Shown here piece by piece: positions 1 through 64,000 of a stretch of DNA of 64,000 bases. Position numbers and translations under genes: made by a program. The notes under the pieces were generated by a model. It saw nothing but the letters and a program-made list of their open reading frames with translations, made no database searches and had not been told where the DNA came from. Source of the stretch: Psychroflexus curvus (GTDB lineage Bacteria; Bacteroidota; Bacteroidia; Flavobacteriales; Flavobacteriaceae); the NCBI RefSeq assembly GCF_020164585.1, contig NZ_JAIQZF010000001.1, forward strand, positions 248,001-312,000. Reading direction: 5' to 3'. Position 1 is the stretch's first letter. Each line of letters opens with the position of its first letter.

Positions 1-750
1 TGATTCTTTTTTAGCAAAAGCAGCTTTAATATTAGCCTGCACTGCATTTTCTACAAAGGTAAAGTCTCGGGTTTGCTCTCCATCTCCATTTATAGTAGGT
101 GGTTTTTTGTCTTTAAGCGCCTGCATAAATAAAGGGATAACCGCTGCATAAGCGCCCTGCGGACTTTGTTTAGGTCCAAACACATTGAAATAACGCAACC
201 CGATAATTTCCATCCCGTAGGTTTTGGCAAATACATCAGCATAAAGCTCATTGACGTATTTGGTTACCGCATAAGGTGATAAGGGTTTTCCTATTTTATG
301 TTCAACTTTCGGCAGAGCAGGACTGTCGCCATAAGTAGAACTGGAAGCAGCATAAACAAAACGCTTCACAGAATCAGAAGTTTTACAGGCCACCAGCATA
401 TTCAAAAAACCAGACACATTCACTTCGTTACTGGTAACAGGGTCGTCGATGGAACGAGGAACAGAGCCCAGGGCGGCTTGATGTAAGACAATGTCTATAT
501 CTTTAACTGCCTTTTTGCAGTCTTCGGGGTTTCTGATGTCTCCTTCCTGGAATTCGAAATTAAGCTCATTCTCAAATTCAGAGATATTCTTTCTGTAGCC
601 ATTGGATAAATTGTCTAAAACACGAACTTGTTTTGCGCCGAACTTCAGTAAATATTCAACGATATTGGAGCCTATAAACCCCGCACCGCCAGTAACAAGA
701 AACCTGAATTCACTTAAATCTGTGTCGTGATAAACATGTGTATACCTCAT
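1..750 (-). CDS. NAD-dependent epimerase/dehydratase, probable UDP-GlcNAc(A) 4-epimerase (partial, 3' end outside window)
   Basis: The frame stays open from the ATG at 750 to the window edge, giving about 250 codons. The N-terminal Rossmann motif GGAGFIGSN lies at residues 21-29. The SDR catalytic set is visible as S136-S138 with Y160 and K164 (SPYAVTK). Extended SDR enzymes of this kind are usually 320-350 residues, so roughly the last 90 are missing. The start codon overlaps the stop of the upstream UDP-sugar dehydrogenase (ATGA, 747-750), which indicates translational coupling. A dehydrogenase/4-epimerase pair of this kind (WbpO/WbpP, TviB/TviC) makes UDP-GalNAcA-type precursors for capsule or O-antigen. 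Family and role in surface polysaccharide are secure; the exact substrate is inferred from the neighbour. Confidence 0.88.
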
Positions 751-2030
751 AATCTACCATCAATTATATCTGTTGGTAAAAAAGATTTGACATCGAATAT
801 AATAGCTTTTTCATTTTTTAATGCACTGAAATCCAATTTTAGAAACTCTCTGTGAGAAACCGCCAGGACAATGCTGTCGTAGGTTGAGTTAATTTCGTTG
901 CACCTTAACAAATCAATTCCGAATAGTGTTTTCACTTCTTCTTTATTTGCCCACGGATCGCAGACATCGACATGCATATTATACGTCTGCAATTCTTCAA
1001 TCACATCTATGGCTTTTGTATTTCGTGTATCGGGGCAGTTTTCTTTAAAGGTGATTCCTAAGACCAGCGCTTTTCCATTTTTAACTTTAGCTTCTTTATT
1101 CAGCATAAGTTTTATAACTTCATTGGCCACATATTTACCCATACCGTCGTTCATTCGTCTTCCAGATAGAATGATTTCCGGATTATAGCCAACTTCCAGA
1201 GCTTTTTGAGCTAAATAGTAAGGATCCACACCAATACAATGACCGCCCACTAGACCCGGGCTGTATTTGGTGAAATTCCATTTGGTTGCAGCAGCTTCAA
1301 TAACTTCATGCGTATCGATATTTAGCAGTCTAAATATTTTAGACAATTCATTTACGAAGGCAATATTGATATCTCTTTGCGAATTTTCTATAACTTTTGC
1401 AGCTTCTGCTACTTTTATACTACTGGCCAGGTGTGTCCCGGCGGTAATGACCGAGGCATATAATTCATCTACTTTTTTAGCAATTTCCGGAGTAGATCCT
1501 GAAGTCACTTTTAGTATACTGGTTACTGTATGAATTTTGTCTCCCGGATTGATACGCTCGGGTGAATACCCTGCGAAAAAATCTTTATTAAAAGTCTTAC
1601 CTGAAAACTGCTCTAAAACAGGAACACAAATTTCTTCAGTCACCCCAGGGTAAACCGTTGACTCATAGATAACAATATCGCCGTCTTTCAATAATCTCCC
1701 AATAGTTTCACTTGCTTTTATCAGTGGCGTCAATACGGGTTGTCTATTTTGATCTGTCGGTGTCGGAACCGTTACAATGAATATGCTTGCTTCTTTCATG
1801 TCATCTGGATCAGTTGACAATTTCATAGCAGGTGTGGCAGTCTCACTTAAGGCTTTCCGCAATTTTTCATCAGACACTTCCAGGGTGTGGTCGGTGCCTT
1901 TTTTCAGCTCATCAATTCTAGACTGATTGATATCAAACCCAATAACTTTATACTTTTCGGCGAAGGCTACTGCTAGCGGTAAGCCAACGTAACCAAGGCC
2001 AATAATTGCAATTGTAGGATGACTCATCAA
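747..2030 (-). CDS. UDP-N-acetyl-hexosamine 6-dehydrogenase (WbpO/TviB type)
   Basis: A 427-residue UDP-glucose/GDP-mannose dehydrogenase family protein of normal length. The NAD-binding motif [10 protein letters not shown] is at residues 11-20, [10 protein letters not shown] near 155-164, the AEAAKVIEN segment with its catalytic-region Lys at 208-216, and the catalytic cysteine C265 in [12 protein letters not shown]. The enzyme oxidises the C6 hydroxyl of a UDP-sugar twice with NAD to give the uronic acid. Pairing with the downstream epimerase favours UDP-GlcNAc or UDP-GalNAc over UDP-glucose, although this is inference. The start could be Met1 or Met2. It lies 12 bp downstream of the Wzc-type kinase, so it is probably in one transcription unit with the export genes. 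Confidence 0.93.
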
Positions 2031-2042
2031 TTAGGTAGTTTT

Positions 2043-4517
2043 TTAAATATTAAATGTTTTTTTCAATTTTAGCAGGATTTTTTTCCAGAGAGGACGTTTT
2101 TTCTCGTGCTGTAAATAACCCTTGCCATAAGGTCCGTAGCCATATCCATAACTATATCCGTAGCCATAGCCATAGCCATATTTGGCTTTATGTTGAAAAT
2201 AATTAAGGATAAAACTTATGTTTTTAATCTCTCCTTTATCATGCCTTTCATTGATGACACTCAACATTGCTTTTTTGGTATAATTCTGTCTCAAAAGATA
2301 AATAGAGGCGTCAGCATATTTACCTAAATTCAAAGCGTCCGACACCAGACCGATAGGAGGTGTATCCATGATAATACAATCATATTTGTCTCTAAGTGTA
2401 TTAAACAGAACATCCATTTTATCTGTCATCAGTAGTTCAGAAGGGTTTGGAGGGACAGGTCCGGAAACAATAATATCCAAATTGTCAAATTTGGTCTTTT
2501 GTGTTATATCTTCAATTGAATTTTGATCAATTAAATAATTAACTACACCAATTTCATTTGTTATATCAAAGTCTTCAAAAATCTTAGGCTTTCTTAGGTC
2601 TAAACCGATGAGTAGGGTTTTTTTACCGCTCATTGAGAAGACAGAAGCCAAGTTTATGGCTGTAAATGTTTTACCTTCTCCACTTACGGATGAAGTGATG
2701 AGTATGGTTTTATTTCCTTGGATATGTTGCTGCTTGAAAATAAACTGCATACTTGTTCTTAAACCTCTGAAGCTTTCTGCAATTGCAGATCTGGGTTTTC
2801 CAAAGACAGCTAAATTGCCTTTAGACTTGCTTTTGCCTACAACACCAAGAATAGGTATAGGTGACAATTTATTAATGTCTTTCGGGTTGTTTATTTTGTT
2901 GTCTAAAAAGACTAAAAGAAAAACAAAAACCAAAGGCACAAAGCTACCCAGAAGCAGAGCCATAACATAGTTAAGCTGAGTGTTTGGGCCAATCTGGCCA
3001 CCTCCAGTATCCATTGCTTTATCAATAATCTGAACATCACTTACGTTGGCAGCTTTTATCAATCCAGCCTCATTTCGTTTGTTCAAAAACAGGCTGTAGG
3101 TTTCTTCGTTGATGGTGTAACGCCGTTCAATTTTCAATAAATCCTGTTGTTCCTTGGGAAGCTTCCGTATTTCTTTTTCAAGTTCAGCTACATTTTGCCT
3201 CACTGTACTTATTTGTTCCCGAAGGATTTTTTTTGAGGATTCAATATTTTCAAGTAAGACTTCTTTGGTAGCATTGATCTGCCTATCGATATCGTCAAAT
3301 ATGGGTGCGCCACTTTTGATGGAATAAGAATACTTGCTTCGTTGTTCAGAAAGAGCCAAAATCTTTCCAACAGCTGAACTTATACTGGGCTCATCAATTC
3401 CAGCAACTGAAGGTGCTGGCACTTCAGTATAATTTTGTCTGCTTCTTAAGTAGTCTTCAAGCCTTTTATAATAGTCTAATTGCCTTTGTATGACATTTTG
3501 CTCAAGGTCCAGATTTGTAAGCCTCCCTCTTATTTCGCTGCTCTCTGAAGTCAGGTCAATAATGTCATTATTGATTTTGAACTGATTCAATTCTTCTTCA
3601 ACAGATTTAAGTTCTTTAGATTTTTGAGCCAGACTACTATCTATAAACCTTATGGTTTTGGTAGCAAAAAGATTTTTCCTGTTCAGCATGTCCTCACTGA
3701 GAACCTGGACGGTAGTGTTGAGATAATCTACTAGCTTTTCTTTGTTATTCCCATTGAGAGAAAGATTTAAAATGGAACTCCCCTTGCTTTCTGGATTTAC
3801 ATTTATACTCTGAAATCGCTTGACGGTAGAATAATAATTATTAAACCTTATGTAATAGGGTTTACCTACAACAACAGGCTGGGTATTTCTTAAAATCCGA
3901 CCTTTAAAAAAAGGTGAATCCACGTATTCTGAAGCTCGAAAAGTAGCCTTGTAATCGTCTTTTTCAAAATAAAAACGCTCTTGCTTTTTAGTATGATAAT
4001 TGTAAAAGCTAAGATTTCCCGGGGGTTCTTCCTCCCCAAAATTTAAACTCAGTTCAAAGGTATCATCATTCAAAAAAGTGATGGTCAGTGGCCTTCCAAT
4101 AAGCTGTGATTGCAGGCTGTCTTCTATGGCTATAAACGGAACTTTACCATAAGCATCTCTCATTTGATACTTTCCATCTACTAAATATTGAATATAGTAA
4201 TGTAATCTGGTAACCACTTTTTCATTGTGAGTTCTTGTTCTTAAAGTGGTAACGACGGTATTTACTTTATCTGAAACTCCTCCCCAGTTAAAACTTAAAC
4301 TCGTATTGGTAGTGAAAAATGGATTCTGATCATCTTTTATAGTGATCAAACTTTTGATTTGATATATCGGTTGTTTGCGCACATTAATTAAATATGCAAT
4401 GCTTAATCCAATAAGAATGCTAATGACAAATAAATACCAATAGCTAAATATCTTGACAATAAATCCTTTAAAGTCAAAGTGGATATTGGATTCGCTAATT
4501 TCAAAGTCTTCTTCCAT
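2043..4517 (-). CDS. Wzc-type polysaccharide co-polymerase with C-terminal tyrosine autokinase
   Basis: An 824-residue inner-membrane protein. A first membrane helix lies near residues 24-46, followed by a large periplasmic Wzz-like domain with a coiled coil around 280-480 and a second helix near 525-550. The cytoplasmic BY-kinase domain has its Walker A at about 605-615 (SVSGEGKT), a GLDLRKP motif and an MDTPP Walker B'. The C-terminus carries an alternating Tyr-Gly cluster with ten Tyr, the usual autophosphorylation site, then a basic end. Such proteins control chain length and assembly of capsule or exopolysaccharide together with Wza. The start overlaps the stop of the upstream Wza-like gene by one base. 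There are no flippase or polymerase genes in view; they presumably lie beyond the left edge. Confidence 0.93.
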   Translation of the reverse strand: MEEDFEISESNIHFDFKGFIVKIFSYWYLFVISILIGLSIAYLINVRKQPIYQIKSLITIKDDQNPFFTTNTSLSFNWGGVSDKVNTVVTTLRTRTHNEKVVTRLHYYIQYLVDGKYQMRDAYGKVPFIAIEDSLQSQLIGRPLTITFLNDDTFELSLNFGEEEPPGNLSFYNYHTKKQERFYFEKDDYKATFRASEYVDSPFFKGRILRNTQPVVVGKPYYIRFNNYYSTVKRFQSINVNPESKGSSILNLSLNGNNKEKLVDYLNTTVQVLSEDMLNRKNLFATKTIRFIDSSLAQKSKELKSVEEELNQFKINNDIIDLTSESSEIRGRLTNLDLEQNVIQRQLDYYKRLEDYLRSRQNYTEVPAPSVAGIDEPSISSAVGKILALSEQRSKYSYSIKSGAPIFDDIDRQINATKEVLLENIESSKKILREQISTVRQNVAELEKEIRKLPKEQQDLLKIERRYTINEETYSLFLNKRNEAGLIKAANVSDVQIIDKAMDTGGGQIGPNTQLNYVMALLLGSFVPLVFVFLLVFLDNKINNPKDINKLSPIPILGVVGKSKSKGNLAVFGKPRSAIAESFRGLRTSMQFIFKQQHIQGNKTILITSSVSGEGKTFTAINLASVFSMSGKKTLLIGLDLRKPKIFEDFDITNEIGVVNYLIDQNSIEDITQKTKFDNLDIIVSGPVPPNPSELLMTDKMDVLFNTLRDKYDCIIMDTPPIGLVSDALNLGKYADASIYLLRQNYTKKAMLSVINERHDKGEIKNISFILNYFQHKAKYGYGYGYGYSYGYGYGPYGKGYLQHEKKRPLWKKILLKLKKTFNI
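2115..2180 (-). repeat. Short tandem repeat encoding the Tyr/Gly autophosphorylation tail of the Wzc-type kinase
   Basis: The stretch is a degenerate 6-bp repeat (plus strand roughly ATAGCC/ATATCC). It encodes residues about 780-801, with Tyr at nearly every second position (ten Tyr in 22 residues). Tyrosine clusters of this kind are the known phosphorylation sites of BY-kinases. The repeat structure means unit number could change by slippage without breaking the frame. Confidence 0.85.
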
Positions 4518-5302
4518 CAGAGTCTAAACAATAATATGGTGATTCCTGTTATCAAAGAAAAAAGAGTGGCAAATGTGCCAAAACTAGTTTCCCCTATTCC
4601 TAAGGATTTTTGAGGTAATGGATTTACAATTATCAAATCGTTGGGCTGTATGTAATAAAACGGAGAGTTGACAGCGGTAATCTTGGTCAAATCAATCTGA
4701 TGCAATCGTTGCCCTTCCGGATATTGCCTTAAAATTTTGACATTTCTTCTGTCTCCGTATAAGGTAATATTTCCAGCATTTGCTATGGCTTCCATAATAG
4801 AAACCTGTTCTTTATAGATTACCTGACTACCTGAGCCGATTTCACCCAGGGTCGTGTAGCGCAATCCGGCTAGTTTTACTGTTATAAAAATATTAGCCTC
4901 TGTTTTAAAATATTCACTGAGAAGTTTTTCTCTCAATTTTAATCTGATTTCTTCCAGAGTAAGACCTATTACTTTGATTTCACCAAGAGTTGGAATTCTT
5001 ATGTTTCCGTGTCTGTCTACTGGAAAACCGTCAAAGTAAGCCTTTTCTTCAGTAGTTGCCGTAGAGTTTTCAGCATCGCTAATAGGATTGAATATACTCG
5101 TTAATTCCTGATCTAATGCTTTTACTCTAATGCTTAATAAGTCATTGATTTGTACCCTGTAAGGACGCTGCATTTGTTGAATAGAAATCAGGCTATCGGA
5201 AATTTCTTCATCAGCAGCTAAGTAAGTGAGCTGTTTTGTGCTTATACAAGATGAAAATGAAATGATGACAAGTAAAACTAAGATAATTGAAGATAATTTC
5301 AT
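4517..5302 (-). CDS. Wza-type polysaccharide export outer-membrane lipoprotein
   Basis: A 261-residue protein with a lipoprotein signal peptide (lipobox ending SFSSC near residue 19). A poly_export domain starts around residue 45 (YRVQINDLLSIRV) and is followed by SLBB-like segments (GNIRIPTLGEIKVIGLT and a second near residue 150). It ends in a hydrophobic helix. It is shorter than E. coli Wza (about 380 residues), which is usual for Bacteroidota homologues. It would form the outer-membrane portal for the polymer and dock with the Wzc-type kinase encoded immediately downstream. This is the first gene of the visible minus-strand operon; no other gene is seen in the 218 bp upstream. Confidence 0.92.
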   Translation of the reverse strand: MKLSSIILVLLVIISFSSCISTKQLTYLAADEEISDSLISIQQMQRPYRVQINDLLSIRVKALDQELTSIFNPISDAENSTATTEEKAYFDGFPVDRHGNIRIPTLGEIKVIGLTLEEIRLKLREKLLSEYFKTEANIFITVKLAGLRYTTLGEIGSGSQVIYKEQVSIMEAIANAGNITLYGDRRNVKILRQYPEGQRLHQIDLTKITAVNSPFYYIQPNDLIIVNPLPQKSLGIGETSFGTFATLFSLITGITILLFRL

Positions 5303-5520
5303 CTAAAGGTAAATTGTTATGGCAAATATAGTTTTTGATTTAGAAAAAAATCCGATTAGCTATAATTATATGTGTTAACGTTCCCAGATTGAATTTAATA
5401 CTAAGTTAGCATAAACGAATAAATTTAAAGGTAAAAAGCAATAAATTAGATCGAAAGTAGATCCTAGAATTATTTAAATAAGCTTCTCACCGTTTTAAGA
5501 AAAAGTATGCCACTCTCGTT

Positions 5521-5838
5521 TTAGCTGGTAAGACCAGGAATATCGGGTAGACCGTCTTTGGCAACAGCAGAGATTTCTGCTTCATTGACATCGCCCGCTT
5601 TTTTGATGGCTTTATTGAGGGTGAGGATCAAATAATCTTCAAGTTGTTCTTTGTCCTGAAGTAACTCGTCATCCATTTCAATCGATTTGATTTCTCTGTT
5701 AGCAGTGATTTTCACCTTCAGCAACTCATCGTTACTTTTCTCAAGTAGGGTTACAGTATCCAGACGCTTTTTGGTTTCTTCAACTTTGGCTTGGGTGTCT
5801 TTGATTTTATTCATCATCCCCATCATATCTCCAAACAT
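5521..5838 (-). CDS. YbaB/EbfC family nucleoid-associated protein
   Basis: A 105-residue protein of the normal YbaB length. It starts with the Met-rich helix [11 protein letters not shown], followed by a coiled stretch. The beta core contains [19 protein letters not shown], and a C-terminal helical segment holds [12 protein letters not shown]. YbaB proteins are dimeric DNA-binding proteins, often found near recR/dnaX; no such neighbour is present here. The gene is divergent from the prolyl oligopeptidase with 84 bp between them. The family assignment is good; the cellular role is poorly defined even in model species. Confidence 0.87.
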
Positions 5839-5922
5839 AATTTCTGTGTTAAATTGATTTACAAAATTACTATATTGTATGCTTTAAATTAAGAAAAACC
5901 AATTTAAATTAAATCCAGTCTT

Positions 5923-8058
5923 ATGAAACAATTAATCCCTGTTCTAGCCTTAAGTTTTATATTTGCGACTTCTTGCAAAACCGATAATTCGAAGATGACA
6001 AATACAGATATTAAGCCACCAGTGGCTAAAAAAAATCCAAAAACACTTTCCATTCATAATGAGGATAGAATTGATAATTATTATTGGATGAACGACAGAG
6101 AAAATCCTGACGTGATAGCCTACCTCAATGCTGAAAATGACTACTACGAAGAGTCAACTGCCCATAGCAAGGATTTTCAAAAGGATTTGTTTGAGGAAAT
6201 GAAGTCAAGAATTAAGGAGGACGATTCATCAGTTCCATATAAGCTCAACGGGTATTGGTACCAGGTGCGCTATGAGAAAGGTAAGGATTACCCAATTTAT
6301 ACCCGCAGAAAGGGGAGTATGGATGCTGAAGAGGAAATCATGTTCGATTGTAACACAATGGCGAAAGGTCATGCTTACTTTAACCTTGGTGGTATCAGTG
6401 TAAGTCCGGACAATACCTATGCTTCTTTCGGAATTGATACCGTGAGCAGAAGAAAATATACCATTCAAATCAAAAATTTAATCACTGGAGAAATCCTTCC
6501 AGAAAAAATTGAAACGACTACAGGAGGGTCTACTTGGGCAAATGATAACAAAACGCTTTTTTATACCAGAAAAGATGAGCAAACTCTAAGGTCCAATCAA
6601 ATCTTCAAACATAAACTGGGAGATGATCCAGAAAACGATGTGATGGTTTTTGAAGAAGAAGACGAAACCTTCAACACTTACGTTTATAAAACTAAGTCCA
6701 AAGAATATATCATCATAGGGTCCTCTAGCACTATGTCCGATGAGTATCAAATCCTGAATGCTGATCGTCCAGATGAAGATTTCAAATTATTCACAGAACG
6801 CAGAAGAGGCCTGGAATACGATCTGGCGCATTACAAAGACAATTTTTACATACTGACCAACAAAGATGAAGCACAGAACTTCAAGTTGATGAAAACGCCT
6901 GTGAAAGCAACAGCTGAAACTAATTGGGAAGAGGTGATTGCTCATAGAAAAGATGTTTTGCTGGAAGGTATCGACATATTTAATAATTTTCTGGTCACTA
7001 GTGAACGTTACAATGGTCTAACGCGGATTCATGTTCAAAGATGGGATGAAAGGGAAGAGTATTATCTTCCGTTTACAAGTGAAACCTATACTGCCAGTAC
7101 TACCACCAATGTAGATTTTGATACTCATAAACTGAGGTATTCTTACAACTCGCTTACCAATCCTGCCTCTGTGATTGAGTTTGATATGGTTGATAAAACT
7201 GAAACCGTTCTTAAAGAGCAGGAAGTCCAGGACCCGGATTTTGATAAGAACAATTACATATCTGAAAGAATATGGGCGACAGCAAATGACGGAACTGAAA
7301 TCCCTGTCTCTTTAGTGTATAAAAAAGGGATTAAGAGAAATGGTGAAAATCCACTTTTACAATATGCTTATGGAAGTTATGGAGCTACTATGGACCCTTA
7401 TTTTTCTTCAACAAGATTATCGTTGTTGGATAGAGGTTTTATATATGCCATTGCTCACGTAAGAGGCGGAGAATACCTAGGTCGAGGATGGTATGAAAGC
7501 GGAAAACTACTTCAGAAGAAAAATACGTTTACTGATTTCGTTGATGTTTCTAAACATTTGATAGATCAAAAATACACCTCTCCAGATCATCTTTATGCGA
7601 TGGGTGGAAGTGCAGGTGGACTCTTGATGGGTGCAGTCATTAATATAGCTCCAGAACTTTATAATGGTGTTATCGCTGCAGTTCCTTTTGTAGATGTGGT
7701 GACGACCATGCTCGATGAAACAATTCCGCTTACTACTGGCGAATATGACGAATGGGGAAATCCAAATGAAAAAGAGTATTACGATTACATCAAAACCTAT
7801 TCTCCGTATGATAATGTAGAAGCTAAGGCTTATCCTAATTTATTAGTCACTACAGGCTTATACGATTCACAAGTTCAGTATTGGGAACCAGCCAAATGGG
7901 TTGCCAAATTGAGGGAAATGAAAACAGACAATAACAAGTTATATCTGGAAACCAATATGGACGCAGGTCATGGAGGTGCTTCAGGGCGATTTGAAGCTTT
8001 GAAAGAGCTTGCTAAAGACTATGCTTTTATACTTGAATTGGAGCAAATAACAGAGTAA
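5923..8058 (+). CDS. Prolyl oligopeptidase family serine peptidase (S9A, oligopeptidase B-like), lipoprotein
   Basis: A 711-residue protein. The N-terminal lipobox (FATSC, Cys18) places it outside the cytoplasm. A beta-propeller domain spans about 75-420 and a C-terminal alpha/beta hydrolase domain about 440-711. The nucleophile serine is in MGGSAGGLLMG; the acid is probably in the GLYDSQV segment and the histidine in DAGHGGASGR. The text IAHVRGGEYLGRGWYESGK is characteristic of the oligopeptidase B/protease II branch, which cuts after basic residues in short peptides; the exact specificity is inferred. It is probably monocistronic, since 74 bp separate it from the next gene and that gene has a different theme. 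Confidence 0.93.
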   Translation: MKQLIPVLALSFIFATSCKTDNSKMTNTDIKPPVAKKNPKTLSIHNEDRIDNYYWMNDRENPDVIAYLNAENDYYEESTAHSKDFQKDLFEEMKSRIKEDDSSVPYKLNGYWYQVRYEKGKDYPIYTRRKGSMDAEEEIMFDCNTMAKGHAYFNLGGISVSPDNTYASFGIDTVSRRKYTIQIKNLITGEILPEKIETTTGGSTWANDNKTLFYTRKDEQTLRSNQIFKHKLGDDPENDVMVFEEEDETFNTYVYKTKSKEYIIIGSSSTMSDEYQILNADRPDEDFKLFTERRRGLEYDLAHYKDNFYILTNKDEAQNFKLMKTPVKATAETNWEEVIAHRKDVLLEGIDIFNNFLVTSERYNGLTRIHVQRWDEREEYYLPFTSETYTASTTTNVDFDTHKLRYSYNSLTNPASVIEFDMVDKTETVLKEQEVQDPDFDKNNYISERIWATANDGTEIPVSLVYKKGIKRNGENPLLQYAYGSYGATMDPYFSSTRLSLLDRGFIYAIAHVRGGEYLGRGWYESGKLLQKKNTFTDFVDVSKHLIDQKYTSPDHLYAMGGSAGGLLMGAVINIAPELYNGVIAAVPFVDVVTTMLDETIPLTTGEYDEWGNPNEKEYYDYIKTYSPYDNVEAKAYPNLLVTTGLYDSQVQYWEPAKWVAKLREMKTDNNKLYLETNMDAGHGGASGRFEALKELAKDYAFILELEQITE

Positions 8059-8132
8059 TCAGAAAAAAATCGTAATTTAGCCCTTTGTTATTTATTCGAT
8101 AGACATTACTTACGTGAAAAGATGTTGGCTTT

Positions 8133-9197
8133 ATGCATAAAAATTTGAATGTTCATGACAGCTTGTTATCCATGGTAGGCTGTACCCCTTTAATAAGATT
8201 AAAAAATATAACTCATAATTTCCAAGGTGAATTTTTAGCTAAGTATGAAGCTCAGAACCCTGGATTATCTTCCAAAGACAGAATTGCCCATTATATCATT
8301 GAAAAAGCTGAAGAAAATGGTGACTTAAAACCAGGTGATACCATTATTGAAACTACCTCTGGAAACACTGGCTTTAGTATTGCGATGGTTTCGGCTATCA
8401 AAGGTTATAAATGTATTCTGGCAGTAAGTTCTAAATCCTCCAAAGACAAAATATCACTACTGAAAACAATGGGGGCAGATGTTACCGTTTGTCCTTCAAA
8501 TGTTGCACCTGAGGATCCAAGGTCTTATTATGAGGTAGCTAAACGCATCCATAAAGAAACTCCAGGATCCATTTATATCAATCAATATTTTAATGAATTA
8601 AATATTGATGCACATTATCTTACTACTGGTCCGGAAATCTGGGCTCAAACCGAAGGTGAAATAACTCATCTTGTGGCTTGTAGTGGAACTGGTGGTACTA
8701 TTTCTGGAACTGCAAGATTTTTAAAGGAAAAAAATCCTGATATCCGTATCTTAGGCATAGATGCTTTTGGCTCTGTTCTTCAAAAATACCATGAAACAGG
8801 AAAACTAGATAAAAGTGAAATCTATCCTTATAAAATTGAAGGCCTTGGTAAAAACCTAATACCTACGGCAACTGATTTTGATAGTATTGATAAATTCACT
8901 AAAGTAAGTGATGAAGACAGTGCTTATATGGCTCGTAACATTGCCAGAGCAGAAGGCATGTTTGTGGGGTATACAAGTGGAGCCGTCATGCAGGGGATAA
9001 AGCAGCTCGCTGAAGAAGGAGAATTCGAATCAAATAGCAAAGTGGTAGCCATTTTTCCAGATCATGGTTCCAGGTATATGAGTAAAGTATTTTCTGACGA
9101 CTGGATGAAAGAACAAGGTTTTACTAACTATCCAGGTTTAGAGGATGAACAAAATCAAAGTAATTTTAAAAAAGCACACATTACAAATATCAACTGA
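8133..9197 (+). CDS. PLP-dependent cysteine synthase/cystathionine beta-synthase family enzyme; candidate cysteate synthase
   Basis: A 354-residue fold-type II PLP enzyme. The Schiff-base lysine is K48 (SSKDR), the phosphate/substrate loop is TTSGNTG near residues 73-79, and the PLP-phosphate loop is [10 protein letters not shown] near 185. The family replaces a beta-leaving group of serine derivatives with a sulfur nucleophile. A conventional reading is cysteine synthase or cystathionine beta-synthase. However, the next gene 40 bp downstream is a serine-palmitoyltransferase-like enzyme. In sulfonolipid-producing Bacteroidota a homologue of this family makes cysteate (from a serine derivative plus sulfite), which that acyltransferase then condenses with a fatty-acyl donor. 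The family is certain; the cysteate role is context inference. Confidence 0.85.
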
Positions 9198-9237
9198 TTG
9201 CTATTGGGTAAGTTTGTAATATAAAACACATCAAAAA

Positions 9238-10497
9238 ATGAAAGATTTATTTTCAAAAATTTATAGAGATAAAGGACCATTAGGTAAATGGGCAGATCAG
9301 GCTGAAGGTTATTTTGTCTTCCCTAAATTAGAAGGACAAATCAGTAACAGAATGAAATTTCAAGGACGTGAAGTCATTACCTGGAGTATAAACGATTATT
9401 TAGGCTTGGCCAATCATCCTGAAGTCAGAAAAGCAGATGAAGAGGCTGTCAAAAAGTGGGGTAGTGCTTATCCTATGGGAGCAAGAATGATGAGTGGTCA
9501 CACCGAACTTCACGAACAACTACAAAATGAGTTAGCTGATTTTGTTAGCAAAGAAGCAGCTTATGTATTGAACTTTGGTTACCAGGGCATCTTATCTACC
9601 ATTGATGCACTTGTAGGCAAAAACGATGTGATTGTTTATGACGTAGATGCTCATGCCTGCATTATCGATGGGGTGCGTTTACACTTAGGTAAGCGTTTTA
9701 CATACAAGCACAACGACTTAGACAGTATCGAATTGAACCTGGCCAGAGCTGAGAAAATTGCTGAGCAGACTGGCGGAGGTGTTCTGTTTATTTCTGAAGG
9801 TGTCTTCGGAATGAGAGGAGAGCAGGGGAAACTAAAAGAGATTGTAGAGCTTAAGAAAAAGTATAACTTTAGATTGCTTGTTGATGATGCTCATGGTTTT
9901 GGCACACTTGGAAAAACAGGTGCTGGAGCAGGTGAGGAGCAAGGCGTTCAAGATCAAATTGATGTGTATTTTGCAACTTTTGCTAAATCCATGGCAAGTA
10001 CTGGTGCTTTTATTGCAGCTGATAAAGAAATTATCGATTATTTAAAATATAACCTGAGATCACAGATGTTTGCAAAATCATTGCAAATGTCATTGGTTGA
10101 AGGCGCTCTAAAACGATTGGAGCTATTGAGAAGGTCAACAGAGTTTAAAGACAAACTTTGGGACAATGTCAATGCTCTTCAAAATGGTCTTAAAGAAAAC
10201 GGATTTGACATTGGCACAACAACGAGTTGTGTAACTCCGGTTTATCTTAAAGGTAGTATTCCAGAAGCAATGGCTTTGGTTAAAGATTTACGTGAAAACC
10301 ACGGTATATTCTGTTCTATAGTGGTGTATCCTGTCATTCCAAAAGGATTAATCTTGTTAAGAATGATTCCTACAGCAACGCACACAATGGAAGATATCGA
10401 CTTAACCTTGAAAGCCTTTTCAGCGATAAGAGAGCGTTTAGAAAACGGAACTTACAAAAAACTTTCTCAGTCTTTAATGGAAAATATGGGAGAATAA
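9238..10497 (+). CDS. Alpha-oxoamine synthase family aminotransferase (SPT/KBL/AONS type); candidate cysteate fatty-acyltransferase for sulfonolipids
   Basis: A 419-residue fold-type I PLP enzyme. The motifs include DDAHGFGTLGKTGAG near 215-229 and the Schiff-base lysine K250 in FATFAKSMASTGAF; the family's more usual text is TFSKS. Members condense an amino acid with an acyl thioester and release CO2. Candidates are serine palmitoyltransferase, 2-amino-3-ketobutyrate CoA ligase, 8-amino-7-oxononanoate synthase, or the cysteate acyltransferase that starts capnine/sulfobacin synthesis. No biotin or threonine genes are nearby, whereas a cysteate-synthase-like gene sits just upstream, so the sulfonolipid reading is favoured. 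A TAAGTTTG -7-like motif at 9209-9216 may give it its own transcript, though no matching -33 element was seen. A strong terminator follows. Confidence 0.85.
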   Translation: MKDLFSKIYRDKGPLGKWADQAEGYFVFPKLEGQISNRMKFQGREVITWSINDYLGLANHPEVRKADEEAVKKWGSAYPMGARMMSGHTELHEQLQNELADFVSKEAAYVLNFGYQGILSTIDALVGKNDVIVYDVDAHACIIDGVRLHLGKRFTYKHNDLDSIELNLARAEKIAEQTGGGVLFISEGVFGMRGEQGKLKEIVELKKKYNFRLLVDDAHGFGTLGKTGAGAGEEQGVQDQIDVYFATFAKSMASTGAFIAADKEIIDYLKYNLRSQMFAKSLQMSLVEGALKRLELLRRSTEFKDKLWDNVNALQNGLKENGFDIGTTTSCVTPVYLKGSIPEAMALVKDLRENHGIFCSIVVYPVIPKGLILLRMIPTATHTMEDIDLTLKAFSAIRERLENGTYKKLSQSLMENMGE

Positions 10498-10515
10498 ATA
10501 GTGTAAATATATCAG

Positions 10516-10554
10516 CAAACAAAGCCAGGCATTTGCCTGGCTTTGTTTGTTTTA
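10516..10554 (+). terminator. Rho-independent terminator after the SPT-like gene
   Basis: A perfect 16-bp stem (left arm 10516-10531, right arm 10534-10549) with a two-base apex is followed by a T-rich run (TTTTA). It lies 19 bp after the stop codon of the acyltransferase-like gene. Confidence 0.9.
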
Positions 10555-10989
10555 TGGGGTTTTCGATTACTGCCATCCACCACCAGAGTGCCTTTATAAT
10601 TCTTCCAAAGCCTAAACTATTAAATCAGATTTCACTCACTTCATTATTCAATGAATTTTTCTCTATAAAGGAATTGCATCTGCAGCGTCAATTTGTCTTC
10701 TCTTGAATACTGATGATAGATTGCGTTAGACCATTGCAGTGTGAAATATTTTTTATGCTATGAGTTCAACCTTGTTGGAATCCTTTAGGGGAGCTTCCTC
10801 ACCTCGGGCAAAGTCCTACTCGCTTCTTAAAACACTGAAAATGAATACTTAAGGGCTGTCTGGCACGCGTAAACAACATGCCTGCGGTCCTTGGGAGGCA
10901 GGAATCTGGATGAAAAGTCAACCCCGGAATGACTTGAGGGTTTAAACTAAAGCTGTATTTTTAAGTCATAGAACAAAATAATAAACTAT
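10555..10989. other. 435-bp gene-free stretch with a GC-rich block
   Basis: I see no credible coding frame. The first 200 bp are AT-rich without clear structure. From about 10770 the composition becomes unusually GC-rich for this genome, ending in the palindromic repeat relic at 10879-10940. The last 50 bp before the hydrolase start return to AT-rich sequence. No clear TTG/TAnnTTTG promoter was found. Confidence 0.6.
10879..10940. repeat. Probable interspersed palindromic repeat relic
   Basis: The block contains an imperfect hairpin (arms GCCTGC and GGCAGG, 10880-10902) followed by GGAATCTGGATG and later CCCCGGAATGAC. The combination resembles the palindromic 'GTCATTCC...GGAATC' type of intergenic repeat known from many bacterial genomes. 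The likeness is from memory and no second full copy is present in the window. The CCTGCC...CAGG core also resembles the insert at 62103-62124. Confidence 0.4.
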
Positions 10990-12822
10990 ATGAGAAATTT
11001 AAAGTTTGGTGTGCTCTTATTTTTGCTATGCGCGGTTTCCAGTGTGATGGCTCAATATGACGTAAAAGCCAATTACGACAAACAGGAAGTGGATATCGAA
11101 ATGCGTGATGGTGTGAAATTGCACACCACAATTTATACGCCGAAAGACACTTCAGAATCTTATCCTATACTTATGCAACGGACGCCATACAGCTCAAGAC
11201 CTTATGGTGAGGATCAATTTAGAAGACGAATTGGTCCAAATAAATTCCTGATGGAACAAGGCAATATCATTGTTTACCAGGATGTGCGTGGACGCTGGAT
11301 GAGTGAAGGTAAATATGATAATATGCGTGGGTATATTCCGAATAAAAAGCGCAAGCAAACCGATGAAGCTACCGATACTTATGATACGATAGACTGGCTT
11401 GTTAAAAATGTGGATAACAACAATGGGAATGTAGGAACCTGGGGTATTTCTTATCCTGGTCACTATGCAGCCATGTCTGTTTTATCCGATCATCCGGCAT
11501 TGAAAGCAGCCTCTCCACAGGCACCGATTGGTGACTTTTATTTTGATGATTTTCATCACAATGGTGCTTATTTGTTAAGTTACTGGATTGCAACTTCAGT
11601 GTTTGGTTATGATAAAGAAGGTCCTACACCAGAAGCCTGGTATTCTGTTCCAGATATTGGTACTAAGGATGCCTATCAGTTCTTTTTGGATATAGGTCCG
11701 TTGAAAAACCTGGATAAGTATTACGGTGAAGACAATGTCTTCTGGCAACAATTGAAAGATCACCCAGATTATGATGAGTTCTGGCAGGAAAGAGGTTTGG
11801 TGCAGCACATGAAAGACGTGGAGCCAGCCGTTTTAACCGTTGGAGGCTTATTTGATGCCGAAGATCTTTATGGACCTTTTGAAATTTATAAAAGTCTGGA
11901 AAAGAATAGCGATAACTTCAATGCTATGGTTTTCGGACCCTGGAGTCACGGTGACTGGGCCAGACTGAAAGAAAGACAGGCGGTAGGAAATATATATTTT
12001 GGAGATAATTTGTCTGAAAATTTCCAGGTAAATTATGAAACCAAATTCTTCAACCACTTTTTAAAAAATGAAGGGGAGTTTGATGCTGCTGAGGCTACTG
12101 TATATGATACCGGAGCGATGAAATGGAACGAATACGACATCTGGCCACCAGAAAATGCAACGCCTACTGATTTTTTCCTTGGAGACAATCAGAAGCTAAG
12201 CATGGAGGCTATGCCGAATTTTGAAAATAAATTTGTAAGTGATATCACCAAACCTGTGCCTTTTACGGAAGACATCAAGGTGACGTTCACGCCCAGAAAA
12301 TTCATGACAGACGATCAGCGTTTTGCTGCCCGTCGTCCGGATGTGATGGTTTATGAAACCGAAGTTCTTGAAGAAGACATGAAATTATCTGGTGAGATAT
12401 TAGCAGCCTTAGAGGTCGCTACGACTGGTACTGCAGCCGACTGGATAGTGAAACTAATTGATGTGTATCCTGCAGATGCAGAAGATTCTGAAGAGATGCA
12501 GAATCACTTGAAGATGAGCAACTACCACATGATGGTGAGAAGCGAAGTCTTCAGAGGTCGATACAGGGAAAGTTTTTCAGATCCGAAGCCATTTGTGCCA
12601 GGCAAGAAAACCAGTGTTGATTTTGCTTTACAGGATATAAATCACACCTTCAAAAAAGGACACAAACTTCAGATACAGGTGCAAAGTACCTTTTTCCCTT
12701 ACATCGATAGAAATCCACAGAAGTATGTAGATAATATCTTTGAAGCCGCTGAAGAGGATTTTGAAACCCATACGCATACCATTTATGGAGATTCCAAAAT
12801 CGTGCTTCCTGTGGTGAAGTAA
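10990..12822 (+). CDS. CocE/NonD family hydrolase (X-Pro dipeptidyl-peptidase S15-like), secreted
   Basis: A 610-residue protein with a cleavable signal peptide (about residues 1-21, ending VMAQ). The alpha/beta hydrolase core begins with VEIEMRDGVKLHTTIYTP. The acyl-enzyme serine is in GTWGISYPGHYAAMS near residue 155, preceded by the conserved DVRGRWMSEG oxyanion segment. The aspartate is in GGLFDAEDLYG and the histidine in FGPWSHGDW. A C-terminal jelly-roll domain runs from about 430 to the end. Members cleave esters or amides, such as alpha-amino-acid esters, beta-lactam acyl chains or X-Pro peptides. The length and arrangement resemble the alpha-amino acid ester hydrolase/glutaryl-acylase branch. 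The substrate cannot be set from sequence. It is monocistronic, with a terminator downstream. Confidence 0.9.
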   Translation: MRNLKFGVLLFLLCAVSSVMAQYDVKANYDKQEVDIEMRDGVKLHTTIYTPKDTSESYPILMQRTPYSSRPYGEDQFRRRIGPNKFLMEQGNIIVYQDVRGRWMSEGKYDNMRGYIPNKKRKQTDEATDTYDTIDWLVKNVDNNNGNVGTWGISYPGHYAAMSVLSDHPALKAASPQAPIGDFYFDDFHHNGAYLLSYWIATSVFGYDKEGPTPEAWYSVPDIGTKDAYQFFLDIGPLKNLDKYYGEDNVFWQQLKDHPDYDEFWQERGLVQHMKDVEPAVLTVGGLFDAEDLYGPFEIYKSLEKNSDNFNAMVFGPWSHGDWARLKERQAVGNIYFGDNLSENFQVNYETKFFNHFLKNEGEFDAAEATVYDTGAMKWNEYDIWPPENATPTDFFLGDNQKLSMEAMPNFENKFVSDITKPVPFTEDIKVTFTPRKFMTDDQRFAARRPDVMVYETEVLEEDMKLSGEILAALEVATTGTAADWIVKLIDVYPADAEDSEEMQNHLKMSNYHMMVRSEVFRGRYRESFSDPKPFVPGKKTSVDFALQDINHTFKKGHKLQIQVQSTFFPYIDRNPQKYVDNIFEAAEEDFETHTHTIYGDSKIVLPVVK

Positions 12823-12984
12823 GTTTTTGACTTCGATACCATTTTCGGTAAATGAAAGTTTACCGGTGATTGTGTGATTCTTTGACAAAGAATTGTATCG
12901 AAATCTGGTGAACTGCTTGAAATCACCAAAAATCGCTCAGTCACCAAAATTGTTCTAAGTTTTAAAAAAGAATAAAATAACATG

Positions 12985-13013
12985 AAACCCCGAGTTAGCG
13001 CTCGGGGTTTTTT
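12985..13013 (+). terminator. Rho-independent terminator after the CocE-like hydrolase
   Basis: A perfect 10-bp stem (AAACCCCGAG at 12985-12994, CTCGGGGTTT at 13001-13010) has a six-base loop and is followed by TTT. It lies about 160 bp beyond the hydrolase stop codon. Confidence 0.85.
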
Positions 13014-13020
13014 ATTGAAG

Positions 13021-13316
13021 TCAAGATAAGTTCGACTTTTATGTATACTGTGGTAGTTATCATTTTAATACACCCCTATAATCCCCTCCAGAGAATAAGT
13101 CCGACAATTCCCACGCTTGAGAAAGGGTAAAGGAGGGTGTTTCATCTCATAATCCGTCAAACCACATTATAATTCAAGATTTATTTTTATGGGGCTTCCC
13201 CCCCCAATAGGGGGTCGGGCTTTACGTTGCAATGCTTCATCCCCAAAACTTTGGGGATTGCAGGATTTTCACTGCAATCCCTAAGCCATGGCAAACTCCA
13301 CAGGGTTTTATAAGAT
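13021..13316. repeat. Non-coding stretch, probable interspersed repeat element
   Basis: No credible gene lies between 12823 and 13369. Within it, about 13185-13310 is GC-rich and hairpin-bearing: an eight-C run with GGGGG nearby, then ATCCCCAAA/TTTGGGGAT at about 13229-13250, then a GCAGGATTTTCACTGCAATCC stretch. It resembles a common intergenic repeat family of Flavobacteriia as I recall it ('gtcgggct...ttcactgcaatcccta'). There is no second copy in the window, so this call rests on recollection plus the odd composition. Confidence 0.35.
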
Positions 13317-13349
13317 AAAAGACCCCGAGTGTACACTTGGGGTCTTTTT
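13317..13349 (-). terminator. Rho-independent terminator of the GH13 amylase gene (minus strand)
   Basis: A 16-bp stem with one G-U pair (arms 13317-13332 and 13333-13348) has flanking A and T runs, so it can work in both directions. It lies 21 bp beyond the stop codon of the minus-strand amylase and closes the susC-susD-susE/F-amylase unit. Confidence 0.85.
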
Positions 13350-13369
13350 GATAATTAAAATAAATACTG

Positions 13370-16213
13370 CTAATGGATTAGCAATTTTTGCGTCTGAGAC
13401 TGTGCTTCATTGGTGTATCTAATAAAGTACAATCCAGTGTTAAGGCTATTGGTTTCAAACCGATGCTTAGCCTCAAAGCCCCCTTTGTATTCCTTAAGCA
13501 GCCTTCCGTTCATATCATAGATTTGAACAGTATCGACTTTATTTGAAATTGAGAAGAAGCTGTTGGCAGGGTTTGGGTAAACACTGTAGTTGAGCATAGA
13601 AACTTCGTTGGTGCTTAACGTGGACATGGCATTACCATAAATTCTAAATTCACCAGCAGGTATAGTTATATCAGCTGTTGTATTTGTCACATTTAGTGAC
13701 GTAGAACCAGATTCATCCATCAACTCATACCAGGTTCCTGTATGAGGAAAATTTGGATTTACTGTTCTTTCTACAACATCAAAATTTGCCAGGACTATTA
13801 CATCTTTAAGTTCATTTGAAGCTAAGCTATTATTATACACATGGATTCGTGGAGTTAACGTACCTCCTGAATTGATGGTATACTCTCCTTCAAAGACATC
13901 TTCTTCAATTTTTAATTGGTGTAGTCTTGCCCAGTCCTCATAAACCTGACTTCTTACGGGGTCGCTTAACCAGTTATTTGCCCATTGAGGCTGAGGTTTC
14001 GTATCTAATTTACAATCGCCATCGTTTCCGCCAGGGAGATTGACACTACCATCACTGCATGTGAAAATTGAATTTTCCATTCCTAAATCACCAAAATGCC
14101 ATATCATTTTTGGACCAGGGATAGGAATTGTCACAGCTCCAAGGGCAGACATTCGTGAGATGGCCGTATTTAACTCTTTTACATTGTGATCAGGGTTTGA
14201 GGAATTGCCATACTCAAGATTCTTAAACATCAATCGTTCCTCATCATGACTCTCCGCATAGCCCAGGAGTCTTGGGGCGGAAAAGCCTTTGGATTTATGT
14301 CCCATTCCAGATATGTCATTTCCAGAATTAACACCCATTGTCAGTTGGTTATATGGACTGGTCATTTTACCCCATAGCATGATTCCTTTGCCTTCATCCA
14401 GTCTGTAATCAGCCCATTGCTGCTCTTCTGTACTTCCCCCAAGATGCTCAAATATCACATAGTGGTTATCATCTAAAGACCAGGCATAATCGGCATAAGA
14501 TTTCAGGACGTTAATTCGGTCCTGTTGATAGGCATTTGTACATGACTCATCGGATGCAGTACAGTTTTGCGTAAAGCCTTTGGTTAAATCCCATCGAAAG
14601 CCATCAATTTTAAATTCCTCAACCCAGTGTTTTATAACCCTTTTGCTATATTCCTGAGTTAAAGCACTTTGATGATTAAAGTCGTTTCCAACATTATAAC
14701 TATGTCTGGGTGTGGTATTGAAATAGGGATTCTCAGTAGTTGGGCCACCCCAGCCGTCTTCATCAGGATCATCCATCCACATTCTTACCAGTGGGTTTCT
14801 TCCGAAAGCGTGATTTAAGACTAAGTCCAAAACGACAGCTATGCCGTTTTGATGACATACATCTATGAATTCTTTCAACTTATCCTCGGTGCCATAAAAT
14901 TTATCCAAGGCCATGTGAAAAGACGTATTGTACCCCCAGCTTTCATTTCCTTCAAACTCCATCACTGGCATTAAATGAATGGCATTGACATTTAAGTTTT
15001 TGAAGTAATCGATCTTGTCAATTAAATCCTGATAATTTCTATTTGCATCAAAATCTCTCACTAAAACCTCATAAACGATTAAGTCTTCAATTTTTGGTTT
15101 CTGAAAATTTGTGACTTGCCAGTTATAGTCTTGCTGAGCAGTCTGTAAAACCGTTACTTCACGTTCCTGCCCTTCAGGGTATGCGGGTAAGTTAGGGTAA
15201 GTAGTTGAAGGAATATAAGGGTCATCAAAAGGTGATAAAACTAAAGTCGAAAAAGGATCTGCAGTTTTAACCACTTCAGGTGATCCATTCACAGGAGTCT
15301 GATCAACAACCCAATATTGATACGTTTCTATCTGACCTGGAGTTAAACCATCTAGGGAAATCCAAAATCTATTGGCACGAGTAGGGTCCACATTCATGGC
15401 ATAATTCTCGTCAGGATTCCAGTTGTTGAAACTACCAGCTACGTAAACAAAGTCTTTTTCTGGGGCATTTAAAACCAAAACAGCTTCAGTGTCGCTTATG
15501 TAATTGATGCCATCTTCGTAATCTTCAGGCATAGCTATTGAATTTACTGTTGGTTCTGTAATAATCGAAAACTCTCTTGTAAAGGTTATTGTTCCCTGAG
15601 TGACATCTAAAACGTAATTTTTGTTTTCAGTGATATTGGTATCTGTAAAGGAATATGTACTTGTGGTTTGTTGATCAATCATAGTTCCGTTGGCAGATAA
15701 GGTATAATTAGCATCTCCTGCTGTATTTGTCGCACTCACAGTAAAATCAGCACCACTATTGATTACACTTAAGTCATCACTAGGTGAAGTTAGTGTAATC
15801 TGGAAACTTCCAACTGAAAACAACTCATCCTGAGTTTTTTTATCTCCGGAGCCGTCTTTGGCTTTTACCAGCATCCCTATACTGGCAATGTCGTTAGCAT
15901 TGTAAAAGTTGGTAGGAGTCATGGTATAAGAGTAGGTACCATCTCCATTGTCTGTCATTTTTTGACTTTCACTGGAATTGGTCCATTCACCATTGGTAGG
16001 TGAATTGAATTCTTCGCCGCTTGAATTAGTATACCAGGCCCATAAATAAAGATCATTTGTACTCCAAATGTCTGGCGTGATACCTGAAACTGTAATGGTA
16101 ATCTCTTCATCTTGTTCAAAAGTAGGCGGTGAGACTGTGAATACTCCATTCTGTTGCTGTGCAAAACCTAATGTTGAGAATAGGAGCACTGCTAAAAGTA
16201 AAATTTTTCTCAT
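13370..16213 (-). CDS. Secreted GH13 alpha-amylase family protein with T9SS C-terminal sorting domain
   Basis: A 947-residue protein. The signal peptide is about residues 1-18 (ending GFAQ). N-terminal beta domains follow, one of them CBM48/SusE-like (FVYVAGSFNNWNPDE near 258). The GH13 barrel runs about 375-800, with DLVLNHAFG (region I), nucleophile D542 in FRWDLTKGF, acid/base E589 in FEHLGG, and D657 in SHDEERL. A C-terminal T9SS type A sorting domain (about 865-947) contains SVYPNPANSFFSI and ends in a KLLIH tail. This is therefore predicted to be an extracellular or cell-surface endo-acting amylase that starts degradation of starch or glycogen outside the cell. It is the last gene of the minus-strand sus unit, separated from the SusE/F-like gene by a hairpin. 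Confidence 0.95.
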   Translation of the reverse strand: MRKILLLAVLLFSTLGFAQQQNGVFTVSPPTFEQDEEITITVSGITPDIWSTNDLYLWAWYTNSSGEEFNSPTNGEWTNSSESQKMTDNGDGTYSYTMTPTNFYNANDIASIGMLVKAKDGSGDKKTQDELFSVGSFQITLTSPSDDLSVINSGADFTVSATNTAGDANYTLSANGTMIDQQTTSTYSFTDTNITENKNYVLDVTQGTITFTREFSIITEPTVNSIAMPEDYEDGINYISDTEAVLVLNAPEKDFVYVAGSFNNWNPDENYAMNVDPTRANRFWISLDGLTPGQIETYQYWVVDQTPVNGSPEVVKTADPFSTLVLSPFDDPYIPSTTYPNLPAYPEGQEREVTVLQTAQQDYNWQVTNFQKPKIEDLIVYEVLVRDFDANRNYQDLIDKIDYFKNLNVNAIHLMPVMEFEGNESWGYNTSFHMALDKFYGTEDKLKEFIDVCHQNGIAVVLDLVLNHAFGRNPLVRMWMDDPDEDGWGGPTTENPYFNTTPRHSYNVGNDFNHQSALTQEYSKRVIKHWVEEFKIDGFRWDLTKGFTQNCTASDESCTNAYQQDRINVLKSYADYAWSLDDNHYVIFEHLGGSTEEQQWADYRLDEGKGIMLWGKMTSPYNQLTMGVNSGNDISGMGHKSKGFSAPRLLGYAESHDEERLMFKNLEYGNSSNPDHNVKELNTAISRMSALGAVTIPIPGPKMIWHFGDLGMENSIFTCSDGSVNLPGGNDGDCKLDTKPQPQWANNWLSDPVRSQVYEDWARLHQLKIEEDVFEGEYTINSGGTLTPRIHVYNNSLASNELKDVIVLANFDVVERTVNPNFPHTGTWYELMDESGSTSLNVTNTTADITIPAGEFRIYGNAMSTLSTNEVSMLNYSVYPNPANSFFSISNKVDTVQIYDMNGRLLKEYKGGFEAKHRFETNSLNTGLYFIRYTNEAQSQTQKLLIH

Positions 16214-16224
16214 AGTTTGTGGAT

Positions 16225-16259
16225 ATAAAAAAGGCCTACTTGTTTTAAGTAGACCTTTT
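16225..16259 (-). terminator. Intra-operon hairpin between SusE/F-like gene and amylase (minus strand)
   Basis: Arms at 16229-16241 and 16247-16259 form a 13-bp stem with one G-U pair. On the minus strand the stem is followed by a T-run (TTTTTTAT). It sits in the 58-bp gap between the two genes and would end or attenuate transcription after the SusE/F-like gene. Confidence 0.75.
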
Positions 16260-16271
16260 AATTATTAAAAT

Positions 16272-17603
16272 TTACTGCCAGGCATAAAAATCAATGGTTG
16301 GTGGATTTACTGCAAAGTTCATCTCAACATTATAAATCCCGGGAGTTGAAGGGATATTAGCTCCATTTAACTCTAGAGTTCCATCATTTCCATCGTCACC
16401 GTAATTGACGCCCCACTCTTCATTTTGTCTAACTTTCAATTCACCTGCACTTAATTCAACACCATTTAAGTAGAACATACCTTCATTTATTCCAAAATCT
16501 GGTAAAAACTTGTCAGGGTCTGGTGCATCCCAGCCAAAGGTAGTTGCATCCCCAACAAGGCCCCATAAATCGGTTTGCTCCAATTCGTAGGTTAAGTTGT
16601 TTAAGTCAAGTGTTATGATATAATGTCCAGCTTCAACAGCAATATTATCGCCACCTTGTTCTAAAGTACCGTCCGAACCAGTATCGCCATATTCAACGTT
16701 CCACTCTTCATTTTGTCTGAATTTAATTTCACCATCGGTAAAAGTAGCAGCAGCCTTCCAGTTATCCTGGTAAGGATTGTATTCAAATTTCACGTCCGGG
16801 GTGTCCCATCCGTAAACTGTTGCACCACCAACTATTCCCCAGGAATATTCTTGGAGAGACCATTCTAAAGTTTCTGTATTTACAGTGACTTTATAAGTAC
16901 CAGCTGTGACAGGAATGTTAGCACCATCTTGTTCTAAGGTGCCATCATTACCATCATCACCATAGTTTACAGCCCAGTCATTATTCTCTCTGAATTTCAT
17001 TTCCCCATCTCTTAGTGTTGCATAAGCTACAACGACATTATTTTCTGAGGTAGAATAGAAAGGGACATCCAAAATATCTTCAGAACCCCAACCTCCTGGA
17101 GTTGCACTACCCACAATTCCCAGGTTTGTCGATAAATCTAAAATCGAAGAAAACGGAGTAGCATCAATATTTACGGATTCCGTGTAGCTTCTTTGAGCAT
17201 CACTTAAACTCACAAGCAGCCTCATTTCAACCTGGTTAATCTCCATCGGTGTGGCACCTAAATTCAGCAAAATACTGTTGAGTTCTTCAGATGTGAATAC
17301 TTTGGAAGTATCTCTACCTACTGCAACGACTTTAGCATTACTAAAGTCATTTCCAACTAAATCTACTTCAAGTGAGTAATCTGTAGCAGACTGGAACCCA
17401 AAATTGGGTTCTGTCCAAGTCAATGATAGTATGTCTTCACCAGCATTTTCTTCACTCATTACAACCGATTCAGTTGAAAGTGTTAGGCTTGTGCTTGCAT
17501 TTTCGTTGATCTGAACCAATTCTTCATCATCACAGCTAAATAAGCTTAATGCGATAACAAAAGAAAATAACTTCAAATAAGATAATTTATTAATAGCCTT
17601 CAT
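16272..17603 (-). CDS. SusE/SusF-like outer-membrane starch-binding lipoprotein
   Basis: A 443-residue protein with a lipobox (SLFSC, Cys24). A SusE N-terminal Ig-like domain (about 35-150) contains SLTWTEPNFGF. Three tandem carbohydrate-binding modules follow at about 160-250, 254-342 and 346-443. Each starts with G(I/L)VG.AT..GW, continues with GE.KFR.N..W.VNYGD..NDGTLE..G.NI and ends with a GxYxVxxN-type strand. SusE/F proteins sit on the cell surface and bind alpha-glucan beside SusCD. The gene overlaps the end of susD by 14 bp. A fourth copy of the same module type is embedded in the neighbouring SusD protein. Confidence 0.92.
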   Translation of the reverse strand: MKAINKLSYLKLFSFVIALSLFSCDDEELVQINENASTSLTLSTESVVMSEENAGEDILSLTWTEPNFGFQSATDYSLEVDLVGNDFSNAKVVAVGRDTSKVFTSEELNSILLNLGATPMEINQVEMRLLVSLSDAQRSYTESVNIDATPFSSILDLSTNLGIVGSATPGGWGSEDILDVPFYSTSENNVVVAYATLRDGEMKFRENNDWAVNYGDDGNDGTLEQDGANIPVTAGTYKVTVNTETLEWSLQEYSWGIVGGATVYGWDTPDVKFEYNPYQDNWKAAATFTDGEIKFRQNEEWNVEYGDTGSDGTLEQGGDNIAVEAGHYIITLDLNNLTYELEQTDLWGLVGDATTFGWDAPDPDKFLPDFGINEGMFYLNGVELSAGELKVRQNEEWGVNYGDDGNDGTLELNGANIPSTPGIYNVEMNFAVNPPTIDFYAWQ

Positions 17604-19485
17604 TTTGTTTTAAATTTGGATTAATTGAAAGTAAGTCGTTTGGAATAGGGAATAAGCTTCTGAATTCAGGTACTGAAACCCCGTTCTGAACATCGCCTTT
17701 AAATGGCCATAAGTAAGTATCTGTTGTGAAAAGATCGTACCTGATTAAATCTGTTCTTCGCTGTCCTTCCCAGTAAAGTTCTCTTGAGCGTTCGTCTAAA
17801 ATAAATTCCAGTGTTAAATCTGCCGCTGTAATGTTAGCACTGCTATTGCCATAAGCTCTTTCTCTAATTTCGTTTATCAGATTGACAGCAGTAGCTTGAT
17901 TTCCGTTACCTCCCCGAAGTGTCGCTTCAGCATAGTTAAGGTAGATTTCAGGAAGTCTTATGACCGGGTAGTCCGTATCGACGAAGTTACCAGTATTGTC
18001 ACTTCCCTGGTTGCCATTAGAATCAATGTTTTTGAATTTAGTAACAGCAAAACCCTGCTCAAATGGAGGGATATCTTCAATCTCCAACGTTTGACCATCG
18101 GTATAAAACATCGCTCTTGCATCAGGTAAATCATTATAAATTGATTCAAGCGAATAAGTGTTGTTAGCCAAATCCAAAGTGATTAAATATCTGCCAGCAT
18201 CAACGCTTATGTTACCGCCATTTAATTCAGCTACACCTTCATAGCCACCATAATTGACAGCCCAGTCATTATCTCTTCTGAATTTCATTTCACCATCAGT
18301 TAAAGTGACAAATAATTGGTAAACATCTGTCCCAACTTCATACATGTCAGTGTCAGGAGCGCTCCAGTCATTTGGCGTAGCATCTCCAATAATGGCCCAG
18401 TTTGATGAAGTAGTAAAAGAGTTGTTAAGGGCTTCATCAGAAACATCAAATTTATTGACTAGTGATTTGGTAGTCCTTAAACCAGCCCAGCCTGAATTTA
18501 CTCCGTACTCTCTAGCATCCATATTACCACCAATAGAAGCATGAGTTAAAAAGGTTGTGCCACCATAGGTTTGAGATTGTAAACCATCAAAATTAAGTGT
18601 GAAAATAAATTCATTTTGAGCACCGTTTACATTGTTGTCTGCTAAAAATAATTCATCATAAGCAGACCCGTTTCCATTCGCATCGTTTGTATTGATGGAG
18701 TAAGTGGAGTTGATCACTTTTTCAGAAAACTCAACAGCTTCGTTGTAACGAGCTTCACCCTTAAACACTTCAGCATTAAGGTATAATTTAGATAATAGTG
18801 CCCAGGCAGCAACTTGATCTACACGTCCGTATTCGTTTGAGCCATCTGCAGCAAGGGTATTTTGAATATCAAGTAGTTCCTGTTCAATAAAATCAAAAAT
18901 CTCAGATCTGTTAGCTTGTTCTGGCAGTTCAGTTGAAATTTCAGTGGAAAGTGGAACATTACCATATAAATCCATCAGGTTATAGTATGCAAAAGCTCTC
19001 AGGAATCGTGCTTCGGCAATGTACTGTTCCACAACCGGATCTGTAAGCAAGACCGCATTACCAATAAATGAATTAGTAAATGAAACCTCTTGTGCTAAAC
19101 GGTAGTACATGGCTTCAGTAAAATCATTACCTGAAGACCAGGACATTCCGTGTAAATCTGGTAACCCGGGATCGCCCCAGCCTACAACAGCATGATCTGT
19201 TGTTAACTCGTTAAGGTTATACAGCATTCTGGTGTATTGTGAAAAACCTTCATCTATTCCAGAAATATCTGGTTGTCCTGCTGGTCCTTGCTGCCCTGTT
19301 AAAGCTAAACTAGAATATAATTTAGCAAGAGCACCTTTTGCCTGATTTGCATCTGCAAATACATCTTGTTCAGTTACAGAATCTGGATCTATTGGTGTTT
19401 GGTCTAATTCATCGTGACAAGACATAACCAATAGTGCAGATAATGCAATAAAACTTAATTTTAAATTCGTTTTTTTCATTTTCAT
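17590..19485 (-). CDS. SusD/RagB-family nutrient-binding lipoprotein with an inserted SusE/F-type module
   Basis: A 631-residue lipoprotein (lipobox LLVMSC, Cys23; the start could also be Met3). SusD hallmarks are the TPR-like helices with FLRAFAYYNLMDLYGNVPL at about 162-180, and the C-terminal EIYLNYAEATLRGG and LDERSRELYWEGQRRTDLIRYD. The protein is about 90 residues longer than typical because residues about 363-448 are a complete SusE/F-like module. The SusD fold resumes after it (DARAMFYTDG). SusD caps the SusC channel and captures oligosaccharide; the extra module probably adds an alpha-glucan site. It lies just downstream of susC (5 bp). Confidence 0.93.
   Translation of the reverse strand: MKMKKTNLKLSFIALSALLVMSCHDELDQTPIDPDSVTEQDVFADANQAKGALAKLYSSLALTGQQGPAGQPDISGIDEGFSQYTRMLYNLNELTTDHAVVGWGDPGLPDLHGMSWSSGNDFTEAMYYRLAQEVSFTNSFIGNAVLLTDPVVEQYIAEARFLRAFAYYNLMDLYGNVPLSTEISTELPEQANRSEIFDFIEQELLDIQNTLAADGSNEYGRVDQVAAWALLSKLYLNAEVFKGEARYNEAVEFSEKVINSTYSINTNDANGNGSAYDELFLADNNVNGAQNEFIFTLNFDGLQSQTYGGTTFLTHASIGGNMDAREYGVNSGWAGLRTTKSLVNKFDVSDEALNNSFTTSSNWAIIGDATPNDWSAPDTDMYEVGTDVYQLFVTLTDGEMKFRRDNDWAVNYGGYEGVAELNGGNISVDAGRYLITLDLANNTYSLESIYNDLPDARAMFYTDGQTLEIEDIPPFEQGFAVTKFKNIDSNGNQGSDNTGNFVDTDYPVIRLPEIYLNYAEATLRGGNGNQATAVNLINEIRERAYGNSSANITAADLTLEFILDERSRELYWEGQRRTDLIRYDLFTTDTYLWPFKGDVQNGVSVPEFRSLFPIPNDLLSINPNLKQNEGY
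18142..18399 (-). other. SusE/F-type carbohydrate-binding module embedded in SusD
   Basis: Residues about 363-448 of the SusD protein read WAIIGDATPNDWSAPD, then LTDGEMKFRRDNDWAVNYGG, ELNGGNISVDAGRYLITLDL and NNTYSLE. Module 1 of the SusE/F-like protein has GEMKFRENNDWAVNYGDD, and module 2 has AGHYIITLDLNNLTYELE. The insert is in frame and bounded by SusD sequence on both sides. This is direct sequence evidence of module sharing between adjacent genes. Confidence 0.9.
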
Positions 19486-19490
19486 TTTTT

Positions 19491-22409
19491 TTAAAAGTCT
19501 ACATTAACTCCAATCACTAATGTTCTTGGTCTCGGATAGAAATTATTATCAATTCCTCCTGAAATTTCAGGATCTATACCGTCATAATCAGTAACTATCA
19601 AAGCATTTTGTAAAGATCCGTATACTCTGAAATTCGTATTTTTTGATACACTATCAAAATTATAACCTAAGGTGATATTATCAATTCTGAAAAATGAGGC
19701 TTCTTGAACATAATAATCACTCAGCAAGTTTTGTTCAGTAATGTTGTTAAAACCAGTGTTGAAATAATCAGAATGTAAGTTAGAAAGGATTTGATTATCG
19801 GTAGCTCGTCTTCGGTAGCCATTGGCAGATGCTACGTTATCGTAGGCATAATTTCCAAGACTTGCTCTGGATTGAACCGATAAATCCCAATTCTTATAAC
19901 TTAAATTAGTGTTGAATCCCATCAAAATATCTCCATAAGGATCTTCCTTTATGTATCTATCATCATTATTAATGATTCCATCATTGTTTCTGTCCACGAA
20001 AACGCCTTCTATAGGACTACCACTAGCATCGTAAACCTGTTCGTAAACGTAAAAACTAAACGGCGTTTCACCTTCCTGATGTATCTGAACTGTGTTGCCT
20101 GTTCCACCGCTTATACCCCCTACATTTTGTAAATCCGGAAGCCTTGTGATCTCGTTATCATTTAATGAAATATTGTAGTTGATATTCCATTCAAAATTAT
20201 CGGTTTCTATGGGCTTTAAGTTTAAGGTGAATTCTAAACCTCTATTTACCATATCACCAATATTCGCATCGATTCGGTTACCAAAATTGGTAAATGGATC
20301 TACAAGTGTAAATGCTATCAAATCCTTAGTTTCACGCCTGTAGGCATTTATCGATCCAGATACTCTATTGTCTAACATAGCGTAGTCAAGACCTAAATTA
20401 ATTGTAGAACCAACTTCCCATTTTAAATTTGGATTCACTGGCTCTGGTCTAAAGGTTTGTAAAAAGGCATTCCCAAACTGATAATTTGCGGTTTGCTGAC
20501 TGGAAACATAACGCGTTAAAAAGCGATAATCACCTAAACCATTTACATTTCCGACTTCACCATAACCGGCTCTAAGCTTTAATTGATTAAACAAACTAGA
20601 ATCCTCTAGAAAGTCTTCATTGTGTATATTCCAGGCTGCCGAAAATGAAGGGAAATACCCCCAGCGATCGTCTGGATTCAATTTTGAGGAAGCATCAGCT
20701 CTTAAGGTAGCTGTTACTAAATATCTTTTGTCAAAATTATAATTGAAACGACCGAAATAGGATAGCAGTACACTTTTAGATTTATCTATAAATTCAGATT
20801 CCAGCCCCTGTTCTTCTCTCTCACTATCATAGCTAAAGTTATCAAATTCAAATTCCTGGTAGGAGTAACCAGCTGTAGCATCAATAGTGTGCTTATCACT
20901 TAAAGTGGCGTTGTAGTTAAGGTAAGCATCAAATAATTTATTGGTTTGAGTCTGGCTAAATTCTGTTCTAGCTCCGGTTTGGAGTCCGGTACCCGGAGCA
21001 TCCGTTGTAGGAATATCACTTGATGTAATTCGTCTACCATTACTATTAGATTCGTCAAAAGCAACGTTTACTGTAGCTGTGAGCTCATCCGTTAAGCTAT
21101 AGTCTGCTTTTAAATTAGTAATTATTCGTCTAACCTCAGAAGTGTCATCAATCAGGTCTAATAGAGCAACTGGGTTTGTTGTTGCTAAACCGCGCTGACG
21201 GTCACCATCTAACCATGTATAATAGCCTGCAAAGGGTGAGTTTTCGTCATATACGGGTTGTGTTGGATCGAATGCGACTGCCGCACCAATAGCGCCACGA
21301 TCTGCAAATGTATTCTCAACATAAGAACCTCTGGCATTAAAGGTTAAGGTTAATTTGTCATTTAAAAATGTAGGTGTTAGGTTTAAAGCACCTGTAATTC
21401 TTGAGAAATTGTCTCCTTTTAAAATACCATTTTGATCTGAATAGCCCAAAGAAACACGCATTGGTACACCATAGGCATTACCTAAGGCACTAGTGTTAAA
21501 TTCGCCACCAACCACTCGGTCAGCATAAATTTGATCTTGCCAGTCTGTGTTAGCATCTCCTAATCTTGCTATTTGATCCTCAGTTCCAGTAGTTTGAACT
21601 AAGTTTCTGAATTCTGAAGCGCCCAATACATCAATGGTTTTAATTGTGTTTCTAATTGTTCTGTTAAATGACGTATTGAAGCGAAACTCATTGGTGTCTT
21701 TCCCTTTTTTTGTTGTGATTTGGATAACACCATTGGCAGCACGCGACCCATAAATAGCTGTTGCGGATGCGTCTTTAAGAACGGTTATGCTGGCAATATC
21801 ATTTGGATTGATAATATTAAGTGGATTTCGAGATCCGCCAACACCACCATTATCTATCGGAACACCATCAATGACATATAATGGATCGCTCGCTAAAGAC
21901 AACGAGCCTAAGCCTCTGATTGTGATGCTCTGACCGTCTCCTGGAGAACCAGATGCAGATGTGACGTTTACTCCGGCAATTTTACCAGTAATTAATTCCT
22001 GTGCTGAATTAATTGGTCCTTTATTGAAGTCCTTTGAATTTACTAAATCTACTGCTCCAGTCAAATCTTCTTTTTTAGCAGTACCGTAACCGACGACAAC
22101 GACTTCACTTAAGGCTTCGGAATCTACGACAAGACTAACATCGATAGTAGTAGTGTTACCGTTAAATTTTACTTCTTGTGTTCTATAGCCTAGATAACTG
22201 AAAGCTAAGGTTTGACCCTTTTCTAGAACGATTGAGTAATTTCCATCAAAATCGGTTGTTGTTCCTTTTGTAGTATTTTTTACTGTGATATTAACACCTG
22301 GTACTGGAATACCGGAATTGTCGACTACAGTTCCACTTACAGTGGATTGGGCAAAAACACTAATAGGCAAAAGCATAAGCAACAGACCTAAGAGTTTAAT
22401 TGTACGCAT
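19491..22409 (-). CDS. SusC/RagA-family TonB-linked outer-membrane transporter
   Basis: A 972-residue protein. The signal peptide is about 1-20 (ending VFAQ). A carboxypeptidase-D-like regulatory domain (about 24-95) contains VSGTVVDNSGIPVPGVNITVK and TDFDGNYSI. The SusC signature LSEVVVVGYGT lies at about 98-110. A plug domain follows, with ITIRGLGSLSLASDPLYVIDGVPID and ASATAIYGSRAANGVIQITTK, then a 22-strand type barrel ending in VNVDF. It imports malto-oligosaccharides across the outer membrane using TonB energy, with SusD as lid. First gene of the minus-strand sus unit; a promoter and a candidate operator lie upstream (22435-22501). Confidence 0.95.
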   Translation of the reverse strand: MRTIKLLGLLLMLLPISVFAQSTVSGTVVDNSGIPVPGVNITVKNTTKGTTTDFDGNYSIVLEKGQTLAFSYLGYRTQEVKFNGNTTTIDVSLVVDSEALSEVVVVGYGTAKKEDLTGAVDLVNSKDFNKGPINSAQELITGKIAGVNVTSASGSPGDGQSITIRGLGSLSLASDPLYVIDGVPIDNGGVGGSRNPLNIINPNDIASITVLKDASATAIYGSRAANGVIQITTKKGKDTNEFRFNTSFNRTIRNTIKTIDVLGASEFRNLVQTTGTEDQIARLGDANTDWQDQIYADRVVGGEFNTSALGNAYGVPMRVSLGYSDQNGILKGDNFSRITGALNLTPTFLNDKLTLTFNARGSYVENTFADRGAIGAAVAFDPTQPVYDENSPFAGYYTWLDGDRQRGLATTNPVALLDLIDDTSEVRRIITNLKADYSLTDELTATVNVAFDESNSNGRRITSSDIPTTDAPGTGLQTGARTEFSQTQTNKLFDAYLNYNATLSDKHTIDATAGYSYQEFEFDNFSYDSEREEQGLESEFIDKSKSVLLSYFGRFNYNFDKRYLVTATLRADASSKLNPDDRWGYFPSFSAAWNIHNEDFLEDSSLFNQLKLRAGYGEVGNVNGLGDYRFLTRYVSSQQTANYQFGNAFLQTFRPEPVNPNLKWEVGSTINLGLDYAMLDNRVSGSINAYRRETKDLIAFTLVDPFTNFGNRIDANIGDMVNRGLEFTLNLKPIETDNFEWNINYNISLNDNEITRLPDLQNVGGISGGTGNTVQIHQEGETPFSFYVYEQVYDASGSPIEGVFVDRNNDGIINNDDRYIKEDPYGDILMGFNTNLSYKNWDLSVQSRASLGNYAYDNVASANGYRRRATDNQILSNLHSDYFNTGFNNITEQNLLSDYYVQEASFFRIDNITLGYNFDSVSKNTNFRVYGSLQNALIVTDYDGIDPEISGGIDNNFYPRPRTLVIGVNVDF

Positions 22410-22434
22410 AGAGTATTTTTTTGTGTTAGTATTA

Positions 22435-22455
22435 GGTTATATTTTCACTTCCGAT
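22435..22455. promoter_or_regulatory. Candidate regulator-binding site upstream of susC (copy 1 of 2)
   Basis: The 21 bp at 22435-22455 match 23679-23699 at 18 positions without gaps, and all three differences are transitions (shared core TATATTTT.ACTTCC.AT). The copy lies just downstream of the predicted susC transcription start. The two copies flank the lacI-type gene, one in front of each polysaccharide operon. Binding by the LacI-type protein is inference. Confidence 0.5.
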
Positions 22456-22471
22456 GTTAAAACTAAATAAA

Positions 22472-22501
22472 CAAATTTCAACTGCCTTAATTATCTTACA
22501 A
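22472..22501 (-). promoter_or_regulatory. Probable susC promoter (Bacteroidota type)
   Basis: On the minus strand TTG (22501-22499), a 19-bp spacer and GAAATTTG (22479-22472) match the TTG-N17-23-TAnnTTTG pattern at all fixed -7 positions except the first. The spacing equals that of the promoter at 23639-23668. It lies about 63 bp upstream of the susC start codon. Confidence 0.5.
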
Positions 22502-22600
22502 CTACAACGATTTCGTGTTGATAACTTTTATTTTTTTAATTTTAAGTGGTAATTATTGAAGAATTCTTTATTTTGTATTCATAAAATTAGATTTTCAAAA

Positions 22601-23644
22601 ATGAAGCAAAAACCAACTTTAAAAGTTATTGCAAAAGAACTCGATGTTTCTGTGTCTACAGTGTCAAAAGCTTTGAGAGATAGCAAGGAAATAGGAGAGG
22701 AGACCAAAAATAAGGTTAAGGCATTTGCAAAGCTTTATAATTACAAACCCAATAATATTGCCCTGAGTTTAAAAAACAAGAAAACCAAAACTCTAGGAGT
22801 TATCATACCAGAAATCGTTCATCATTTTTTTACCACTGTGATTTCGGGTATAGAAAATTATGCAAACGAAAAAGGCTATAATGTAATTGTTGGTTTATCC
22901 AATGAATCTTTCAAAAAAGAAGTGATTAACCTTGAGATGTTAGCCAACGGAAGTATAGACGGTTTTATCATTTCAGTGGCAAAAGAAACCCTATCTGCAA
23001 AAGACTACCATCATTTGTACGAAACCATTGACCAGGGTATACCAATTGTTATGTTTGATAGAGTTATCGATGAAATTGAATGTGATAAAGTGATTGTTGA
23101 TGACATAAAAACTTCAGAAAAAGCTGTTCAAAAGCTTTTAAATAGTGGTTGTAAACATATCGGAATCATCAGCACCAAAGATTATGTGAGTGTTGGACGA
23201 CTTAGAACTGAAGGATATATAAACGCCTTAAAATCAAATGGCATTGATGTCGATAAAAATTTAATACTAAAAATCGATGATAAATTTAATTCTGATGATA
23301 ATTTAGAATTTCTTGAACAACAAATCTTTGACTATTTTGAAAGCAATGATGTAGATGGTCTTTTTGCTGTAAATGAACTTTATGCCATCACTGCGATGAA
23401 AGTAGCAAGACAGAAAGGATTAAGTATTCCAAATGATCTTCAAATCATAGGGTTTACAGATGGTGTGTTGTCTAAACACGCTTTTCCACCACTGACTACA
23501 ATAAGCCAGCATGGCTTTGAAATGGGTGAAGAAGCAGCAAAATTACTGATTGAAAGGCTAGAGAACACAGACGATGATGAAGAAGCTTTTAAAACTACTG
23601 TTGTAAAAACGGATATCATTGAGAGAGAAACTACAAAATTGTAG
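22601..23644 (+). CDS. LacI-family transcriptional regulator of the alpha-glucan locus
   Basis: The preferred start is the ATG at 22601 (MKQKPTLKVIAKELDVS), giving 347 residues. An upstream in-frame ATG at 22556 would add 15 residues that do not belong to the family. The HTH is at about 6-27 (LKVIAKELDVSVSTVSKALRD) and the hinge helix near 50-58 (NNIALSLKN). A periplasmic-binding-protein-like sensor domain spans about 62-345. LacI proteins respond to sugars and here would sense maltose or another alpha-glucan product. The gene sits between the divergent sus unit and the import/phosphorolysis operon, with a repeated 21-bp motif at both promoters. That makes it the obvious local regulator, in place of the SusR type known from Bacteroides. 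Confidence 0.9.
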   Translation: MKQKPTLKVIAKELDVSVSTVSKALRDSKEIGEETKNKVKAFAKLYNYKPNNIALSLKNKKTKTLGVIIPEIVHHFFTTVISGIENYANEKGYNVIVGLSNESFKKEVINLEMLANGSIDGFIISVAKETLSAKDYHHLYETIDQGIPIVMFDRVIDEIECDKVIVDDIKTSEKAVQKLLNSGCKHIGIISTKDYVSVGRLRTEGYINALKSNGIDVDKNLILKIDDKFNSDDNLEFLEQQIFDYFESNDVDGLFAVNELYAITAMKVARQKGLSIPNDLQIIGFTDGVLSKHAFPPLTTISQHGFEMGEEAAKLLIERLENTDDDEEAFKTTVVKTDIIERETTKL

Positions 23645-23668
23645 AACATAAAAATTTAAATATATTTG
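23639..23668 (+). promoter_or_regulatory. Probable promoter of the transporter-maltose phosphorylase operon
   Basis: TTG at 23639-23641, a 19-bp spacer and TATATTTG at 23661-23668 give an exact match to the Bacteroidota housekeeping pattern (TTG-N17-23-TAnnTTTG). The -33 element overlaps the last codons of the lacI-type gene. The candidate operator begins 11 bp downstream. Confidence 0.65.
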
Positions 23669-23678
23669 CAATTAACAA

Positions 23679-23699
23679 GGCTATATTTTTACTTCCAAT
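23679..23699. promoter_or_regulatory. Candidate regulator-binding site upstream of the transporter operon (copy 2 of 2)
   Basis: The site matches 22435-22455 at 18 of 21 bases. It sits just downstream of the predicted transcription start, where a bound repressor would block elongation or escape. Relative to transcription it points the opposite way from copy 1. Confidence 0.5.
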
Positions 23700-23752
23700 A
23701 GATAGGCTTTGTTACACATAAAGTTTATCGTTTTAATTTAAAATTAAACGAT

Positions 23753-25264
23753 ATGCAAAAGCGAAAGCTAAGTTTTTGGGAAATCTGGAACATGAGTTTC
23801 GGGTTTCTTGGCATTCAATTTGGATTTGCTCTTCAAAACGCAAACACTTCCAGAATTTTTGAAACTCTTGGTGCCGATGTTGAAGACATCCCTATATTAT
23901 GGATAGCTGCCCCGGTTACAGGATTGGTCGTGCAACCCATCATTGGTTATTTTAGTGATAAGACCTGGACCAGACTAGGTCGAAGGAAACCTTATTTTTT
24001 GGTAGGAGCAATCTTAGCTTCAATTGCTTTATTCTTTATGCCAAATTCACCTGAGCTATGGGTAGCTGCCGGAATGCTCTGGATCATGGATGCTTCTATC
24101 AACGTTTCTATGGAACCTTTCAGAGCTTTTGTAGGAGATAATTTACCCGAAGAACAGCGGACCCTTGGCTTTTCAATGCAAAGTTTTTTTATCGGTATCG
24201 GAGCAGTAGTGGGATCTGCTTTACCTTACGTACTTACAAATTGGATTGGAATCGATAATACAGCTCCTGCCGGCGAAATCCCCGACTCCGTAAAATGGTC
24301 GTTTTATGTAGGTGGCGTTATTTTCTTTTTGGCTGTCCTGTGGACGGTGCTATTCTCAAAAGAATACTCACCCGAAGAATTAGAGGCATTTGAAGAAAAT
24401 CGCGATGCACAGAAAGTAGAACCTAAAACAGAAAAGGAAATCAATCAAAATATTTCAACTCAGAAAAAGTCGGGTTGGATAATGATTTTAATTGGAACAT
24501 TGGTTTCTTATTTAATTTATACTAACGGACTTACGAAAGAGCTCTATATTTTATTTATAGGTCTTATTTTTGTAGGCGTTTTATTCTTAATAGTATCTGA
24601 GTTAAGAAAAAAACGAATAACTAATGGGTTTACCATTATAGTGTCAGATCTTTTGAACATGCCAAAAACCATGAAGCAGTTGGCCTGGGTTCAGTTTTTC
24701 TCATGGTTTGCCTTATTTTCCATGTGGATTTATACGACTCAGGCCGTTACCGGGCATGTGTTTGATACTCGTGATACCACTTCACAACTGTACAATGATG
24801 CAGCAGACTGGGTAACGGTAATGTTTACTGTTTACAATGGTGTTGCTGCTTTAGTTGCCTTCGCATTACCGGTATTAGCAAAGCGAACAAGCAATAAGTT
24901 TACACATATGTTTGCTCTCACTTTAGGTGGCATCGGATTGATTTCTATCTACTTTGTAACGACCAAACTTGGACTTATCTTAAGTATGGTAGGAGTAGGT
25001 ATTGCATGGGCTTCAATTTTATCCATTCCGTATGCTATGCTTTCCGGATCCCTGCCGTCTTCCAAAATGGGATACTTTATGGGGGTTTTCAATTTTTTTA
25101 TTGTGATTCCACAAATTGTAGCTTCCACCATACTAGGGTTTATAGTTTCCAATTTATTTGAAAACCAACCTGTTTATGCTCTCATTATTGGTGGCTTTGC
25201 AATGATTGCTGCCGGAGTATTCACCCTAAATGTAAAAACTAACCCTAGACTAAATAAAGAATAA
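23753..25264 (+). CDS. MFS sugar transporter (GPH/SLC45-like), probable maltose/oligosaccharide importer
   Basis: A 503-residue inner-membrane protein with about 12 predicted membrane segments and a long charged central loop near 210-240. Family signs are LSFWEIWNMSFGFLGIQFGFALQN at the N-terminus, GYFSDKTWTRLGRRKPYFLVG between helices 2 and 3, and SLPSSKMGYFMGVFNFFIVIPQI near 435. Such carriers in Bacteroidota alpha-glucan loci bring maltose across the inner membrane without phosphorylation. That fits the cytoplasmic maltose phosphorylase encoded two genes downstream. It is the first gene of an operon with gaps of 3-18 bp to the next genes. Confidence 0.9.
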   Translation: MQKRKLSFWEIWNMSFGFLGIQFGFALQNANTSRIFETLGADVEDIPILWIAAPVTGLVVQPIIGYFSDKTWTRLGRRKPYFLVGAILASIALFFMPNSPELWVAAGMLWIMDASINVSMEPFRAFVGDNLPEEQRTLGFSMQSFFIGIGAVVGSALPYVLTNWIGIDNTAPAGEIPDSVKWSFYVGGVIFFLAVLWTVLFSKEYSPEELEAFEENRDAQKVEPKTEKEINQNISTQKKSGWIMILIGTLVSYLIYTNGLTKELYILFIGLIFVGVLFLIVSELRKKRITNGFTIIVSDLLNMPKTMKQLAWVQFFSWFALFSMWIYTTQAVTGHVFDTRDTTSQLYNDAADWVTVMFTVYNGVAALVAFALPVLAKRTSNKFTHMFALTLGGIGLISIYFVTTKLGLILSMVGVGIAWASILSIPYAMLSGSLPSSKMGYFMGVFNFFIVIPQIVASTILGFIVSNLFENQPVYALIIGGFAMIAAGVFTLNVKTNPRLNKE

Positions 25265-25267
25265 ATC

Positions 25268-25927
25268 ATGACAAAAGCATTTATATTCGATCTTGACGGT
25301 GTCATCGTGGATACCGCAAAATTTCATTTTTTAGCCTGGAAAAACCTAGCTGAAGCTTTAGATATCTCTTTTTCTGAAGAAGAGAATGAACAGCTTAAAG
25401 GGGTTTCTAGGTTTAATTCACTTCAGAAAATATTGGAATGGGGCCACAAAAACATTTCAAAAGAAGAGTTCAATAGACTGATGGAAAAAAAAAATGAAGA
25501 GTATTTGTCTTTTGTAGACCAGATGTCTAAAGATGACATTCTACCAGGTGTTTTGGAAACACTGAATTATTTGAAAGAAAACAATTATCCCATAGCTCTT
25601 GGCTCTGCCAGTAAAAACGCCAGACGCATTTTAAACAAGCTAGGGCTCAATTCTTATTTTGACCATATCGTTGATGGTAACGAAGTTTCCAAAGCAAAAC
25701 CAGACCCTGAAGTATTTCTGAAAGGATGTAAGCTTTTGGGTGTTGCCCCCCAGCAAGCTATAGTTTTTGAAGATTCTCAGGCGGGAATTAAGGCGGCAAA
25801 TACAGCTCATATGATTAGTGTCGGTATAGGTGACAAATCTGTGCTTGGAGAAGCTGACTTTAACTTTGAGGGGTTCTCAGAAATCAATGAGAAAACCTTA
25901 AAGACCCTAATCAATTTCAAGAAATAA
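25268..25927 (+). CDS. pgmB: Beta-phosphoglucomutase
   Basis: A 219-residue HAD-superfamily protein. Motif I DLDGVIVDT with the phospho-accepting aspartate is at about 8-16, a helical cap near 17-90, motif II as GSASKN at about 116-121, motif III K145-region (SKAKPDPEVF), and motif IV FEDSQAGIKAA near 166-176. It interconverts beta-glucose-1-phosphate and glucose-6-phosphate. It sits 3 bp after the transporter gene and 18 bp before the maltose phosphorylase that makes its substrate, which fixes the function well. Confidence 0.95.
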   Translation: MTKAFIFDLDGVIVDTAKFHFLAWKNLAEALDISFSEEENEQLKGVSRFNSLQKILEWGHKNISKEEFNRLMEKKNEEYLSFVDQMSKDDILPGVLETLNYLKENNYPIALGSASKNARRILNKLGLNSYFDHIVDGNEVSKAKPDPEVFLKGCKLLGVAPQQAIVFEDSQAGIKAANTAHMISVGIGDKSVLGEADFNFEGFSEINEKTLKTLINFKK

Positions 25928-25945
25928 AAAATAAAAATTATAACA

Positions 25946-30353
<4,408 letters not shown>

Positions 30354-30362
30354 AATCAAATT

Positions 30363-32258
30363 ATGGAATTTAAAACTCAGTTATCGTTTTTAAAAGTTGT
30401 CTTTGGCTGTTTTTTTCTTCTGAACCTGTTTTCAGTTGACTTAAATGCTCAAGACCTTAGAGTTGAACCACCCAACTGGTGGGTGGGTATGGAGATGAAT
30501 GACATTCAACTCATGGTCCATGCTCAGGATATTTCAACATATCAACCAGAATTAAAGTACGATGGTGTTGAAATTACTGAAGTCCACCAAGCCGACAGTC
30601 CTAATTATTTGTTTATAGACTTGCGTATTTCAAAAGAAACCGAAGCAGGCACTTTCGAGATTAAATTCAGAAAAAAGGGAACAAAACATCTAAGCTTTGA
30701 CTTCTCATTAAATTCCAGAGAAAAACCAGCTGAAGATTATGTTGGTTTTAACCATGAGGATGTGGTGTATTTGATTACACCAGATCGTTTTGCGAATGGT
30801 GACCCAAAAAACGATGTGGTTGAAAGTTTGAAGGAGACCAGCGTCAATCGTGGAAACGATTATGCCAGACACGGTGGAGACATTCAGGGTATCATAGATC
30901 ATTTGGATTACATTTCAGACATGGGATTTACCAGTATTTGGTCAAGTCCGTTACTCATCAATGACATGCCATCCTCTTCATATCATGGTTATGCGATCAC
31001 TGATTTTTATGAAGTAGACCCGCGATTTGGAGATTTAGAATTGTATAAAGAGCTTTCTCAGAAAGCTTCAGATAAAGGAATTGGCTTAATCATGGACATG
31101 ATAGCCAACCATTGCGGAAGCGGACACTGGTGGATGGATGATCTGCCATTTTCAGACTGGCTTAATTATCAAGACTTGTATGAAGAAGGAAAAGAGGTTC
31201 CCAATTCCAACCATAAGCGTTCGACAAATCAGGATCCGTATGCATCAAAATTGGATACTAAAATTATGCACGAAGGCTGGTTTGTACCAACCATGCCAGA
31301 TTTGAATCAGGAGAATCCATTTTTAGCGAAATATATCATTCAGAACAGCATTTGGTGGGTGGAGACTTTGGGCTTACACGGCATCAGACAAGACACCTAT
31401 CCTTATCCCAACAAAGCCTTTATGTCGGACTGGGCCGGAGCCATCATGAAAGAATATCCAAATTTCAATATAGTCGGCGAGGAGTGGACCACAGATCAAT
31501 TGCTGGTAGGTTACTGGCAGCAAGGTCAAAACAACAGTGATGGTTATGAGTCCAATTTGCGTTCGGTCATGGATTTTCCTATGCAAATGAAAATTGTACA
31601 GGCGCTTAATGAAGGCAACGAAGGCTGGGGAAATGGACTGACTAAAATTTATGAAGGTTTGGCTAATGATTTTTATTATCCGAGGCCCAAGGATGTCATG
31701 ATTTTCCCAGACAATCATGATATGGACAGAATTTTCACTCAGTTGAATGAAGATGTGGATAAAACTAAAATGGCGCTGGGGCTTATTTTAAGCTTACCAA
31801 GAACACCACAGATTTATTATGGAACTGAAATTTTGATGGAAAATTCAGACAAACGCGGTGATCATGGTTTGATACGAACCGATTTCCCGGGCGGATGGGA
31901 AGGAGATACTCAGAATGCCTTTACCGGAAAAAACTTAACTGATGCTCAGCTAGATTTTCAAGTGTTTCTGAAAGCCATTTTAAATTTTAGAATGACATCA
32001 GAAGCTATTCTGGAAGGAGAAATGCTTCACTTTGCACCTTTTGACGGAATTTATCCTGTTTTCAGAATTCATGAAGACGAAATTGTTGCAGTTTTTCTTA
32101 ATACTGATGAGGAAACCAAAACAGTAGATTTATCCAGATTTGAAGAATTAAATTTAGACGGTAAGCGATTCAAAAATGTGATAGAAGGTTCACGTTTTAG
32201 CTGGGATAAAGAACTTCAGTTAAAGCCTGGGTTTACACTATACAGTACCCGGGAATAA
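30363..32258 (+). CDS. GH13 neopullulanase/cyclomaltodextrinase-like amylase (SusA-like), secreted
   Basis: A 631-residue protein with a signal peptide (about 1-29, ending LNAQ). An N-terminal Ig-like domain (about 30-120) starts with VEPPNWWVGM, as in the neopullulanase/CDase group. A GH13 barrel follows, with MDMIANHCG (region I), nucleophile D344 in GIRQDTYPY, acid/base E373 in VGEEW and D453 in PDNHDMDR. Unusually for a signature, region II reads RQD rather than RxD with a hydrophobic middle residue. It probably acts in the periplasm on malto-oligosaccharides and cyclodextrins imported by SusCD. It is 9 bp after the GH97 gene. Confidence 0.92.
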   Translation: MEFKTQLSFLKVVFGCFFLLNLFSVDLNAQDLRVEPPNWWVGMEMNDIQLMVHAQDISTYQPELKYDGVEITEVHQADSPNYLFIDLRISKETEAGTFEIKFRKKGTKHLSFDFSLNSREKPAEDYVGFNHEDVVYLITPDRFANGDPKNDVVESLKETSVNRGNDYARHGGDIQGIIDHLDYISDMGFTSIWSSPLLINDMPSSSYHGYAITDFYEVDPRFGDLELYKELSQKASDKGIGLIMDMIANHCGSGHWWMDDLPFSDWLNYQDLYEEGKEVPNSNHKRSTNQDPYASKLDTKIMHEGWFVPTMPDLNQENPFLAKYIIQNSIWWVETLGLHGIRQDTYPYPNKAFMSDWAGAIMKEYPNFNIVGEEWTTDQLLVGYWQQGQNNSDGYESNLRSVMDFPMQMKIVQALNEGNEGWGNGLTKIYEGLANDFYYPRPKDVMIFPDNHDMDRIFTQLNEDVDKTKMALGLILSLPRTPQIYYGTEILMENSDKRGDHGLIRTDFPGGWEGDTQNAFTGKNLTDAQLDFQVFLKAILNFRMTSEAILEGEMLHFAPFDGIYPVFRIHEDEIVAVFLNTDEETKTVDLSRFEELNLDGKRFKNVIEGSRFSWDKELQLKPGFTLYSTRE

Positions 32259-32320
32259 TTGAATGCTTATTAATTCAAAAGAATTACTTATAAAATAATT
32301 AGATATAAATTGAAAATACT

Positions 32321-33760
32321 ATGAGAACTATAAAATTTTTAAGCCTTGTAATGGGTGTATTCCTTTTGGTTACAGCCTGTAACCAAAAATCAGGAGAAAA
32401 TAAAGAAGACACTACTGGTAATATTGAACCTATTACCAATGAAGTTTTAGAATCTTCCGTGATTTACGAAGCAAACATCCGTCAGTATTCCCCAGAAGGA
32501 ACTTTTGATGCGTTTACCAAAGACATTCCAGAGCTTAAAAAGCTCGGTGTGAAAGTGATTTGGTTGATGCCGATTTATCCTATTTCTATGAAGAACAGAA
32601 AGGCAACTCCAGAGTTATCTATTGAAGATATCGAGGATCCAGAGGAAAAGAAGAAGTATTTGGGAAGTTATTACGCAATTTCAGATTACACAGCCATCAA
32701 TCCGGAATTTGGAACCATAGAAGATTTTGATGAGCTAGTAGACACGGCGCATGATAACGGGATGTATGTGATTTTAGACTGGGTAGCCAACCATACAGGA
32801 TGGGATCATAAATGGATTGAAGAGCATCCGGAATATTACCATAAAGACAAAGAAGGCAATGTGACAGATCCTATAAATCCAGATACAGGTGAATCCTGGG
32901 GTTGGACGGATGTAGCACATCTTAATTATGAAAATGATTCCTTGTGGACTGCTATGAAAGATGAGATGGTGTATTGGGTAAAAGAAAAAAATATAGATGG
33001 CTTTAGAGCCGATGTAGCTGGTAATGTGACTACAGAATTCTGGAACTATGTCGTACCCAAATTAAAAAAAGTAAAACCTGTTTTTATGTTAGCTGAAAGT
33101 GAAGATAAAGATTTGTTTTACGAAGCATTTGATATGGGCTATAACTGGGAAGGTCATCATCTTATGAATGAAATAGCCAAAGGTGAGATGGGTGTAAAAG
33201 AGTGGGATGCTTACATGGCAAAAATCGATACCACCTATCAAAAAGACGATTACCTGATGAATTTCATAACAAATCATGATGAAAACTCCTGGAATGGAAC
33301 CGTAGAAGAACGCATGGGAGATGCCTCTGAAACCATGTTGGCTTTTACTTATGCCTTGCCTGGAATGCCCTTGATTTATAGTGGACAGGAATATGGGATG
33401 GATAAAAGACTTAAATTTTTCGAAAATGACAGCATCCCTAAAACAAAAGGAGAGTTTTGGGATGTGCATGTGAAATTAGGCGAACTTAAAAACACGAATT
33501 TAGCTTTGTACGGTGCTAAAGAAGCAGCTGCTTACAAACGACTTTCTACATCCAATGATGAAGAAATTATCGCATTCAAAAGGTCTAAAAATGATGAGGC
33601 TTTAATTTATTTAGCTAATTTCACCGATGAAGCCCAGGAATTTAAAACGTCTTTTTCAGGTAAATATAGAGACTTTATGACTTCTGAAGTTTTTGAATTA
33701 AAAACTGATCAAATACTCAATTTCAAGCCCTGGGAATACAAAGTTTTGTTAGTTCAGTGA
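32321..33760 (+). CDS. GH13 alpha-amylase family lipoprotein
   Basis: A 479-residue lipoprotein (lipobox LLVTAC, Cys20). Compact GH13 barrel: ILDWVANHTGWDH (region I), nucleophile D231 in DGFRADVAGN, acid/base E259 in LAESED, D320 in TNHDENSW, then a short C-terminal domain. It resembles the small oligosaccharide-acting amylases found at the end of alpha-glucan operons in Flavobacteriia. The precise bond preference is not readable. It is 62 bp after the preceding GH13, so possibly in the same transcript. Anchoring in the periplasmic or outer-membrane leaflet is inferred from the lipobox. Confidence 0.91.
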   Translation: MRTIKFLSLVMGVFLLVTACNQKSGENKEDTTGNIEPITNEVLESSVIYEANIRQYSPEGTFDAFTKDIPELKKLGVKVIWLMPIYPISMKNRKATPELSIEDIEDPEEKKKYLGSYYAISDYTAINPEFGTIEDFDELVDTAHDNGMYVILDWVANHTGWDHKWIEEHPEYYHKDKEGNVTDPINPDTGESWGWTDVAHLNYENDSLWTAMKDEMVYWVKEKNIDGFRADVAGNVTTEFWNYVVPKLKKVKPVFMLAESEDKDLFYEAFDMGYNWEGHHLMNEIAKGEMGVKEWDAYMAKIDTTYQKDDYLMNFITNHDENSWNGTVEERMGDASETMLAFTYALPGMPLIYSGQEYGMDKRLKFFENDSIPKTKGEFWDVHVKLGELKNTNLALYGAKEAAAYKRLSTSNDEEIIAFKRSKNDEALIYLANFTDEAQEFKTSFSGKYRDFMTSEVFELKTDQILNFKPWEYKVLLVQ

Positions 33761-33866
33761 TTTTTGACCGTTTTTTTATAAAATTTTAATAATGTTTATC
33801 TATCGAAATCGTTTTAGTCCAAAACTTAATTAGTAATTATCTTATATTTAAAATATATTTGAAGTA

Positions 33867-34853
33867 ATGAATAAGAAACTAAATAAAATCGCGGTTTTAA
33901 CTTCCGGAGGAGATTCTCCCGGAATGAATGCAGCTATAAGAGCTGTTGTAAGAAATGCAGCATACTCAGGTCTGAAATGTGACGGTGTTTATCGAGGATT
34001 TCAAGGTTTAATTGAAAATGAGTTTGTTGAACTTGGTCCCAGAGATGTCAAAAACACGATTAACAGAGGAGGTACTTTCCTTAAATCTGCCCGTTCTAAA
34101 GATTTTATGATGAAAGAAGGTCGGGAACAGGCATTTAAAAATCTTAAGTCCAGAAATGTAGACGCCTTGGTGGTTATTGGTGGTGATGGTACGTTTACAG
34201 GAGCTTCCGTGTTCAGCAATGAATTTGATATGCCCATCATTGGAATTCCAGGTACCATAGATAATGATATCAATGGTACCGATTATACAATAGGCTATGA
34301 TACTGCTTTAAATACAGTTGTAGAAGCTATAGATAAGATAAGAGACACGGCAAGTTCTCACGATCGCTTGTTCTTAGTTGAGGTGATGGGAAGAGATGCC
34401 GGTGATATCGCTTTAAACAGTGGTATTGGTGCTGGTGCCGAAGAGATACTTATCCCTGAAGAAAACTTAGGAATTGACAGGCTTATTGAGTCTTTAGATA
34501 AAAGCAGAAAAACTGGAAAAACGTCTAGTATTGTAGTGGTATCTGAAGGAGATCAAATCGGTAAAAACATCACTAAAGTTGCTGAGTCTATTCAAAAGAA
34601 TCTTCCGGAATATGAAGTGAAAGTTACTGTTCTCGGACATATCCAGCGAGGAGGTTCTCCTAGTTGTTTTGATAGGGTTTTAGCAAGCAGATTAGGTGTA
34701 GGTGCAGTAGATGCCTTACTCGAAGGGAAATCTAATATCATGGTGGGCATAGAGCATAAAAAGATTGTGTATGTTCCATTTGAAACAGCGATTAACATAA
34801 AAAAAATATTGGATACAGATCTCATAAGAGTTGCTGATATTGTATCCACTTAA
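33867..34853 (+). CDS. pfkA: 6-phosphofructokinase (ATP-dependent)
   Basis: A 328-residue protein of normal PfkA length. The ATP loop is GGDSPGMNAAIRA (about 14-26), GGDGTFTGA lies near 102-110, the catalytic segment is GTIDNDINGTD near 130-140, and MGRDAGDIAL is near 172. A glycine in GGDGT indicates ATP rather than pyrophosphate use. A TATATTTG motif ends only 5 bp before the start codon, with no obvious -33 element, so any promoter there would give an almost leaderless message. It heads a glycolytic block with gap 28 bp downstream and follows the alpha-glucan operon directly. Confidence 0.96.
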   Translation: MNKKLNKIAVLTSGGDSPGMNAAIRAVVRNAAYSGLKCDGVYRGFQGLIENEFVELGPRDVKNTINRGGTFLKSARSKDFMMKEGREQAFKNLKSRNVDALVVIGGDGTFTGASVFSNEFDMPIIGIPGTIDNDINGTDYTIGYDTALNTVVEAIDKIRDTASSHDRLFLVEVMGRDAGDIALNSGIGAGAEEILIPEENLGIDRLIESLDKSRKTGKTSSIVVVSEGDQIGKNITKVAESIQKNLPEYEVKVTVLGHIQRGGSPSCFDRVLASRLGVGAVDALLEGKSNIMVGIEHKKIVYVPFETAINIKKILDTDLIRVADIVST

Positions 34854-34875
34854 TAACGAATAATTTTAAAATTAA

Positions 34876-35877
<1,002 letters not shown>

Positions 35878-35890
35878 ATACAAATCAATT

Positions 35891-35928
35891 AAAAAAGCTT
35901 ATTTCAACTGATGGAATAAGCTTTTTTT
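35891..35928 (+). terminator. Rho-independent terminator after gap
   Basis: A 13-bp stem (35891-35903 with 35915-35927) and an 11-base loop end in a seven-T run. It lies 13 bp beyond the gap stop codon. Confidence 0.85.
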
Positions 35929-35950
35929 ATTTTAATCTAAACTTTTTTAT

Positions 35951-36811
35951 ATGATTATCATAGCAGATGGCGGTTCAACAAAATGCGATTGGATTCTATT
36001 AAACGACAAAGGTGAAGTAGAATTAAAAACTAGAACTAAAGGGCTAAACCCTGCAGTTTTTAAACCAGAGACTTTAAAATCCCGCTTAGAAGAAAACGAA
36101 GACCTTAAAGAAATAATACCGAAAGTAACTCGGGTAGATTTTTATGGAGCTGGTTGTGGAACGCCAACGCCTGTAAAAAATCTTGAAATGATTTTAAATG
36201 ATTTTTTTGAAGATGCTGAAATAAATGTAGATGAAGATATGGTAGCGGCAGCTCTTGCAGCTACAACAAAACCTGGAATTGTATGTATTTTAGGTACTGG
36301 ATCTAATTCCTGCTTTTTTGATGGTAAAAAAGTTCATATGGAAGTTGAGTCGCTTGGTTATGTGTTGATGGATGAAGCCAGTGGAAACTATTTTGGAAAA
36401 CGTCTTATTCGTGATTATTATTATAAATTTATGGGGGATGACATGAGTCGTGAATTTGCTAAACGTTACGATTTAGATGCTGACACTATCAAAAGAAAAG
36501 TATACAAAGAAGATAATCCCAATACGTATTTAGCTTCATTTGCTGAATTTATATTTACGTCTGAAGAAAGAAACGGATATTTTTATAAGTTGATTTATGA
36601 AGGTATAGAGAAGTTTATCGAGCGCCGAGTGATGTGTTACAAACAGGCGCAGAATGTACCTATCCACTTTATCGGTTCCATCGCTTTCTTTTCTGAAGAT
36701 ATCATAAGAGATGTTGCTAAACGCTACCATCTTGATATCGGAAACATTATAAGAAGACCAATTGATGGTCTAATAGAGCATTATAAACAAAACGTTTTAA
36801 AAGTATACTAA
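35951..36811 (+). CDS. BadF/BcrA/N-acetylglucosamine-kinase-like sugar kinase
   Basis: A 286-residue ASKHA-fold kinase. The phosphate-1 motif IIADGGSTKCDWILL is at the extreme N-terminus, FYGAGCGTP near 68, the phosphate-2 motif CILGTGSNSCFF near 115, and the adenosine segment FIGSIAFFSEDI near 238. Family members phosphorylate N-acetylglucosamine or glucosamine in bacteria and animals. Its position directly before pgi (stop codon at 36809-36811, next ATG at 36812), beside gap and pfkA, suggests it may phosphorylate the free glucose released by maltose phosphorylase. Substrate is inference; family is secure. Confidence 0.85.
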   Translation: MIIIADGGSTKCDWILLNDKGEVELKTRTKGLNPAVFKPETLKSRLEENEDLKEIIPKVTRVDFYGAGCGTPTPVKNLEMILNDFFEDAEINVDEDMVAAALAATTKPGIVCILGTGSNSCFFDGKKVHMEVESLGYVLMDEASGNYFGKRLIRDYYYKFMGDDMSREFAKRYDLDADTIKRKVYKEDNPNTYLASFAEFIFTSEERNGYFYKLIYEGIEKFIERRVMCYKQAQNVPIHFIGSIAFFSEDIIRDVAKRYHLDIGNIIRRPIDGLIEHYKQNVLKVY

Positions 36812-38446
36812 ATGTCATTACAAAGCCTTTCGCCTATAAATTTCAAATCCTGGAAAGAACTCGAATCTCTTTCTAAAAAAGAATTCAATTTAAAATCCTT
36901 ATTTGAATCTAATTCAAAACGCTTTGATGAGTTTTCAATTCAGAACAAAGACATTTTAGTAGATTTTTCTAAAAATCTACTCGATAAAGATGTTTTCGAG
37001 CAATTGATAAATCTTGCTGAAGAAGCTGATTTGAAAAATGCCATCCAAAGCTACTTTCAGGGTGATGTGATCAATGAGACTGAAGGAAGAGCAGTGTTGC
37101 ATACAGCCTTGAGAACTTCTGAAAACAATTCAGCGAAAGTTGAAGGAAAAGACGTTTATGGCGACGTTCAATCTGTTTTGGATAAAATGAGAACCTTCGC
37201 AGATCAGGTTAACTCAGGAGAGCGAAACTCCTACACTGGGAAAAAATTTACAGATGTTGTAAATATTGGGATAGGGGGGTCAGATTTGGGACCGCAGATG
37301 ATTGTAGATGCCTTAGCCTATTACCAAGAAGACATCAAACCTCATTTTATCTCAAACGTTGATGGCGACCATGTTTCTGAAACCTTAAAAGACCTCAATC
37401 CAGAAACTACTTTGTTTTTGATCGTGTCTAAATCGTTTAGTACTCAGGAAACCTTGACAAATGCCAACACTGTAAGGGATTGGTTTTTAAAAACGGCTAC
37501 CAAAGCCGATGTCAAGCATAATTTTGTAGCTGTTTCTACCAATATTTCAGCAGTGGAAGATTTCGGTATCGATAAAGAGAACATATTTCCCATGTACGAC
37601 TGGGTTGGAGGTCGCTTTTCTTTATGGAGTGCTGCTGGGCTTTCTATTGCTGTGAGTATAGGTTCTAAAAACTTCCAGGACTTATTGGATGGTGCTGAGG
37701 ACATGGATAATCATTTCAAAACTTCAGAATTTGAAAATAATATGCCTGTTGTTCTTGCCTTACTTGGCATCTGGTATAATAATTTTCTTGGAGCAGAAAG
37801 TGAAGCTATCATTCCTTACACGCAATACCTTCAAAAATTAGCACCATACCTTCAGCAGGCATCCATGGAGAGCAATGGAAAAAGCGTTGACAGAGCTGGT
37901 GTTAAGGTGAACTACCAAACAGGAACTATCGTTTGGGGGGAGCCGGGTACCAATTCCCAACATGCCTTTTTTCAATTAATTCATCAGGGGACTAAGCTAA
38001 TTCCTTTAGATTTTATAGGTTTTAAAAAGTCACTGCATGGCAATTTAAAACATCACGATATCCTGATGGCGAACTATTTTGCTCAAACAGAAGCCCTGAT
38101 GAAAGGGAAGTCCAAAGAAGAGGTTCATAAAGAATTGGAAAACCAGGGCTTAAGTGTAGAAGAAATTCAGAAACTATTGCCTTTTAAGGTGTTCGAGGGA
38201 AATAAACCTACAACTTCTATTCTGATAGAAAAATTAGCCCCAAAATCCTTAGGAAAGTTGGTGGCCATGTATGAACATAAAATATTTGTACAAGGAGTGA
38301 TTTGGAATATTTTCAGTTATGACCAGTGGGGTGTTGAACTAGGCAAGCAATTAGCCAAAGCCACGCTTAAAGACATTGAGTCCAATCAAATTGAGAATCA
38401 GCATGATTTATCAACGACTGAACTTCTTAAACACTATAAGTCTTAA
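36812..38446 (+). CDS. pgi: Glucose-6-phosphate isomerase
   Basis: A 544-residue enzyme with normal bacterial length. Signatures are GIGGSDLGPQM near 153-163, SKSFSTQETLTNA near 210, the PGI signature GGRFSLWSAAGLS near 266, the catalytic area GEPGTNSQHAFFQLIHQGT near 376-394, and KSLGKLVAMYEHKIFVQG near 485. It interconverts glucose-6-phosphate and fructose-6-phosphate, linking the maltose phosphorylase/beta-PGM route with PfkA. It is immediately adjacent to the sugar kinase gene (zero spacing), and a terminator follows. Confidence 0.97.
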   Translation: MSLQSLSPINFKSWKELESLSKKEFNLKSLFESNSKRFDEFSIQNKDILVDFSKNLLDKDVFEQLINLAEEADLKNAIQSYFQGDVINETEGRAVLHTALRTSENNSAKVEGKDVYGDVQSVLDKMRTFADQVNSGERNSYTGKKFTDVVNIGIGGSDLGPQMIVDALAYYQEDIKPHFISNVDGDHVSETLKDLNPETTLFLIVSKSFSTQETLTNANTVRDWFLKTATKADVKHNFVAVSTNISAVEDFGIDKENIFPMYDWVGGRFSLWSAAGLSIAVSIGSKNFQDLLDGAEDMDNHFKTSEFENNMPVVLALLGIWYNNFLGAESEAIIPYTQYLQKLAPYLQQASMESNGKSVDRAGVKVNYQTGTIVWGEPGTNSQHAFFQLIHQGTKLIPLDFIGFKKSLHGNLKHHDILMANYFAQTEALMKGKSKEEVHKELENQGLSVEEIQKLLPFKVFEGNKPTTSILIEKLAPKSLGKLVAMYEHKIFVQGVIWNIFSYDQWGVELGKQLAKATLKDIESNQIENQHDLSTTELLKHYKS

Positions 38447-38468
38447 GAATTAAATTTTATAAGAGCAT

Positions 38469-38505
38469 CAAAATCCGAAATTTTCATTTCGGATTTTGTG
38501 TTTTA
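38469..38505 (+). terminator. Rho-independent terminator after pgi
   Basis: A 13-bp perfect stem (38469-38481 with 38486-38498) and a four-base loop are followed by a T-containing tract (TGTGTTTT). It lies 22 bp after the pgi stop codon. Confidence 0.75.
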
Positions 38506-38600
38506 AGACTATTTTTAACTTTAATAGTCTCAAATTTCCTGTTTTTTATAACAATTAAATATAAAAAAGCATAATTTTAAATATCTAATATCTTGAAATT

Positions 38601-40139
38601 ATGCTAGTTAAGGTTTTTGGAAGTTCGGTGTTTGGGGTGGATGCTGAAATTATCACCGTTGAAATCAATATGGAAAAGGGGATTGGTTATCATCTGGTTG
38701 GGTTACCAGACAATGCCATTCGTGAAAGCAGTTTTAGAATTCAGGCTGCCCTCAAGAACAATGGGTTTAAATTTCCTGGTAAGAAAATTATCGTCAACAT
38801 GGCTCCGGCCGACATGCGTAAAGAAGGTTCTGCTTATGATTTAACGCTGGCATTAGGTATTCTTTCAGCATCTAATCAGATAAAATCCGAAGAGATTGAT
38901 AAGTATATCATCATGGGTGAATTATCACTTGATGGAAGTTTACAGCCCATTAAAGGAGCATTGCCAATTGCTATTAAAGCTAAACAAGAAGGCTTTAAAG
39001 GCTTTATTTTACCTAAGCAGAATGCTAAGGAAGCTGCTATTGTGGATGATCTGGAAGTTTTTGGTGTTGAAGGCATCAGTGAGGTTATCAATTTTTTCGA
39101 CAAAGGAGACGCTTTAGAGCCTACTCAAATCAATACCAGAGAGGTGTTTTATAATAACCTGGCCCACCCGGAATTTGATTTTGCAGACGTAAAAGGACAG
39201 GAATCCATCAAGCGCTGTATGGAAATCGCAGCTGCCGGAGGTCATAACATCATCATGGTTGGTCCGCCGGGTTCAGGCAAAACCATGTTAGCCAAACGTC
39301 TCCCAAGTATTTTACCGCCTATGAGTCTTCACGAAGCTTTGGAGACTACCAAAATTCATTCGGTGGTGGGCAGAGTTAAAGAAAATGTAGGGCTAATGGC
39401 AGAACGGCCTTTCAGGAGTCCTCATCATACCATTTCGGATGTGGCTTTAGTCGGTGGTGGGGCTTATCCGCAGCCTGGTGAAATTTCACTGGCTCATAAT
39501 GGGATTTTGTTTTTGGATGAATTACCGGAATTCAAGAGAACGGTGTTAGAAGTAATGCGTCAGCCACTCGAGGATAGAGAAGTCACGATTTCCAGAGCGA
39601 AGTTTACCGTAACCTATCCCTCTAGTTTTATGCTTGTGGCAAGTATGAACCCAAGTCCTGGTGGGTATTTCAATGATCCAGATGCTCCAGTGACCTCTTC
39701 TCCTGCCGAGATGCAACGTTATTTGGGAAAAATCAGTGGGCCTTTGTTGGATAGAATCGATATTCATATTGAAGTGACTCCTGTGCCATTCGAAAAATTA
39801 AGCGATGAACGCAAAGGTGAAAGCAGTGTTGAAATAAGAGAACGTGTTACTAAAGCCAGGGAGTTCCAAACGGAGAGGTTTAAAGATTTTGAAAATGTGC
39901 ATTATAACGCTCAAATGAACGTGAAGCACATCAAGCAGTTTTGTCAACTGGAAGAGTCTTCTAAAACTCTCTTAAAAACAGCTATGGAGAGGCTCAATTT
40001 ATCGGCCAGAGCTTATGACAGGATTCTGAAAGTAGCAAGGACTATTGCCGACCTGGAAGCATCCTCAAAAATCACTGGGCCCCATATTTCTGAAGCTATT
40101 CAGTACCGAAGTTTGGATCGCGATGGCTGGCTGGGTTGA
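38601..40139 (+). CDS. ComM/YifB-type Mg-chelatase-like AAA+ ATPase
   Basis: A 512-residue protein of normal ComM length. An N-terminal Lon-S16-like domain (about 1-165) starts VKVFGSSVFGVDAE. The AAA+ core has Walker A GPPGSGKT near 224-231, Walker B LFLDELPEF near 304 and MNPSPGGY sensor text near 353. A C-terminal helical Mg_chelatase_C domain closes the protein. In Proteobacteria ComM is a branch-migration helicase that aids integration of incoming DNA during transformation. The role in Flavobacteriia is untested, so transformation is not implied. It stands alone, with 154 bp upstream and 60 bp to the next gene. Confidence 0.93.
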   Translation: MLVKVFGSSVFGVDAEIITVEINMEKGIGYHLVGLPDNAIRESSFRIQAALKNNGFKFPGKKIIVNMAPADMRKEGSAYDLTLALGILSASNQIKSEEIDKYIIMGELSLDGSLQPIKGALPIAIKAKQEGFKGFILPKQNAKEAAIVDDLEVFGVEGISEVINFFDKGDALEPTQINTREVFYNNLAHPEFDFADVKGQESIKRCMEIAAAGGHNIIMVGPPGSGKTMLAKRLPSILPPMSLHEALETTKIHSVVGRVKENVGLMAERPFRSPHHTISDVALVGGGAYPQPGEISLAHNGILFLDELPEFKRTVLEVMRQPLEDREVTISRAKFTVTYPSSFMLVASMNPSPGGYFNDPDAPVTSSPAEMQRYLGKISGPLLDRIDIHIEVTPVPFEKLSDERKGESSVEIRERVTKAREFQTERFKDFENVHYNAQMNVKHIKQFCQLEESSKTLLKTAMERLNLSARAYDRILKVARTIADLEASSKITGPHISEAIQYRSLDRDGWLG

Positions 40140-40199
40140 TTTTACATAAGATTAAGCCTGTAAAGTTTCTAAAGTTCTCATCATTCCCTATATTTCGGT

Positions 40200-40949
40200 A
40201 TGAATAAAACCATAGATATCAATTGTGATCTTGGAGAAGGAGGAAAGTTTGATGTTGATATTATGCCTTTAGTTTCTTCTTGCAATATAGCCTGTGGCGG
40301 TCATTTTGGTGATTATGAAACGGTAGAGCAAACGGTGAGATTAGCAAAATTACATAAAGTGAATGTTGGCGCACATCCGTCATACCCTGATTTTGAAAAT
40401 TTCGGACGTTTATCTCTGGAAATATCTGCTACAGATTTAAAGCGACACTTGCACAGTCAGATCGACTTTGTTGAGAAAGCCTGCGATGCCAATACTGTAA
40501 AACTTCATCACATCAAACCTCATGGAGCTCTATACAACGATAAGCGTAAAAGTCAATCCATTGCAGATTTAATTTTGGAAGTTGTGAAAGAAAGAGGGCA
40601 GGAGCTGATTTTATTTTCGCCACCTCGAGTCAGGTTTACACTAGAGCTGCCAAAATCAATTACACTTTGGATGGAAGGTTTTGCAGATCGGGCTTATCAA
40701 AATGATTTAAGTCTGGTTTCCAGAAAAGAAAACGGAGCTGTTTTGCATAATCCAGAATTGATATCTGAGCGCGTTTTAGCTATGATTGAAAATCAAGAAG
40801 TTTTAACTTTATCTGGTGAAATAATCAGGCATGAATTTGATACCATTTGCGTGCATAGTGATACGCCAAATGCTTTAAAAATTTTGGAAGTTTTGAAATC
40901 CAGATTAACCAAAAAAGGAATCAAAATAGGACACAGACATGACCGATAA
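40200..40949 (+). CDS. pxpA: 5-oxoprolinase subunit A (LamB/YcsF family)
   Basis: A 249-residue LamB/YcsF protein. Hallmarks are IDINCDLGEGG at the N-terminus, SSCNIACGGHFGD near 27-39, NVGAHPSYPD near 56 and HIKPHGALYND near 103. PxpABC hydrolyses 5-oxoproline (pyroglutamate) to glutamate with ATP, removing a damage product of glutamine and glutamyl peptides. The three subunits are contiguous here in the order A-B-C. The end overlaps pxpB by 11 bp. Confidence 0.94.
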   Translation: MNKTIDINCDLGEGGKFDVDIMPLVSSCNIACGGHFGDYETVEQTVRLAKLHKVNVGAHPSYPDFENFGRLSLEISATDLKRHLHSQIDFVEKACDANTVKLHHIKPHGALYNDKRKSQSIADLILEVVKERGQELILFSPPRVRFTLELPKSITLWMEGFADRAYQNDLSLVSRKENGAVLHNPELISERVLAMIENQEVLTLSGEIIRHEFDTICVHSDTPNALKILEVLKSRLTKKGIKIGHRHDR

Positions 40950-41646
40950 AACACGTATTTTCCATTTCAATACAACGTCAATACTGGTTGAATTTGATTC
41001 AGAAATCAACGATGAGCTCTTAGAATTCATTCTTAGTTTTAAAGAAAATTTAGTTGATCAAGATACTAAACAAATACTTCAGGTAGTAAATGCATTCAAT
41101 TCATTATTAATTATTTACAGTTCAACTATAAATAATTTCTATGATGAAAAAAAGAAGCTTTTGCAACTCATTTCTGAAGTAAATCTAAGAAAAAAACCAG
41201 AGGCAGAGGTTAAGAAAATACCCGTATGTTATGAGAAAGATTTTGGTTGGGACCTGGAGTTGCTTTCAGAAGATTTAGGGCTTTCTATTTCTGAGATTAT
41301 CAGGAAGCATACCCATGCTGTTTATACGGTTTACTTCATCGGATTTTTACCTGGTTTTCCCTATTTAGGAGGCCTGGATTCATCGCTTTATCACCGAAGA
41401 AAATCTCAACCCAGAAGACAAATTCCAGCTGGATCTGTAGGAATTGCCGACAGGCAAACTGGGATTTACCCTTTAGATTCTCCAGGTGGATGGCAAATAA
41501 TAGGCAGGAGTCCACTTAGATTATTTAATAAGGAACACACAAAGCAATTGTGTTATTTACAAGCTGGAGATCAAATTCAATTTGAACCTATTTCCAAAAA
41601 AGAATACGAATCTCTTGACTCTCAATCAACAGCAAATACATGGTAA
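40939..41646 (+). CDS. pxpB: 5-oxoprolinase subunit B (KipI-like)
   Basis: A 235-residue protein whose C-terminal half carries the allophanate hydrolase subunit 1 signature (YTVYFIGFLPGFPYLGGLD, then RRQIPAGSVGIADRQTGIYPLDSPGGW). It forms the catalytic complex with PxpA and PxpC. The start at 40939 overlaps pxpA, and its stop is one base before the pxpC start, so the three are co-translated. Confidence 0.93.
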   Translation: MTDKTRIFHFNTTSILVEFDSEINDELLEFILSFKENLVDQDTKQILQVVNAFNSLLIIYSSTINNFYDEKKKLLQLISEVNLRKKPEAEVKKIPVCYEKDFGWDLELLSEDLGLSISEIIRKHTHAVYTVYFIGFLPGFPYLGGLDSSLYHRRKSQPRRQIPAGSVGIADRQTGIYPLDSPGGWQIIGRSPLRLFNKEHTKQLCYLQAGDQIQFEPISKKEYESLDSQSTANTW

Positions 41647-41647
41647 T

Positions 41648-42508
41648 ATGGGCCTGATTATTAAAACCCCTGGATTATATTCAACACTACAAGACGAAGG
41701 CAGAAGAGAAGGCATGCCGCAAGGCATTCCTATTTCTGGTGCAATGGATCTGCATCTCTATAGATTTGCAAATCAGATTTTGGATAATCCAGAAGGTTGT
41801 GCCTGTATTGAATTTTTTCAGCAAGGTCTTGAACTTGAATTAGGAGTTCCAACTTTTTTATGTGTTGCAGCTATTGGAGGTGTAATTACCCTAAATGAGG
41901 CTAAAGTTGATGTGAATAGTATTTTGAAAGCAAAAGCAGGTGATGTATTAGCTATCAAGGAATTAGCCAAAGGAAGCTGGGGTTACGTAGCTGTTAGAGA
42001 AGGCTTTGAATCTCGGAGTTTGCTTGGAAGTCAGAGTTTTTATAAAGCTTTGAATAAACACCGATTTGAAAAAAATGATAAGGTCATGTTCTCTGATTTT
42101 GAAGGGGAAAGTGGCGGTGATTACCCTCAACTGGATGTGGATTACTACAAAGATTCAACTTTAGACGTTTATAAAGGTCCGGAATTTCACAAACTAAGCG
42201 AAACTTTACAGTATCAACTTTGCAATGCAAAGTTTTCGCTCTCGAAATCTCAAAATCGGATGGCTTATGAAATCAGTGAACGTCTGGGTAATGAGCTGGA
42301 AGAAATCGTTACCGGTCCTGTTTTACCAGGAACGGTTCAGTTTACACCAGAAGGTAAAATGATTGTTTTGATGAGAGATGCTCAGGTAACAGGGGGTTAT
42401 CCAAGAATTCTTCAGCTATCTGAAAGCGCTATTAATTTACTTTCACAAATGCGAACAAAAACAAGATTTTCATTTAACCTTACCGAAATAAATTCAGAAA
42501 AGATTTAA
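41648..42508 (+). CDS. pxpC: 5-oxoprolinase subunit C (KipA-like, biotin-dependent carboxyltransferase family)
   Basis: The preferred start is the ATG at 41648 (MGLIIKTPGLYSTLQDEGRR), giving 286 residues. A frame open from 41582 would add 22 residues that lie within pxpB and are not family-like. Allophanate hydrolase subunit 2 text is present: GIPISGAMDLHLYRFAN, the DVYKGPEFH segment and SQNRMAYEISERLG, then VTGPVLPGTVQFTPEGKMIVLMRDAQVTGGYPRI. The 3' end overlaps the convergent aldehyde dehydrogenase gene by 29 bp. No dedicated permease follows, unlike many pxp operons, though a PiT-like permease lies 3.3 kb downstream. Confidence 0.93.
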   Translation: MGLIIKTPGLYSTLQDEGRREGMPQGIPISGAMDLHLYRFANQILDNPEGCACIEFFQQGLELELGVPTFLCVAAIGGVITLNEAKVDVNSILKAKAGDVLAIKELAKGSWGYVAVREGFESRSLLGSQSFYKALNKHRFEKNDKVMFSDFEGESGGDYPQLDVDYYKDSTLDVYKGPEFHKLSETLQYQLCNAKFSLSKSQNRMAYEISERLGNELEEIVTGPVLPGTVQFTPEGKMIVLMRDAQVTGGYPRILQLSESAINLLSQMRTKTRFSFNLTEINSEKI

Positions 42509-43856
42509 AAGCATCTACCCGAGTATATGGTGGATATTTTATTGGTATGTCTAACCATGTTTTGCGATTGACTATTGATTTTTTTCGTGTAAAGGTTTCA
42601 AAAGAAGCCCTTCCGTGATAATTCCCAAGTCCGCTGGCGCCCACACCCCCAAAAGGAAGTTTGTCATTTACAAAATGAACAATGGTATCGTTTATGACAC
42701 CACCTCCAAAATCAAAATTTTCATTGACACGCCGAACAAAGTCCTTGCTTTTACTGAACACATAAAGGGACAAAGGCTTATCGAAAGACGTGATTGTTGT
42801 ATCCAGTTCAGCAAAGGAGGAATAGGAGTAAAGCGGTAAAATGGGACCAAATATTTCCTCTTCCATGAGTGGAGACGAAAAGTCTGGTGATTCAACAAGA
42901 GTAGGAGACAAAAAATTAGTTTCAGAATCGGTTTCTCCCCCAAAAATGATTGACTGATTTTTAAGTAAGTTTGTAAGGCGGTCAAAATGAGAATCGTGAA
43001 TCAATCTAGCATAGTCGTTGTAAGTTCCGTCAGCATAAAATTCTTTCAAGGTGGAAATTAATTTATCCTGAAATTTTGCTTTGATTTTTGAGTCGATAAG
43101 TAAATAATCTGGTGCGATACAAGTTTGACCAGCGTTTAAAAATTTACCCCAGCAAATTCTTTTAGCTGCCACATCCAGGTTAGCAGAGGCATCTACGATA
43201 CAAGGATTTTTACCCCCCAGCTCTAAGGTGTGAGGCGTCATATGCTTTGCGATTTGTTGAGAAACTATTCGACCTACAGGAACGCTACCTGTGAAAAAAA
43301 CATAATCCCATTTCTGCTCAAGAAGTAATTTTGCAGTCTCTACAGCACCCTGAATCACTTTTGCCTGCTCTGCTTCGAAGACTTCGCTTATGATTTTTTC
43401 TAATACATCTGCTGTATAGGGTGCATGTTCGGAAGGTTTGAGCACAACTGAATTTCCACAGGCTAAGGCTCCAATAACCGGTGTGATGGCCAATTGGAAA
43501 GGATAATTCCAGGGTGCTATGACTAAAATTTTTCCCCAGGGCACGTGATATATCTTATCTGAAGAGGGGAAATTGAGCCAGGCAGACGAAACCGACTTTG
43601 GCCTGGACCAGTTCTTTAGTTTTTTTATGAACAGATTGATTTCTTTGTAAGCAACAAAAAGCTCTGTAGTTAAGACTTCAAATTCTGGTTTTTGAAAATC
43701 TTTATATACAGCCTCAATAATGTCCTGTTCGTGTGCTTTAATGCATGCTTTAAATTTTTTCAGAATAGAAATACGATCCTCAACCGAGGATTTGGCTCCA
43801 GATTTTAAAAATTGATCCTGAGAATGAAGTAAATTGACAATTTCGCCTTCTTTCAT
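42480..43856 (-). CDS. Aldehyde dehydrogenase (class 3-like)
   Basis: A 458-residue NAD(P)-dependent aldehyde dehydrogenase. The Asn of the oxyanion hole is in PWNYPFQL near 115, the glycine motif FTGSVPVGRIV near 183-193, the general base in LELGGKNPC near 213, and the catalytic cysteine C246 in NAGQTCIAP. Length and C-terminal FGGVGASGLGNYHGRASFETFT fit the class 3 branch that oxidises medium and long-chain aldehydes. A perfect 8-bp inverted repeat 42 bp upstream (43898-43917) may be an operator. It converges with pxpC and diverges from a barrel gene. Confidence 0.93.
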   Translation of the reverse strand: MKEGEIVNLLHSQDQFLKSGAKSSVEDRISILKKFKACIKAHEQDIIEAVYKDFQKPEFEVLTTELFVAYKEINLFIKKLKNWSRPKSVSSAWLNFPSSDKIYHVPWGKILVIAPWNYPFQLAITPVIGALACGNSVVLKPSEHAPYTADVLEKIISEVFEAEQAKVIQGAVETAKLLLEQKWDYVFFTGSVPVGRIVSQQIAKHMTPHTLELGGKNPCIVDASANLDVAAKRICWGKFLNAGQTCIAPDYLLIDSKIKAKFQDKLISTLKEFYADGTYNDYARLIHDSHFDRLTNLLKNQSIIFGGETDSETNFLSPTLVESPDFSSPLMEEEIFGPILPLYSYSSFAELDTTITSFDKPLSLYVFSKSKDFVRRVNENFDFGGGVINDTIVHFVNDKLPFGGVGASGLGNYHGRASFETFTRKKSIVNRKTWLDIPIKYPPYTRVDAFKSFLNLFR

Positions 43857-43897
43857 CTTTTTGTTTTTTTAAATTTGGACTTGTTATGAAATAAAAT

Positions 43898-43917
43898 TAA
43901 TAACTAAACAGTTATTA
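43898..43917. promoter_or_regulatory. Perfect 8-4-8 inverted repeat, candidate operator
   Basis: TAATAACT and AGTTATTA are separated by AAAC. It lies in the 104-bp gap between the divergent aldehyde dehydrogenase and outer-membrane barrel genes. The size and AT-rich symmetry are typical of TetR/MarR-type operators; no such regulator gene is next door. Confidence 0.45.
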
Positions 43918-43960
43918 TGTTTTAAAGATACCGTTATTTGTAGGGACTAATCAAAATAAA

Positions 43961-45697
43961 ATGGAATTATACCAAAAGTCTTATGTTTTCTTTTTGTTGA
44001 GTGTTTTCTTTTGTGCTCAAAGTTATGCTCAGCGTGACACCATTAGCACCGATAAACTTATCATTATAAAACAGTATTCACCGACGGTGAATGACGCTTT
44101 TAAAATAAAGCAAAAACCAAGTGAAAAAGATACCATAAAGCAGAAGAGAAGAGCAATTACTTATTCATTTATAGATGTTCCTGTGGCCTCTACTTTTACT
44201 CCTGCCAAAGGGGCGGCTTCTGGAGTGAGAATGGCTTCGCCTCAAAAGCTTTATCAAAATTACGCAAGATTTGGAGCCGGTAATTTCTCTACGATTCTAG
44301 CCGATTTCTACACTGATTTCGATCTTAACAGAGATCGGAATATAGATATCCAATTCTCTCATTTGTCCTCTCAGGGAGGTATAGAAGATGTGGTTCTGGA
44401 TGATGATTTCTCCAACACTTCAGTAGGCTTAACTATGACTTCAAAAGACCGGTATTTTGACTGGAATTCGGGAATTGATTTTAATCACAGAGAAGTGAAT
44501 TATTATGGGTTACCAGAGGATTCAGCCATGAGCTTATCTCAAGAAGAACTAAACATTATCGACCCAAAGCAAAGCTATACAAAGATTGCTGCTTTAGGGG
44601 GTATAAAAATTCATGATGGTATTCTTAGGGACGCTGATATTAAACTTCAAAATTTTACCGATAATTATAAGAGTTCAGAACAACTTTTAGAATTAAAATC
44701 CCTTGCAGAAATCCCGATTAGTTATCAGACTTTATCTGTCAAAGGTGACTTTCGTTTTTTGAACGGCACTTTTGAAAGTTCATTTTTTGACTCAAACGAA
44801 ATAAACTACCAACTATTTCAGGCTGGTTTAAACCCCTTTGTAGACTTGAAGCCTGAGAATGTAAATCTTAAACTTGGAGCCAAAGTGGTGTTTTTAAATG
44901 ATTTTGAATCAAGTACAAGCGAAGTTTTCTTTTATCCAGATGTGGATGCAGAATTCTTTTTGAATCAGGAAAGTATCAAAATCAATTTGGGAGTAAATGG
45001 AGGCTTGCAACAAAACACCTATGAAAATTTCAGCTCTCAAAATCCTTTTATTTCTCCAACACTGCTTATTAAACCTAGTAATCAACAGTACAACGCTTTT
45101 GCGGGTTTCTCTACAAAATTGTTCAATAATCTTTCGCTAGCTGCCCAAACTAATTATTCCAGCACCAAAGATTATGCGCTGTTTAGCATAAACCCAAACC
45201 TTGGTAATGTGAATGCCGCTTCTTCTAAAAGAGCTTTTGATTATGAGAATTCTTTTGATATCATTTACAATGACTTAGAGATTTTATCTATTTCCGCAGA
45301 TCTGGCTTATCAAATAGAAAGTGACTTTAGTTTAGGAGTCTATGGTAAGTATTCCAGTTTTTCTACCGAAAAAGGCGAAGAGGCCTGGAATCTTCCAGAA
45401 ATTGAATTGAAAGCCTATATGAATTATAATTTTACCGAAAATTTGAATTTTTCGGCTTCCCTGTTTTATGTTGGTGAAAGAAATGAAAGGTATTTACCAG
45501 TTTTAAGTGGATCAACAAGTACCACTGTGGATGGTTTTTTGGACGTTAATGCTTCTGTAGAGTATAAAATAATTCCAAGGCTTTCTGTGTTTGCCAATGC
45601 CAATAACCTTTTGGATAATTCGTACAACCGCTGGCAGAATTATGAAATCCAGGGATTACAAGTCTTAGGTGGTGTGATTTATCAATTTGACTGGTAA
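43961..45697 (+). CDS. Outer-membrane beta-barrel protein, TonB-receptor-like without a plug
   Basis: A 578-residue protein with a signal peptide (about 1-23, ending SYAQ). After a short polar segment (about 24-90), the rest consists of alternating amphipathic strands with aromatic ends. It finishes with the TonB-receptor-like closing strands (LSVFANANNLLDNSYNRWQNYEIQG and a C-terminal QFDW). No plug domain or TonB box is evident, and it is short for a TonB-dependent receptor. It is probably an outer-membrane barrel of unknown substrate; the receptor label often attached to such proteins is weak. Confidence 0.7.
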   Translation: MELYQKSYVFFLLSVFFCAQSYAQRDTISTDKLIIIKQYSPTVNDAFKIKQKPSEKDTIKQKRRAITYSFIDVPVASTFTPAKGAASGVRMASPQKLYQNYARFGAGNFSTILADFYTDFDLNRDRNIDIQFSHLSSQGGIEDVVLDDDFSNTSVGLTMTSKDRYFDWNSGIDFNHREVNYYGLPEDSAMSLSQEELNIIDPKQSYTKIAALGGIKIHDGILRDADIKLQNFTDNYKSSEQLLELKSLAEIPISYQTLSVKGDFRFLNGTFESSFFDSNEINYQLFQAGLNPFVDLKPENVNLKLGAKVVFLNDFESSTSEVFFYPDVDAEFFLNQESIKINLGVNGGLQQNTYENFSSQNPFISPTLLIKPSNQQYNAFAGFSTKLFNNLSLAAQTNYSSTKDYALFSINPNLGNVNAASSKRAFDYENSFDIIYNDLEILSISADLAYQIESDFSLGVYGKYSSFSTEKGEEAWNLPEIELKAYMNYNFTENLNFSASLFYVGERNERYLPVLSGSTSTTVDGFLDVNASVEYKIIPRLSVFANANNLLDNSYNRWQNYEIQGLQVLGGVIYQFDW

Positions 45698-45789
45698 ACA
45701 TTTCCTTAATTTTCTTAACGAAAAGGAAACATTAGAAAACATTATTTAAGTAGATTTGCCTCAAATAAATTCAGAAATAACACTAGCAA

Positions 45790-46923
45790 ATGGCTGAAAA
45801 ATTTAACCGTAACGACCGTGATCGTCCTTACTTAAATATTTTAAGTTTCGTATCTGAGGAGAAAACGTTTTTAATCATAGTCGTTGTTGGACTAATTTTA
45901 GCAGCAACAGCTACAACTAGTGCTAATTTAGGTATGTGGATTGGCTTTTTTTTTGCTGCTTATGCAGCGGTTGCCAATGACAGTATTCAATCTCTTGGGA
46001 CATTTATCGAAAGTAATAAAGCCAATAAGTGGTGGATTTTATGGCTGTTTATCGGTGGTATATTTTTAGCCACTGTTACTTTTAGTTTTATTTATTTTGA
46101 TGGTGATGTCACTTACCAAAGGCTTACGAATCCAGATGGCACTACAGATTATCCGCACCCTGATAAGTTCACCTTTTTTCAAGTTATTGCTCCGCTGGTC
46201 CTGCTTATATTGACAAGATTGAAAATGCCCGTATCTACAACATTTCTCTTGCTTAGTGTGTTTAGTGCCGATACTTCAGGTATCACCTCAGTTGTACTTA
46301 AAAGTTGGTCGGGTTACCTCCTTGCTTTTGTAATCTCTTTTTTCATTTGGTACCTGTCATATAATACCATCAGAAAATATTTTAAAAGTCGGAAACACAG
46401 TAATTACTGGGTTGCCGTACAATGGATTGTAAGTGGTTCACTTTGGGCCACATGGGTGATGCAGGACGGAGCTAATATTGCTGTGTATTTACCTCGAGAA
46501 CAAAGTGTTTTCCAGTTTTCAGTATTTGCATTATCTATTTTCTTCGGATTAGGTTTGCTCTTTTATCTGAGAGGTGATAGAATTCAAGGGGTGGTAAGTG
46601 AAAAAACGCGAGTATCTGATATTCGTGCAGCGACACTTATCGATTTATCCTATGTAATTTTGCTTATATATAAACTATTTATATCCACCGTTCCGTTGAG
46701 TACTACCTGGGTGTTTTTAGGAATAATTGGTGGTCGAGAAATAGCTATAAGTCTATCCCGTAAGAAAAAAGGGAATAAGCACAAGAAAAAAGCTGTATTC
46801 ATGATTGGTAAAGATTTTGGTTATGCCATGATCGGATTGCTAGTTTCAATTATTCTCGCTGCTAGTGGTAATGCAGCCATTAGAGATGAAATCTATCAAG
46901 CCGTTACAAATTTTTTTACATGA
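45790..46923 (+). CDS. PiT-like membrane transporter with altered signatures
   Basis: A 377-residue protein with about ten predicted membrane segments. It shows two related halves as in PiT phosphate permeases. Half one has AVANDSIQSLGTF (61-72) and MPVSTTF (146-152). Half two has MQDGANIAVYL (224-234) and VPLSTTW (301-307). Canonical PiT text is GANDVANA and P.STTH; here the AND/GAN cores and PxSTT remain but the histidine is Phe or Trp. The fold call is reasonable, the ion or solute transported is open. A TAGATTTG -7-like motif lies at 45751-45758. The start of the next gene overlaps the stop by 4 bp, so they are coupled. Confidence 0.65.
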   Translation: MAEKFNRNDRDRPYLNILSFVSEEKTFLIIVVVGLILAATATTSANLGMWIGFFFAAYAAVANDSIQSLGTFIESNKANKWWILWLFIGGIFLATVTFSFIYFDGDVTYQRLTNPDGTTDYPHPDKFTFFQVIAPLVLLILTRLKMPVSTTFLLLSVFSADTSGITSVVLKSWSGYLLAFVISFFIWYLSYNTIRKYFKSRKHSNYWVAVQWIVSGSLWATWVMQDGANIAVYLPREQSVFQFSVFALSIFFGLGLLFYLRGDRIQGVVSEKTRVSDIRAATLIDLSYVILLIYKLFISTVPLSTTWVFLGIIGGREIAISLSRKKKGNKHKKKAVFMIGKDFGYAMIGLLVSIILAASGNAAIRDEIYQAVTNFFT

Positions 46924-48563
46924 AATATTTAGTTATTGTTCTTTTATTTACCCTGAATTTGATAGCCCTTGGTTGTAAGTCTGAAGAACAAGTAGATTTA
47001 CTTGTAATCAATGCGAATGCTTACACAGTAGATGAAGATTTTTCTATGGCTGAAGCATTTGCTGTTACTGATGGTAAAATAATACAAGTAGGAACTACTT
47101 CAGATCTGACTGCTAAATATTCTGCAGAAGAGGTACTGGATGTTCAAGGAAAAACTATACTTCCAGGACTTATTGATGCTCATGCGCATCTTTACAATTT
47201 GGGATTGAAGCTGAGCAGGGTAGATCTCGATGGTACTGTGAGCTATAAGGATGTGATCTCAAGAATTCAAGCGTTCCAAAAAAAATATCCGAAAACAAAA
47301 TACATTATAGGCAGAGGCTGGGATCAAAATGACTGGGATAGTAAAGAATTTCCCACAAAAGATACCTTAGATCTTCTGTTTCCAGATATTCCTGTTGCCT
47401 TAACCAGGATTGACGGGCATGCTATGATTGTAAATCAAGCTGCTTTAGATAAAGCAGGAATTGATGAAACCACTGAAATCTTTGGAGGAGAAATACAAAA
47501 AAAAGAAGGTAAACTCACTGGGATTTTGATTGATAACCCCATGGGAACACTCAAGGCAACTTTTCCGGAAATCGATAAGGAAGCGCAAATTCGAGCTTTA
47601 AAATCTGCTGAAGAAATAGCGATTTCCCTTGGTTTAACAAGTCTGGTGGATGCGGGATTAAATTCAGATGTGATTCATCTCATCGATACCTTACAGCAAA
47701 ATGGTGATCTCAAGTTGAGAATTTATGCCATGCTGAGCAATAATGAAAAAAACATCAGTGAGTTTTTAGAGTCTGGGATTTTGAAAACCGACAGGTTAAA
47801 TGTAAGGTCTATCAAGGTTTATGCTGATGGTGCTTTAGGTTCGAGAGGTGCTGTTTTGAAAGAACCGTATTCAGATCTCGATCATCATTTTGGTAGTATG
47901 ATTATTGACCTCGATGAGTTTCAAGCCCTTGCCGAACGCATTCAAAAATCAGATTTCCAAATGAATACGCATGCTATTGGTGATTCTGCCAATTATGTGG
48001 TGCTGGAAACCTACGATGAATTGCTGAAAAAGGATTCAGATAAACGCTGGAGAGTAGAGCATGCACAAGTAATGGATGATTCAGATTTCGGTTATTTTGA
48101 TGGAGAAAATAGTATTCCTTCAGTTCAGCCTACGCATGCAACAAGCGATATGTATTGGGCAGAAGATAGGTTAGGAGCAGAAAGAGTTCAATATGCTTAT
48201 GCTTATCAAACTTTACTTCAGGAGGCGGGAAAAGTGGCTTTGGGTACCGATTTCCCTATTGAAAAAGTAAATCCGTTTTTGACCTTTTATGCTGCTGTTG
48301 CTCGACAAGATCTTGAGCACTACCCTGAAGGTGGTTTCAATCCTGACGAAAAGCTTACTAGAGAACAAACCTTAAAAGGGATGACTATCTGGGCAGCTTT
48401 CGCCAATTTTGAAGAAAACGAAAAAGGAAGCCTGGAAGCGGGAAAATTTGCAGATTTTATCATTGTGGATCAAAATCCAATGCAGGTTGAAGAACATCAA
48501 ATCCCAAAAACTAAAGTTTTGGCAACTTATATTGACGGGGAAAAAGTCTATGAACTTAAGTAA
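46920..48563 (+). CDS. Amidohydrolase (YtcJ-like), lipoprotein
   Basis: A 547-residue protein with a lipobox (LIALGC, Cys19). The amidohydrolase metal motif is GLIDAHAHLYNLG near 85. Other conserved text is IIGRGWDQNDWD near 128, VYADGALGSRG near 301 with further metal/catalytic residues, QMNTHAIGDSANYV near 345, and the C-terminal GKFADFIIVDQNPMQV. YtcJ-family enzymes hydrolyse amide or imide bonds, and specific substrates are rarely known. Coupled translation with the PiT-like permease suggests the two act on related material, but there is no further clue. It converges with the methyltransferase gene (8-bp overlap). Confidence 0.88.
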   Translation: MKYLVIVLLFTLNLIALGCKSEEQVDLLVINANAYTVDEDFSMAEAFAVTDGKIIQVGTTSDLTAKYSAEEVLDVQGKTILPGLIDAHAHLYNLGLKLSRVDLDGTVSYKDVISRIQAFQKKYPKTKYIIGRGWDQNDWDSKEFPTKDTLDLLFPDIPVALTRIDGHAMIVNQAALDKAGIDETTEIFGGEIQKKEGKLTGILIDNPMGTLKATFPEIDKEAQIRALKSAEEIAISLGLTSLVDAGLNSDVIHLIDTLQQNGDLKLRIYAMLSNNEKNISEFLESGILKTDRLNVRSIKVYADGALGSRGAVLKEPYSDLDHHFGSMIIDLDEFQALAERIQKSDFQMNTHAIGDSANYVVLETYDELLKKDSDKRWRVEHAQVMDDSDFGYFDGENSIPSVQPTHATSDMYWAEDRLGAERVQYAYAYQTLLQEAGKVALGTDFPIEKVNPFLTFYAAVARQDLEHYPEGGFNPDEKLTREQTLKGMTIWAAFANFEENEKGSLEAGKFADFIIVDQNPMQVEEHQIPKTKVLATYIDGEKVYELK

Positions 48564-49263
48564 GCTTTAGCTTAGCTAAAAATCCGTAGTGGTCGTCTTC
48601 AAAAATCAGCTCACAGCTTAAGCCTTCATTTTGAGCTTTACTTTTAAGCAAATCAAAATCAAGATACAACCAGGGGAAAGACTGTGATACCTGTTTTTTG
48701 TAACTTGTTTTGAAAGTCATTTCGCCATAATATGAATTTTCTTCTAAGACTTCATCTTCATAAAGGAAAATCAAATCTGAAGAATCTAGTAAAATTTGAC
48801 TCGTTCGATGCATCAGGCTTTTTAATTTCTGAAAGAAAAAAGATAGATTTTTTACTGTTTTTGCAATTCCAATACCATTCATCAACAGAAGAATAGTGTC
48901 GAATTTCTGATTTTCAAGATTGAAAAAGTCAATTTGCTGAGCTTCTTGAAGACCTCTCTTATGACAAGTCTGAATGCATTTCCTTGAAATATCTATAGGC
49001 AGGACCTGATGTCCTTTTGCTTTCAATTTTAAACTGTGACTTCCAGCACAGCAACCTACATCCAAAACTTTACCTTGACATAAATCCAAAGCTAACTGCT
49101 CTAATTCTGGCATTTCCTCATAACTTCTAAAAAGATATCCGACTGTAATTTCATCATCATAGAAATCTTCGTTATGAACTATAATAGGGGTTTGGTCTTT
49201 TTTTAGAAAGTAGCTTTCCACAGCGAGACCAAATATATCTTTGGAAGCAGACGTCATATTCAA
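48556..49263 (-). CDS. Class I SAM-dependent methyltransferase
   Basis: A 235-residue protein with a Rossmann methyltransferase core. Motif I VLDVGCCAGSHSLKLKAKG is at about 71-89, with the acidic end of strand 2 in LPIDIS and motif IV-like ILLLMNGIG near 126. No target-recognition domain is seen, so the substrate is unknown. Unusual points are the Cys pair in the glycine loop (DVGCCAG). It is divergent from the YkgJ-like gene with 23 bp between starts. Confidence 0.82.
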   Translation of the reverse strand: MNMTSASKDIFGLAVESYFLKKDQTPIIVHNEDFYDDEITVGYLFRSYEEMPELEQLALDLCQGKVLDVGCCAGSHSLKLKAKGHQVLPIDISRKCIQTCHKRGLQEAQQIDFFNLENQKFDTILLLMNGIGIAKTVKNLSFFFQKLKSLMHRTSQILLDSSDLIFLYEDEVLEENSYYGEMTFKTSYKKQVSQSFPWLYLDFDLLKSKAQNEGLSCELIFEDDHYGFLAKLKLT

Positions 49264-49286
49264 TTTGTTGATTTTATATTTGTGGG

Positions 49287-49781
49287 ATGGAAGAATTTCT
49301 GAAGGACTTACCTAGCCTTGCCAAAGATAAACATAAAACGCATAAAGACTTTTTTAAACGTTTAAAAAAGCGACCACCAAAACATCTGGATCAAACCATG
49401 CAGAGGTTGCATGACGAAACGTTTGAAGAGGTGGAATGCCTTACATGTGCCAATTGTTGTAAAACAACCGGGCCTCTGTTTACCAACAAAGACATAGAAC
49501 GAATTTCCAAGCACTTCAGAATGAAACCATCAGCCTTTATAGATACATACTTAAGGATTGATGAGGATAAGGATTATGTCCTAAAAAGCGTTCCCTGTCC
49601 GTTTTTGGGCGGAGATAATTACTGTTCGATTTATTTTGTAAGACCAAAGGCTTGTGCAGAATTCCCCCATACAGACCGGAAAAAATTTCAACAAATTTCA
49701 AATCTTACTTTAAAAAACGTGGAAATTTGTCCGGCAGCTTTTAAAGTTGTTGAGAAAATGATGGAACAGATTAAGTTGTAA
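49287..49781 (+). CDS. YkgJ-family cysteine-cluster protein
   Basis: A 164-residue protein with the UPF0153/YkgJ pattern: ECLTCANCC at about 50-58 and PCPFLGGDNYCSIYFVRPKACAEFP near 109-133. The conserved cysteines probably bind a metal or Fe-S cluster. The function of the family is not established. The end overlaps the convergent PLP decarboxylase gene by 11 bp. Confidence 0.85.
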   Translation: MEEFLKDLPSLAKDKHKTHKDFFKRLKKRPPKHLDQTMQRLHDETFEEVECLTCANCCKTTGPLFTNKDIERISKHFRMKPSAFIDTYLRIDEDKDYVLKSVPCPFLGGDNYCSIYFVRPKACAEFPHTDRKKFQQISNLTLKNVEICPAAFKVVEKMMEQIKL

Positions 49782-51150
49782 CCAATTCTAGTTGTTTTTC
49801 TTCAACATAAGTCTCCATAACCTTGAAAAAGTTGAGTATATCTTCTTCCCGATTGTTGCTGTTAATGGCAACCAATCGAACAAATGTAATTCCCTGGAAT
49901 TCACCATAGCCCACCATTAACTTTCCGTCTTCATATAAAGAATTACACAAATCTTTAGGATCTATGTTTTTATAGTTAAAGCATACTGAAATAGAGTCTT
50001 CATAAGAATACAGTTTATATTCTGAATGGCTTTCTATGTAATTGCGTGCAGTTTGAGCTAGCTTAAATTGTTGATCTACCATTTGTTCCAGACCAGCCGT
50101 CCCGACTGATTTCCATAGAGTCCAAAATTTTAAGGCATCATTTCTTCTTCCGCATTGTAAAGAGGTTTTTCCTAAATTGTATTCATCACCATCGGTTTGA
50201 TACAAGTAATCAGCCTGACAGGCAAAGCTATGTTTGAGGTTGTGTTTTTCTTTTGTAATTAAAATAGAGCAACTGAGTGGTACATTCAGCATCTTATGAG
50301 CATTAAAACTAAAAGAATCTGCACTTTCAACACCATTGACAAGATACTTATAAGTTTTACTAAAGATAACCGAGCCGCAGTAGGCACCGTCTACATGAAG
50401 CCAAAGATTTTTATAATTTTTGGTAATATCGCTAATAGCATCAATATCATCGAAAGCACCTAGAACTGTTGTACCAGCTGTAGCATTGACGAAAAACGGC
50501 TTTAATCCATCCTTTATATCCTTTTCAATTTGTTTCTGAAGAGCTTCAGGAATCATTTTCCCAAACTCGTCGGTTTGGATTCTTCGAATTTGCTCTATAC
50601 CTATTCCACCAAACATAGCATTTTTGGTAATTGAATAGTGCGAAGCATCCGAGGTGTAAATGATCATTTTTTCTGAAACCCCTTCAAATTTAATGTCTCG
50701 ATTATAAGCATCTCTTGCCATAAGCATGGCCATGAAATTACTCATGGATCCACCAGGAGGAAAGGTGCCGTCAGCATTTTTGCCAAAATTGAGCATTTCA
50801 CAAACCTTATTGATGATGACCTTTTCGATTCCCACCTGAGGTCCACCCACTTTATAGGTGTACATGCTGTTGTTAAGCATAACCGCTAATAATTCGCCCA
50901 AAGTAGCCTTCGAATTTCTACCCCCAAAAAGTTGATTGAAAAACAATTTTGTAGAAGTCCTTGGGGTGCTTAAGACTATGTCTTCGAGCAAAGATTCAAA
51001 AGTATCTTCATTTAAAGCTTCATTGCTGAGTTCAAGATTTAGAACGTCTAAGAGTTTCTCTGCTTTTATCGGTTTTACAACTCCATTTTGTTTCTCGTGA
51101 GTTATAAGTTTCTCAGAAAGTTTTTGAAATAATTCAAGGTCTGCTTGCAT
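49771..51150 (-). CDS. Group II PLP-dependent decarboxylase; candidate cysteine sulfinate/aspartate decarboxylase
   Basis: A 459-residue fold-type I decarboxylase. The PLP-stacking region is PGGSMSNFMAMLMARD near 131-146, the ring aspartate is in WLHVDGAYCGS near 250, and the Schiff-base lysine is K286 in SFNAHKMLNVPLSCS. The NAHK(M/W) text and length place it with glutamate/cysteine-sulfinate/aspartate decarboxylases. A cysteine dioxygenase gene starts 72 bp away on the opposite strand, and a perfect palindrome lies between them. Cysteine dioxygenase makes cysteine sulfinate, so this enzyme may decarboxylate that to hypotaurine. Glutamate or aspartate as substrate remains possible. Confidence 0.85.
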   Translation of the reverse strand: MQADLELFQKLSEKLITHEKQNGVVKPIKAEKLLDVLNLELSNEALNEDTFESLLEDIVLSTPRTSTKLFFNQLFGGRNSKATLGELLAVMLNNSMYTYKVGGPQVGIEKVIINKVCEMLNFGKNADGTFPPGGSMSNFMAMLMARDAYNRDIKFEGVSEKMIIYTSDASHYSITKNAMFGGIGIEQIRRIQTDEFGKMIPEALQKQIEKDIKDGLKPFFVNATAGTTVLGAFDDIDAISDITKNYKNLWLHVDGAYCGSVIFSKTYKYLVNGVESADSFSFNAHKMLNVPLSCSILITKEKHNLKHSFACQADYLYQTDGDEYNLGKTSLQCGRRNDALKFWTLWKSVGTAGLEQMVDQQFKLAQTARNYIESHSEYKLYSYEDSISVCFNYKNIDPKDLCNSLYEDGKLMVGYGEFQGITFVRLVAINSNNREEDILNFFKVMETYVEEKQLELVTT

Positions 51151-51181
51151 AAGCCTTAATTGAAATTTATATTTACTACTT

Positions 51182-51198
51182 ATCGAAATAGTTTCGAT
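51182..51198. promoter_or_regulatory. Perfect 7-3-7 palindrome between decarboxylase and cysteine dioxygenase genes
   Basis: ATCGAAA and TTTCGAT are separated by TAG. It is the only strong symmetry in the 71-bp divergent gap, placed 31 bp before one start codon and 23 bp before the other. That position suits a shared operator or activator site for both genes. Confidence 0.5.
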
Positions 51199-51221
51199 TT
51201 TGATAAAAATAATTAAAAAGC

Positions 51222-51758
51222 ATGGACTCTACAGAAAACATAACATCTTTAAACAAACTTTTAGAAATATTACCAAGCTGTGAAGGACAAGATTATTTTG
51301 ATATAGCCAGAAATTTATCTATTCCAGATGAAGATCTCTTGCCATATGCCTTTTGGTCTGAAGAGAGCTACACCAGAAACTGCGTGCTCAGAACAGATGA
51401 TTTTGAACTTTTGCTTTTATGCTGGGAGCAAGATCAGGATACACCAATACATTGTCATAACGGTGAAGAGTGCTGGGTGTATCTGGCTAACGGAAAACTT
51501 CAAGAAAAACGCTATGTTGAAGAAAATGACGAACTTAAGTTGATTGCAGACGTAAAAATGACTCAGGATAGGCTTTCTTATATGAATGATGATCTTGGCT
51601 ATCATTCTCTGCAGAACATCAATGAAGGAAAATCTATGAGTCTGCATCTCTATGTTGGACCCATAGATGAATGTTCAATTTATGACGAAGATAAAAACAA
51701 GTTTATTTTTAAAGAATTGGATTACTACTCTGAAAATAAAATGATACTTACAAACTAA
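51222..51758 (+). CDS. Cysteine dioxygenase
   Basis: A 178-residue cupin of normal bacterial CDO length. Iron ligands H77 and H79 are in TPIHCHNGEECWVYLANG, with the third histidine in GYHSLQN near 131. C84 (EECW) sits near the site where the eukaryotic enzyme has its Cys-Tyr crosslink cysteine; many bacterial CDOs have Gly there, so its presence is notable. It oxidises L-cysteine to cysteine sulfinate with O2. The neighbouring divergent decarboxylase could use that product. It is 12 bp upstream of menB and may share its transcript. Confidence 0.92.
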   Translation: MDSTENITSLNKLLEILPSCEGQDYFDIARNLSIPDEDLLPYAFWSEESYTRNCVLRTDDFELLLLCWEQDQDTPIHCHNGEECWVYLANGKLQEKRYVEENDELKLIADVKMTQDRLSYMNDDLGYHSLQNINEGKSMSLHLYVGPIDECSIYDEDKNKFIFKELDYYSENKMILTN

Positions 51759-51770
51759 ATATACTTACGA

Positions 51771-52604
51771 ATGAACTGGAAAACGGTTAAAGAATTTACA
51801 GATATAACGTATAAAAAAAGCGAAGGAGTTGCCAGAATTGCTTTCAACAGACCAGAAGTAAGAAATGCTTTTCGTCCCAAAACAGTAAGCGAACTTTTTG
51901 AAGCATTCCTTGATGCAAGGGAGGATCCGGATATAGGAGTGGTTTTATTTTCGGGAGAAGGCCCTTCTCCCAAAGATGGTAAATATTCCTTCTGTAGCGG
52001 AGGAGATCAGAATGCCAGAGGCCATCAAGGTTATGTAGATGATGATGGCACACCAAGACTTAACATTTTAGAAGTCCAACGACTGATCAGATTTATGCCG
52101 AAAGTTGTAATTGCGGTGGTTCCTGGTTGGGCTGTTGGAGGCGGTCACTCTTTGCATGTGGTTTGTGATCTGACATTAGCAAGTAAAGAACATGCTATTT
52201 TTAAACAGACAGATGCCGATGTTACAAGTTTTGATGGGGGTTATGGTTCTGCTTATCTGGCAAAAATGATAGGACAAAAAAAAGCTAGAGAAATTTTCTT
52301 TTTAGGTAGAAATTATTCTGCTCAAGATGCTTTCGACATGGGAATGGTCAATGCTGTTATTCCCCACGATGAATTAGAAGCAACTGCCTATGAGTGGGCT
52401 CAGGAAATCTTAGAAAAATCTCCAACCTCTATCAAAATGCTAAAATTTGCCTTCAATGCCACAGACGATGGAATGGTTGGACAGCAGGTTTTTGCAGGCG
52501 AAGCCACCCGTTTGGCCTATATGACAGAGGAAGCTAAAGAAGGAAGAAATGCATTTTTGGAAAAAAGAAAACCAAACTTTAAAAATATCAAATGGATTTC
52601 TTAA
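51771..52604 (+). CDS. menB: 1,4-dihydroxy-2-naphthoyl-CoA synthase
   Basis: A 277-residue crotonase-fold protein of normal MenB length. Family-specific text includes ITYKKSEGVARIAFNRPEVRNAFRP, the FCSGGDQNARGHQGYV oxyanion loop near 75-90, AVVPGWAVGGGHSLHVVCDLTLAS near 115, and FKQTDADVTSFDGGYGSAYLAKMIGQKKAREIFFLGR. It closes the second ring of menaquinone from o-succinylbenzoyl-CoA, the main quinone of Bacteroidota. No other men genes are in the window. Confidence 0.96.
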   Translation: MNWKTVKEFTDITYKKSEGVARIAFNRPEVRNAFRPKTVSELFEAFLDAREDPDIGVVLFSGEGPSPKDGKYSFCSGGDQNARGHQGYVDDDGTPRLNILEVQRLIRFMPKVVIAVVPGWAVGGGHSLHVVCDLTLASKEHAIFKQTDADVTSFDGGYGSAYLAKMIGQKKAREIFFLGRNYSAQDAFDMGMVNAVIPHDELEATAYEWAQEILEKSPTSIKMLKFAFNATDDGMVGQQVFAGEATRLAYMTEEAKEGRNAFLEKRKPNFKNIKWIS

Positions 52605-52638
52605 ATTAGTTTATAAATAATCAATAATACATAAGACC

Positions 52639-53223
52639 ATGCCAATCCTAACTGAAGAAGAGCTTCAAGACATTGTAAACAAAGAAAATGAAGCGAAAGC
52701 CAAACTTGAACAAAAAGACAAGGAACTCGTTCAGGTTTATAAAGAGAAAAGAAATATAAAATCCGAGAGAAAAGGATTGGTCATTTCTACTGCAATTCTT
52801 GGACTGCTTTTTTTAGCTATGATTTTTGCGGTTATGTTCCAGCCCAGGCTTTTCGGGCTTAATGAAGAAGGTTCTAAAATAGCAGAAGATGAAGTGGTTA
52901 TAAAACAGTCTACTATAGATGACTATCAGGCCAAAGTTTTGGAACTGGAAGATAAAGTTTCTCAATATACAAACCCTCTTGAGCTAAAAGAGTTTTACGC
53001 AGTTCAACTAGGTGCATTCAAGAAATTTAATACACCATTATCATCAGATAATTTCAGTATTGTCCACAATGCAAATTATAAAGATTTTAATCTCTACACT
53101 TTAGGGGTCTTTAAAACAGAAGAAGAGGCAGAAAAATTACGTAAAGTCGTTAGCCAACTCGACTTTAAAGATGCATTCATTGGATTGTACAGAGACGGTG
53201 AACGGGTAGAAGCCACTTATTAG
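52639..53223 (+). CDS. Single-pass membrane protein with a SPOR-like C-terminal domain
   Basis: A 194-residue protein: a charged coiled-coil N-terminus (about 5-45), one membrane helix (about 50-70, LVISTAILGLLFLAMIFAVMF), a second short coiled coil (about 95-115) and a C-terminal SPOR-like domain (FYAVQLGAFKKF near 120, then LYTLGVFKTEEEAEKLRKVV). SPOR domains bind peptidoglycan stripped of side peptides at division sites. Predicted topology is N-in, C-out, consistent with cell-wall binding. It sits between menB and the PH-domain pair and is close enough to be cotranscribed. Confidence 0.72.
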   Translation: MPILTEEELQDIVNKENEAKAKLEQKDKELVQVYKEKRNIKSERKGLVISTAILGLLFLAMIFAVMFQPRLFGLNEEGSKIAEDEVVIKQSTIDDYQAKVLELEDKVSQYTNPLELKEFYAVQLGAFKKFNTPLSSDNFSIVHNANYKDFNLYTLGVFKTEEEAEKLRKVVSQLDFKDAFIGLYRDGERVEATY

Positions 53224-53224
53224 T

Positions 53225-53746
53225 ATGAGATTTGAAAATATAGAAATTCATAGTTCAGATCTGCCAGATTTTAAGTCAGTTGATTTAGAATCCATACAAA
53301 AACGATATAAAAAACAGATATGGCTCAATGAGTTGGCTGTGTTTATCTTATTGTTTGCTATTCCGATTGTGAGCTTATTTTTTGATGCGTTTCCGAAATG
53401 GATACCTCTAACTGCTTTAATTATTCTGAGTATTGTTTTTATTCTCAGAAGCATTGAGATAGAAAAAGGATTTCCACTCAAAAAATTTGGAGTGAGGCAG
53501 CACGATATGATTTACCAATCTGGCTTCTTTCACTTTACAGAAACAGTTGTTCCTTATAATAGAATACAGCATGTCGAAATAAAGCAAGGTCCACTTTCCA
53601 GATTGTTTTCTTTGTATTCACTAAGACTCTACACGGCAGGAGCATCATCTGGAGATTTGATTATTGATGGACTTGAAAAATCAACCGCTCAAAAATTGAA
53701 AGCTAAAGTTTTGGACAAAACAACGGTAGTGGATGGTACAAATTGA
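53225..53746 (+). CDS. Bacterial PH-domain (bPH2, YdbS-like) membrane protein
   Basis: A 173-residue protein with two membrane helices (about 35-55 and 60-80) followed by a bPH2 domain (about 80-170). The domain contains VRQHDMIYQSGFFHFTETVVPYNRIQHVEIKQGPLSRLF, the family signature. It lies one base after the previous stop codon and overlaps the next PH protein by 14 bp. YdbS/YdbT pairs are common in Firmicutes and Bacteroidota; a link to stress or antimicrobial resistance has been proposed in Bacillus. Confidence 0.88.
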   Translation: MRFENIEIHSSDLPDFKSVDLESIQKRYKKQIWLNELAVFILLFAIPIVSLFFDAFPKWIPLTALIILSIVFILRSIEIEKGFPLKKFGVRQHDMIYQSGFFHFTETVVPYNRIQHVEIKQGPLSRLFSLYSLRLYTAGASSGDLIIDGLEKSTAQKLKAKVLDKTTVVDGTN

Positions 53747-55256
53747 TTTTTCAACACCAAGACTGCAGTCCTTTAATGGCATTTTTCTCATATTTTTCAC
53801 CGATATCGCTAAGAGGGTAAAGCAAAACATCTATATTTTAGCAATCCCTTTTTTACAAAAAAATTTATTTAATAATTACGGAACCTATATTTATATAGGC
53901 CTGGCTTTATTGGTTATTCTTCAATTTGTGTTTTCTTATTTATCTTATAAGAAATTTAAATTTTCAATTCAAGAAGATGCTTTTCATCTGGATAGTGGTG
54001 TTATCAAATTGAGTCACATTGAAATCCCTTTTGAGAGAATTCAAAACATCAATCTTCAGCAGAATGTGCTTCAACAGTTATTAAACGTAGTTGGGTTTGA
54101 TATTGAAACAGCAGGAGAAGGCACTGCTGAAATCAAAATTAAAGCTTTAGATAAAGAGTTTGCCAATGCCCTTAAAGCAAAGCTAATAGAAGAAAAAAAT
54201 AAAGTTCAGGGCGCAGAGCTAAATCTTGATGAGGATAAAACTAGTGAAATAACTGAACAAACTCCTTCCAAAGAAGACACACTTTTATTTCAATTGGACT
54301 TTAAAACCCTGATTAAAGTAGGCATAAGCTCAAATTTGTTTAAGGGCGTAGGATTGTTGCTTGCTTTTTTAGCGTATTTGTACAACTTTATAATGGATTT
54401 TCTTACCACTATTTTTGATTTAAACCTCGAAGAAGATTTTAAAAACCGAATCCCAGAAACCCTTTCTTTTATAAGCCTTGTAATTATTGTCGTTTTTATA
54501 GCAGGTTTTTTGATTACTGTTTTGACTACTGTTTTAAAGTATTATAACCTGAAAATATTTAAAAACCAGCAAAATTATGAAGTTGTATATGGACTTTTCA
54601 AAAGAGAAAATAAGGTTATAAAGAAGACTAAAACTCAAATTTTTGAAATCAGAACCAATCCCGTAAAAGAGTTATTTAAAATCAGGAGTGTATTTGTGAG
54701 TCAGGCTTCGTCCAAGCAATTAACAGAAAAGCAAAAGATTGGCTTGGTGGGATTATCGAAAGAAAACCTGGGCATTTTATTTCACTCGTTATTCCATTTA
54801 GAATTAAGTGACCTTAACTATGAATTGTCTCGCTCACAACCAAGGCTTTTCTTTAGGTATTTTTATAAGAATTTAGCCATAGTTATAGGGCTTTCAGCAG
54901 CTGCTTATTTTGTTTATTTTAACTGGGTAAGTATTGTTGGTTTAATCATAATTTTACTTGGGTTATCCTGGATAGCTTTTTTGAGAGTCAAAAAGAGCAG
55001 TATTGGTTTCAATTCTGACCTCATTTCTATTAGAAAGGGTTCTATTGACACCAAGTTCAAAATTATAGAAATTCATAAACTCCAATCTGTCAGGCTGAGT
55101 CGAAATATTTTTCAGCAGTATAACGGACATGCTGATATGAACCTAGAGACCGCTTCCGGAACAGTTACTATAGAGTATTTGAAAGTAAAAGAAGCGGTTG
55201 AACTTCTGAATTATTTGATCTCTAAGGTGGAGTCAACAGACAAAGGTTGGATTTAA
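53733..55256 (+). CDS. PH-domain-containing membrane protein (YdbT-like)
   Basis: A 507-residue protein with several membrane helices (near 20-75, 195-265 and 370-415). It has three bPH2-like units, each marked by a fragment such as HIEIPFERIQNINLQQNVLQQLL, VIKKTKTQIFEIRTNPVKELF or IIEIHKLQSVRLSRNIFQQ. It is encoded overlapping the YdbS-like gene by 14 bp, and the pair probably forms one complex in the inner membrane. The biochemical role is not known. Confidence 0.87.
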   Translation: MVQIDFSTPRLQSFNGIFLIFFTDIAKRVKQNIYILAIPFLQKNLFNNYGTYIYIGLALLVILQFVFSYLSYKKFKFSIQEDAFHLDSGVIKLSHIEIPFERIQNINLQQNVLQQLLNVVGFDIETAGEGTAEIKIKALDKEFANALKAKLIEEKNKVQGAELNLDEDKTSEITEQTPSKEDTLLFQLDFKTLIKVGISSNLFKGVGLLLAFLAYLYNFIMDFLTTIFDLNLEEDFKNRIPETLSFISLVIIVVFIAGFLITVLTTVLKYYNLKIFKNQQNYEVVYGLFKRENKVIKKTKTQIFEIRTNPVKELFKIRSVFVSQASSKQLTEKQKIGLVGLSKENLGILFHSLFHLELSDLNYELSRSQPRLFFRYFYKNLAIVIGLSAAAYFVYFNWVSIVGLIIILLGLSWIAFLRVKKSSIGFNSDLISIRKGSIDTKFKIIEIHKLQSVRLSRNIFQQYNGHADMNLETASGTVTIEYLKVKEAVELLNYLISKVESTDKGWI

Positions 55257-55269
55257 GAAGCTTAGGAGA

Positions 55270-55746
55270 TTAATTCAATTGTAATTCATTTTCTAAAGCT
55301 AAGTAATGCTCTACTTTATGGTTGGAATTTAGGATAGGATAAATTTTAATCTCGCAGATGTACTCTCTGCCATCTTTTCTATAATTCACCATGGATTCTT
55401 CGCAAATTGAGTTTTTAGCGAGGTGTTCTCTTATGTTTTGTAAGGTTTTTCGACAAGTTTTTTCGCCTTGTAAAAATTTTGGACTTTTATTAATAACAAA
55501 GTTGAGGCTGTAGCCAGTCATATCTTTGAAGCCTTCATTTACCCAAATTATTTTTTGATTCTTATCGGTGATTACCAAGGCCTTGTACTCATTTTTAAAG
55601 AGCGTTTCCTCAATCTGAAAATCCCATTTGAATTTCTCCTGAAATTGATTTAATCGCTCAATCTCCTTTTTCTTTCTAAGTGACTTAAAAAAGTTAAAAA
55701 TATATTCAGAATAAATATCCCAAGATAATAGTGGTCCTCTTTTCAT
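55270..55746 (-). CDS. Short PAS protein, LOV-like but lacking the photoactive cysteine
   Basis: A 158-residue protein that is essentially one PAS domain (about 50-155) with a charged N-terminal helix. The text GYSLNFV...FLQGEKT...MVNYRKDGREYICEIKIYPI follows the LOV pattern GYSxxEV...NCRFLQGxxT...LLNYRKDG. The NCRFLQ core, however, reads SPKFLQ, so the flavin-binding Cys is Pro. No output domain is attached. It may bind flavin without adduct formation, or another ligand, or act as a protein-binding module. It converges with the YdbT-like gene. Confidence 0.8.
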   Translation of the reverse strand: MKRGPLLSWDIYSEYIFNFFKSLRKKKEIERLNQFQEKFKWDFQIEETLFKNEYKALVITDKNQKIIWVNEGFKDMTGYSLNFVINKSPKFLQGEKTCRKTLQNIREHLAKNSICEESMVNYRKDGREYICEIKIYPILNSNHKVEHYLALENELQLN

Positions 55747-56067
55747 AATTCAGTTTTAAGTAATTGAATATCAGTGTACAAATTTAAATTTAATTATGAT
55801 TTATCAAGCTTATAAAATAGTTATAGTAAACATAAAAAAACGGTCTTTGGTTTTTGTATTTCAACTTTTGTATTTAATATATCGAGATGATTTTAAATAG
55901 CTTTATATATTAAACTTTTATAGTTGGACTAGTTTTAGACGATTCAGCAGTAAAATTGTTGGCTTTTTTCATCAAACGTTGAAATCTAAATCAAGGCTTA
56001 TTATTAAGTTATCTGTAGTAATTTCATGTAAAATTGTATTTTCACTTGATATTAAATAATTTCTATT
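55747..56067. other. 321-bp gene-free AT-rich stretch before the TPR gene
   Basis: It separates the minus-strand PAS gene from the plus-strand TPR gene and so should hold both promoters. I see no exact TAnnTTTG with a spaced TTG and no strong hairpin. No small reading frame looks real. Confidence 0.6.
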
Positions 56068-58206
56068 ATGAAAAAAATCCTTACAATTTTATCATTTATT
56101 TTCATATCCATTCCCAACTCTTACAACCAAACAGCAAACAATTATCTTAATGAAGGAAATGAGAAAATGGAGTTACAAAACTACAGAGGGGCAATTGATG
56201 ATTACACAAAAGCTATAGAAATTAAACCTGATTATTTAGAAGCCTATTTCAATAGGGGAAACGCTAAACAAAAACTAGAAGACTACGGAGGAGCTATAGC
56301 TGAATATACTAAAGCTATAGCGCTTGAACCTAATAAATTGGAAGCGTATTATAATAGAGGGAATGCTAAGCTAAAACTAGAAGATTATAAAGGAGCAATT
56401 GCTGATTATTCAATAGTAATAGAAATTAATCCTGCTGATTCTAAAACGTTCAAAAACAGAGGTCTGGCTAAAGCTAATTTGGAAGACTACAGAGGGGCTG
56501 TTGCTGATTATTCAAAAGTTATAAACATAAATCCTGCTGACTTTAAGACCTTTAATAACAGGGGTCTTGCCAAAGCGAATTTAGAAGATTATAGTGGTGC
56601 AGTTGCTGATTACTCTAAAGCTATAGAGCTGAATCCTGCTGATTCGGAACTCTATTACAACAGAGGTCTCGCTAAAGCTGAATTAGAAGACTATAGTGGA
56701 GCAGTTGCTGATTATACAAAAGCTATAGAATTTAGTCCTGAAAATTCGGAACTATATTATGACAGAGGAAATGCTAAAGCAGGGTCGAGAGACTACAAGG
56801 GTGCTGTAAATGACTTTTCAATGGCTTTAGAAATTAATTCAAATTATTCAGAAGCCTACTTTAACAGAGGTTTTTTTAAAACCAAATTAGAAGACTATGA
56901 AGGCGCTGTTGCCGATTTTTCAAAAGTTATAGAGATTAATCCTAATAATTCGGAGGCTTATCTTAATAGAGGTCTTGCTATAGCTTTTTTAGGAGACAAC
57001 AGTGGAGCAATTGCTGATTATTCAAAAGCTATAGCACTTAGCCCTGATAGTTCGGAAATGTATTATAATATAGGCAATGCTAAACTAAAATCAGGAGACT
57101 ATAAAGGAGCAGTCACTGAATACACAAAGGCTTTAGAGCTTGGTCTAAATACTCCGGAAGTGTATTACAATAGAGGAAATGCTTTAGCAGGATTGAAAGA
57201 CTTCAAAGCTGCTATAGACGATTTTACAAAGGCTTTAGAAATCAATCCTGACTATTTGGAAGCCTATTTTAACAGAGGATTTATCAAATCAAAATTAGAA
57301 GACTATAAAGGAGCAGATACTGATTATTCAAAAGCTATAGAACTAAATCCTGATGATTCTAAGGCCTATATAAATAGAGGTCTTGCCAAAGCTGATTTAG
57401 AAGACTATACTGGAGCAATTGCTGATTATTCAAAGGCTATAGAGCTTAGTCCTGATAACGGGGAAGTGTATTACAATAGAGGAAATGCAAAAGCTGGGTT
57501 GAAAGACTATAAAGCTGCTATAGAAGACTTTACAAAGGCTTTAGAAATTAATCCAGAGTATTTAGAGGCCTATTTTAATAGAGGAAATGCTAAATTAGAA
57601 TTAGAAGACTATAAAGGCGCAGTCACTGATTTTACAAAAGCTATGCAAATGGATCCTGGTAATTTCAAAACCTATAAAAACAGAGGTCTTGCCAAAGCTA
57701 ATTTAGAAGATTATATAGGTGCAGTTGCTGACTATTCACTGGCTTTGGAACTTAATCCTGATGATAATCGAACCTATAAAAACAGAGGTCTTGCCAAAGC
57801 TAATCTGGAAGACTATAGAGGTGCAGCTGCTGATTATTCAAAAGCTATTGAGCTTAATCCTGATAATTTTGAAACCTATATTAACAGGGGTTTTGTCAAA
57901 GTAAAGTTAGGAGACTATAAAGAAGCAGTAGCCGACTATTCAAAAGCAATAGAAATGAACCCAGATTTTATGGAAACGTATTTTGATAGGGGAAACGCAA
58001 AATTAAAATTAGAAGATTATATTGGAGCTGAATATGACTACACAAAAGCTATAGACCTTAAACCTGATTATTTAGAAGCCTATTTTAATAGAGGAATCAT
58101 AAAAATGAATCTGGATAAAATAGATAGCGGTTGTTTAGATTTTTTAAAAGCCGCAGAATTAGGAAGTCAAAAAGCTAATGATATCATAAGGGACTATTGC
58201 AACTAA
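56068..58206 (+). CDS. Secreted tetratricopeptide-repeat protein with 20 TPR units
   Basis: A 712-residue protein: signal peptide about 1-21 (ending NSYNQ), then 20 consecutive 34-residue TPR units from about residue 22 to 701, with no other domain. The unit consensus is about Y(F/Y)NRG.AK..LEDY.GA, then (V/I)ADY(S/T)KAIEL(N)PD. The units are so alike at DNA level (102-bp period) that recent expansion is likely. Units 11-13 and 14-16 also match as three-unit blocks. Such all-TPR proteins are usually scaffolds for protein complexes; no partner is encoded next door. Location is probably periplasmic. Confidence 0.92.
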   Translation: MKKILTILSFIFISIPNSYNQTANNYLNEGNEKMELQNYRGAIDDYTKAIEIKPDYLEAYFNRGNAKQKLEDYGGAIAEYTKAIALEPNKLEAYYNRGNAKLKLEDYKGAIADYSIVIEINPADSKTFKNRGLAKANLEDYRGAVADYSKVININPADFKTFNNRGLAKANLEDYSGAVADYSKAIELNPADSELYYNRGLAKAELEDYSGAVADYTKAIEFSPENSELYYDRGNAKAGSRDYKGAVNDFSMALEINSNYSEAYFNRGFFKTKLEDYEGAVADFSKVIEINPNNSEAYLNRGLAIAFLGDNSGAIADYSKAIALSPDSSEMYYNIGNAKLKSGDYKGAVTEYTKALELGLNTPEVYYNRGNALAGLKDFKAAIDDFTKALEINPDYLEAYFNRGFIKSKLEDYKGADTDYSKAIELNPDDSKAYINRGLAKADLEDYTGAIADYSKAIELSPDNGEVYYNRGNAKAGLKDYKAAIEDFTKALEINPEYLEAYFNRGNAKLELEDYKGAVTDFTKAMQMDPGNFKTYKNRGLAKANLEDYIGAVADYSLALELNPDDNRTYKNRGLAKANLEDYRGAAADYSKAIELNPDNFETYINRGFVKVKLGDYKEAVADYSKAIEMNPDFMETYFDRGNAKLKLEDYIGAEYDYTKAIDLKPDYLEAYFNRGIIKMNLDKIDSGCLDFLKAAELGSQKANDIIRDYCN

Positions 58207-58317
58207 ACCTCCTTGTTTTTAATGGCTTTTGAAATAAATTATTATGAATCAATAACTTATACTGAATTTATTTATTTCCAAAGTAGTTTAATACTTTGAG
58301 GTCCAGTTTACTCAAAC

Positions 58318-58351
58318 AAAAAAACGCTCAAGTTAGCCTTGCGTTTTTATT
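58318..58351. terminator. Bidirectional hairpin terminator downstream of the TPR gene
   Basis: AAAAACGC...AAG pairs with CTTGCGTTTTT with a two-base bulge (about 58320-58332 with 58338-58348). An A-run on one side and a T-run on the other allow termination in both directions. It lies 112 bp after the TPR stop codon and just beyond the tRNA-end-like relic at 58369-58386. Confidence 0.7.
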
Positions 58352-58368
58352 GCTTTTGACTCTTCACT

Positions 58369-58386
58369 TGTGATAACGACAGGATT
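58369..58386 (-). repeat. Decayed copy of the tRNA-Arg 3' end (outer scar)
   Basis: The 18 bp match the 3' end of the tRNA-Arg gene (62661-62678) at 16 positions; the two mismatches are adjacent. The next bases form a CAGGAT/ATCCTG hairpin where the tRNA has its T-arm. A terminator (58318-58351) follows in the tRNA reading direction, as expected of a displaced tRNA end. Confidence 0.5.
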
Positions 58387-58503
58387 ACATATCCTGAGTG
58401 CGTTCTCTGCTGGAAATGCAAAACCATGGCTTTCGCCATTTTGCTTTTTATATTTACCATGCGTATACAAAAGCTATGCTTTTGACACTTGTGTAAAACA
58501 TAA

Positions 58504-58529
58504 AAACCACATTCGTTAGAATGTGGTTT
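58504..58529 (-). terminator. Displaced tRNA-type terminator
   Basis: A perfect 11-bp stem (58504-58514 with 58519-58529) has a GTTA loop and a T-run on the minus strand. It follows the 15-bp tRNA-end copy at 58539-58553 in the direction of tRNA transcription. This is where the original tRNA terminator would lie after an insertion between tRNA and terminator. Confidence 0.7.
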
Positions 58530-58538
58530 GTGCTTGTC

Positions 58539-58553
58539 GTGATCGCGACAGGA
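58539..58553 (-). repeat. 15-bp exact copy of the tRNA-Arg 3' end (candidate distal att site)
   Basis: The bases GTGATCGCGACAGGA are identical to 62662-62676, which cover the acceptor and T-stem 3' part of the tRNA-Arg(TCT) gene. Both copies have the same orientation. The identity stops on both sides, as at an integrase core site. Confidence 0.7.
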
Positions 58554-58655
58554 AGTAGTTTTTATACTTAATTTATACATATATATACTTATCATAAACT
58601 TTTCTACCTTGAAACTTTTATAATTGTTATATTAAGTATGAATACATATAATTTT

Positions 58656-58676
58656 TGTCGGGAAGATGTCGGGAAA
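58656..58676. repeat. Internal 21-bp direct repeat, copy 1
   Basis: Identical over 21 bp to 62585-62605 and itself made of two GTCGGGA units spaced by four bases (GTCGGGAAGATGTCGGGA). Same orientation as copy 2. Short repeats just inside both ends of an element can be integrase arm sites; this is inference. Confidence 0.75.
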
Positions 58677-58756
58677 TAAAACGCATTAAAAGTTATCATT
58701 AATTTATATTTTCGGTAAATTAAATCAGTGTTTAAATGAATTAAATGACCGACTTC

Positions 58757-60811
58757 TTAAACTACATTGATTAAAGTGTCTTCCTGAGCTTTCATTTCTC
58801 CTATTGAAACCGCCTGAAGTCCATTTTCTTTGAGCAACTGTTCAACCTTCAAATGTTCTCCTTCTTCAACAGCAATTAGCAGACCTCCGCTCGTTTGTGG
58901 ATCGCAAAGAATTTCTTTGTAGCGCTCGTCTTTCAAACTGGTATGATGCCCGTAACTTTTCCAGTTTCTATAGGTTCCCCCAGGTATGCATCCTTGTTCA
59001 ATATATTTATGTACTTCATCAAATACAGGAACTTTATCGAATTGGACCTCTGCAGATAAGTGACTTCCTTCACACATTTCAACCAAATGTCCCAAAAGTC
59101 CAAAGCCGGTAACGTCTGTCATCGCTTTTACACCCTCGATTTTTCCAAGTTCAAAACCGATAGAATTCAGTGTGGTCATGGATTTGGCTGCAATACCTAT
59201 ATCCTTTTCATCAATTTTTCCTTGTTTGCCAGCTGTAGATAATATCCCAACGCCCAAAGGTTTGGTGAGATAAAGTTTACAGCCTTGAGTGGCTGAATCA
59301 TTTCGCTTAAGGTGCTTTAAATCTATTTTCCCGGTTACCGCCAATCCAAAAATGGGCTCAGGACTGTCAATGCTATGTCCGCCTACCAGTGGACTTCCCA
59401 CTCTTGAACACACGTCACGACCGCCAGCTAATACTTCTCTGGCAACTTCAGCAGAAAGTTTATCGATAGGCCAGCCAAAAATTGCAATTGACATGATAGG
59501 CTGTCCACCCATAGCAAAAATATCACTTATGGCGTTGGTTGCTGCAATTTGTCCAAAGGTAAAAGGATCATCCACTATAGGCATAAAAAAATCTGTAGTA
59601 GTGATAATACCGGTGCCATCTCCCATATCGTAAACGGCAGCATCATCGCGTGTACTGTTTCCTACAATAATATTTTTATCCAATACTTGTGGCTGATCCG
59701 TATGCAGCATCTCCGATAACAAAGCAGGTGATATTTTGCAGCCACATCCAGCTCCGTGACTATATGCGGTCAGTTTGATGTTTTCCATTTCTTTCATATG
59801 TTTTAGTATATCTAGTGCATTTTGATGATGATTCGTTGAAGCTAGTTTGAGTTTTCTTATTCCGGAAGTCAATTTTTTTTGAATTCCAAGTAAATAGTAT
59901 TTGTCGTAATAATTGAGCGTCATCAACGCCACATTATAATAATCTTTGCAAGCTAAAAAATCTAAGGCTTGTTGTGTTCTAAGTCCTCCCAGACGCTTCT
60001 TTATTCTTAGGATTCCATCCTTCAAAAACTCATCTCCACAATCTGCATACCCATTCACCAGATGTTTGGCGCGTTCTTCTTTGGGTATTTCCAAAAATAA
60101 TACTTCAGCCTTATGCATTTGATGAAATAATGAGGCTGGTAAAATCACTTTACCAATATTCTGACTTTCATCCTCCAGCCAAATGATTCTCTTTAAATCT
60201 AATTTAGAAAACTGGTACTGCAAATTGTTTTCAAATTGCTCTACACTTGGCTGTTCTCCTTGACCAATACCCCCAAAAGCAGAGCCTTTGTGATTCGCAA
60301 AGCCTTCTAAATCTATGACCTGTTCGCCTTGTTTCTGTAATTCGTGAAGGATTTCAGTTTTCCCACTCCCCGTATAACCACCAATAATCTTTAGAGGAAA
60401 AGACGTTTTAAAATAATCAAGAACAAAGTTTCTAAAAGCTTTGTAACCGCCTTCTATCACTTTTACTTCATCGAACCCGTTAGCCATTAAATGTTCTGCA
60501 AAAGATTGACTTCGCATCCCTCCTCTCCAACAATGAATAATTACAGAACCTTTTGAAGCTACTTTTTTTGCTTCCTGGATATAAATTTGAAGTTTAGGAT
60601 TAACATAAGTGTAGCCTAACTCAATAGCTGCTTCTTTGGATTGCTGCTTATAAACAGTTCCTACATGTACCCTCTCTTCATTACTGAATAAAGGAATATT
60701 GTATGAATTTGGAATATGACCCTTTTCATGTTCTGAGGGAGAACGGACGTCAATAATCGGCAATTGAAGGTCTAAAGCTGCTTGTATGTTTATGAAATTA
60801 ACCATACACAA
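58757..60811 (-). CDS. Fused tRNA 2-selenouridine synthase (MnmH/SelU) and selenophosphate synthetase (SelD)
   Basis: A single 684-residue frame holds two complete enzymes. Residues 1-340 are MnmH: a rhodanese domain with catalytic C94 (HCWRGGMRS), then a P-loop domain (GGYTGSGKT, 144-152) that swaps sulfur for selenium in the tRNA wobble uridine. Residues from about 342 are SelD, starting ENIKLTAYSHGAGCGCKISP with C356 and K359 matching Cys17 and Lys20 of E. coli SelD. It makes selenophosphate from selenide and ATP. Because SelD has Cys, no selenocysteine machinery is needed to produce it. The fusion would pass selenophosphate directly to the tRNA-modifying half. It lies in the tRNA-Arg island; no selA, selB or selC is in the window. 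Confidence 0.94.
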   Translation of the reverse strand: MCMVNFINIQAALDLQLPIIDVRSPSEHEKGHIPNSYNIPLFSNEERVHVGTVYKQQSKEAAIELGYTYVNPKLQIYIQEAKKVASKGSVIIHCWRGGMRSQSFAEHLMANGFDEVKVIEGGYKAFRNFVLDYFKTSFPLKIIGGYTGSGKTEILHELQKQGEQVIDLEGFANHKGSAFGGIGQGEQPSVEQFENNLQYQFSKLDLKRIIWLEDESQNIGKVILPASLFHQMHKAEVLFLEIPKEERAKHLVNGYADCGDEFLKDGILRIKKRLGGLRTQQALDFLACKDYYNVALMTLNYYDKYYLLGIQKKLTSGIRKLKLASTNHHQNALDILKHMKEMENIKLTAYSHGAGCGCKISPALLSEMLHTDQPQVLDKNIIVGNSTRDDAAVYDMGDGTGIITTTDFFMPIVDDPFTFGQIAATNAISDIFAMGGQPIMSIAIFGWPIDKLSAEVAREVLAGGRDVCSRVGSPLVGGHSIDSPEPIFGLAVTGKIDLKHLKRNDSATQGCKLYLTKPLGVGILSTAGKQGKIDEKDIGIAAKSMTTLNSIGFELGKIEGVKAMTDVTGFGLLGHLVEMCEGSHLSAEVQFDKVPVFDEVHKYIEQGCIPGGTYRNWKSYGHHTSLKDERYKEILCDPQTSGGLLIAVEEGEHLKVEQLLKENGLQAVSIGEMKAQEDTLINVV

Positions 60812-61008
60812 ACATAGAGTTTATTAATAGTCATTTAAATTATGAATGGAAGTTTTCACTTTAGTTTATTAATTGAATGCTAACTATTAATTCAACACTA
60901 GTTTTAAGGAAAACGTAGGCTGTCTAAAATATTTTGAAAAAAAAATGTATAAACTTTATAATACCCTCATTTCTTTAGACCAGTTTTAGCTGCTTCTTAG
61001 TTGAATTC

Positions 61009-61830
61009 TTAGGCTGCATTTTTATACTTTCTTATTGGTTTTTGATTTATTCCCTGATGGTTTTTGTTATGATATTTATCTATCCATTTTTTAATTCCTC
61101 GGTACAAAGTTATACCATCATAAGCTGGGTTTAAAAAGATGTGTTGGTACTTAATGGTTCTCCAAAATCGTTCAATATAGATATTATCTAAAGCTCTTCC
61201 TTTGCCATCCATACTAATTCTTATTCCTTCATCCTTTAAAAAATCCACATAAGCTAAACAGGTAAATTGACTTCCTTGATCAGAGTTCAATATCTCAGGC
61301 TTGCCTTTGGTTTTTATGGCGTTTTTGACCACTACTATGCTTGCCTGTGCATCTAAGGTGTTAGATAATCCCCACGCCATAATAGCTCGGCTATATACAT
61401 CAATTATAGCCGTAAGGTACATAAACCCTTTATGCATAGGTATGTAGGTTATGTCTATCTCCCATACCTGGTTAGCTCACTCTATTTTCAAGTCTTTTAA
61501 GAGATAAGGATGTACATACTTCTTTTCTCCCAGAACTGTTAAGTGTCTTCTAGGATAAATAGGTCGAATGTTAGCCTTACGCATTAGACGCCTTACACGC
61601 TCATAGCTAGCCTTAATGCCTTTATCTTCTAACATGGATTGCATAGTGAGAACTCCAGCTGTTGGTTCCTCTAAGATGTGCTTATCCATAATTTGCATTA
61701 TTTTTAAGTTTTCTGGCTTTTCACCTAAGGGTTTATAGTACAAACTACTCCTTGATAAATTTAGAAGCTCACATTGGTTTCTAATACTTAATGAGAGGTC
61801 CTTTTGTTGTAAAATCAATTCTTTTTTCAT
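61009..61830 (-). pseudogene. IS3-family orfB transposase, interrupted by an in-frame stop
   Basis: The frame encodes 273 residues if codon 118 (TGA, 61477-61479) is read through. Upstream of it is the HTH_21 helper region (LRRLMRKANIRPIYPRR text). Downstream is the rve core with the DDE triad: VWEIDITYIPM, NSDQGSQFTCLAYV and YIERFWRTIKYQ. Related transposases usually have Arg here (IERANQVW type), so CGA to TGA is the likely change. It is otherwise intact. Confidence 0.9.
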
Positions 61831-62145
61831 TGCAGTAGATCCAAAGTCTTCAAGCTTTTTTTTAAATAGTCTCGCTCCATTTCAAGCTTACCAATTTTTG
61901 CATAGAGCTTATCCAAATCAACTTCCTGCTCTTTTGGTTTAGATGATTTTTTATCAAAAACATCGCTGGATTTTTCTAAAAACTCTTGTTTCCATTGACT
62001 GATTTGGTTAGGGTGCAATTCAAAACGTTCGGCTAGTTCCGATAAGCTATACCGCTCTTTTAAAGCTTCAATAGCTACTTTTGTATTGAATTCTGATGTG
62101 AACCTGCCGGCCGGAACAGGCGGGTTTTCTTCGTGATTTTCTCAT
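61827..62145 (-). pseudogene. IS3-family orfA, frameshifted by a 22-bp insertion
   Basis: From the ATG at 62145 the first codons read MRKSRRK, then a 22-bp GC-rich insert (62103-62124) breaks the frame. Removing it restores 98 codons plus stop, reading MRKSRRKFTSEFNTKVAIEALKER onward, the normal orfA N-terminus. The remaining part has the HTH (LSELAERFELHPNQISQWKQ) and a coiled coil. The stop overlaps the orfB start (ATGA). Confidence 0.9.
62103..62124. repeat. 22-bp GC-rich palindromic insertion inside orfA
   Basis: The insert is about 80 percent G+C in an AT-rich gene. It carries the 8-bp palindrome CCGGCCGG with outer CCTG/CAGG arms and can fold into a hairpin. Deleting exactly these 22 bases restores the orfA frame, which defines its limits (give or take a short target duplication). 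Its CCTGC/CAGG core resembles the relic at 10879-10902. Confidence 0.75.
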
Positions 62146-62218
62146 TTTGTCCATAATTTAAAGTTAATAAATTTTCAACTTAACTAATGGTCCGATTTTG
62201 TAGAGGTATTATAAAGAT

Positions 62219-62392
62219 ATGATTATGACCATTGGTTTTCATGATGCGATGATTCCAGAAGCCCAAAAACAAGGAGCCATAATCTGGATGAATAAAATCA
62301 TTGACTCGATAATAGAGCAGGCTCAAATATGGATTTATGAAAAATGTCAAAAACACGACTTTGATTTTGAAGAACTAAATAATATCAAATAA
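62219..62392 (+). CDS. 57-codon frame next to the IS end, possible remnant
   Basis: An ATG at 62219 begins 57 codons (MIMTIGFHDAMIPEAQKQG, ending FEELNNIK). The frame begins just 2 bp beyond the IS end. It may therefore be the tail of a gene cut by the IS, or a small gene. The amino-acid composition looks protein-like and amphipathic. I do not recognise a family. It is the only plausible frame in the 62217-62584 stretch. Confidence 0.35.
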   Translation: MIMTIGFHDAMIPEAQKQGAIIWMNKIIDSIIEQAQIWIYEKCQKHDFDFEELNNIK

Positions 62393-62584
62393 AATTAAAA
62401 TGACAAGATTCTTTTTTCTTTTATAGGCTTTTAAAGAGAACCTTCTTACGGAATGAATCCAAATAAATAATCAGCTTATGAATTCCAAAATAAATGCAAT
62501 TCTATCTTATAAATGAGTTAGATTTCAATCTTTTCTAATTAATTAATTAAGAAGCTATTTTATGTAGCTTTACGACTAAAAAAA

Positions 62585-62605
62585 TGTCGGGAAGATGTCG
62601 GGAAA
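62585..62605. repeat. Internal 21-bp direct repeat, copy 2
   Basis: Identical over 21 bp to 58656-58676, in the same orientation, 3,929 bp away. It lies 57 bp inside the intact tRNA-Arg. Confidence 0.75.
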
Positions 62606-62624
62606 ATAGGGGTGTTTAAAAAAG

Positions 62625-62648
62625 AACCCCCTGTGTTTACAGGGGGTT
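62625..62648 (-). terminator. Current terminator of tRNA-Arg
   Basis: A perfect 10-bp stem (AACCCCCTGT at 62625-62634, ACAGGGGGTT at 62639-62648) is followed on the minus strand by CTTTTTT. It lies 15 bp after the tRNA 3' end. Confidence 0.85.
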
Positions 62649-62662
62649 AGATTAAATAGGTG

Positions 62663-62736
62663 TGATCGCGACAGGATTCGAACCTGTGACCGTCTGCTTA
62701 GAAGGCAGATGCTCTATCCAACTGAGCTACGCGACC
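62663..62736 (-). tRNA. tRNA-Arg (anticodon TCT)
   Basis: A 74-base cloverleaf can be drawn: acceptor GGTCGCG with CGCGATC (one G-U pair), D-arm GCTC...GAGC, anticodon stem TCTGC/GCAGA with loop CTTCTAA (anticodon TCT, reads AGA), and T-arm ACAGG TTCGAAT CCTGT, discriminator A. The CCA end is not encoded. Its 3' end is the duplicated island core sequence. Confidence 0.97.
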
Positions 62737-62802
62737 TGTTTTTGCGAGTGCAAAGATAGAAATAATCTTCTTTTACGCAACTAATACATCTATTTTTATA
62801 AA

Positions 62803-62832
62803 ATAAAAAAGCCCCACATAAAGTGAGGCTTT
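62803..62832 (-). terminator. Terminator of the OmpA-family lipoprotein gene
   Basis: Arms at 62808-62817 and 62823-62832 pair with one mismatch, and on the minus strand they are followed by a T-run. It lies 18 bp beyond the stop codon of the minus-strand gene. Confidence 0.7.
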
Positions 62833-62849
62833 CATATCTGTAAGCTTAA

Positions 62850-63692
62850 CTACTTAGCCTTTTTCATTCCTTCTTCAATCATTCCGAAGAATTGATCCAG
62901 CTTAGGAAGAATTACAATTCTAGTTCTTCTGTTTTTAGCTCTGCCGTTAGCCGTTTCGTTGCTAGCTACAGGGATGTATTCACCTCTTCCAGCTGCAGTC
63001 ATTCGAGTAGGGTCTACATTGTACTCTTCCTGCAAGATTCTTACAACAGAGGTAGCTCTTTTTGTACTTAAATCCCAGTTATCTTCGATGTTGGTTCTTG
63101 AAATAGGATCATCATCTGTATGGCCTTCTACCATAAACTCGAAGTCTTTCTTGTCATTAACCACTTCAGCAACTTTAGCCAGAACTCTTTTAGCTTCATC
63201 AGTTACTTTGTATTTACCGCTTCCAAATAATAATTTATCTGAAATGGACACAAATACAACGCCTTTTTCAACATTGATTTGAATATCCTCGTCATTGATA
63301 TCATTCAATGCTCCTTTCAAGCTTGTCACTAATGCTAAGGTTACACTATCTTTTTTGTTGATGGCATCGTTCATCGTTTTAATTTGAAGATCTTTTTCTT
63401 TCATACTTTCCAATGAACGCTCTAAATTTTCAGCACCTTTTTTGGAAATAGTAACAATATCACTTTGAGTATCTAATATGGCTGCATTAGTACTTTGTAG
63501 CGTTTTAATTTGACCTTCATAAGAAGCTCTTAGTGATTTTTTTTCATCTTCGCAGGCAGAAAGTCTCATTTCAGCTGAATTTAGCTGGTCTTTAGTGTTT
63601 TGGTACTTGTCTTCCATTTCTGAAAATTTCTTGTTAGAAACACAAGACGTCATTAAGATACCTGTAATGGCAATAGCAAATAATTTTTTCAT
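62850..63692 (-). CDS. OmpA-family peptidoglycan-binding lipoprotein
   Basis: A 280-residue lipoprotein (lipobox LMTSC, Cys17). A coiled-coil region spans about 20-115, and a C-terminal OmpA/MotB domain about 140-270 with FGSGKYKVTDEAKRVL, VEGHTDDDPIS and NRRTRIVILP. It is anchored in the outer membrane and grips peptidoglycan, contributing to envelope integrity. It stands alone with its own terminator. Confidence 0.93.
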   Translation of the reverse strand: MKKLFAIAITGILMTSCVSNKKFSEMEDKYQNTKDQLNSAEMRLSACEDEKKSLRASYEGQIKTLQSTNAAILDTQSDIVTISKKGAENLERSLESMKEKDLQIKTMNDAINKKDSVTLALVTSLKGALNDINDEDIQINVEKGVVFVSISDKLLFGSGKYKVTDEAKRVLAKVAEVVNDKKDFEFMVEGHTDDDPISRTNIEDNWDLSTKRATSVVRILQEEYNVDPTRMTAAGRGEYIPVASNETANGRAKNRRTRIVILPKLDQFFGMIEEGMKKAK

Positions 63693-63757
63693 GTTTTTTA
63701 TTAATTTTAGTTATACAAATTTAAATTCTATTCGTTTAAAAAGTCAAGGCTTAACAA

Positions 63758-64000
63758 TTATTTATTGTCAGGTTTCAATTGGCTAAACCTATATATCTTA
63801 CGTGCAAATCTATACCAAACTATGCTACCCACATAAAATCTTTGATTCTTTTTTTCTAATTGATTTCTTTTTTTTAGCAGTTCAGGAATCAGACCATAAA
63901 AACTGATATGGGCTTTGAAAACGGCAATAAAGTGAAAGAATTGCCCTTGGATCAAAAACCGTATTGCAGCTAAACCATCCAAAACCATTCTAATAAAAAT
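63758..64000 (-). CDS. Probable glycosyltransferase family 2 protein, C-terminal end (partial)
   Basis: The reading frame is open from the right window edge (IFIRMVLDGLAAIRFLIQG...) to the stop at 63758. The first internal Met (63988) is not a convincing start because the frame continues upstream. The text RMVLDGLAAIRFLIQGQFFHFIAVFKAHISFYGLIPELLKK resembles the C-terminal tail of Flavobacteriia GT2 proteins as I recall them. About 80 residues are visible and the catalytic domain lies outside, so the call is moderate. Confidence 0.55.
   Translation of the reverse strand: MFIRMVLDGLAAIRFLIQGQFFHFIAVFKAHISFYGLIPELLKKRNQLEKKNQRFYVGSIVWYRFARKIYRFSQLKPDNK

Follow-up and report, generated by a model that had tools for sequence, protein, structure and literature searches.

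The stretch analysed (hereafter the window; 64,000 nt, contig positions 248,001 to 312,000, forward strand) was taken from Psychroflexus curvus (G000; GCF_020164585.1, contig NZ_JAIQZF010000001.1), and coordinates are window-based. It contains a 4.1-kb insert at a tRNA-Arg(TCT) gene, bounded by a 15-bp core and a 21-bp repeat (58539-62676; Table 1). For comparison, 26 other Psychroflexus genomes and 298 other genomes from a family sample were used, with Psychroflexus longus (G174) as the closest source of part of the interior.

Table 1. Features of the insert and its flanks, in window coordinates
Feature	Position	Strand	Basis
Native tRNA terminator, displaced	58504..58529	-	Hairpin; counterpart directly after the tRNA in G310
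Distal 15-bp core (att), GTGATCGCGACAGGA	58539..58553		Exact repeat; single copy at the joined site in G310
A+T-rich spacer, distal core to distal arm	58554..58655		Sequence
Distal arm-type repeat (predicted), sequence as on the tRNA side	58656..58676		Exact repeat
Imported segment, 97.6% identical to P. longus (G174:C1)	58689..60957		Comparison
MnmH-SelD fusion, 684 aa (MnmH to about residue 338, SelD from about 342)	58757..60811	-	ORF, family profiles, alignment
IS3-family element, transposase in pieces	60957..62213 (approx.)	-	ORF coordinates, profile scores
57-aa gene remnant, matching the C-terminal part of a 223-aa G304 protein	62219..62392	+	Comparison
tRNA-side arm-type repeat, two TGTCGGGAA units, 11-bp period (predicted; integrase binding presumed)	62585..62605		Exact repeat
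Terminator-like hairpin, brought in by the element	62625..62648	-	Hairpin scan
tRNA-side 15-bp core (att), GTGATCGCGACAGGA	62662..62676		Exact repeat
tRNA-Arg(TCT), integration target; 3' end = core site	62662..62736	-	ARAGORN

Gene content of the insert

The MnmH-SelD fusion was the only intact gene recognised in the insert, as the initial annotation had read it, and the only mnmH/selD match in the genome. Family profiles identified both the MnmH part (NF008750, 358 bits, cut-off 241; rhodanese domain PF00581) and the SelD part (NF002098, 531 bits, cut-off 299). The SelD part aligned with the solved SelD 3u0o (E 1.6e-128), and the alignment included the stretch SHGAGCGCK, which we take to be the active-site stretch with the catalytic residues. 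Judged by its families, the single chain should make selenophosphate and use it to convert wobble 2-thiouridine to 2-selenouridine. Both enzymes of the MnmH (YbbB/SelU) and SelD trait are thus present in the island gene; elsewhere the two genes are usually adjacent, whereas here they form one chain. The tRNAs that carry selenouridine are those for Lys, Glu and Gln, according to the retrieved part of PMC5322559. MnmH-SelD is an unusual two-enzyme fusion: the retrieved sections of PMC4561486 and PMC2398784 name SelD fusions with NADH-dehydrogenase and NifS, and those of PMC4561486 also one with a methyltransferase, and neither set of sections mentions a one-chain MnmH-SelD. A natural fusion of this kind would allow a test of whether joined enzymes channel selenophosphate to tRNA.

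An in-frame stop interrupts the reading frame of the IS3-family transposase; its pieces scored 113, 53 and 30 bits, each below the 160-bit cut-off, and the element was not classed as intact. It was the sole match reported in the genome, and no clear target-site duplication was seen. The 223-aa relative of the gene remnant had a weak likeness to DUF5677 (E 0.07, under the cut-off), matched eight plasmid records, all at <60% identity, and gave no matches in the phage collection and no PADLOC model. No integrase was recognised by family profiles among the five larger island ORFs or pieces scanned, in agreement with the initial annotation. As no integrase gene stands next to an end, the insert was filed as a decayed remnant rather than a working island, and the mechanism proposed below is drawn from comparison. 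Eight PF00589 matches were present in the genome. The best of its matches to the integrase of viral contig L204 (C12, 35% identity) was considered as a helper and rejected, because the preceding 260 bp contained no exact tandem repeat.

Ends of the insert and the site in relatives

With up to one mismatch allowed, the 15-mer GTGATCGCGACAGGA was found at two places in the 3.0-Mb genome, the two ends of the insert, so the exact copy of the tRNA 3' end described previously was confirmed and was not repeated at unrelated loci. The displaced terminator beside the distal core, and the intact tRNA with a new terminator, were likewise recovered; terminator-like hairpins are consensus matches only, with 8 in 57000-64000 vs 4.5 in shuffles.

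An exact empty site, which the initial annotation had proposed seeking in related genomes, was found in G310. There, the counterparts of window 58419-58553 (89.8% identity) and 62662-63991 (82.2%) meet, sharing the 15 bp once, and the tRNA is joined directly to the counterpart of the displaced terminator. In G300, the match to window 58378-58553 (91.6%) runs up to the core and is followed by a 13.9-kb island, which includes a 430-aa integrase and extends to tRNA-Arg, and in G306 a 48-bp tRNA copy lies ~20.7 kb away, with an integrase. Site-specific integration at the 3' end of tRNA-Arg(TCT) is therefore well supported by the empty site, the other occupants and the arm geometry, and elements have integrated at this tRNA on at least three occasions within Psychroflexus (G000, G300, G306). 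In G000, G300 and G306 a native-type terminator is situated on the outer side of the far core, and in G310, G174, G304, G323 and G321 it comes immediately after the tRNA; the empty-site status of G174, G304, G323 and G321 is read from terminator type only. The G310 tRNA is 469 bp from a contig end. Integrases near tRNA-Arg in G315 and G317 (among the PF00589 matches listed) were not used, a tandem-repeat scan having given no arm pair.

The nested 21-bp direct repeat near both ends (TGTCGGGAAGATGTCGGGAAA) was also verified, and is composed of two 9-bp TGTCGGGAA units with an 11-bp period. Its exact 20-mer core occurs at two places genome-wide, and words shared between the two 500-bp ends reached at most 15 bp in 500 shuffles vs the 21 bp observed. 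Among the 26 other Psychroflexus genomes the repeat was found in G322 only (3 mismatches, beside tRNA-Arg), and it was absent from the 298 family-sample genomes at up to one mismatch. Of 5000 random 200-bp pieces drawn from the window, 201 had a comparable tandem repeat, as did 82 of 5000 flank shuffles; a single tandem repeat therefore means little, and the weight lies on presence near both ends. Repeats with an 11-bp period stand near both ends in G000 (TGTCGGGAA), G306 (TGTAACACA) and G300 (GGCTACACGT, imperfect on the tRNA side). Because the G300 and G306 islands each have a repeat of their own, the 21-bp repeat reads as a pair of putative integrase arm sites. One copy precedes the integrase in G300 and G306, as does the motif in viral contig L202, and of four comparator integrases that were scanned, three had Arm-DNA-bind_5. 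Such comparison is an easy means of predicting integrase arm sites from sequence.

The arm motif was found in seven viral-contig stretches. L202 alone has an integrase directly behind it (ORF start 28 bp after the motif); the L204 integrase begins ~760 bp away from the tandem pair, and inspection by eye recognised none in the remaining five stretches. Viral contigs with a 41-base piece of the tRNA comprised at least 120 loci, and 79 of the 80 analysed had sufficient flanking sequence; a tandem repeat lay 3' of the tRNA in 3/79 and in the 5' control in 0/74. All three had other tRNA 3' ends, and the comparison was given no weight either way.

Origin of the mnmH-selD segment

The imported segment was 97.6% identical to P. 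longus over 2269 bp, vs a 20-kb background of 76% (also 76% for G304), and recent interspecies transfer from a P. longus-like donor is therefore well supported on sequence grounds. Up to 60886 the segment is also present in G304, at 86.7% identity. Third-codon-position differences from P. longus numbered 34/685 in mnmH-selD vs 118/281 in the ompA gene, and 264 sites united P. curvus with P. longus, vs 18 uniting P. curvus with G304 and 24 uniting P. longus with G304.

The left boundary of the segment lies 12 bp inward of the distal arm; on the right it stops at the broken IS3 element, with the truncated gene behind. Integrase start codons lie 27 bp (G306, internal start codon assumed), 28 bp (L202) and 34 bp (G300) inside the arm. 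The comparators have their integrase gene at the point where the segment starts, so the segment may have taken the integrase's place once the element had arrived.

Matches to mnmH/selD were found in five other Psychroflexus genomes (G174, G304, G301, G322 and G320), and none in G300, G306 or G310. The gene lies away from tRNA-Arg(TCT) in the first four, and in G174 and G304 it shares a chromosomal context beside a lactate permease; the G320 copy is on a 6-kb contig, and the tRNA-Arg of that genome was not located. A lactate permease on contig C30 of P. curvus was rejected as the old place of the gene, the permease alone matching (69.6%) in another context. No relative with a readable site held mnmH-selD at the same place. 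Of 37 mnmH/selD loci scanned, three had a tRNA within the surrounding sequence examined, at best ~1.9 kb from the gene (L080, tRNA-Gln), and the single Psychroflexus locus had none within that range. The initial annotation had suggested that selenouridine modification may move as a mobile trait. Horizontal movement is supported. Whether the island was the carrier is doubtful, given where the segment starts, and a recurrent island-borne trait is not supported, because four of the five other genomes have the gene elsewhere and G320 cannot be told. Spread of the selenium trait by island is not supported. Selenium-trait surveys, in the portions retrieved, inferred transfer from trees and patchy distribution; the present locus adds a case, resolved to its boundaries, in which the selenouridine trait has entered a genome and the close relatives sampled lack it.

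Explanations of the insert

That no mobile element was involved, the 15-bp and 21-bp repeats being chance or old local duplications and mnmH-selD ancestral here, is very improbable. Partial tRNA copies do stand beside tRNA-Arg(TCT) in G312, G305, G321 and G313, but the exact empty site in G310, the G300 island with the same boundary and the excess identity to P. longus argue against it. The element could have captured mnmH-selD in a P. longus-like host, integrated, and then lost its integrase by deletion, a possible but somewhat doubtful course. The gene is the only one recognised as intact between intact ends and has moved between species recently, and a plasmid from the Bacteroidota (Runella pRUNSL01) carries mnmH and selD as unfused neighbours, so the trait can ride on mobile DNA. 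The permease-side location in G174 and G304, off tRNA-Arg, weighs against capture, as do a pattern-based scan in which no viral-contig relative was found and four matching phage-collection records, all to the SelD part only.

We place at about an even chance a replacement in situ, by which a resident decaying island took up a P. longus-like fragment by illegitimate joining and lost its integrase simultaneously. The onset of donor homology ahead of the comparator integrase start codons is consistent with this, as are the segment's end at the IS, the truncation behind it and the lack of a clear target duplication; it requires two illegitimate junctions, however, and the intermediate was not seen. 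On this reading the junctions would be a short likeness around TAAAA/TTATC on the left and the IS on the right.

The insert is very probably a decayed, integrase-less phage-type element at tRNA-Arg(TCT), whose interior was later replaced by the P. longus-like segment and the broken IS3 element. A tyrosine integrase, probably of the TGTCGGGAA kind, would have recombined the element into the tRNA 3' end, with the last 15 bp of the tRNA as core and the TGTCGGGAA pairs near both ends as arm sites. The interior would later have collapsed, losing the integrase gene together with the 5' part of a second gene, and a 2.27-kb chromosomal segment from the P. longus-like donor and the IS3 element would have taken their place. 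The identity, the boundaries and the truncation are plain from the sequence; the order of events is inferred.

The insert is ordinary in kind, yet it cleanly illustrates the passage of a selenium trait between genomes. As in a tRNA island, the tRNA 3'-end repeat stands at both ends and an empty site exists; foreign content was found for the mnmH-selD segment only. It resembles the islands and prophages that tyrosine integrases insert at tRNA 3' ends, such as KplE1 at argW (as described in the retrieved part of PMC2951348), in that each end has the tRNA 3'-end core with an arm-type repeat nearby, the tRNA gene is whole and the native terminator is displaced. Unlike these, it lacks an integrase, and its interior has shrunk to a single imported gene, the IS and the gene remnant. 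The two ends carry the same core and the same arm sites, so a matching integrase might cut the remnant out in trans, as with a CIME. Rather unlikely is a broader role, in which temperate phages of the TGTCGGGAA arm family would mobilise integrase-less mini-elements with intact TGTCGGGAA arms in trans, and these would be couriers of a single-gene selenouridine trait that the fusion makes portable. As in a CIME (retrieved part of PMC5704250), attL and attR are kept while integration and transfer genes are lost; unlike a CIME, no helper in tandem was seen, and a search by arm motif gave viral contigs rather than ICEs as the nearest relatives.

Island ends and tRNA-Arg sites

The last 15 bp of the tRNA-Arg(TCT) gene recur as an exact copy at 58539-58553. 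The initial annotation had taken this match for an integration footprint, and a genome scan (≤1 mismatch) confined it to the island ends, the 15-mer core lying at 2 places in the whole genome and the pair being unique. The exact 20-mer core of the 21-bp direct repeat is also found at 2 places in the whole genome. In the shuffle control for the island ends, the longest common word was ≤15 bp (500 trials).

Positions of the tRNA gene and of the direct repeat (window coordinates)
Feature	Position	Strand
tRNA-Arg(TCT) gene	62662-62736	minus
21-bp direct repeat, left copy	58656-58676	
21-bp direct repeat, right copy	62585-62605	

A tRNA/ompA query was matched to some extent in 27/27 Psychroflexus genomes, and 24 full tRNA gene loci were fetched, 23 with flank (G314, G318 and G320 fell outside the set, and G311 was without flank). 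In G310, window segments 58419-58553 and 62662-63991 abut and the 15 bp are present once; this is the empty site that the initial annotation had proposed to look for, the tRNA joining directly to the sequence left of the island. Occupied sites were found in G300, where a 13.9-kb integrase-bearing island extends from the left flank (58378-58553, 91.6%) to its tRNA-Arg, and in G306, where a 48-bp tRNA copy adjoins an integrase ~20.7 kb from tRNA-Arg. These three genomes bear out an integrated island at the tRNA, with the qualification that the integrase is gone and the island decayed. At 5/23 loci (G310, G304, P. longus G174, G323 and G321) a terminator of the native type (AAACCAC...GTGGTTT) lies ≤40 bp past the tRNA, and at 0/5 loci with an exact tandem repeat; among the terminator-bearing G310, G304, G174 and G323 (G321 being outside the comparison), the window flank is common only to G310.

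The region between the two 15-bp copies is a real, integrated, decayed tRNA island, and the selenium gene that it now shelters was imported recently. As a further, unusually well resolved case of a known kind, the decayed integrative remnant, it is CIME-like (cis-mobilizable element: integration genes lost, both att ends kept). In a literature search on Psychroflexus islands, the genus appeared in no matching title or abstract portion.

An imperfect 18-bp copy of the tRNA 3' end (89%) lies immediately left of the island at 58369-58386, bordering a segment (58378-58553) whose conservation in G300 is unusually high (91.6% vs ~78% for 49010-55839), and is possibly the scar of an earlier integration. 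Partial tRNA-Arg copies beside the whole gene in G312 (L153), G305 (L182), G321 (L186) and G313 (L187) are perhaps footprints of repeated integrations. A 712-aa TPR-repeat gene built of 102-bp units (56068-58206) lies between 55839 and 58378; these points are only ~50 bp apart in G300, so the gene is an insertion in P. curvus or a loss in G300. In the G300 island (L196:6505-19901), helicase (GajB-like) and protease-type genes match PADLOC models, and primase-like ORFs were judged by eye.

Origin and joining of the mnmH-selD segment

The island holds a 684-aa MnmH-SelD ORF and one IS3-family element, the only match reported in the source genome; its transposase is in pieces, and no clear target duplication was seen at its flanks. 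P. longus matches segment 58689-60957 at 97.6% identity, and G304 matches it from 58689 to 60886 at 86.7%. Background identity over 20 kb of the window is 76% for P. longus and G304, 79% for G310, and 80 and 76% (two pieces) for G300. Between P. curvus and P. longus, third positions differ in 34/685 codons of mnmH-selD and in 118/281 of ompA. Sites at which two of three genomes agree numbered 264 for P. curvus with P. longus, 18 for P. curvus with G304 and 24 for P. longus with G304. The high segment identity, the few third-position differences and the 264 shared sites show that the gene came from the P. longus lineage, and recently. P. longus and G304 have one common chromosomal context for mnmH-selD, beside lactate permease.

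Donor homology begins at the place taken by the integrase gene in the comparators, 12 bp inward of the distal arm, and stops at the IS start (60957, IS limits being drawn from homologues). Past the IS, a gene survives only as its final 57 codons, and this 57-aa remnant has its match in the C-terminal portion of a G304 protein of 223 aa. The integrase and adjoining DNA were therefore lost. That the element itself carried mnmH-selD into the site is possible, at somewhat below an even chance. Replacement of the integrase by the mnmH-selD segment in a resident island is about as likely as not.

The fusion enzyme

mnmH/selD was found in 6/27 Psychroflexus genomes, a survey that includes incomplete genomes (e.g. 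G314, 52%), and matched in 0/34 other genomes of the family in the same sample. The genes are fused in P. curvus, P. longus, G304 and G320 (whose copy ends at a contig edge) and occur as two separate genes in G301 and G322. A SelD tree with 59 rows joined the four fused ones in a single set (SH-aLRT 99) and placed G301 and G322 apart from it. mnmH/selD lies far from tRNA-Arg or on a different contig in P. longus, G304, G301 and G322. In G320, whose tRNA-Arg was not located, the gene sits on a 6-kb contig that has no tRNA and may lie near or far from tRNA-Arg.

NCBIfam scores were above the cut-offs for both MnmH and SelD, and the SelD half aligns to the solved SelD structure 3u0o, from E. coli. 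The MnmH-SelD fusion enzyme is uncommon. A single chain was found at 4/89 loci checked (the best 80 among the matches listed and 9 more, some being SelD alone or cut), all Psychroflexus and two from the same genome. Passages of PMC5322559, PMC1794560, PMC2398784, PMC2276186, PMC4561486 and PMC9312934 mention SelD fusions with other partners, or none, and in them no mention of an MnmH-SelD fusion was found, subscription literature being mostly outside the search. On Runella slithyformis plasmid pRUNSL01 (Bacteroidota; L219:6001-8094), mnmH and selD are adjacent and unfused.

Tandem repeats near the island ends

The 21-bp repeat consists of two units of TGTCGGGAA with a period of 11 bp. An exact tandem repeat of this period begins 43-64 bp past the tRNA at 5/23 loci (P. 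curvus, G300, G306, G299 and G307); control counts were 201/5000 random 200-bp window pieces and 82/5000 flank shuffles. Imperfect tandem repeats beyond the tRNA were judged by eye in G309 and G322. At the far island ends compared, those of G300 and G306, a like repeat also occurs, 34 bp before the integrase start in G300 and 27 bp in G306 (if an internal start codon is assumed). Scanning viral contigs for TGTCGGGAANNTGTCGGGAA turned up 7 stretches. The motif in L202 is followed after 28 bp by an integrase of 414 aa that has an Arm-DNA-bind_5 domain; L204 and L201 derive from one 59-kb viral contig, which hence holds two occurrences, and the L204 integrase starts ~760 bp from the motif pair. 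By eye, no integrase was recognised in the other motif stretches. Given tandem repeats near both ends, and before integrases in the comparators and L202, the 21-bp repeats are read as putative arm-type sites for the integrase of a phage-type element. Integrase binding at sites of the arm type is described in PMC2951348.

In G322, a 3-mismatch version beside tRNA-Arg adjoins an S24-type repressor resembling that of L204; no integrase was among the matches listed for its vicinity. There (L140:3606-10879) the repressor is accompanied by genes resembling a type I restriction system, of which the 819-aa protein alone was scanned. In G315, tRNA-Arg is separated from a tyrosine recombinase gene by an array of TTTAATGTACAT-like repeats (L180:14700-15211).
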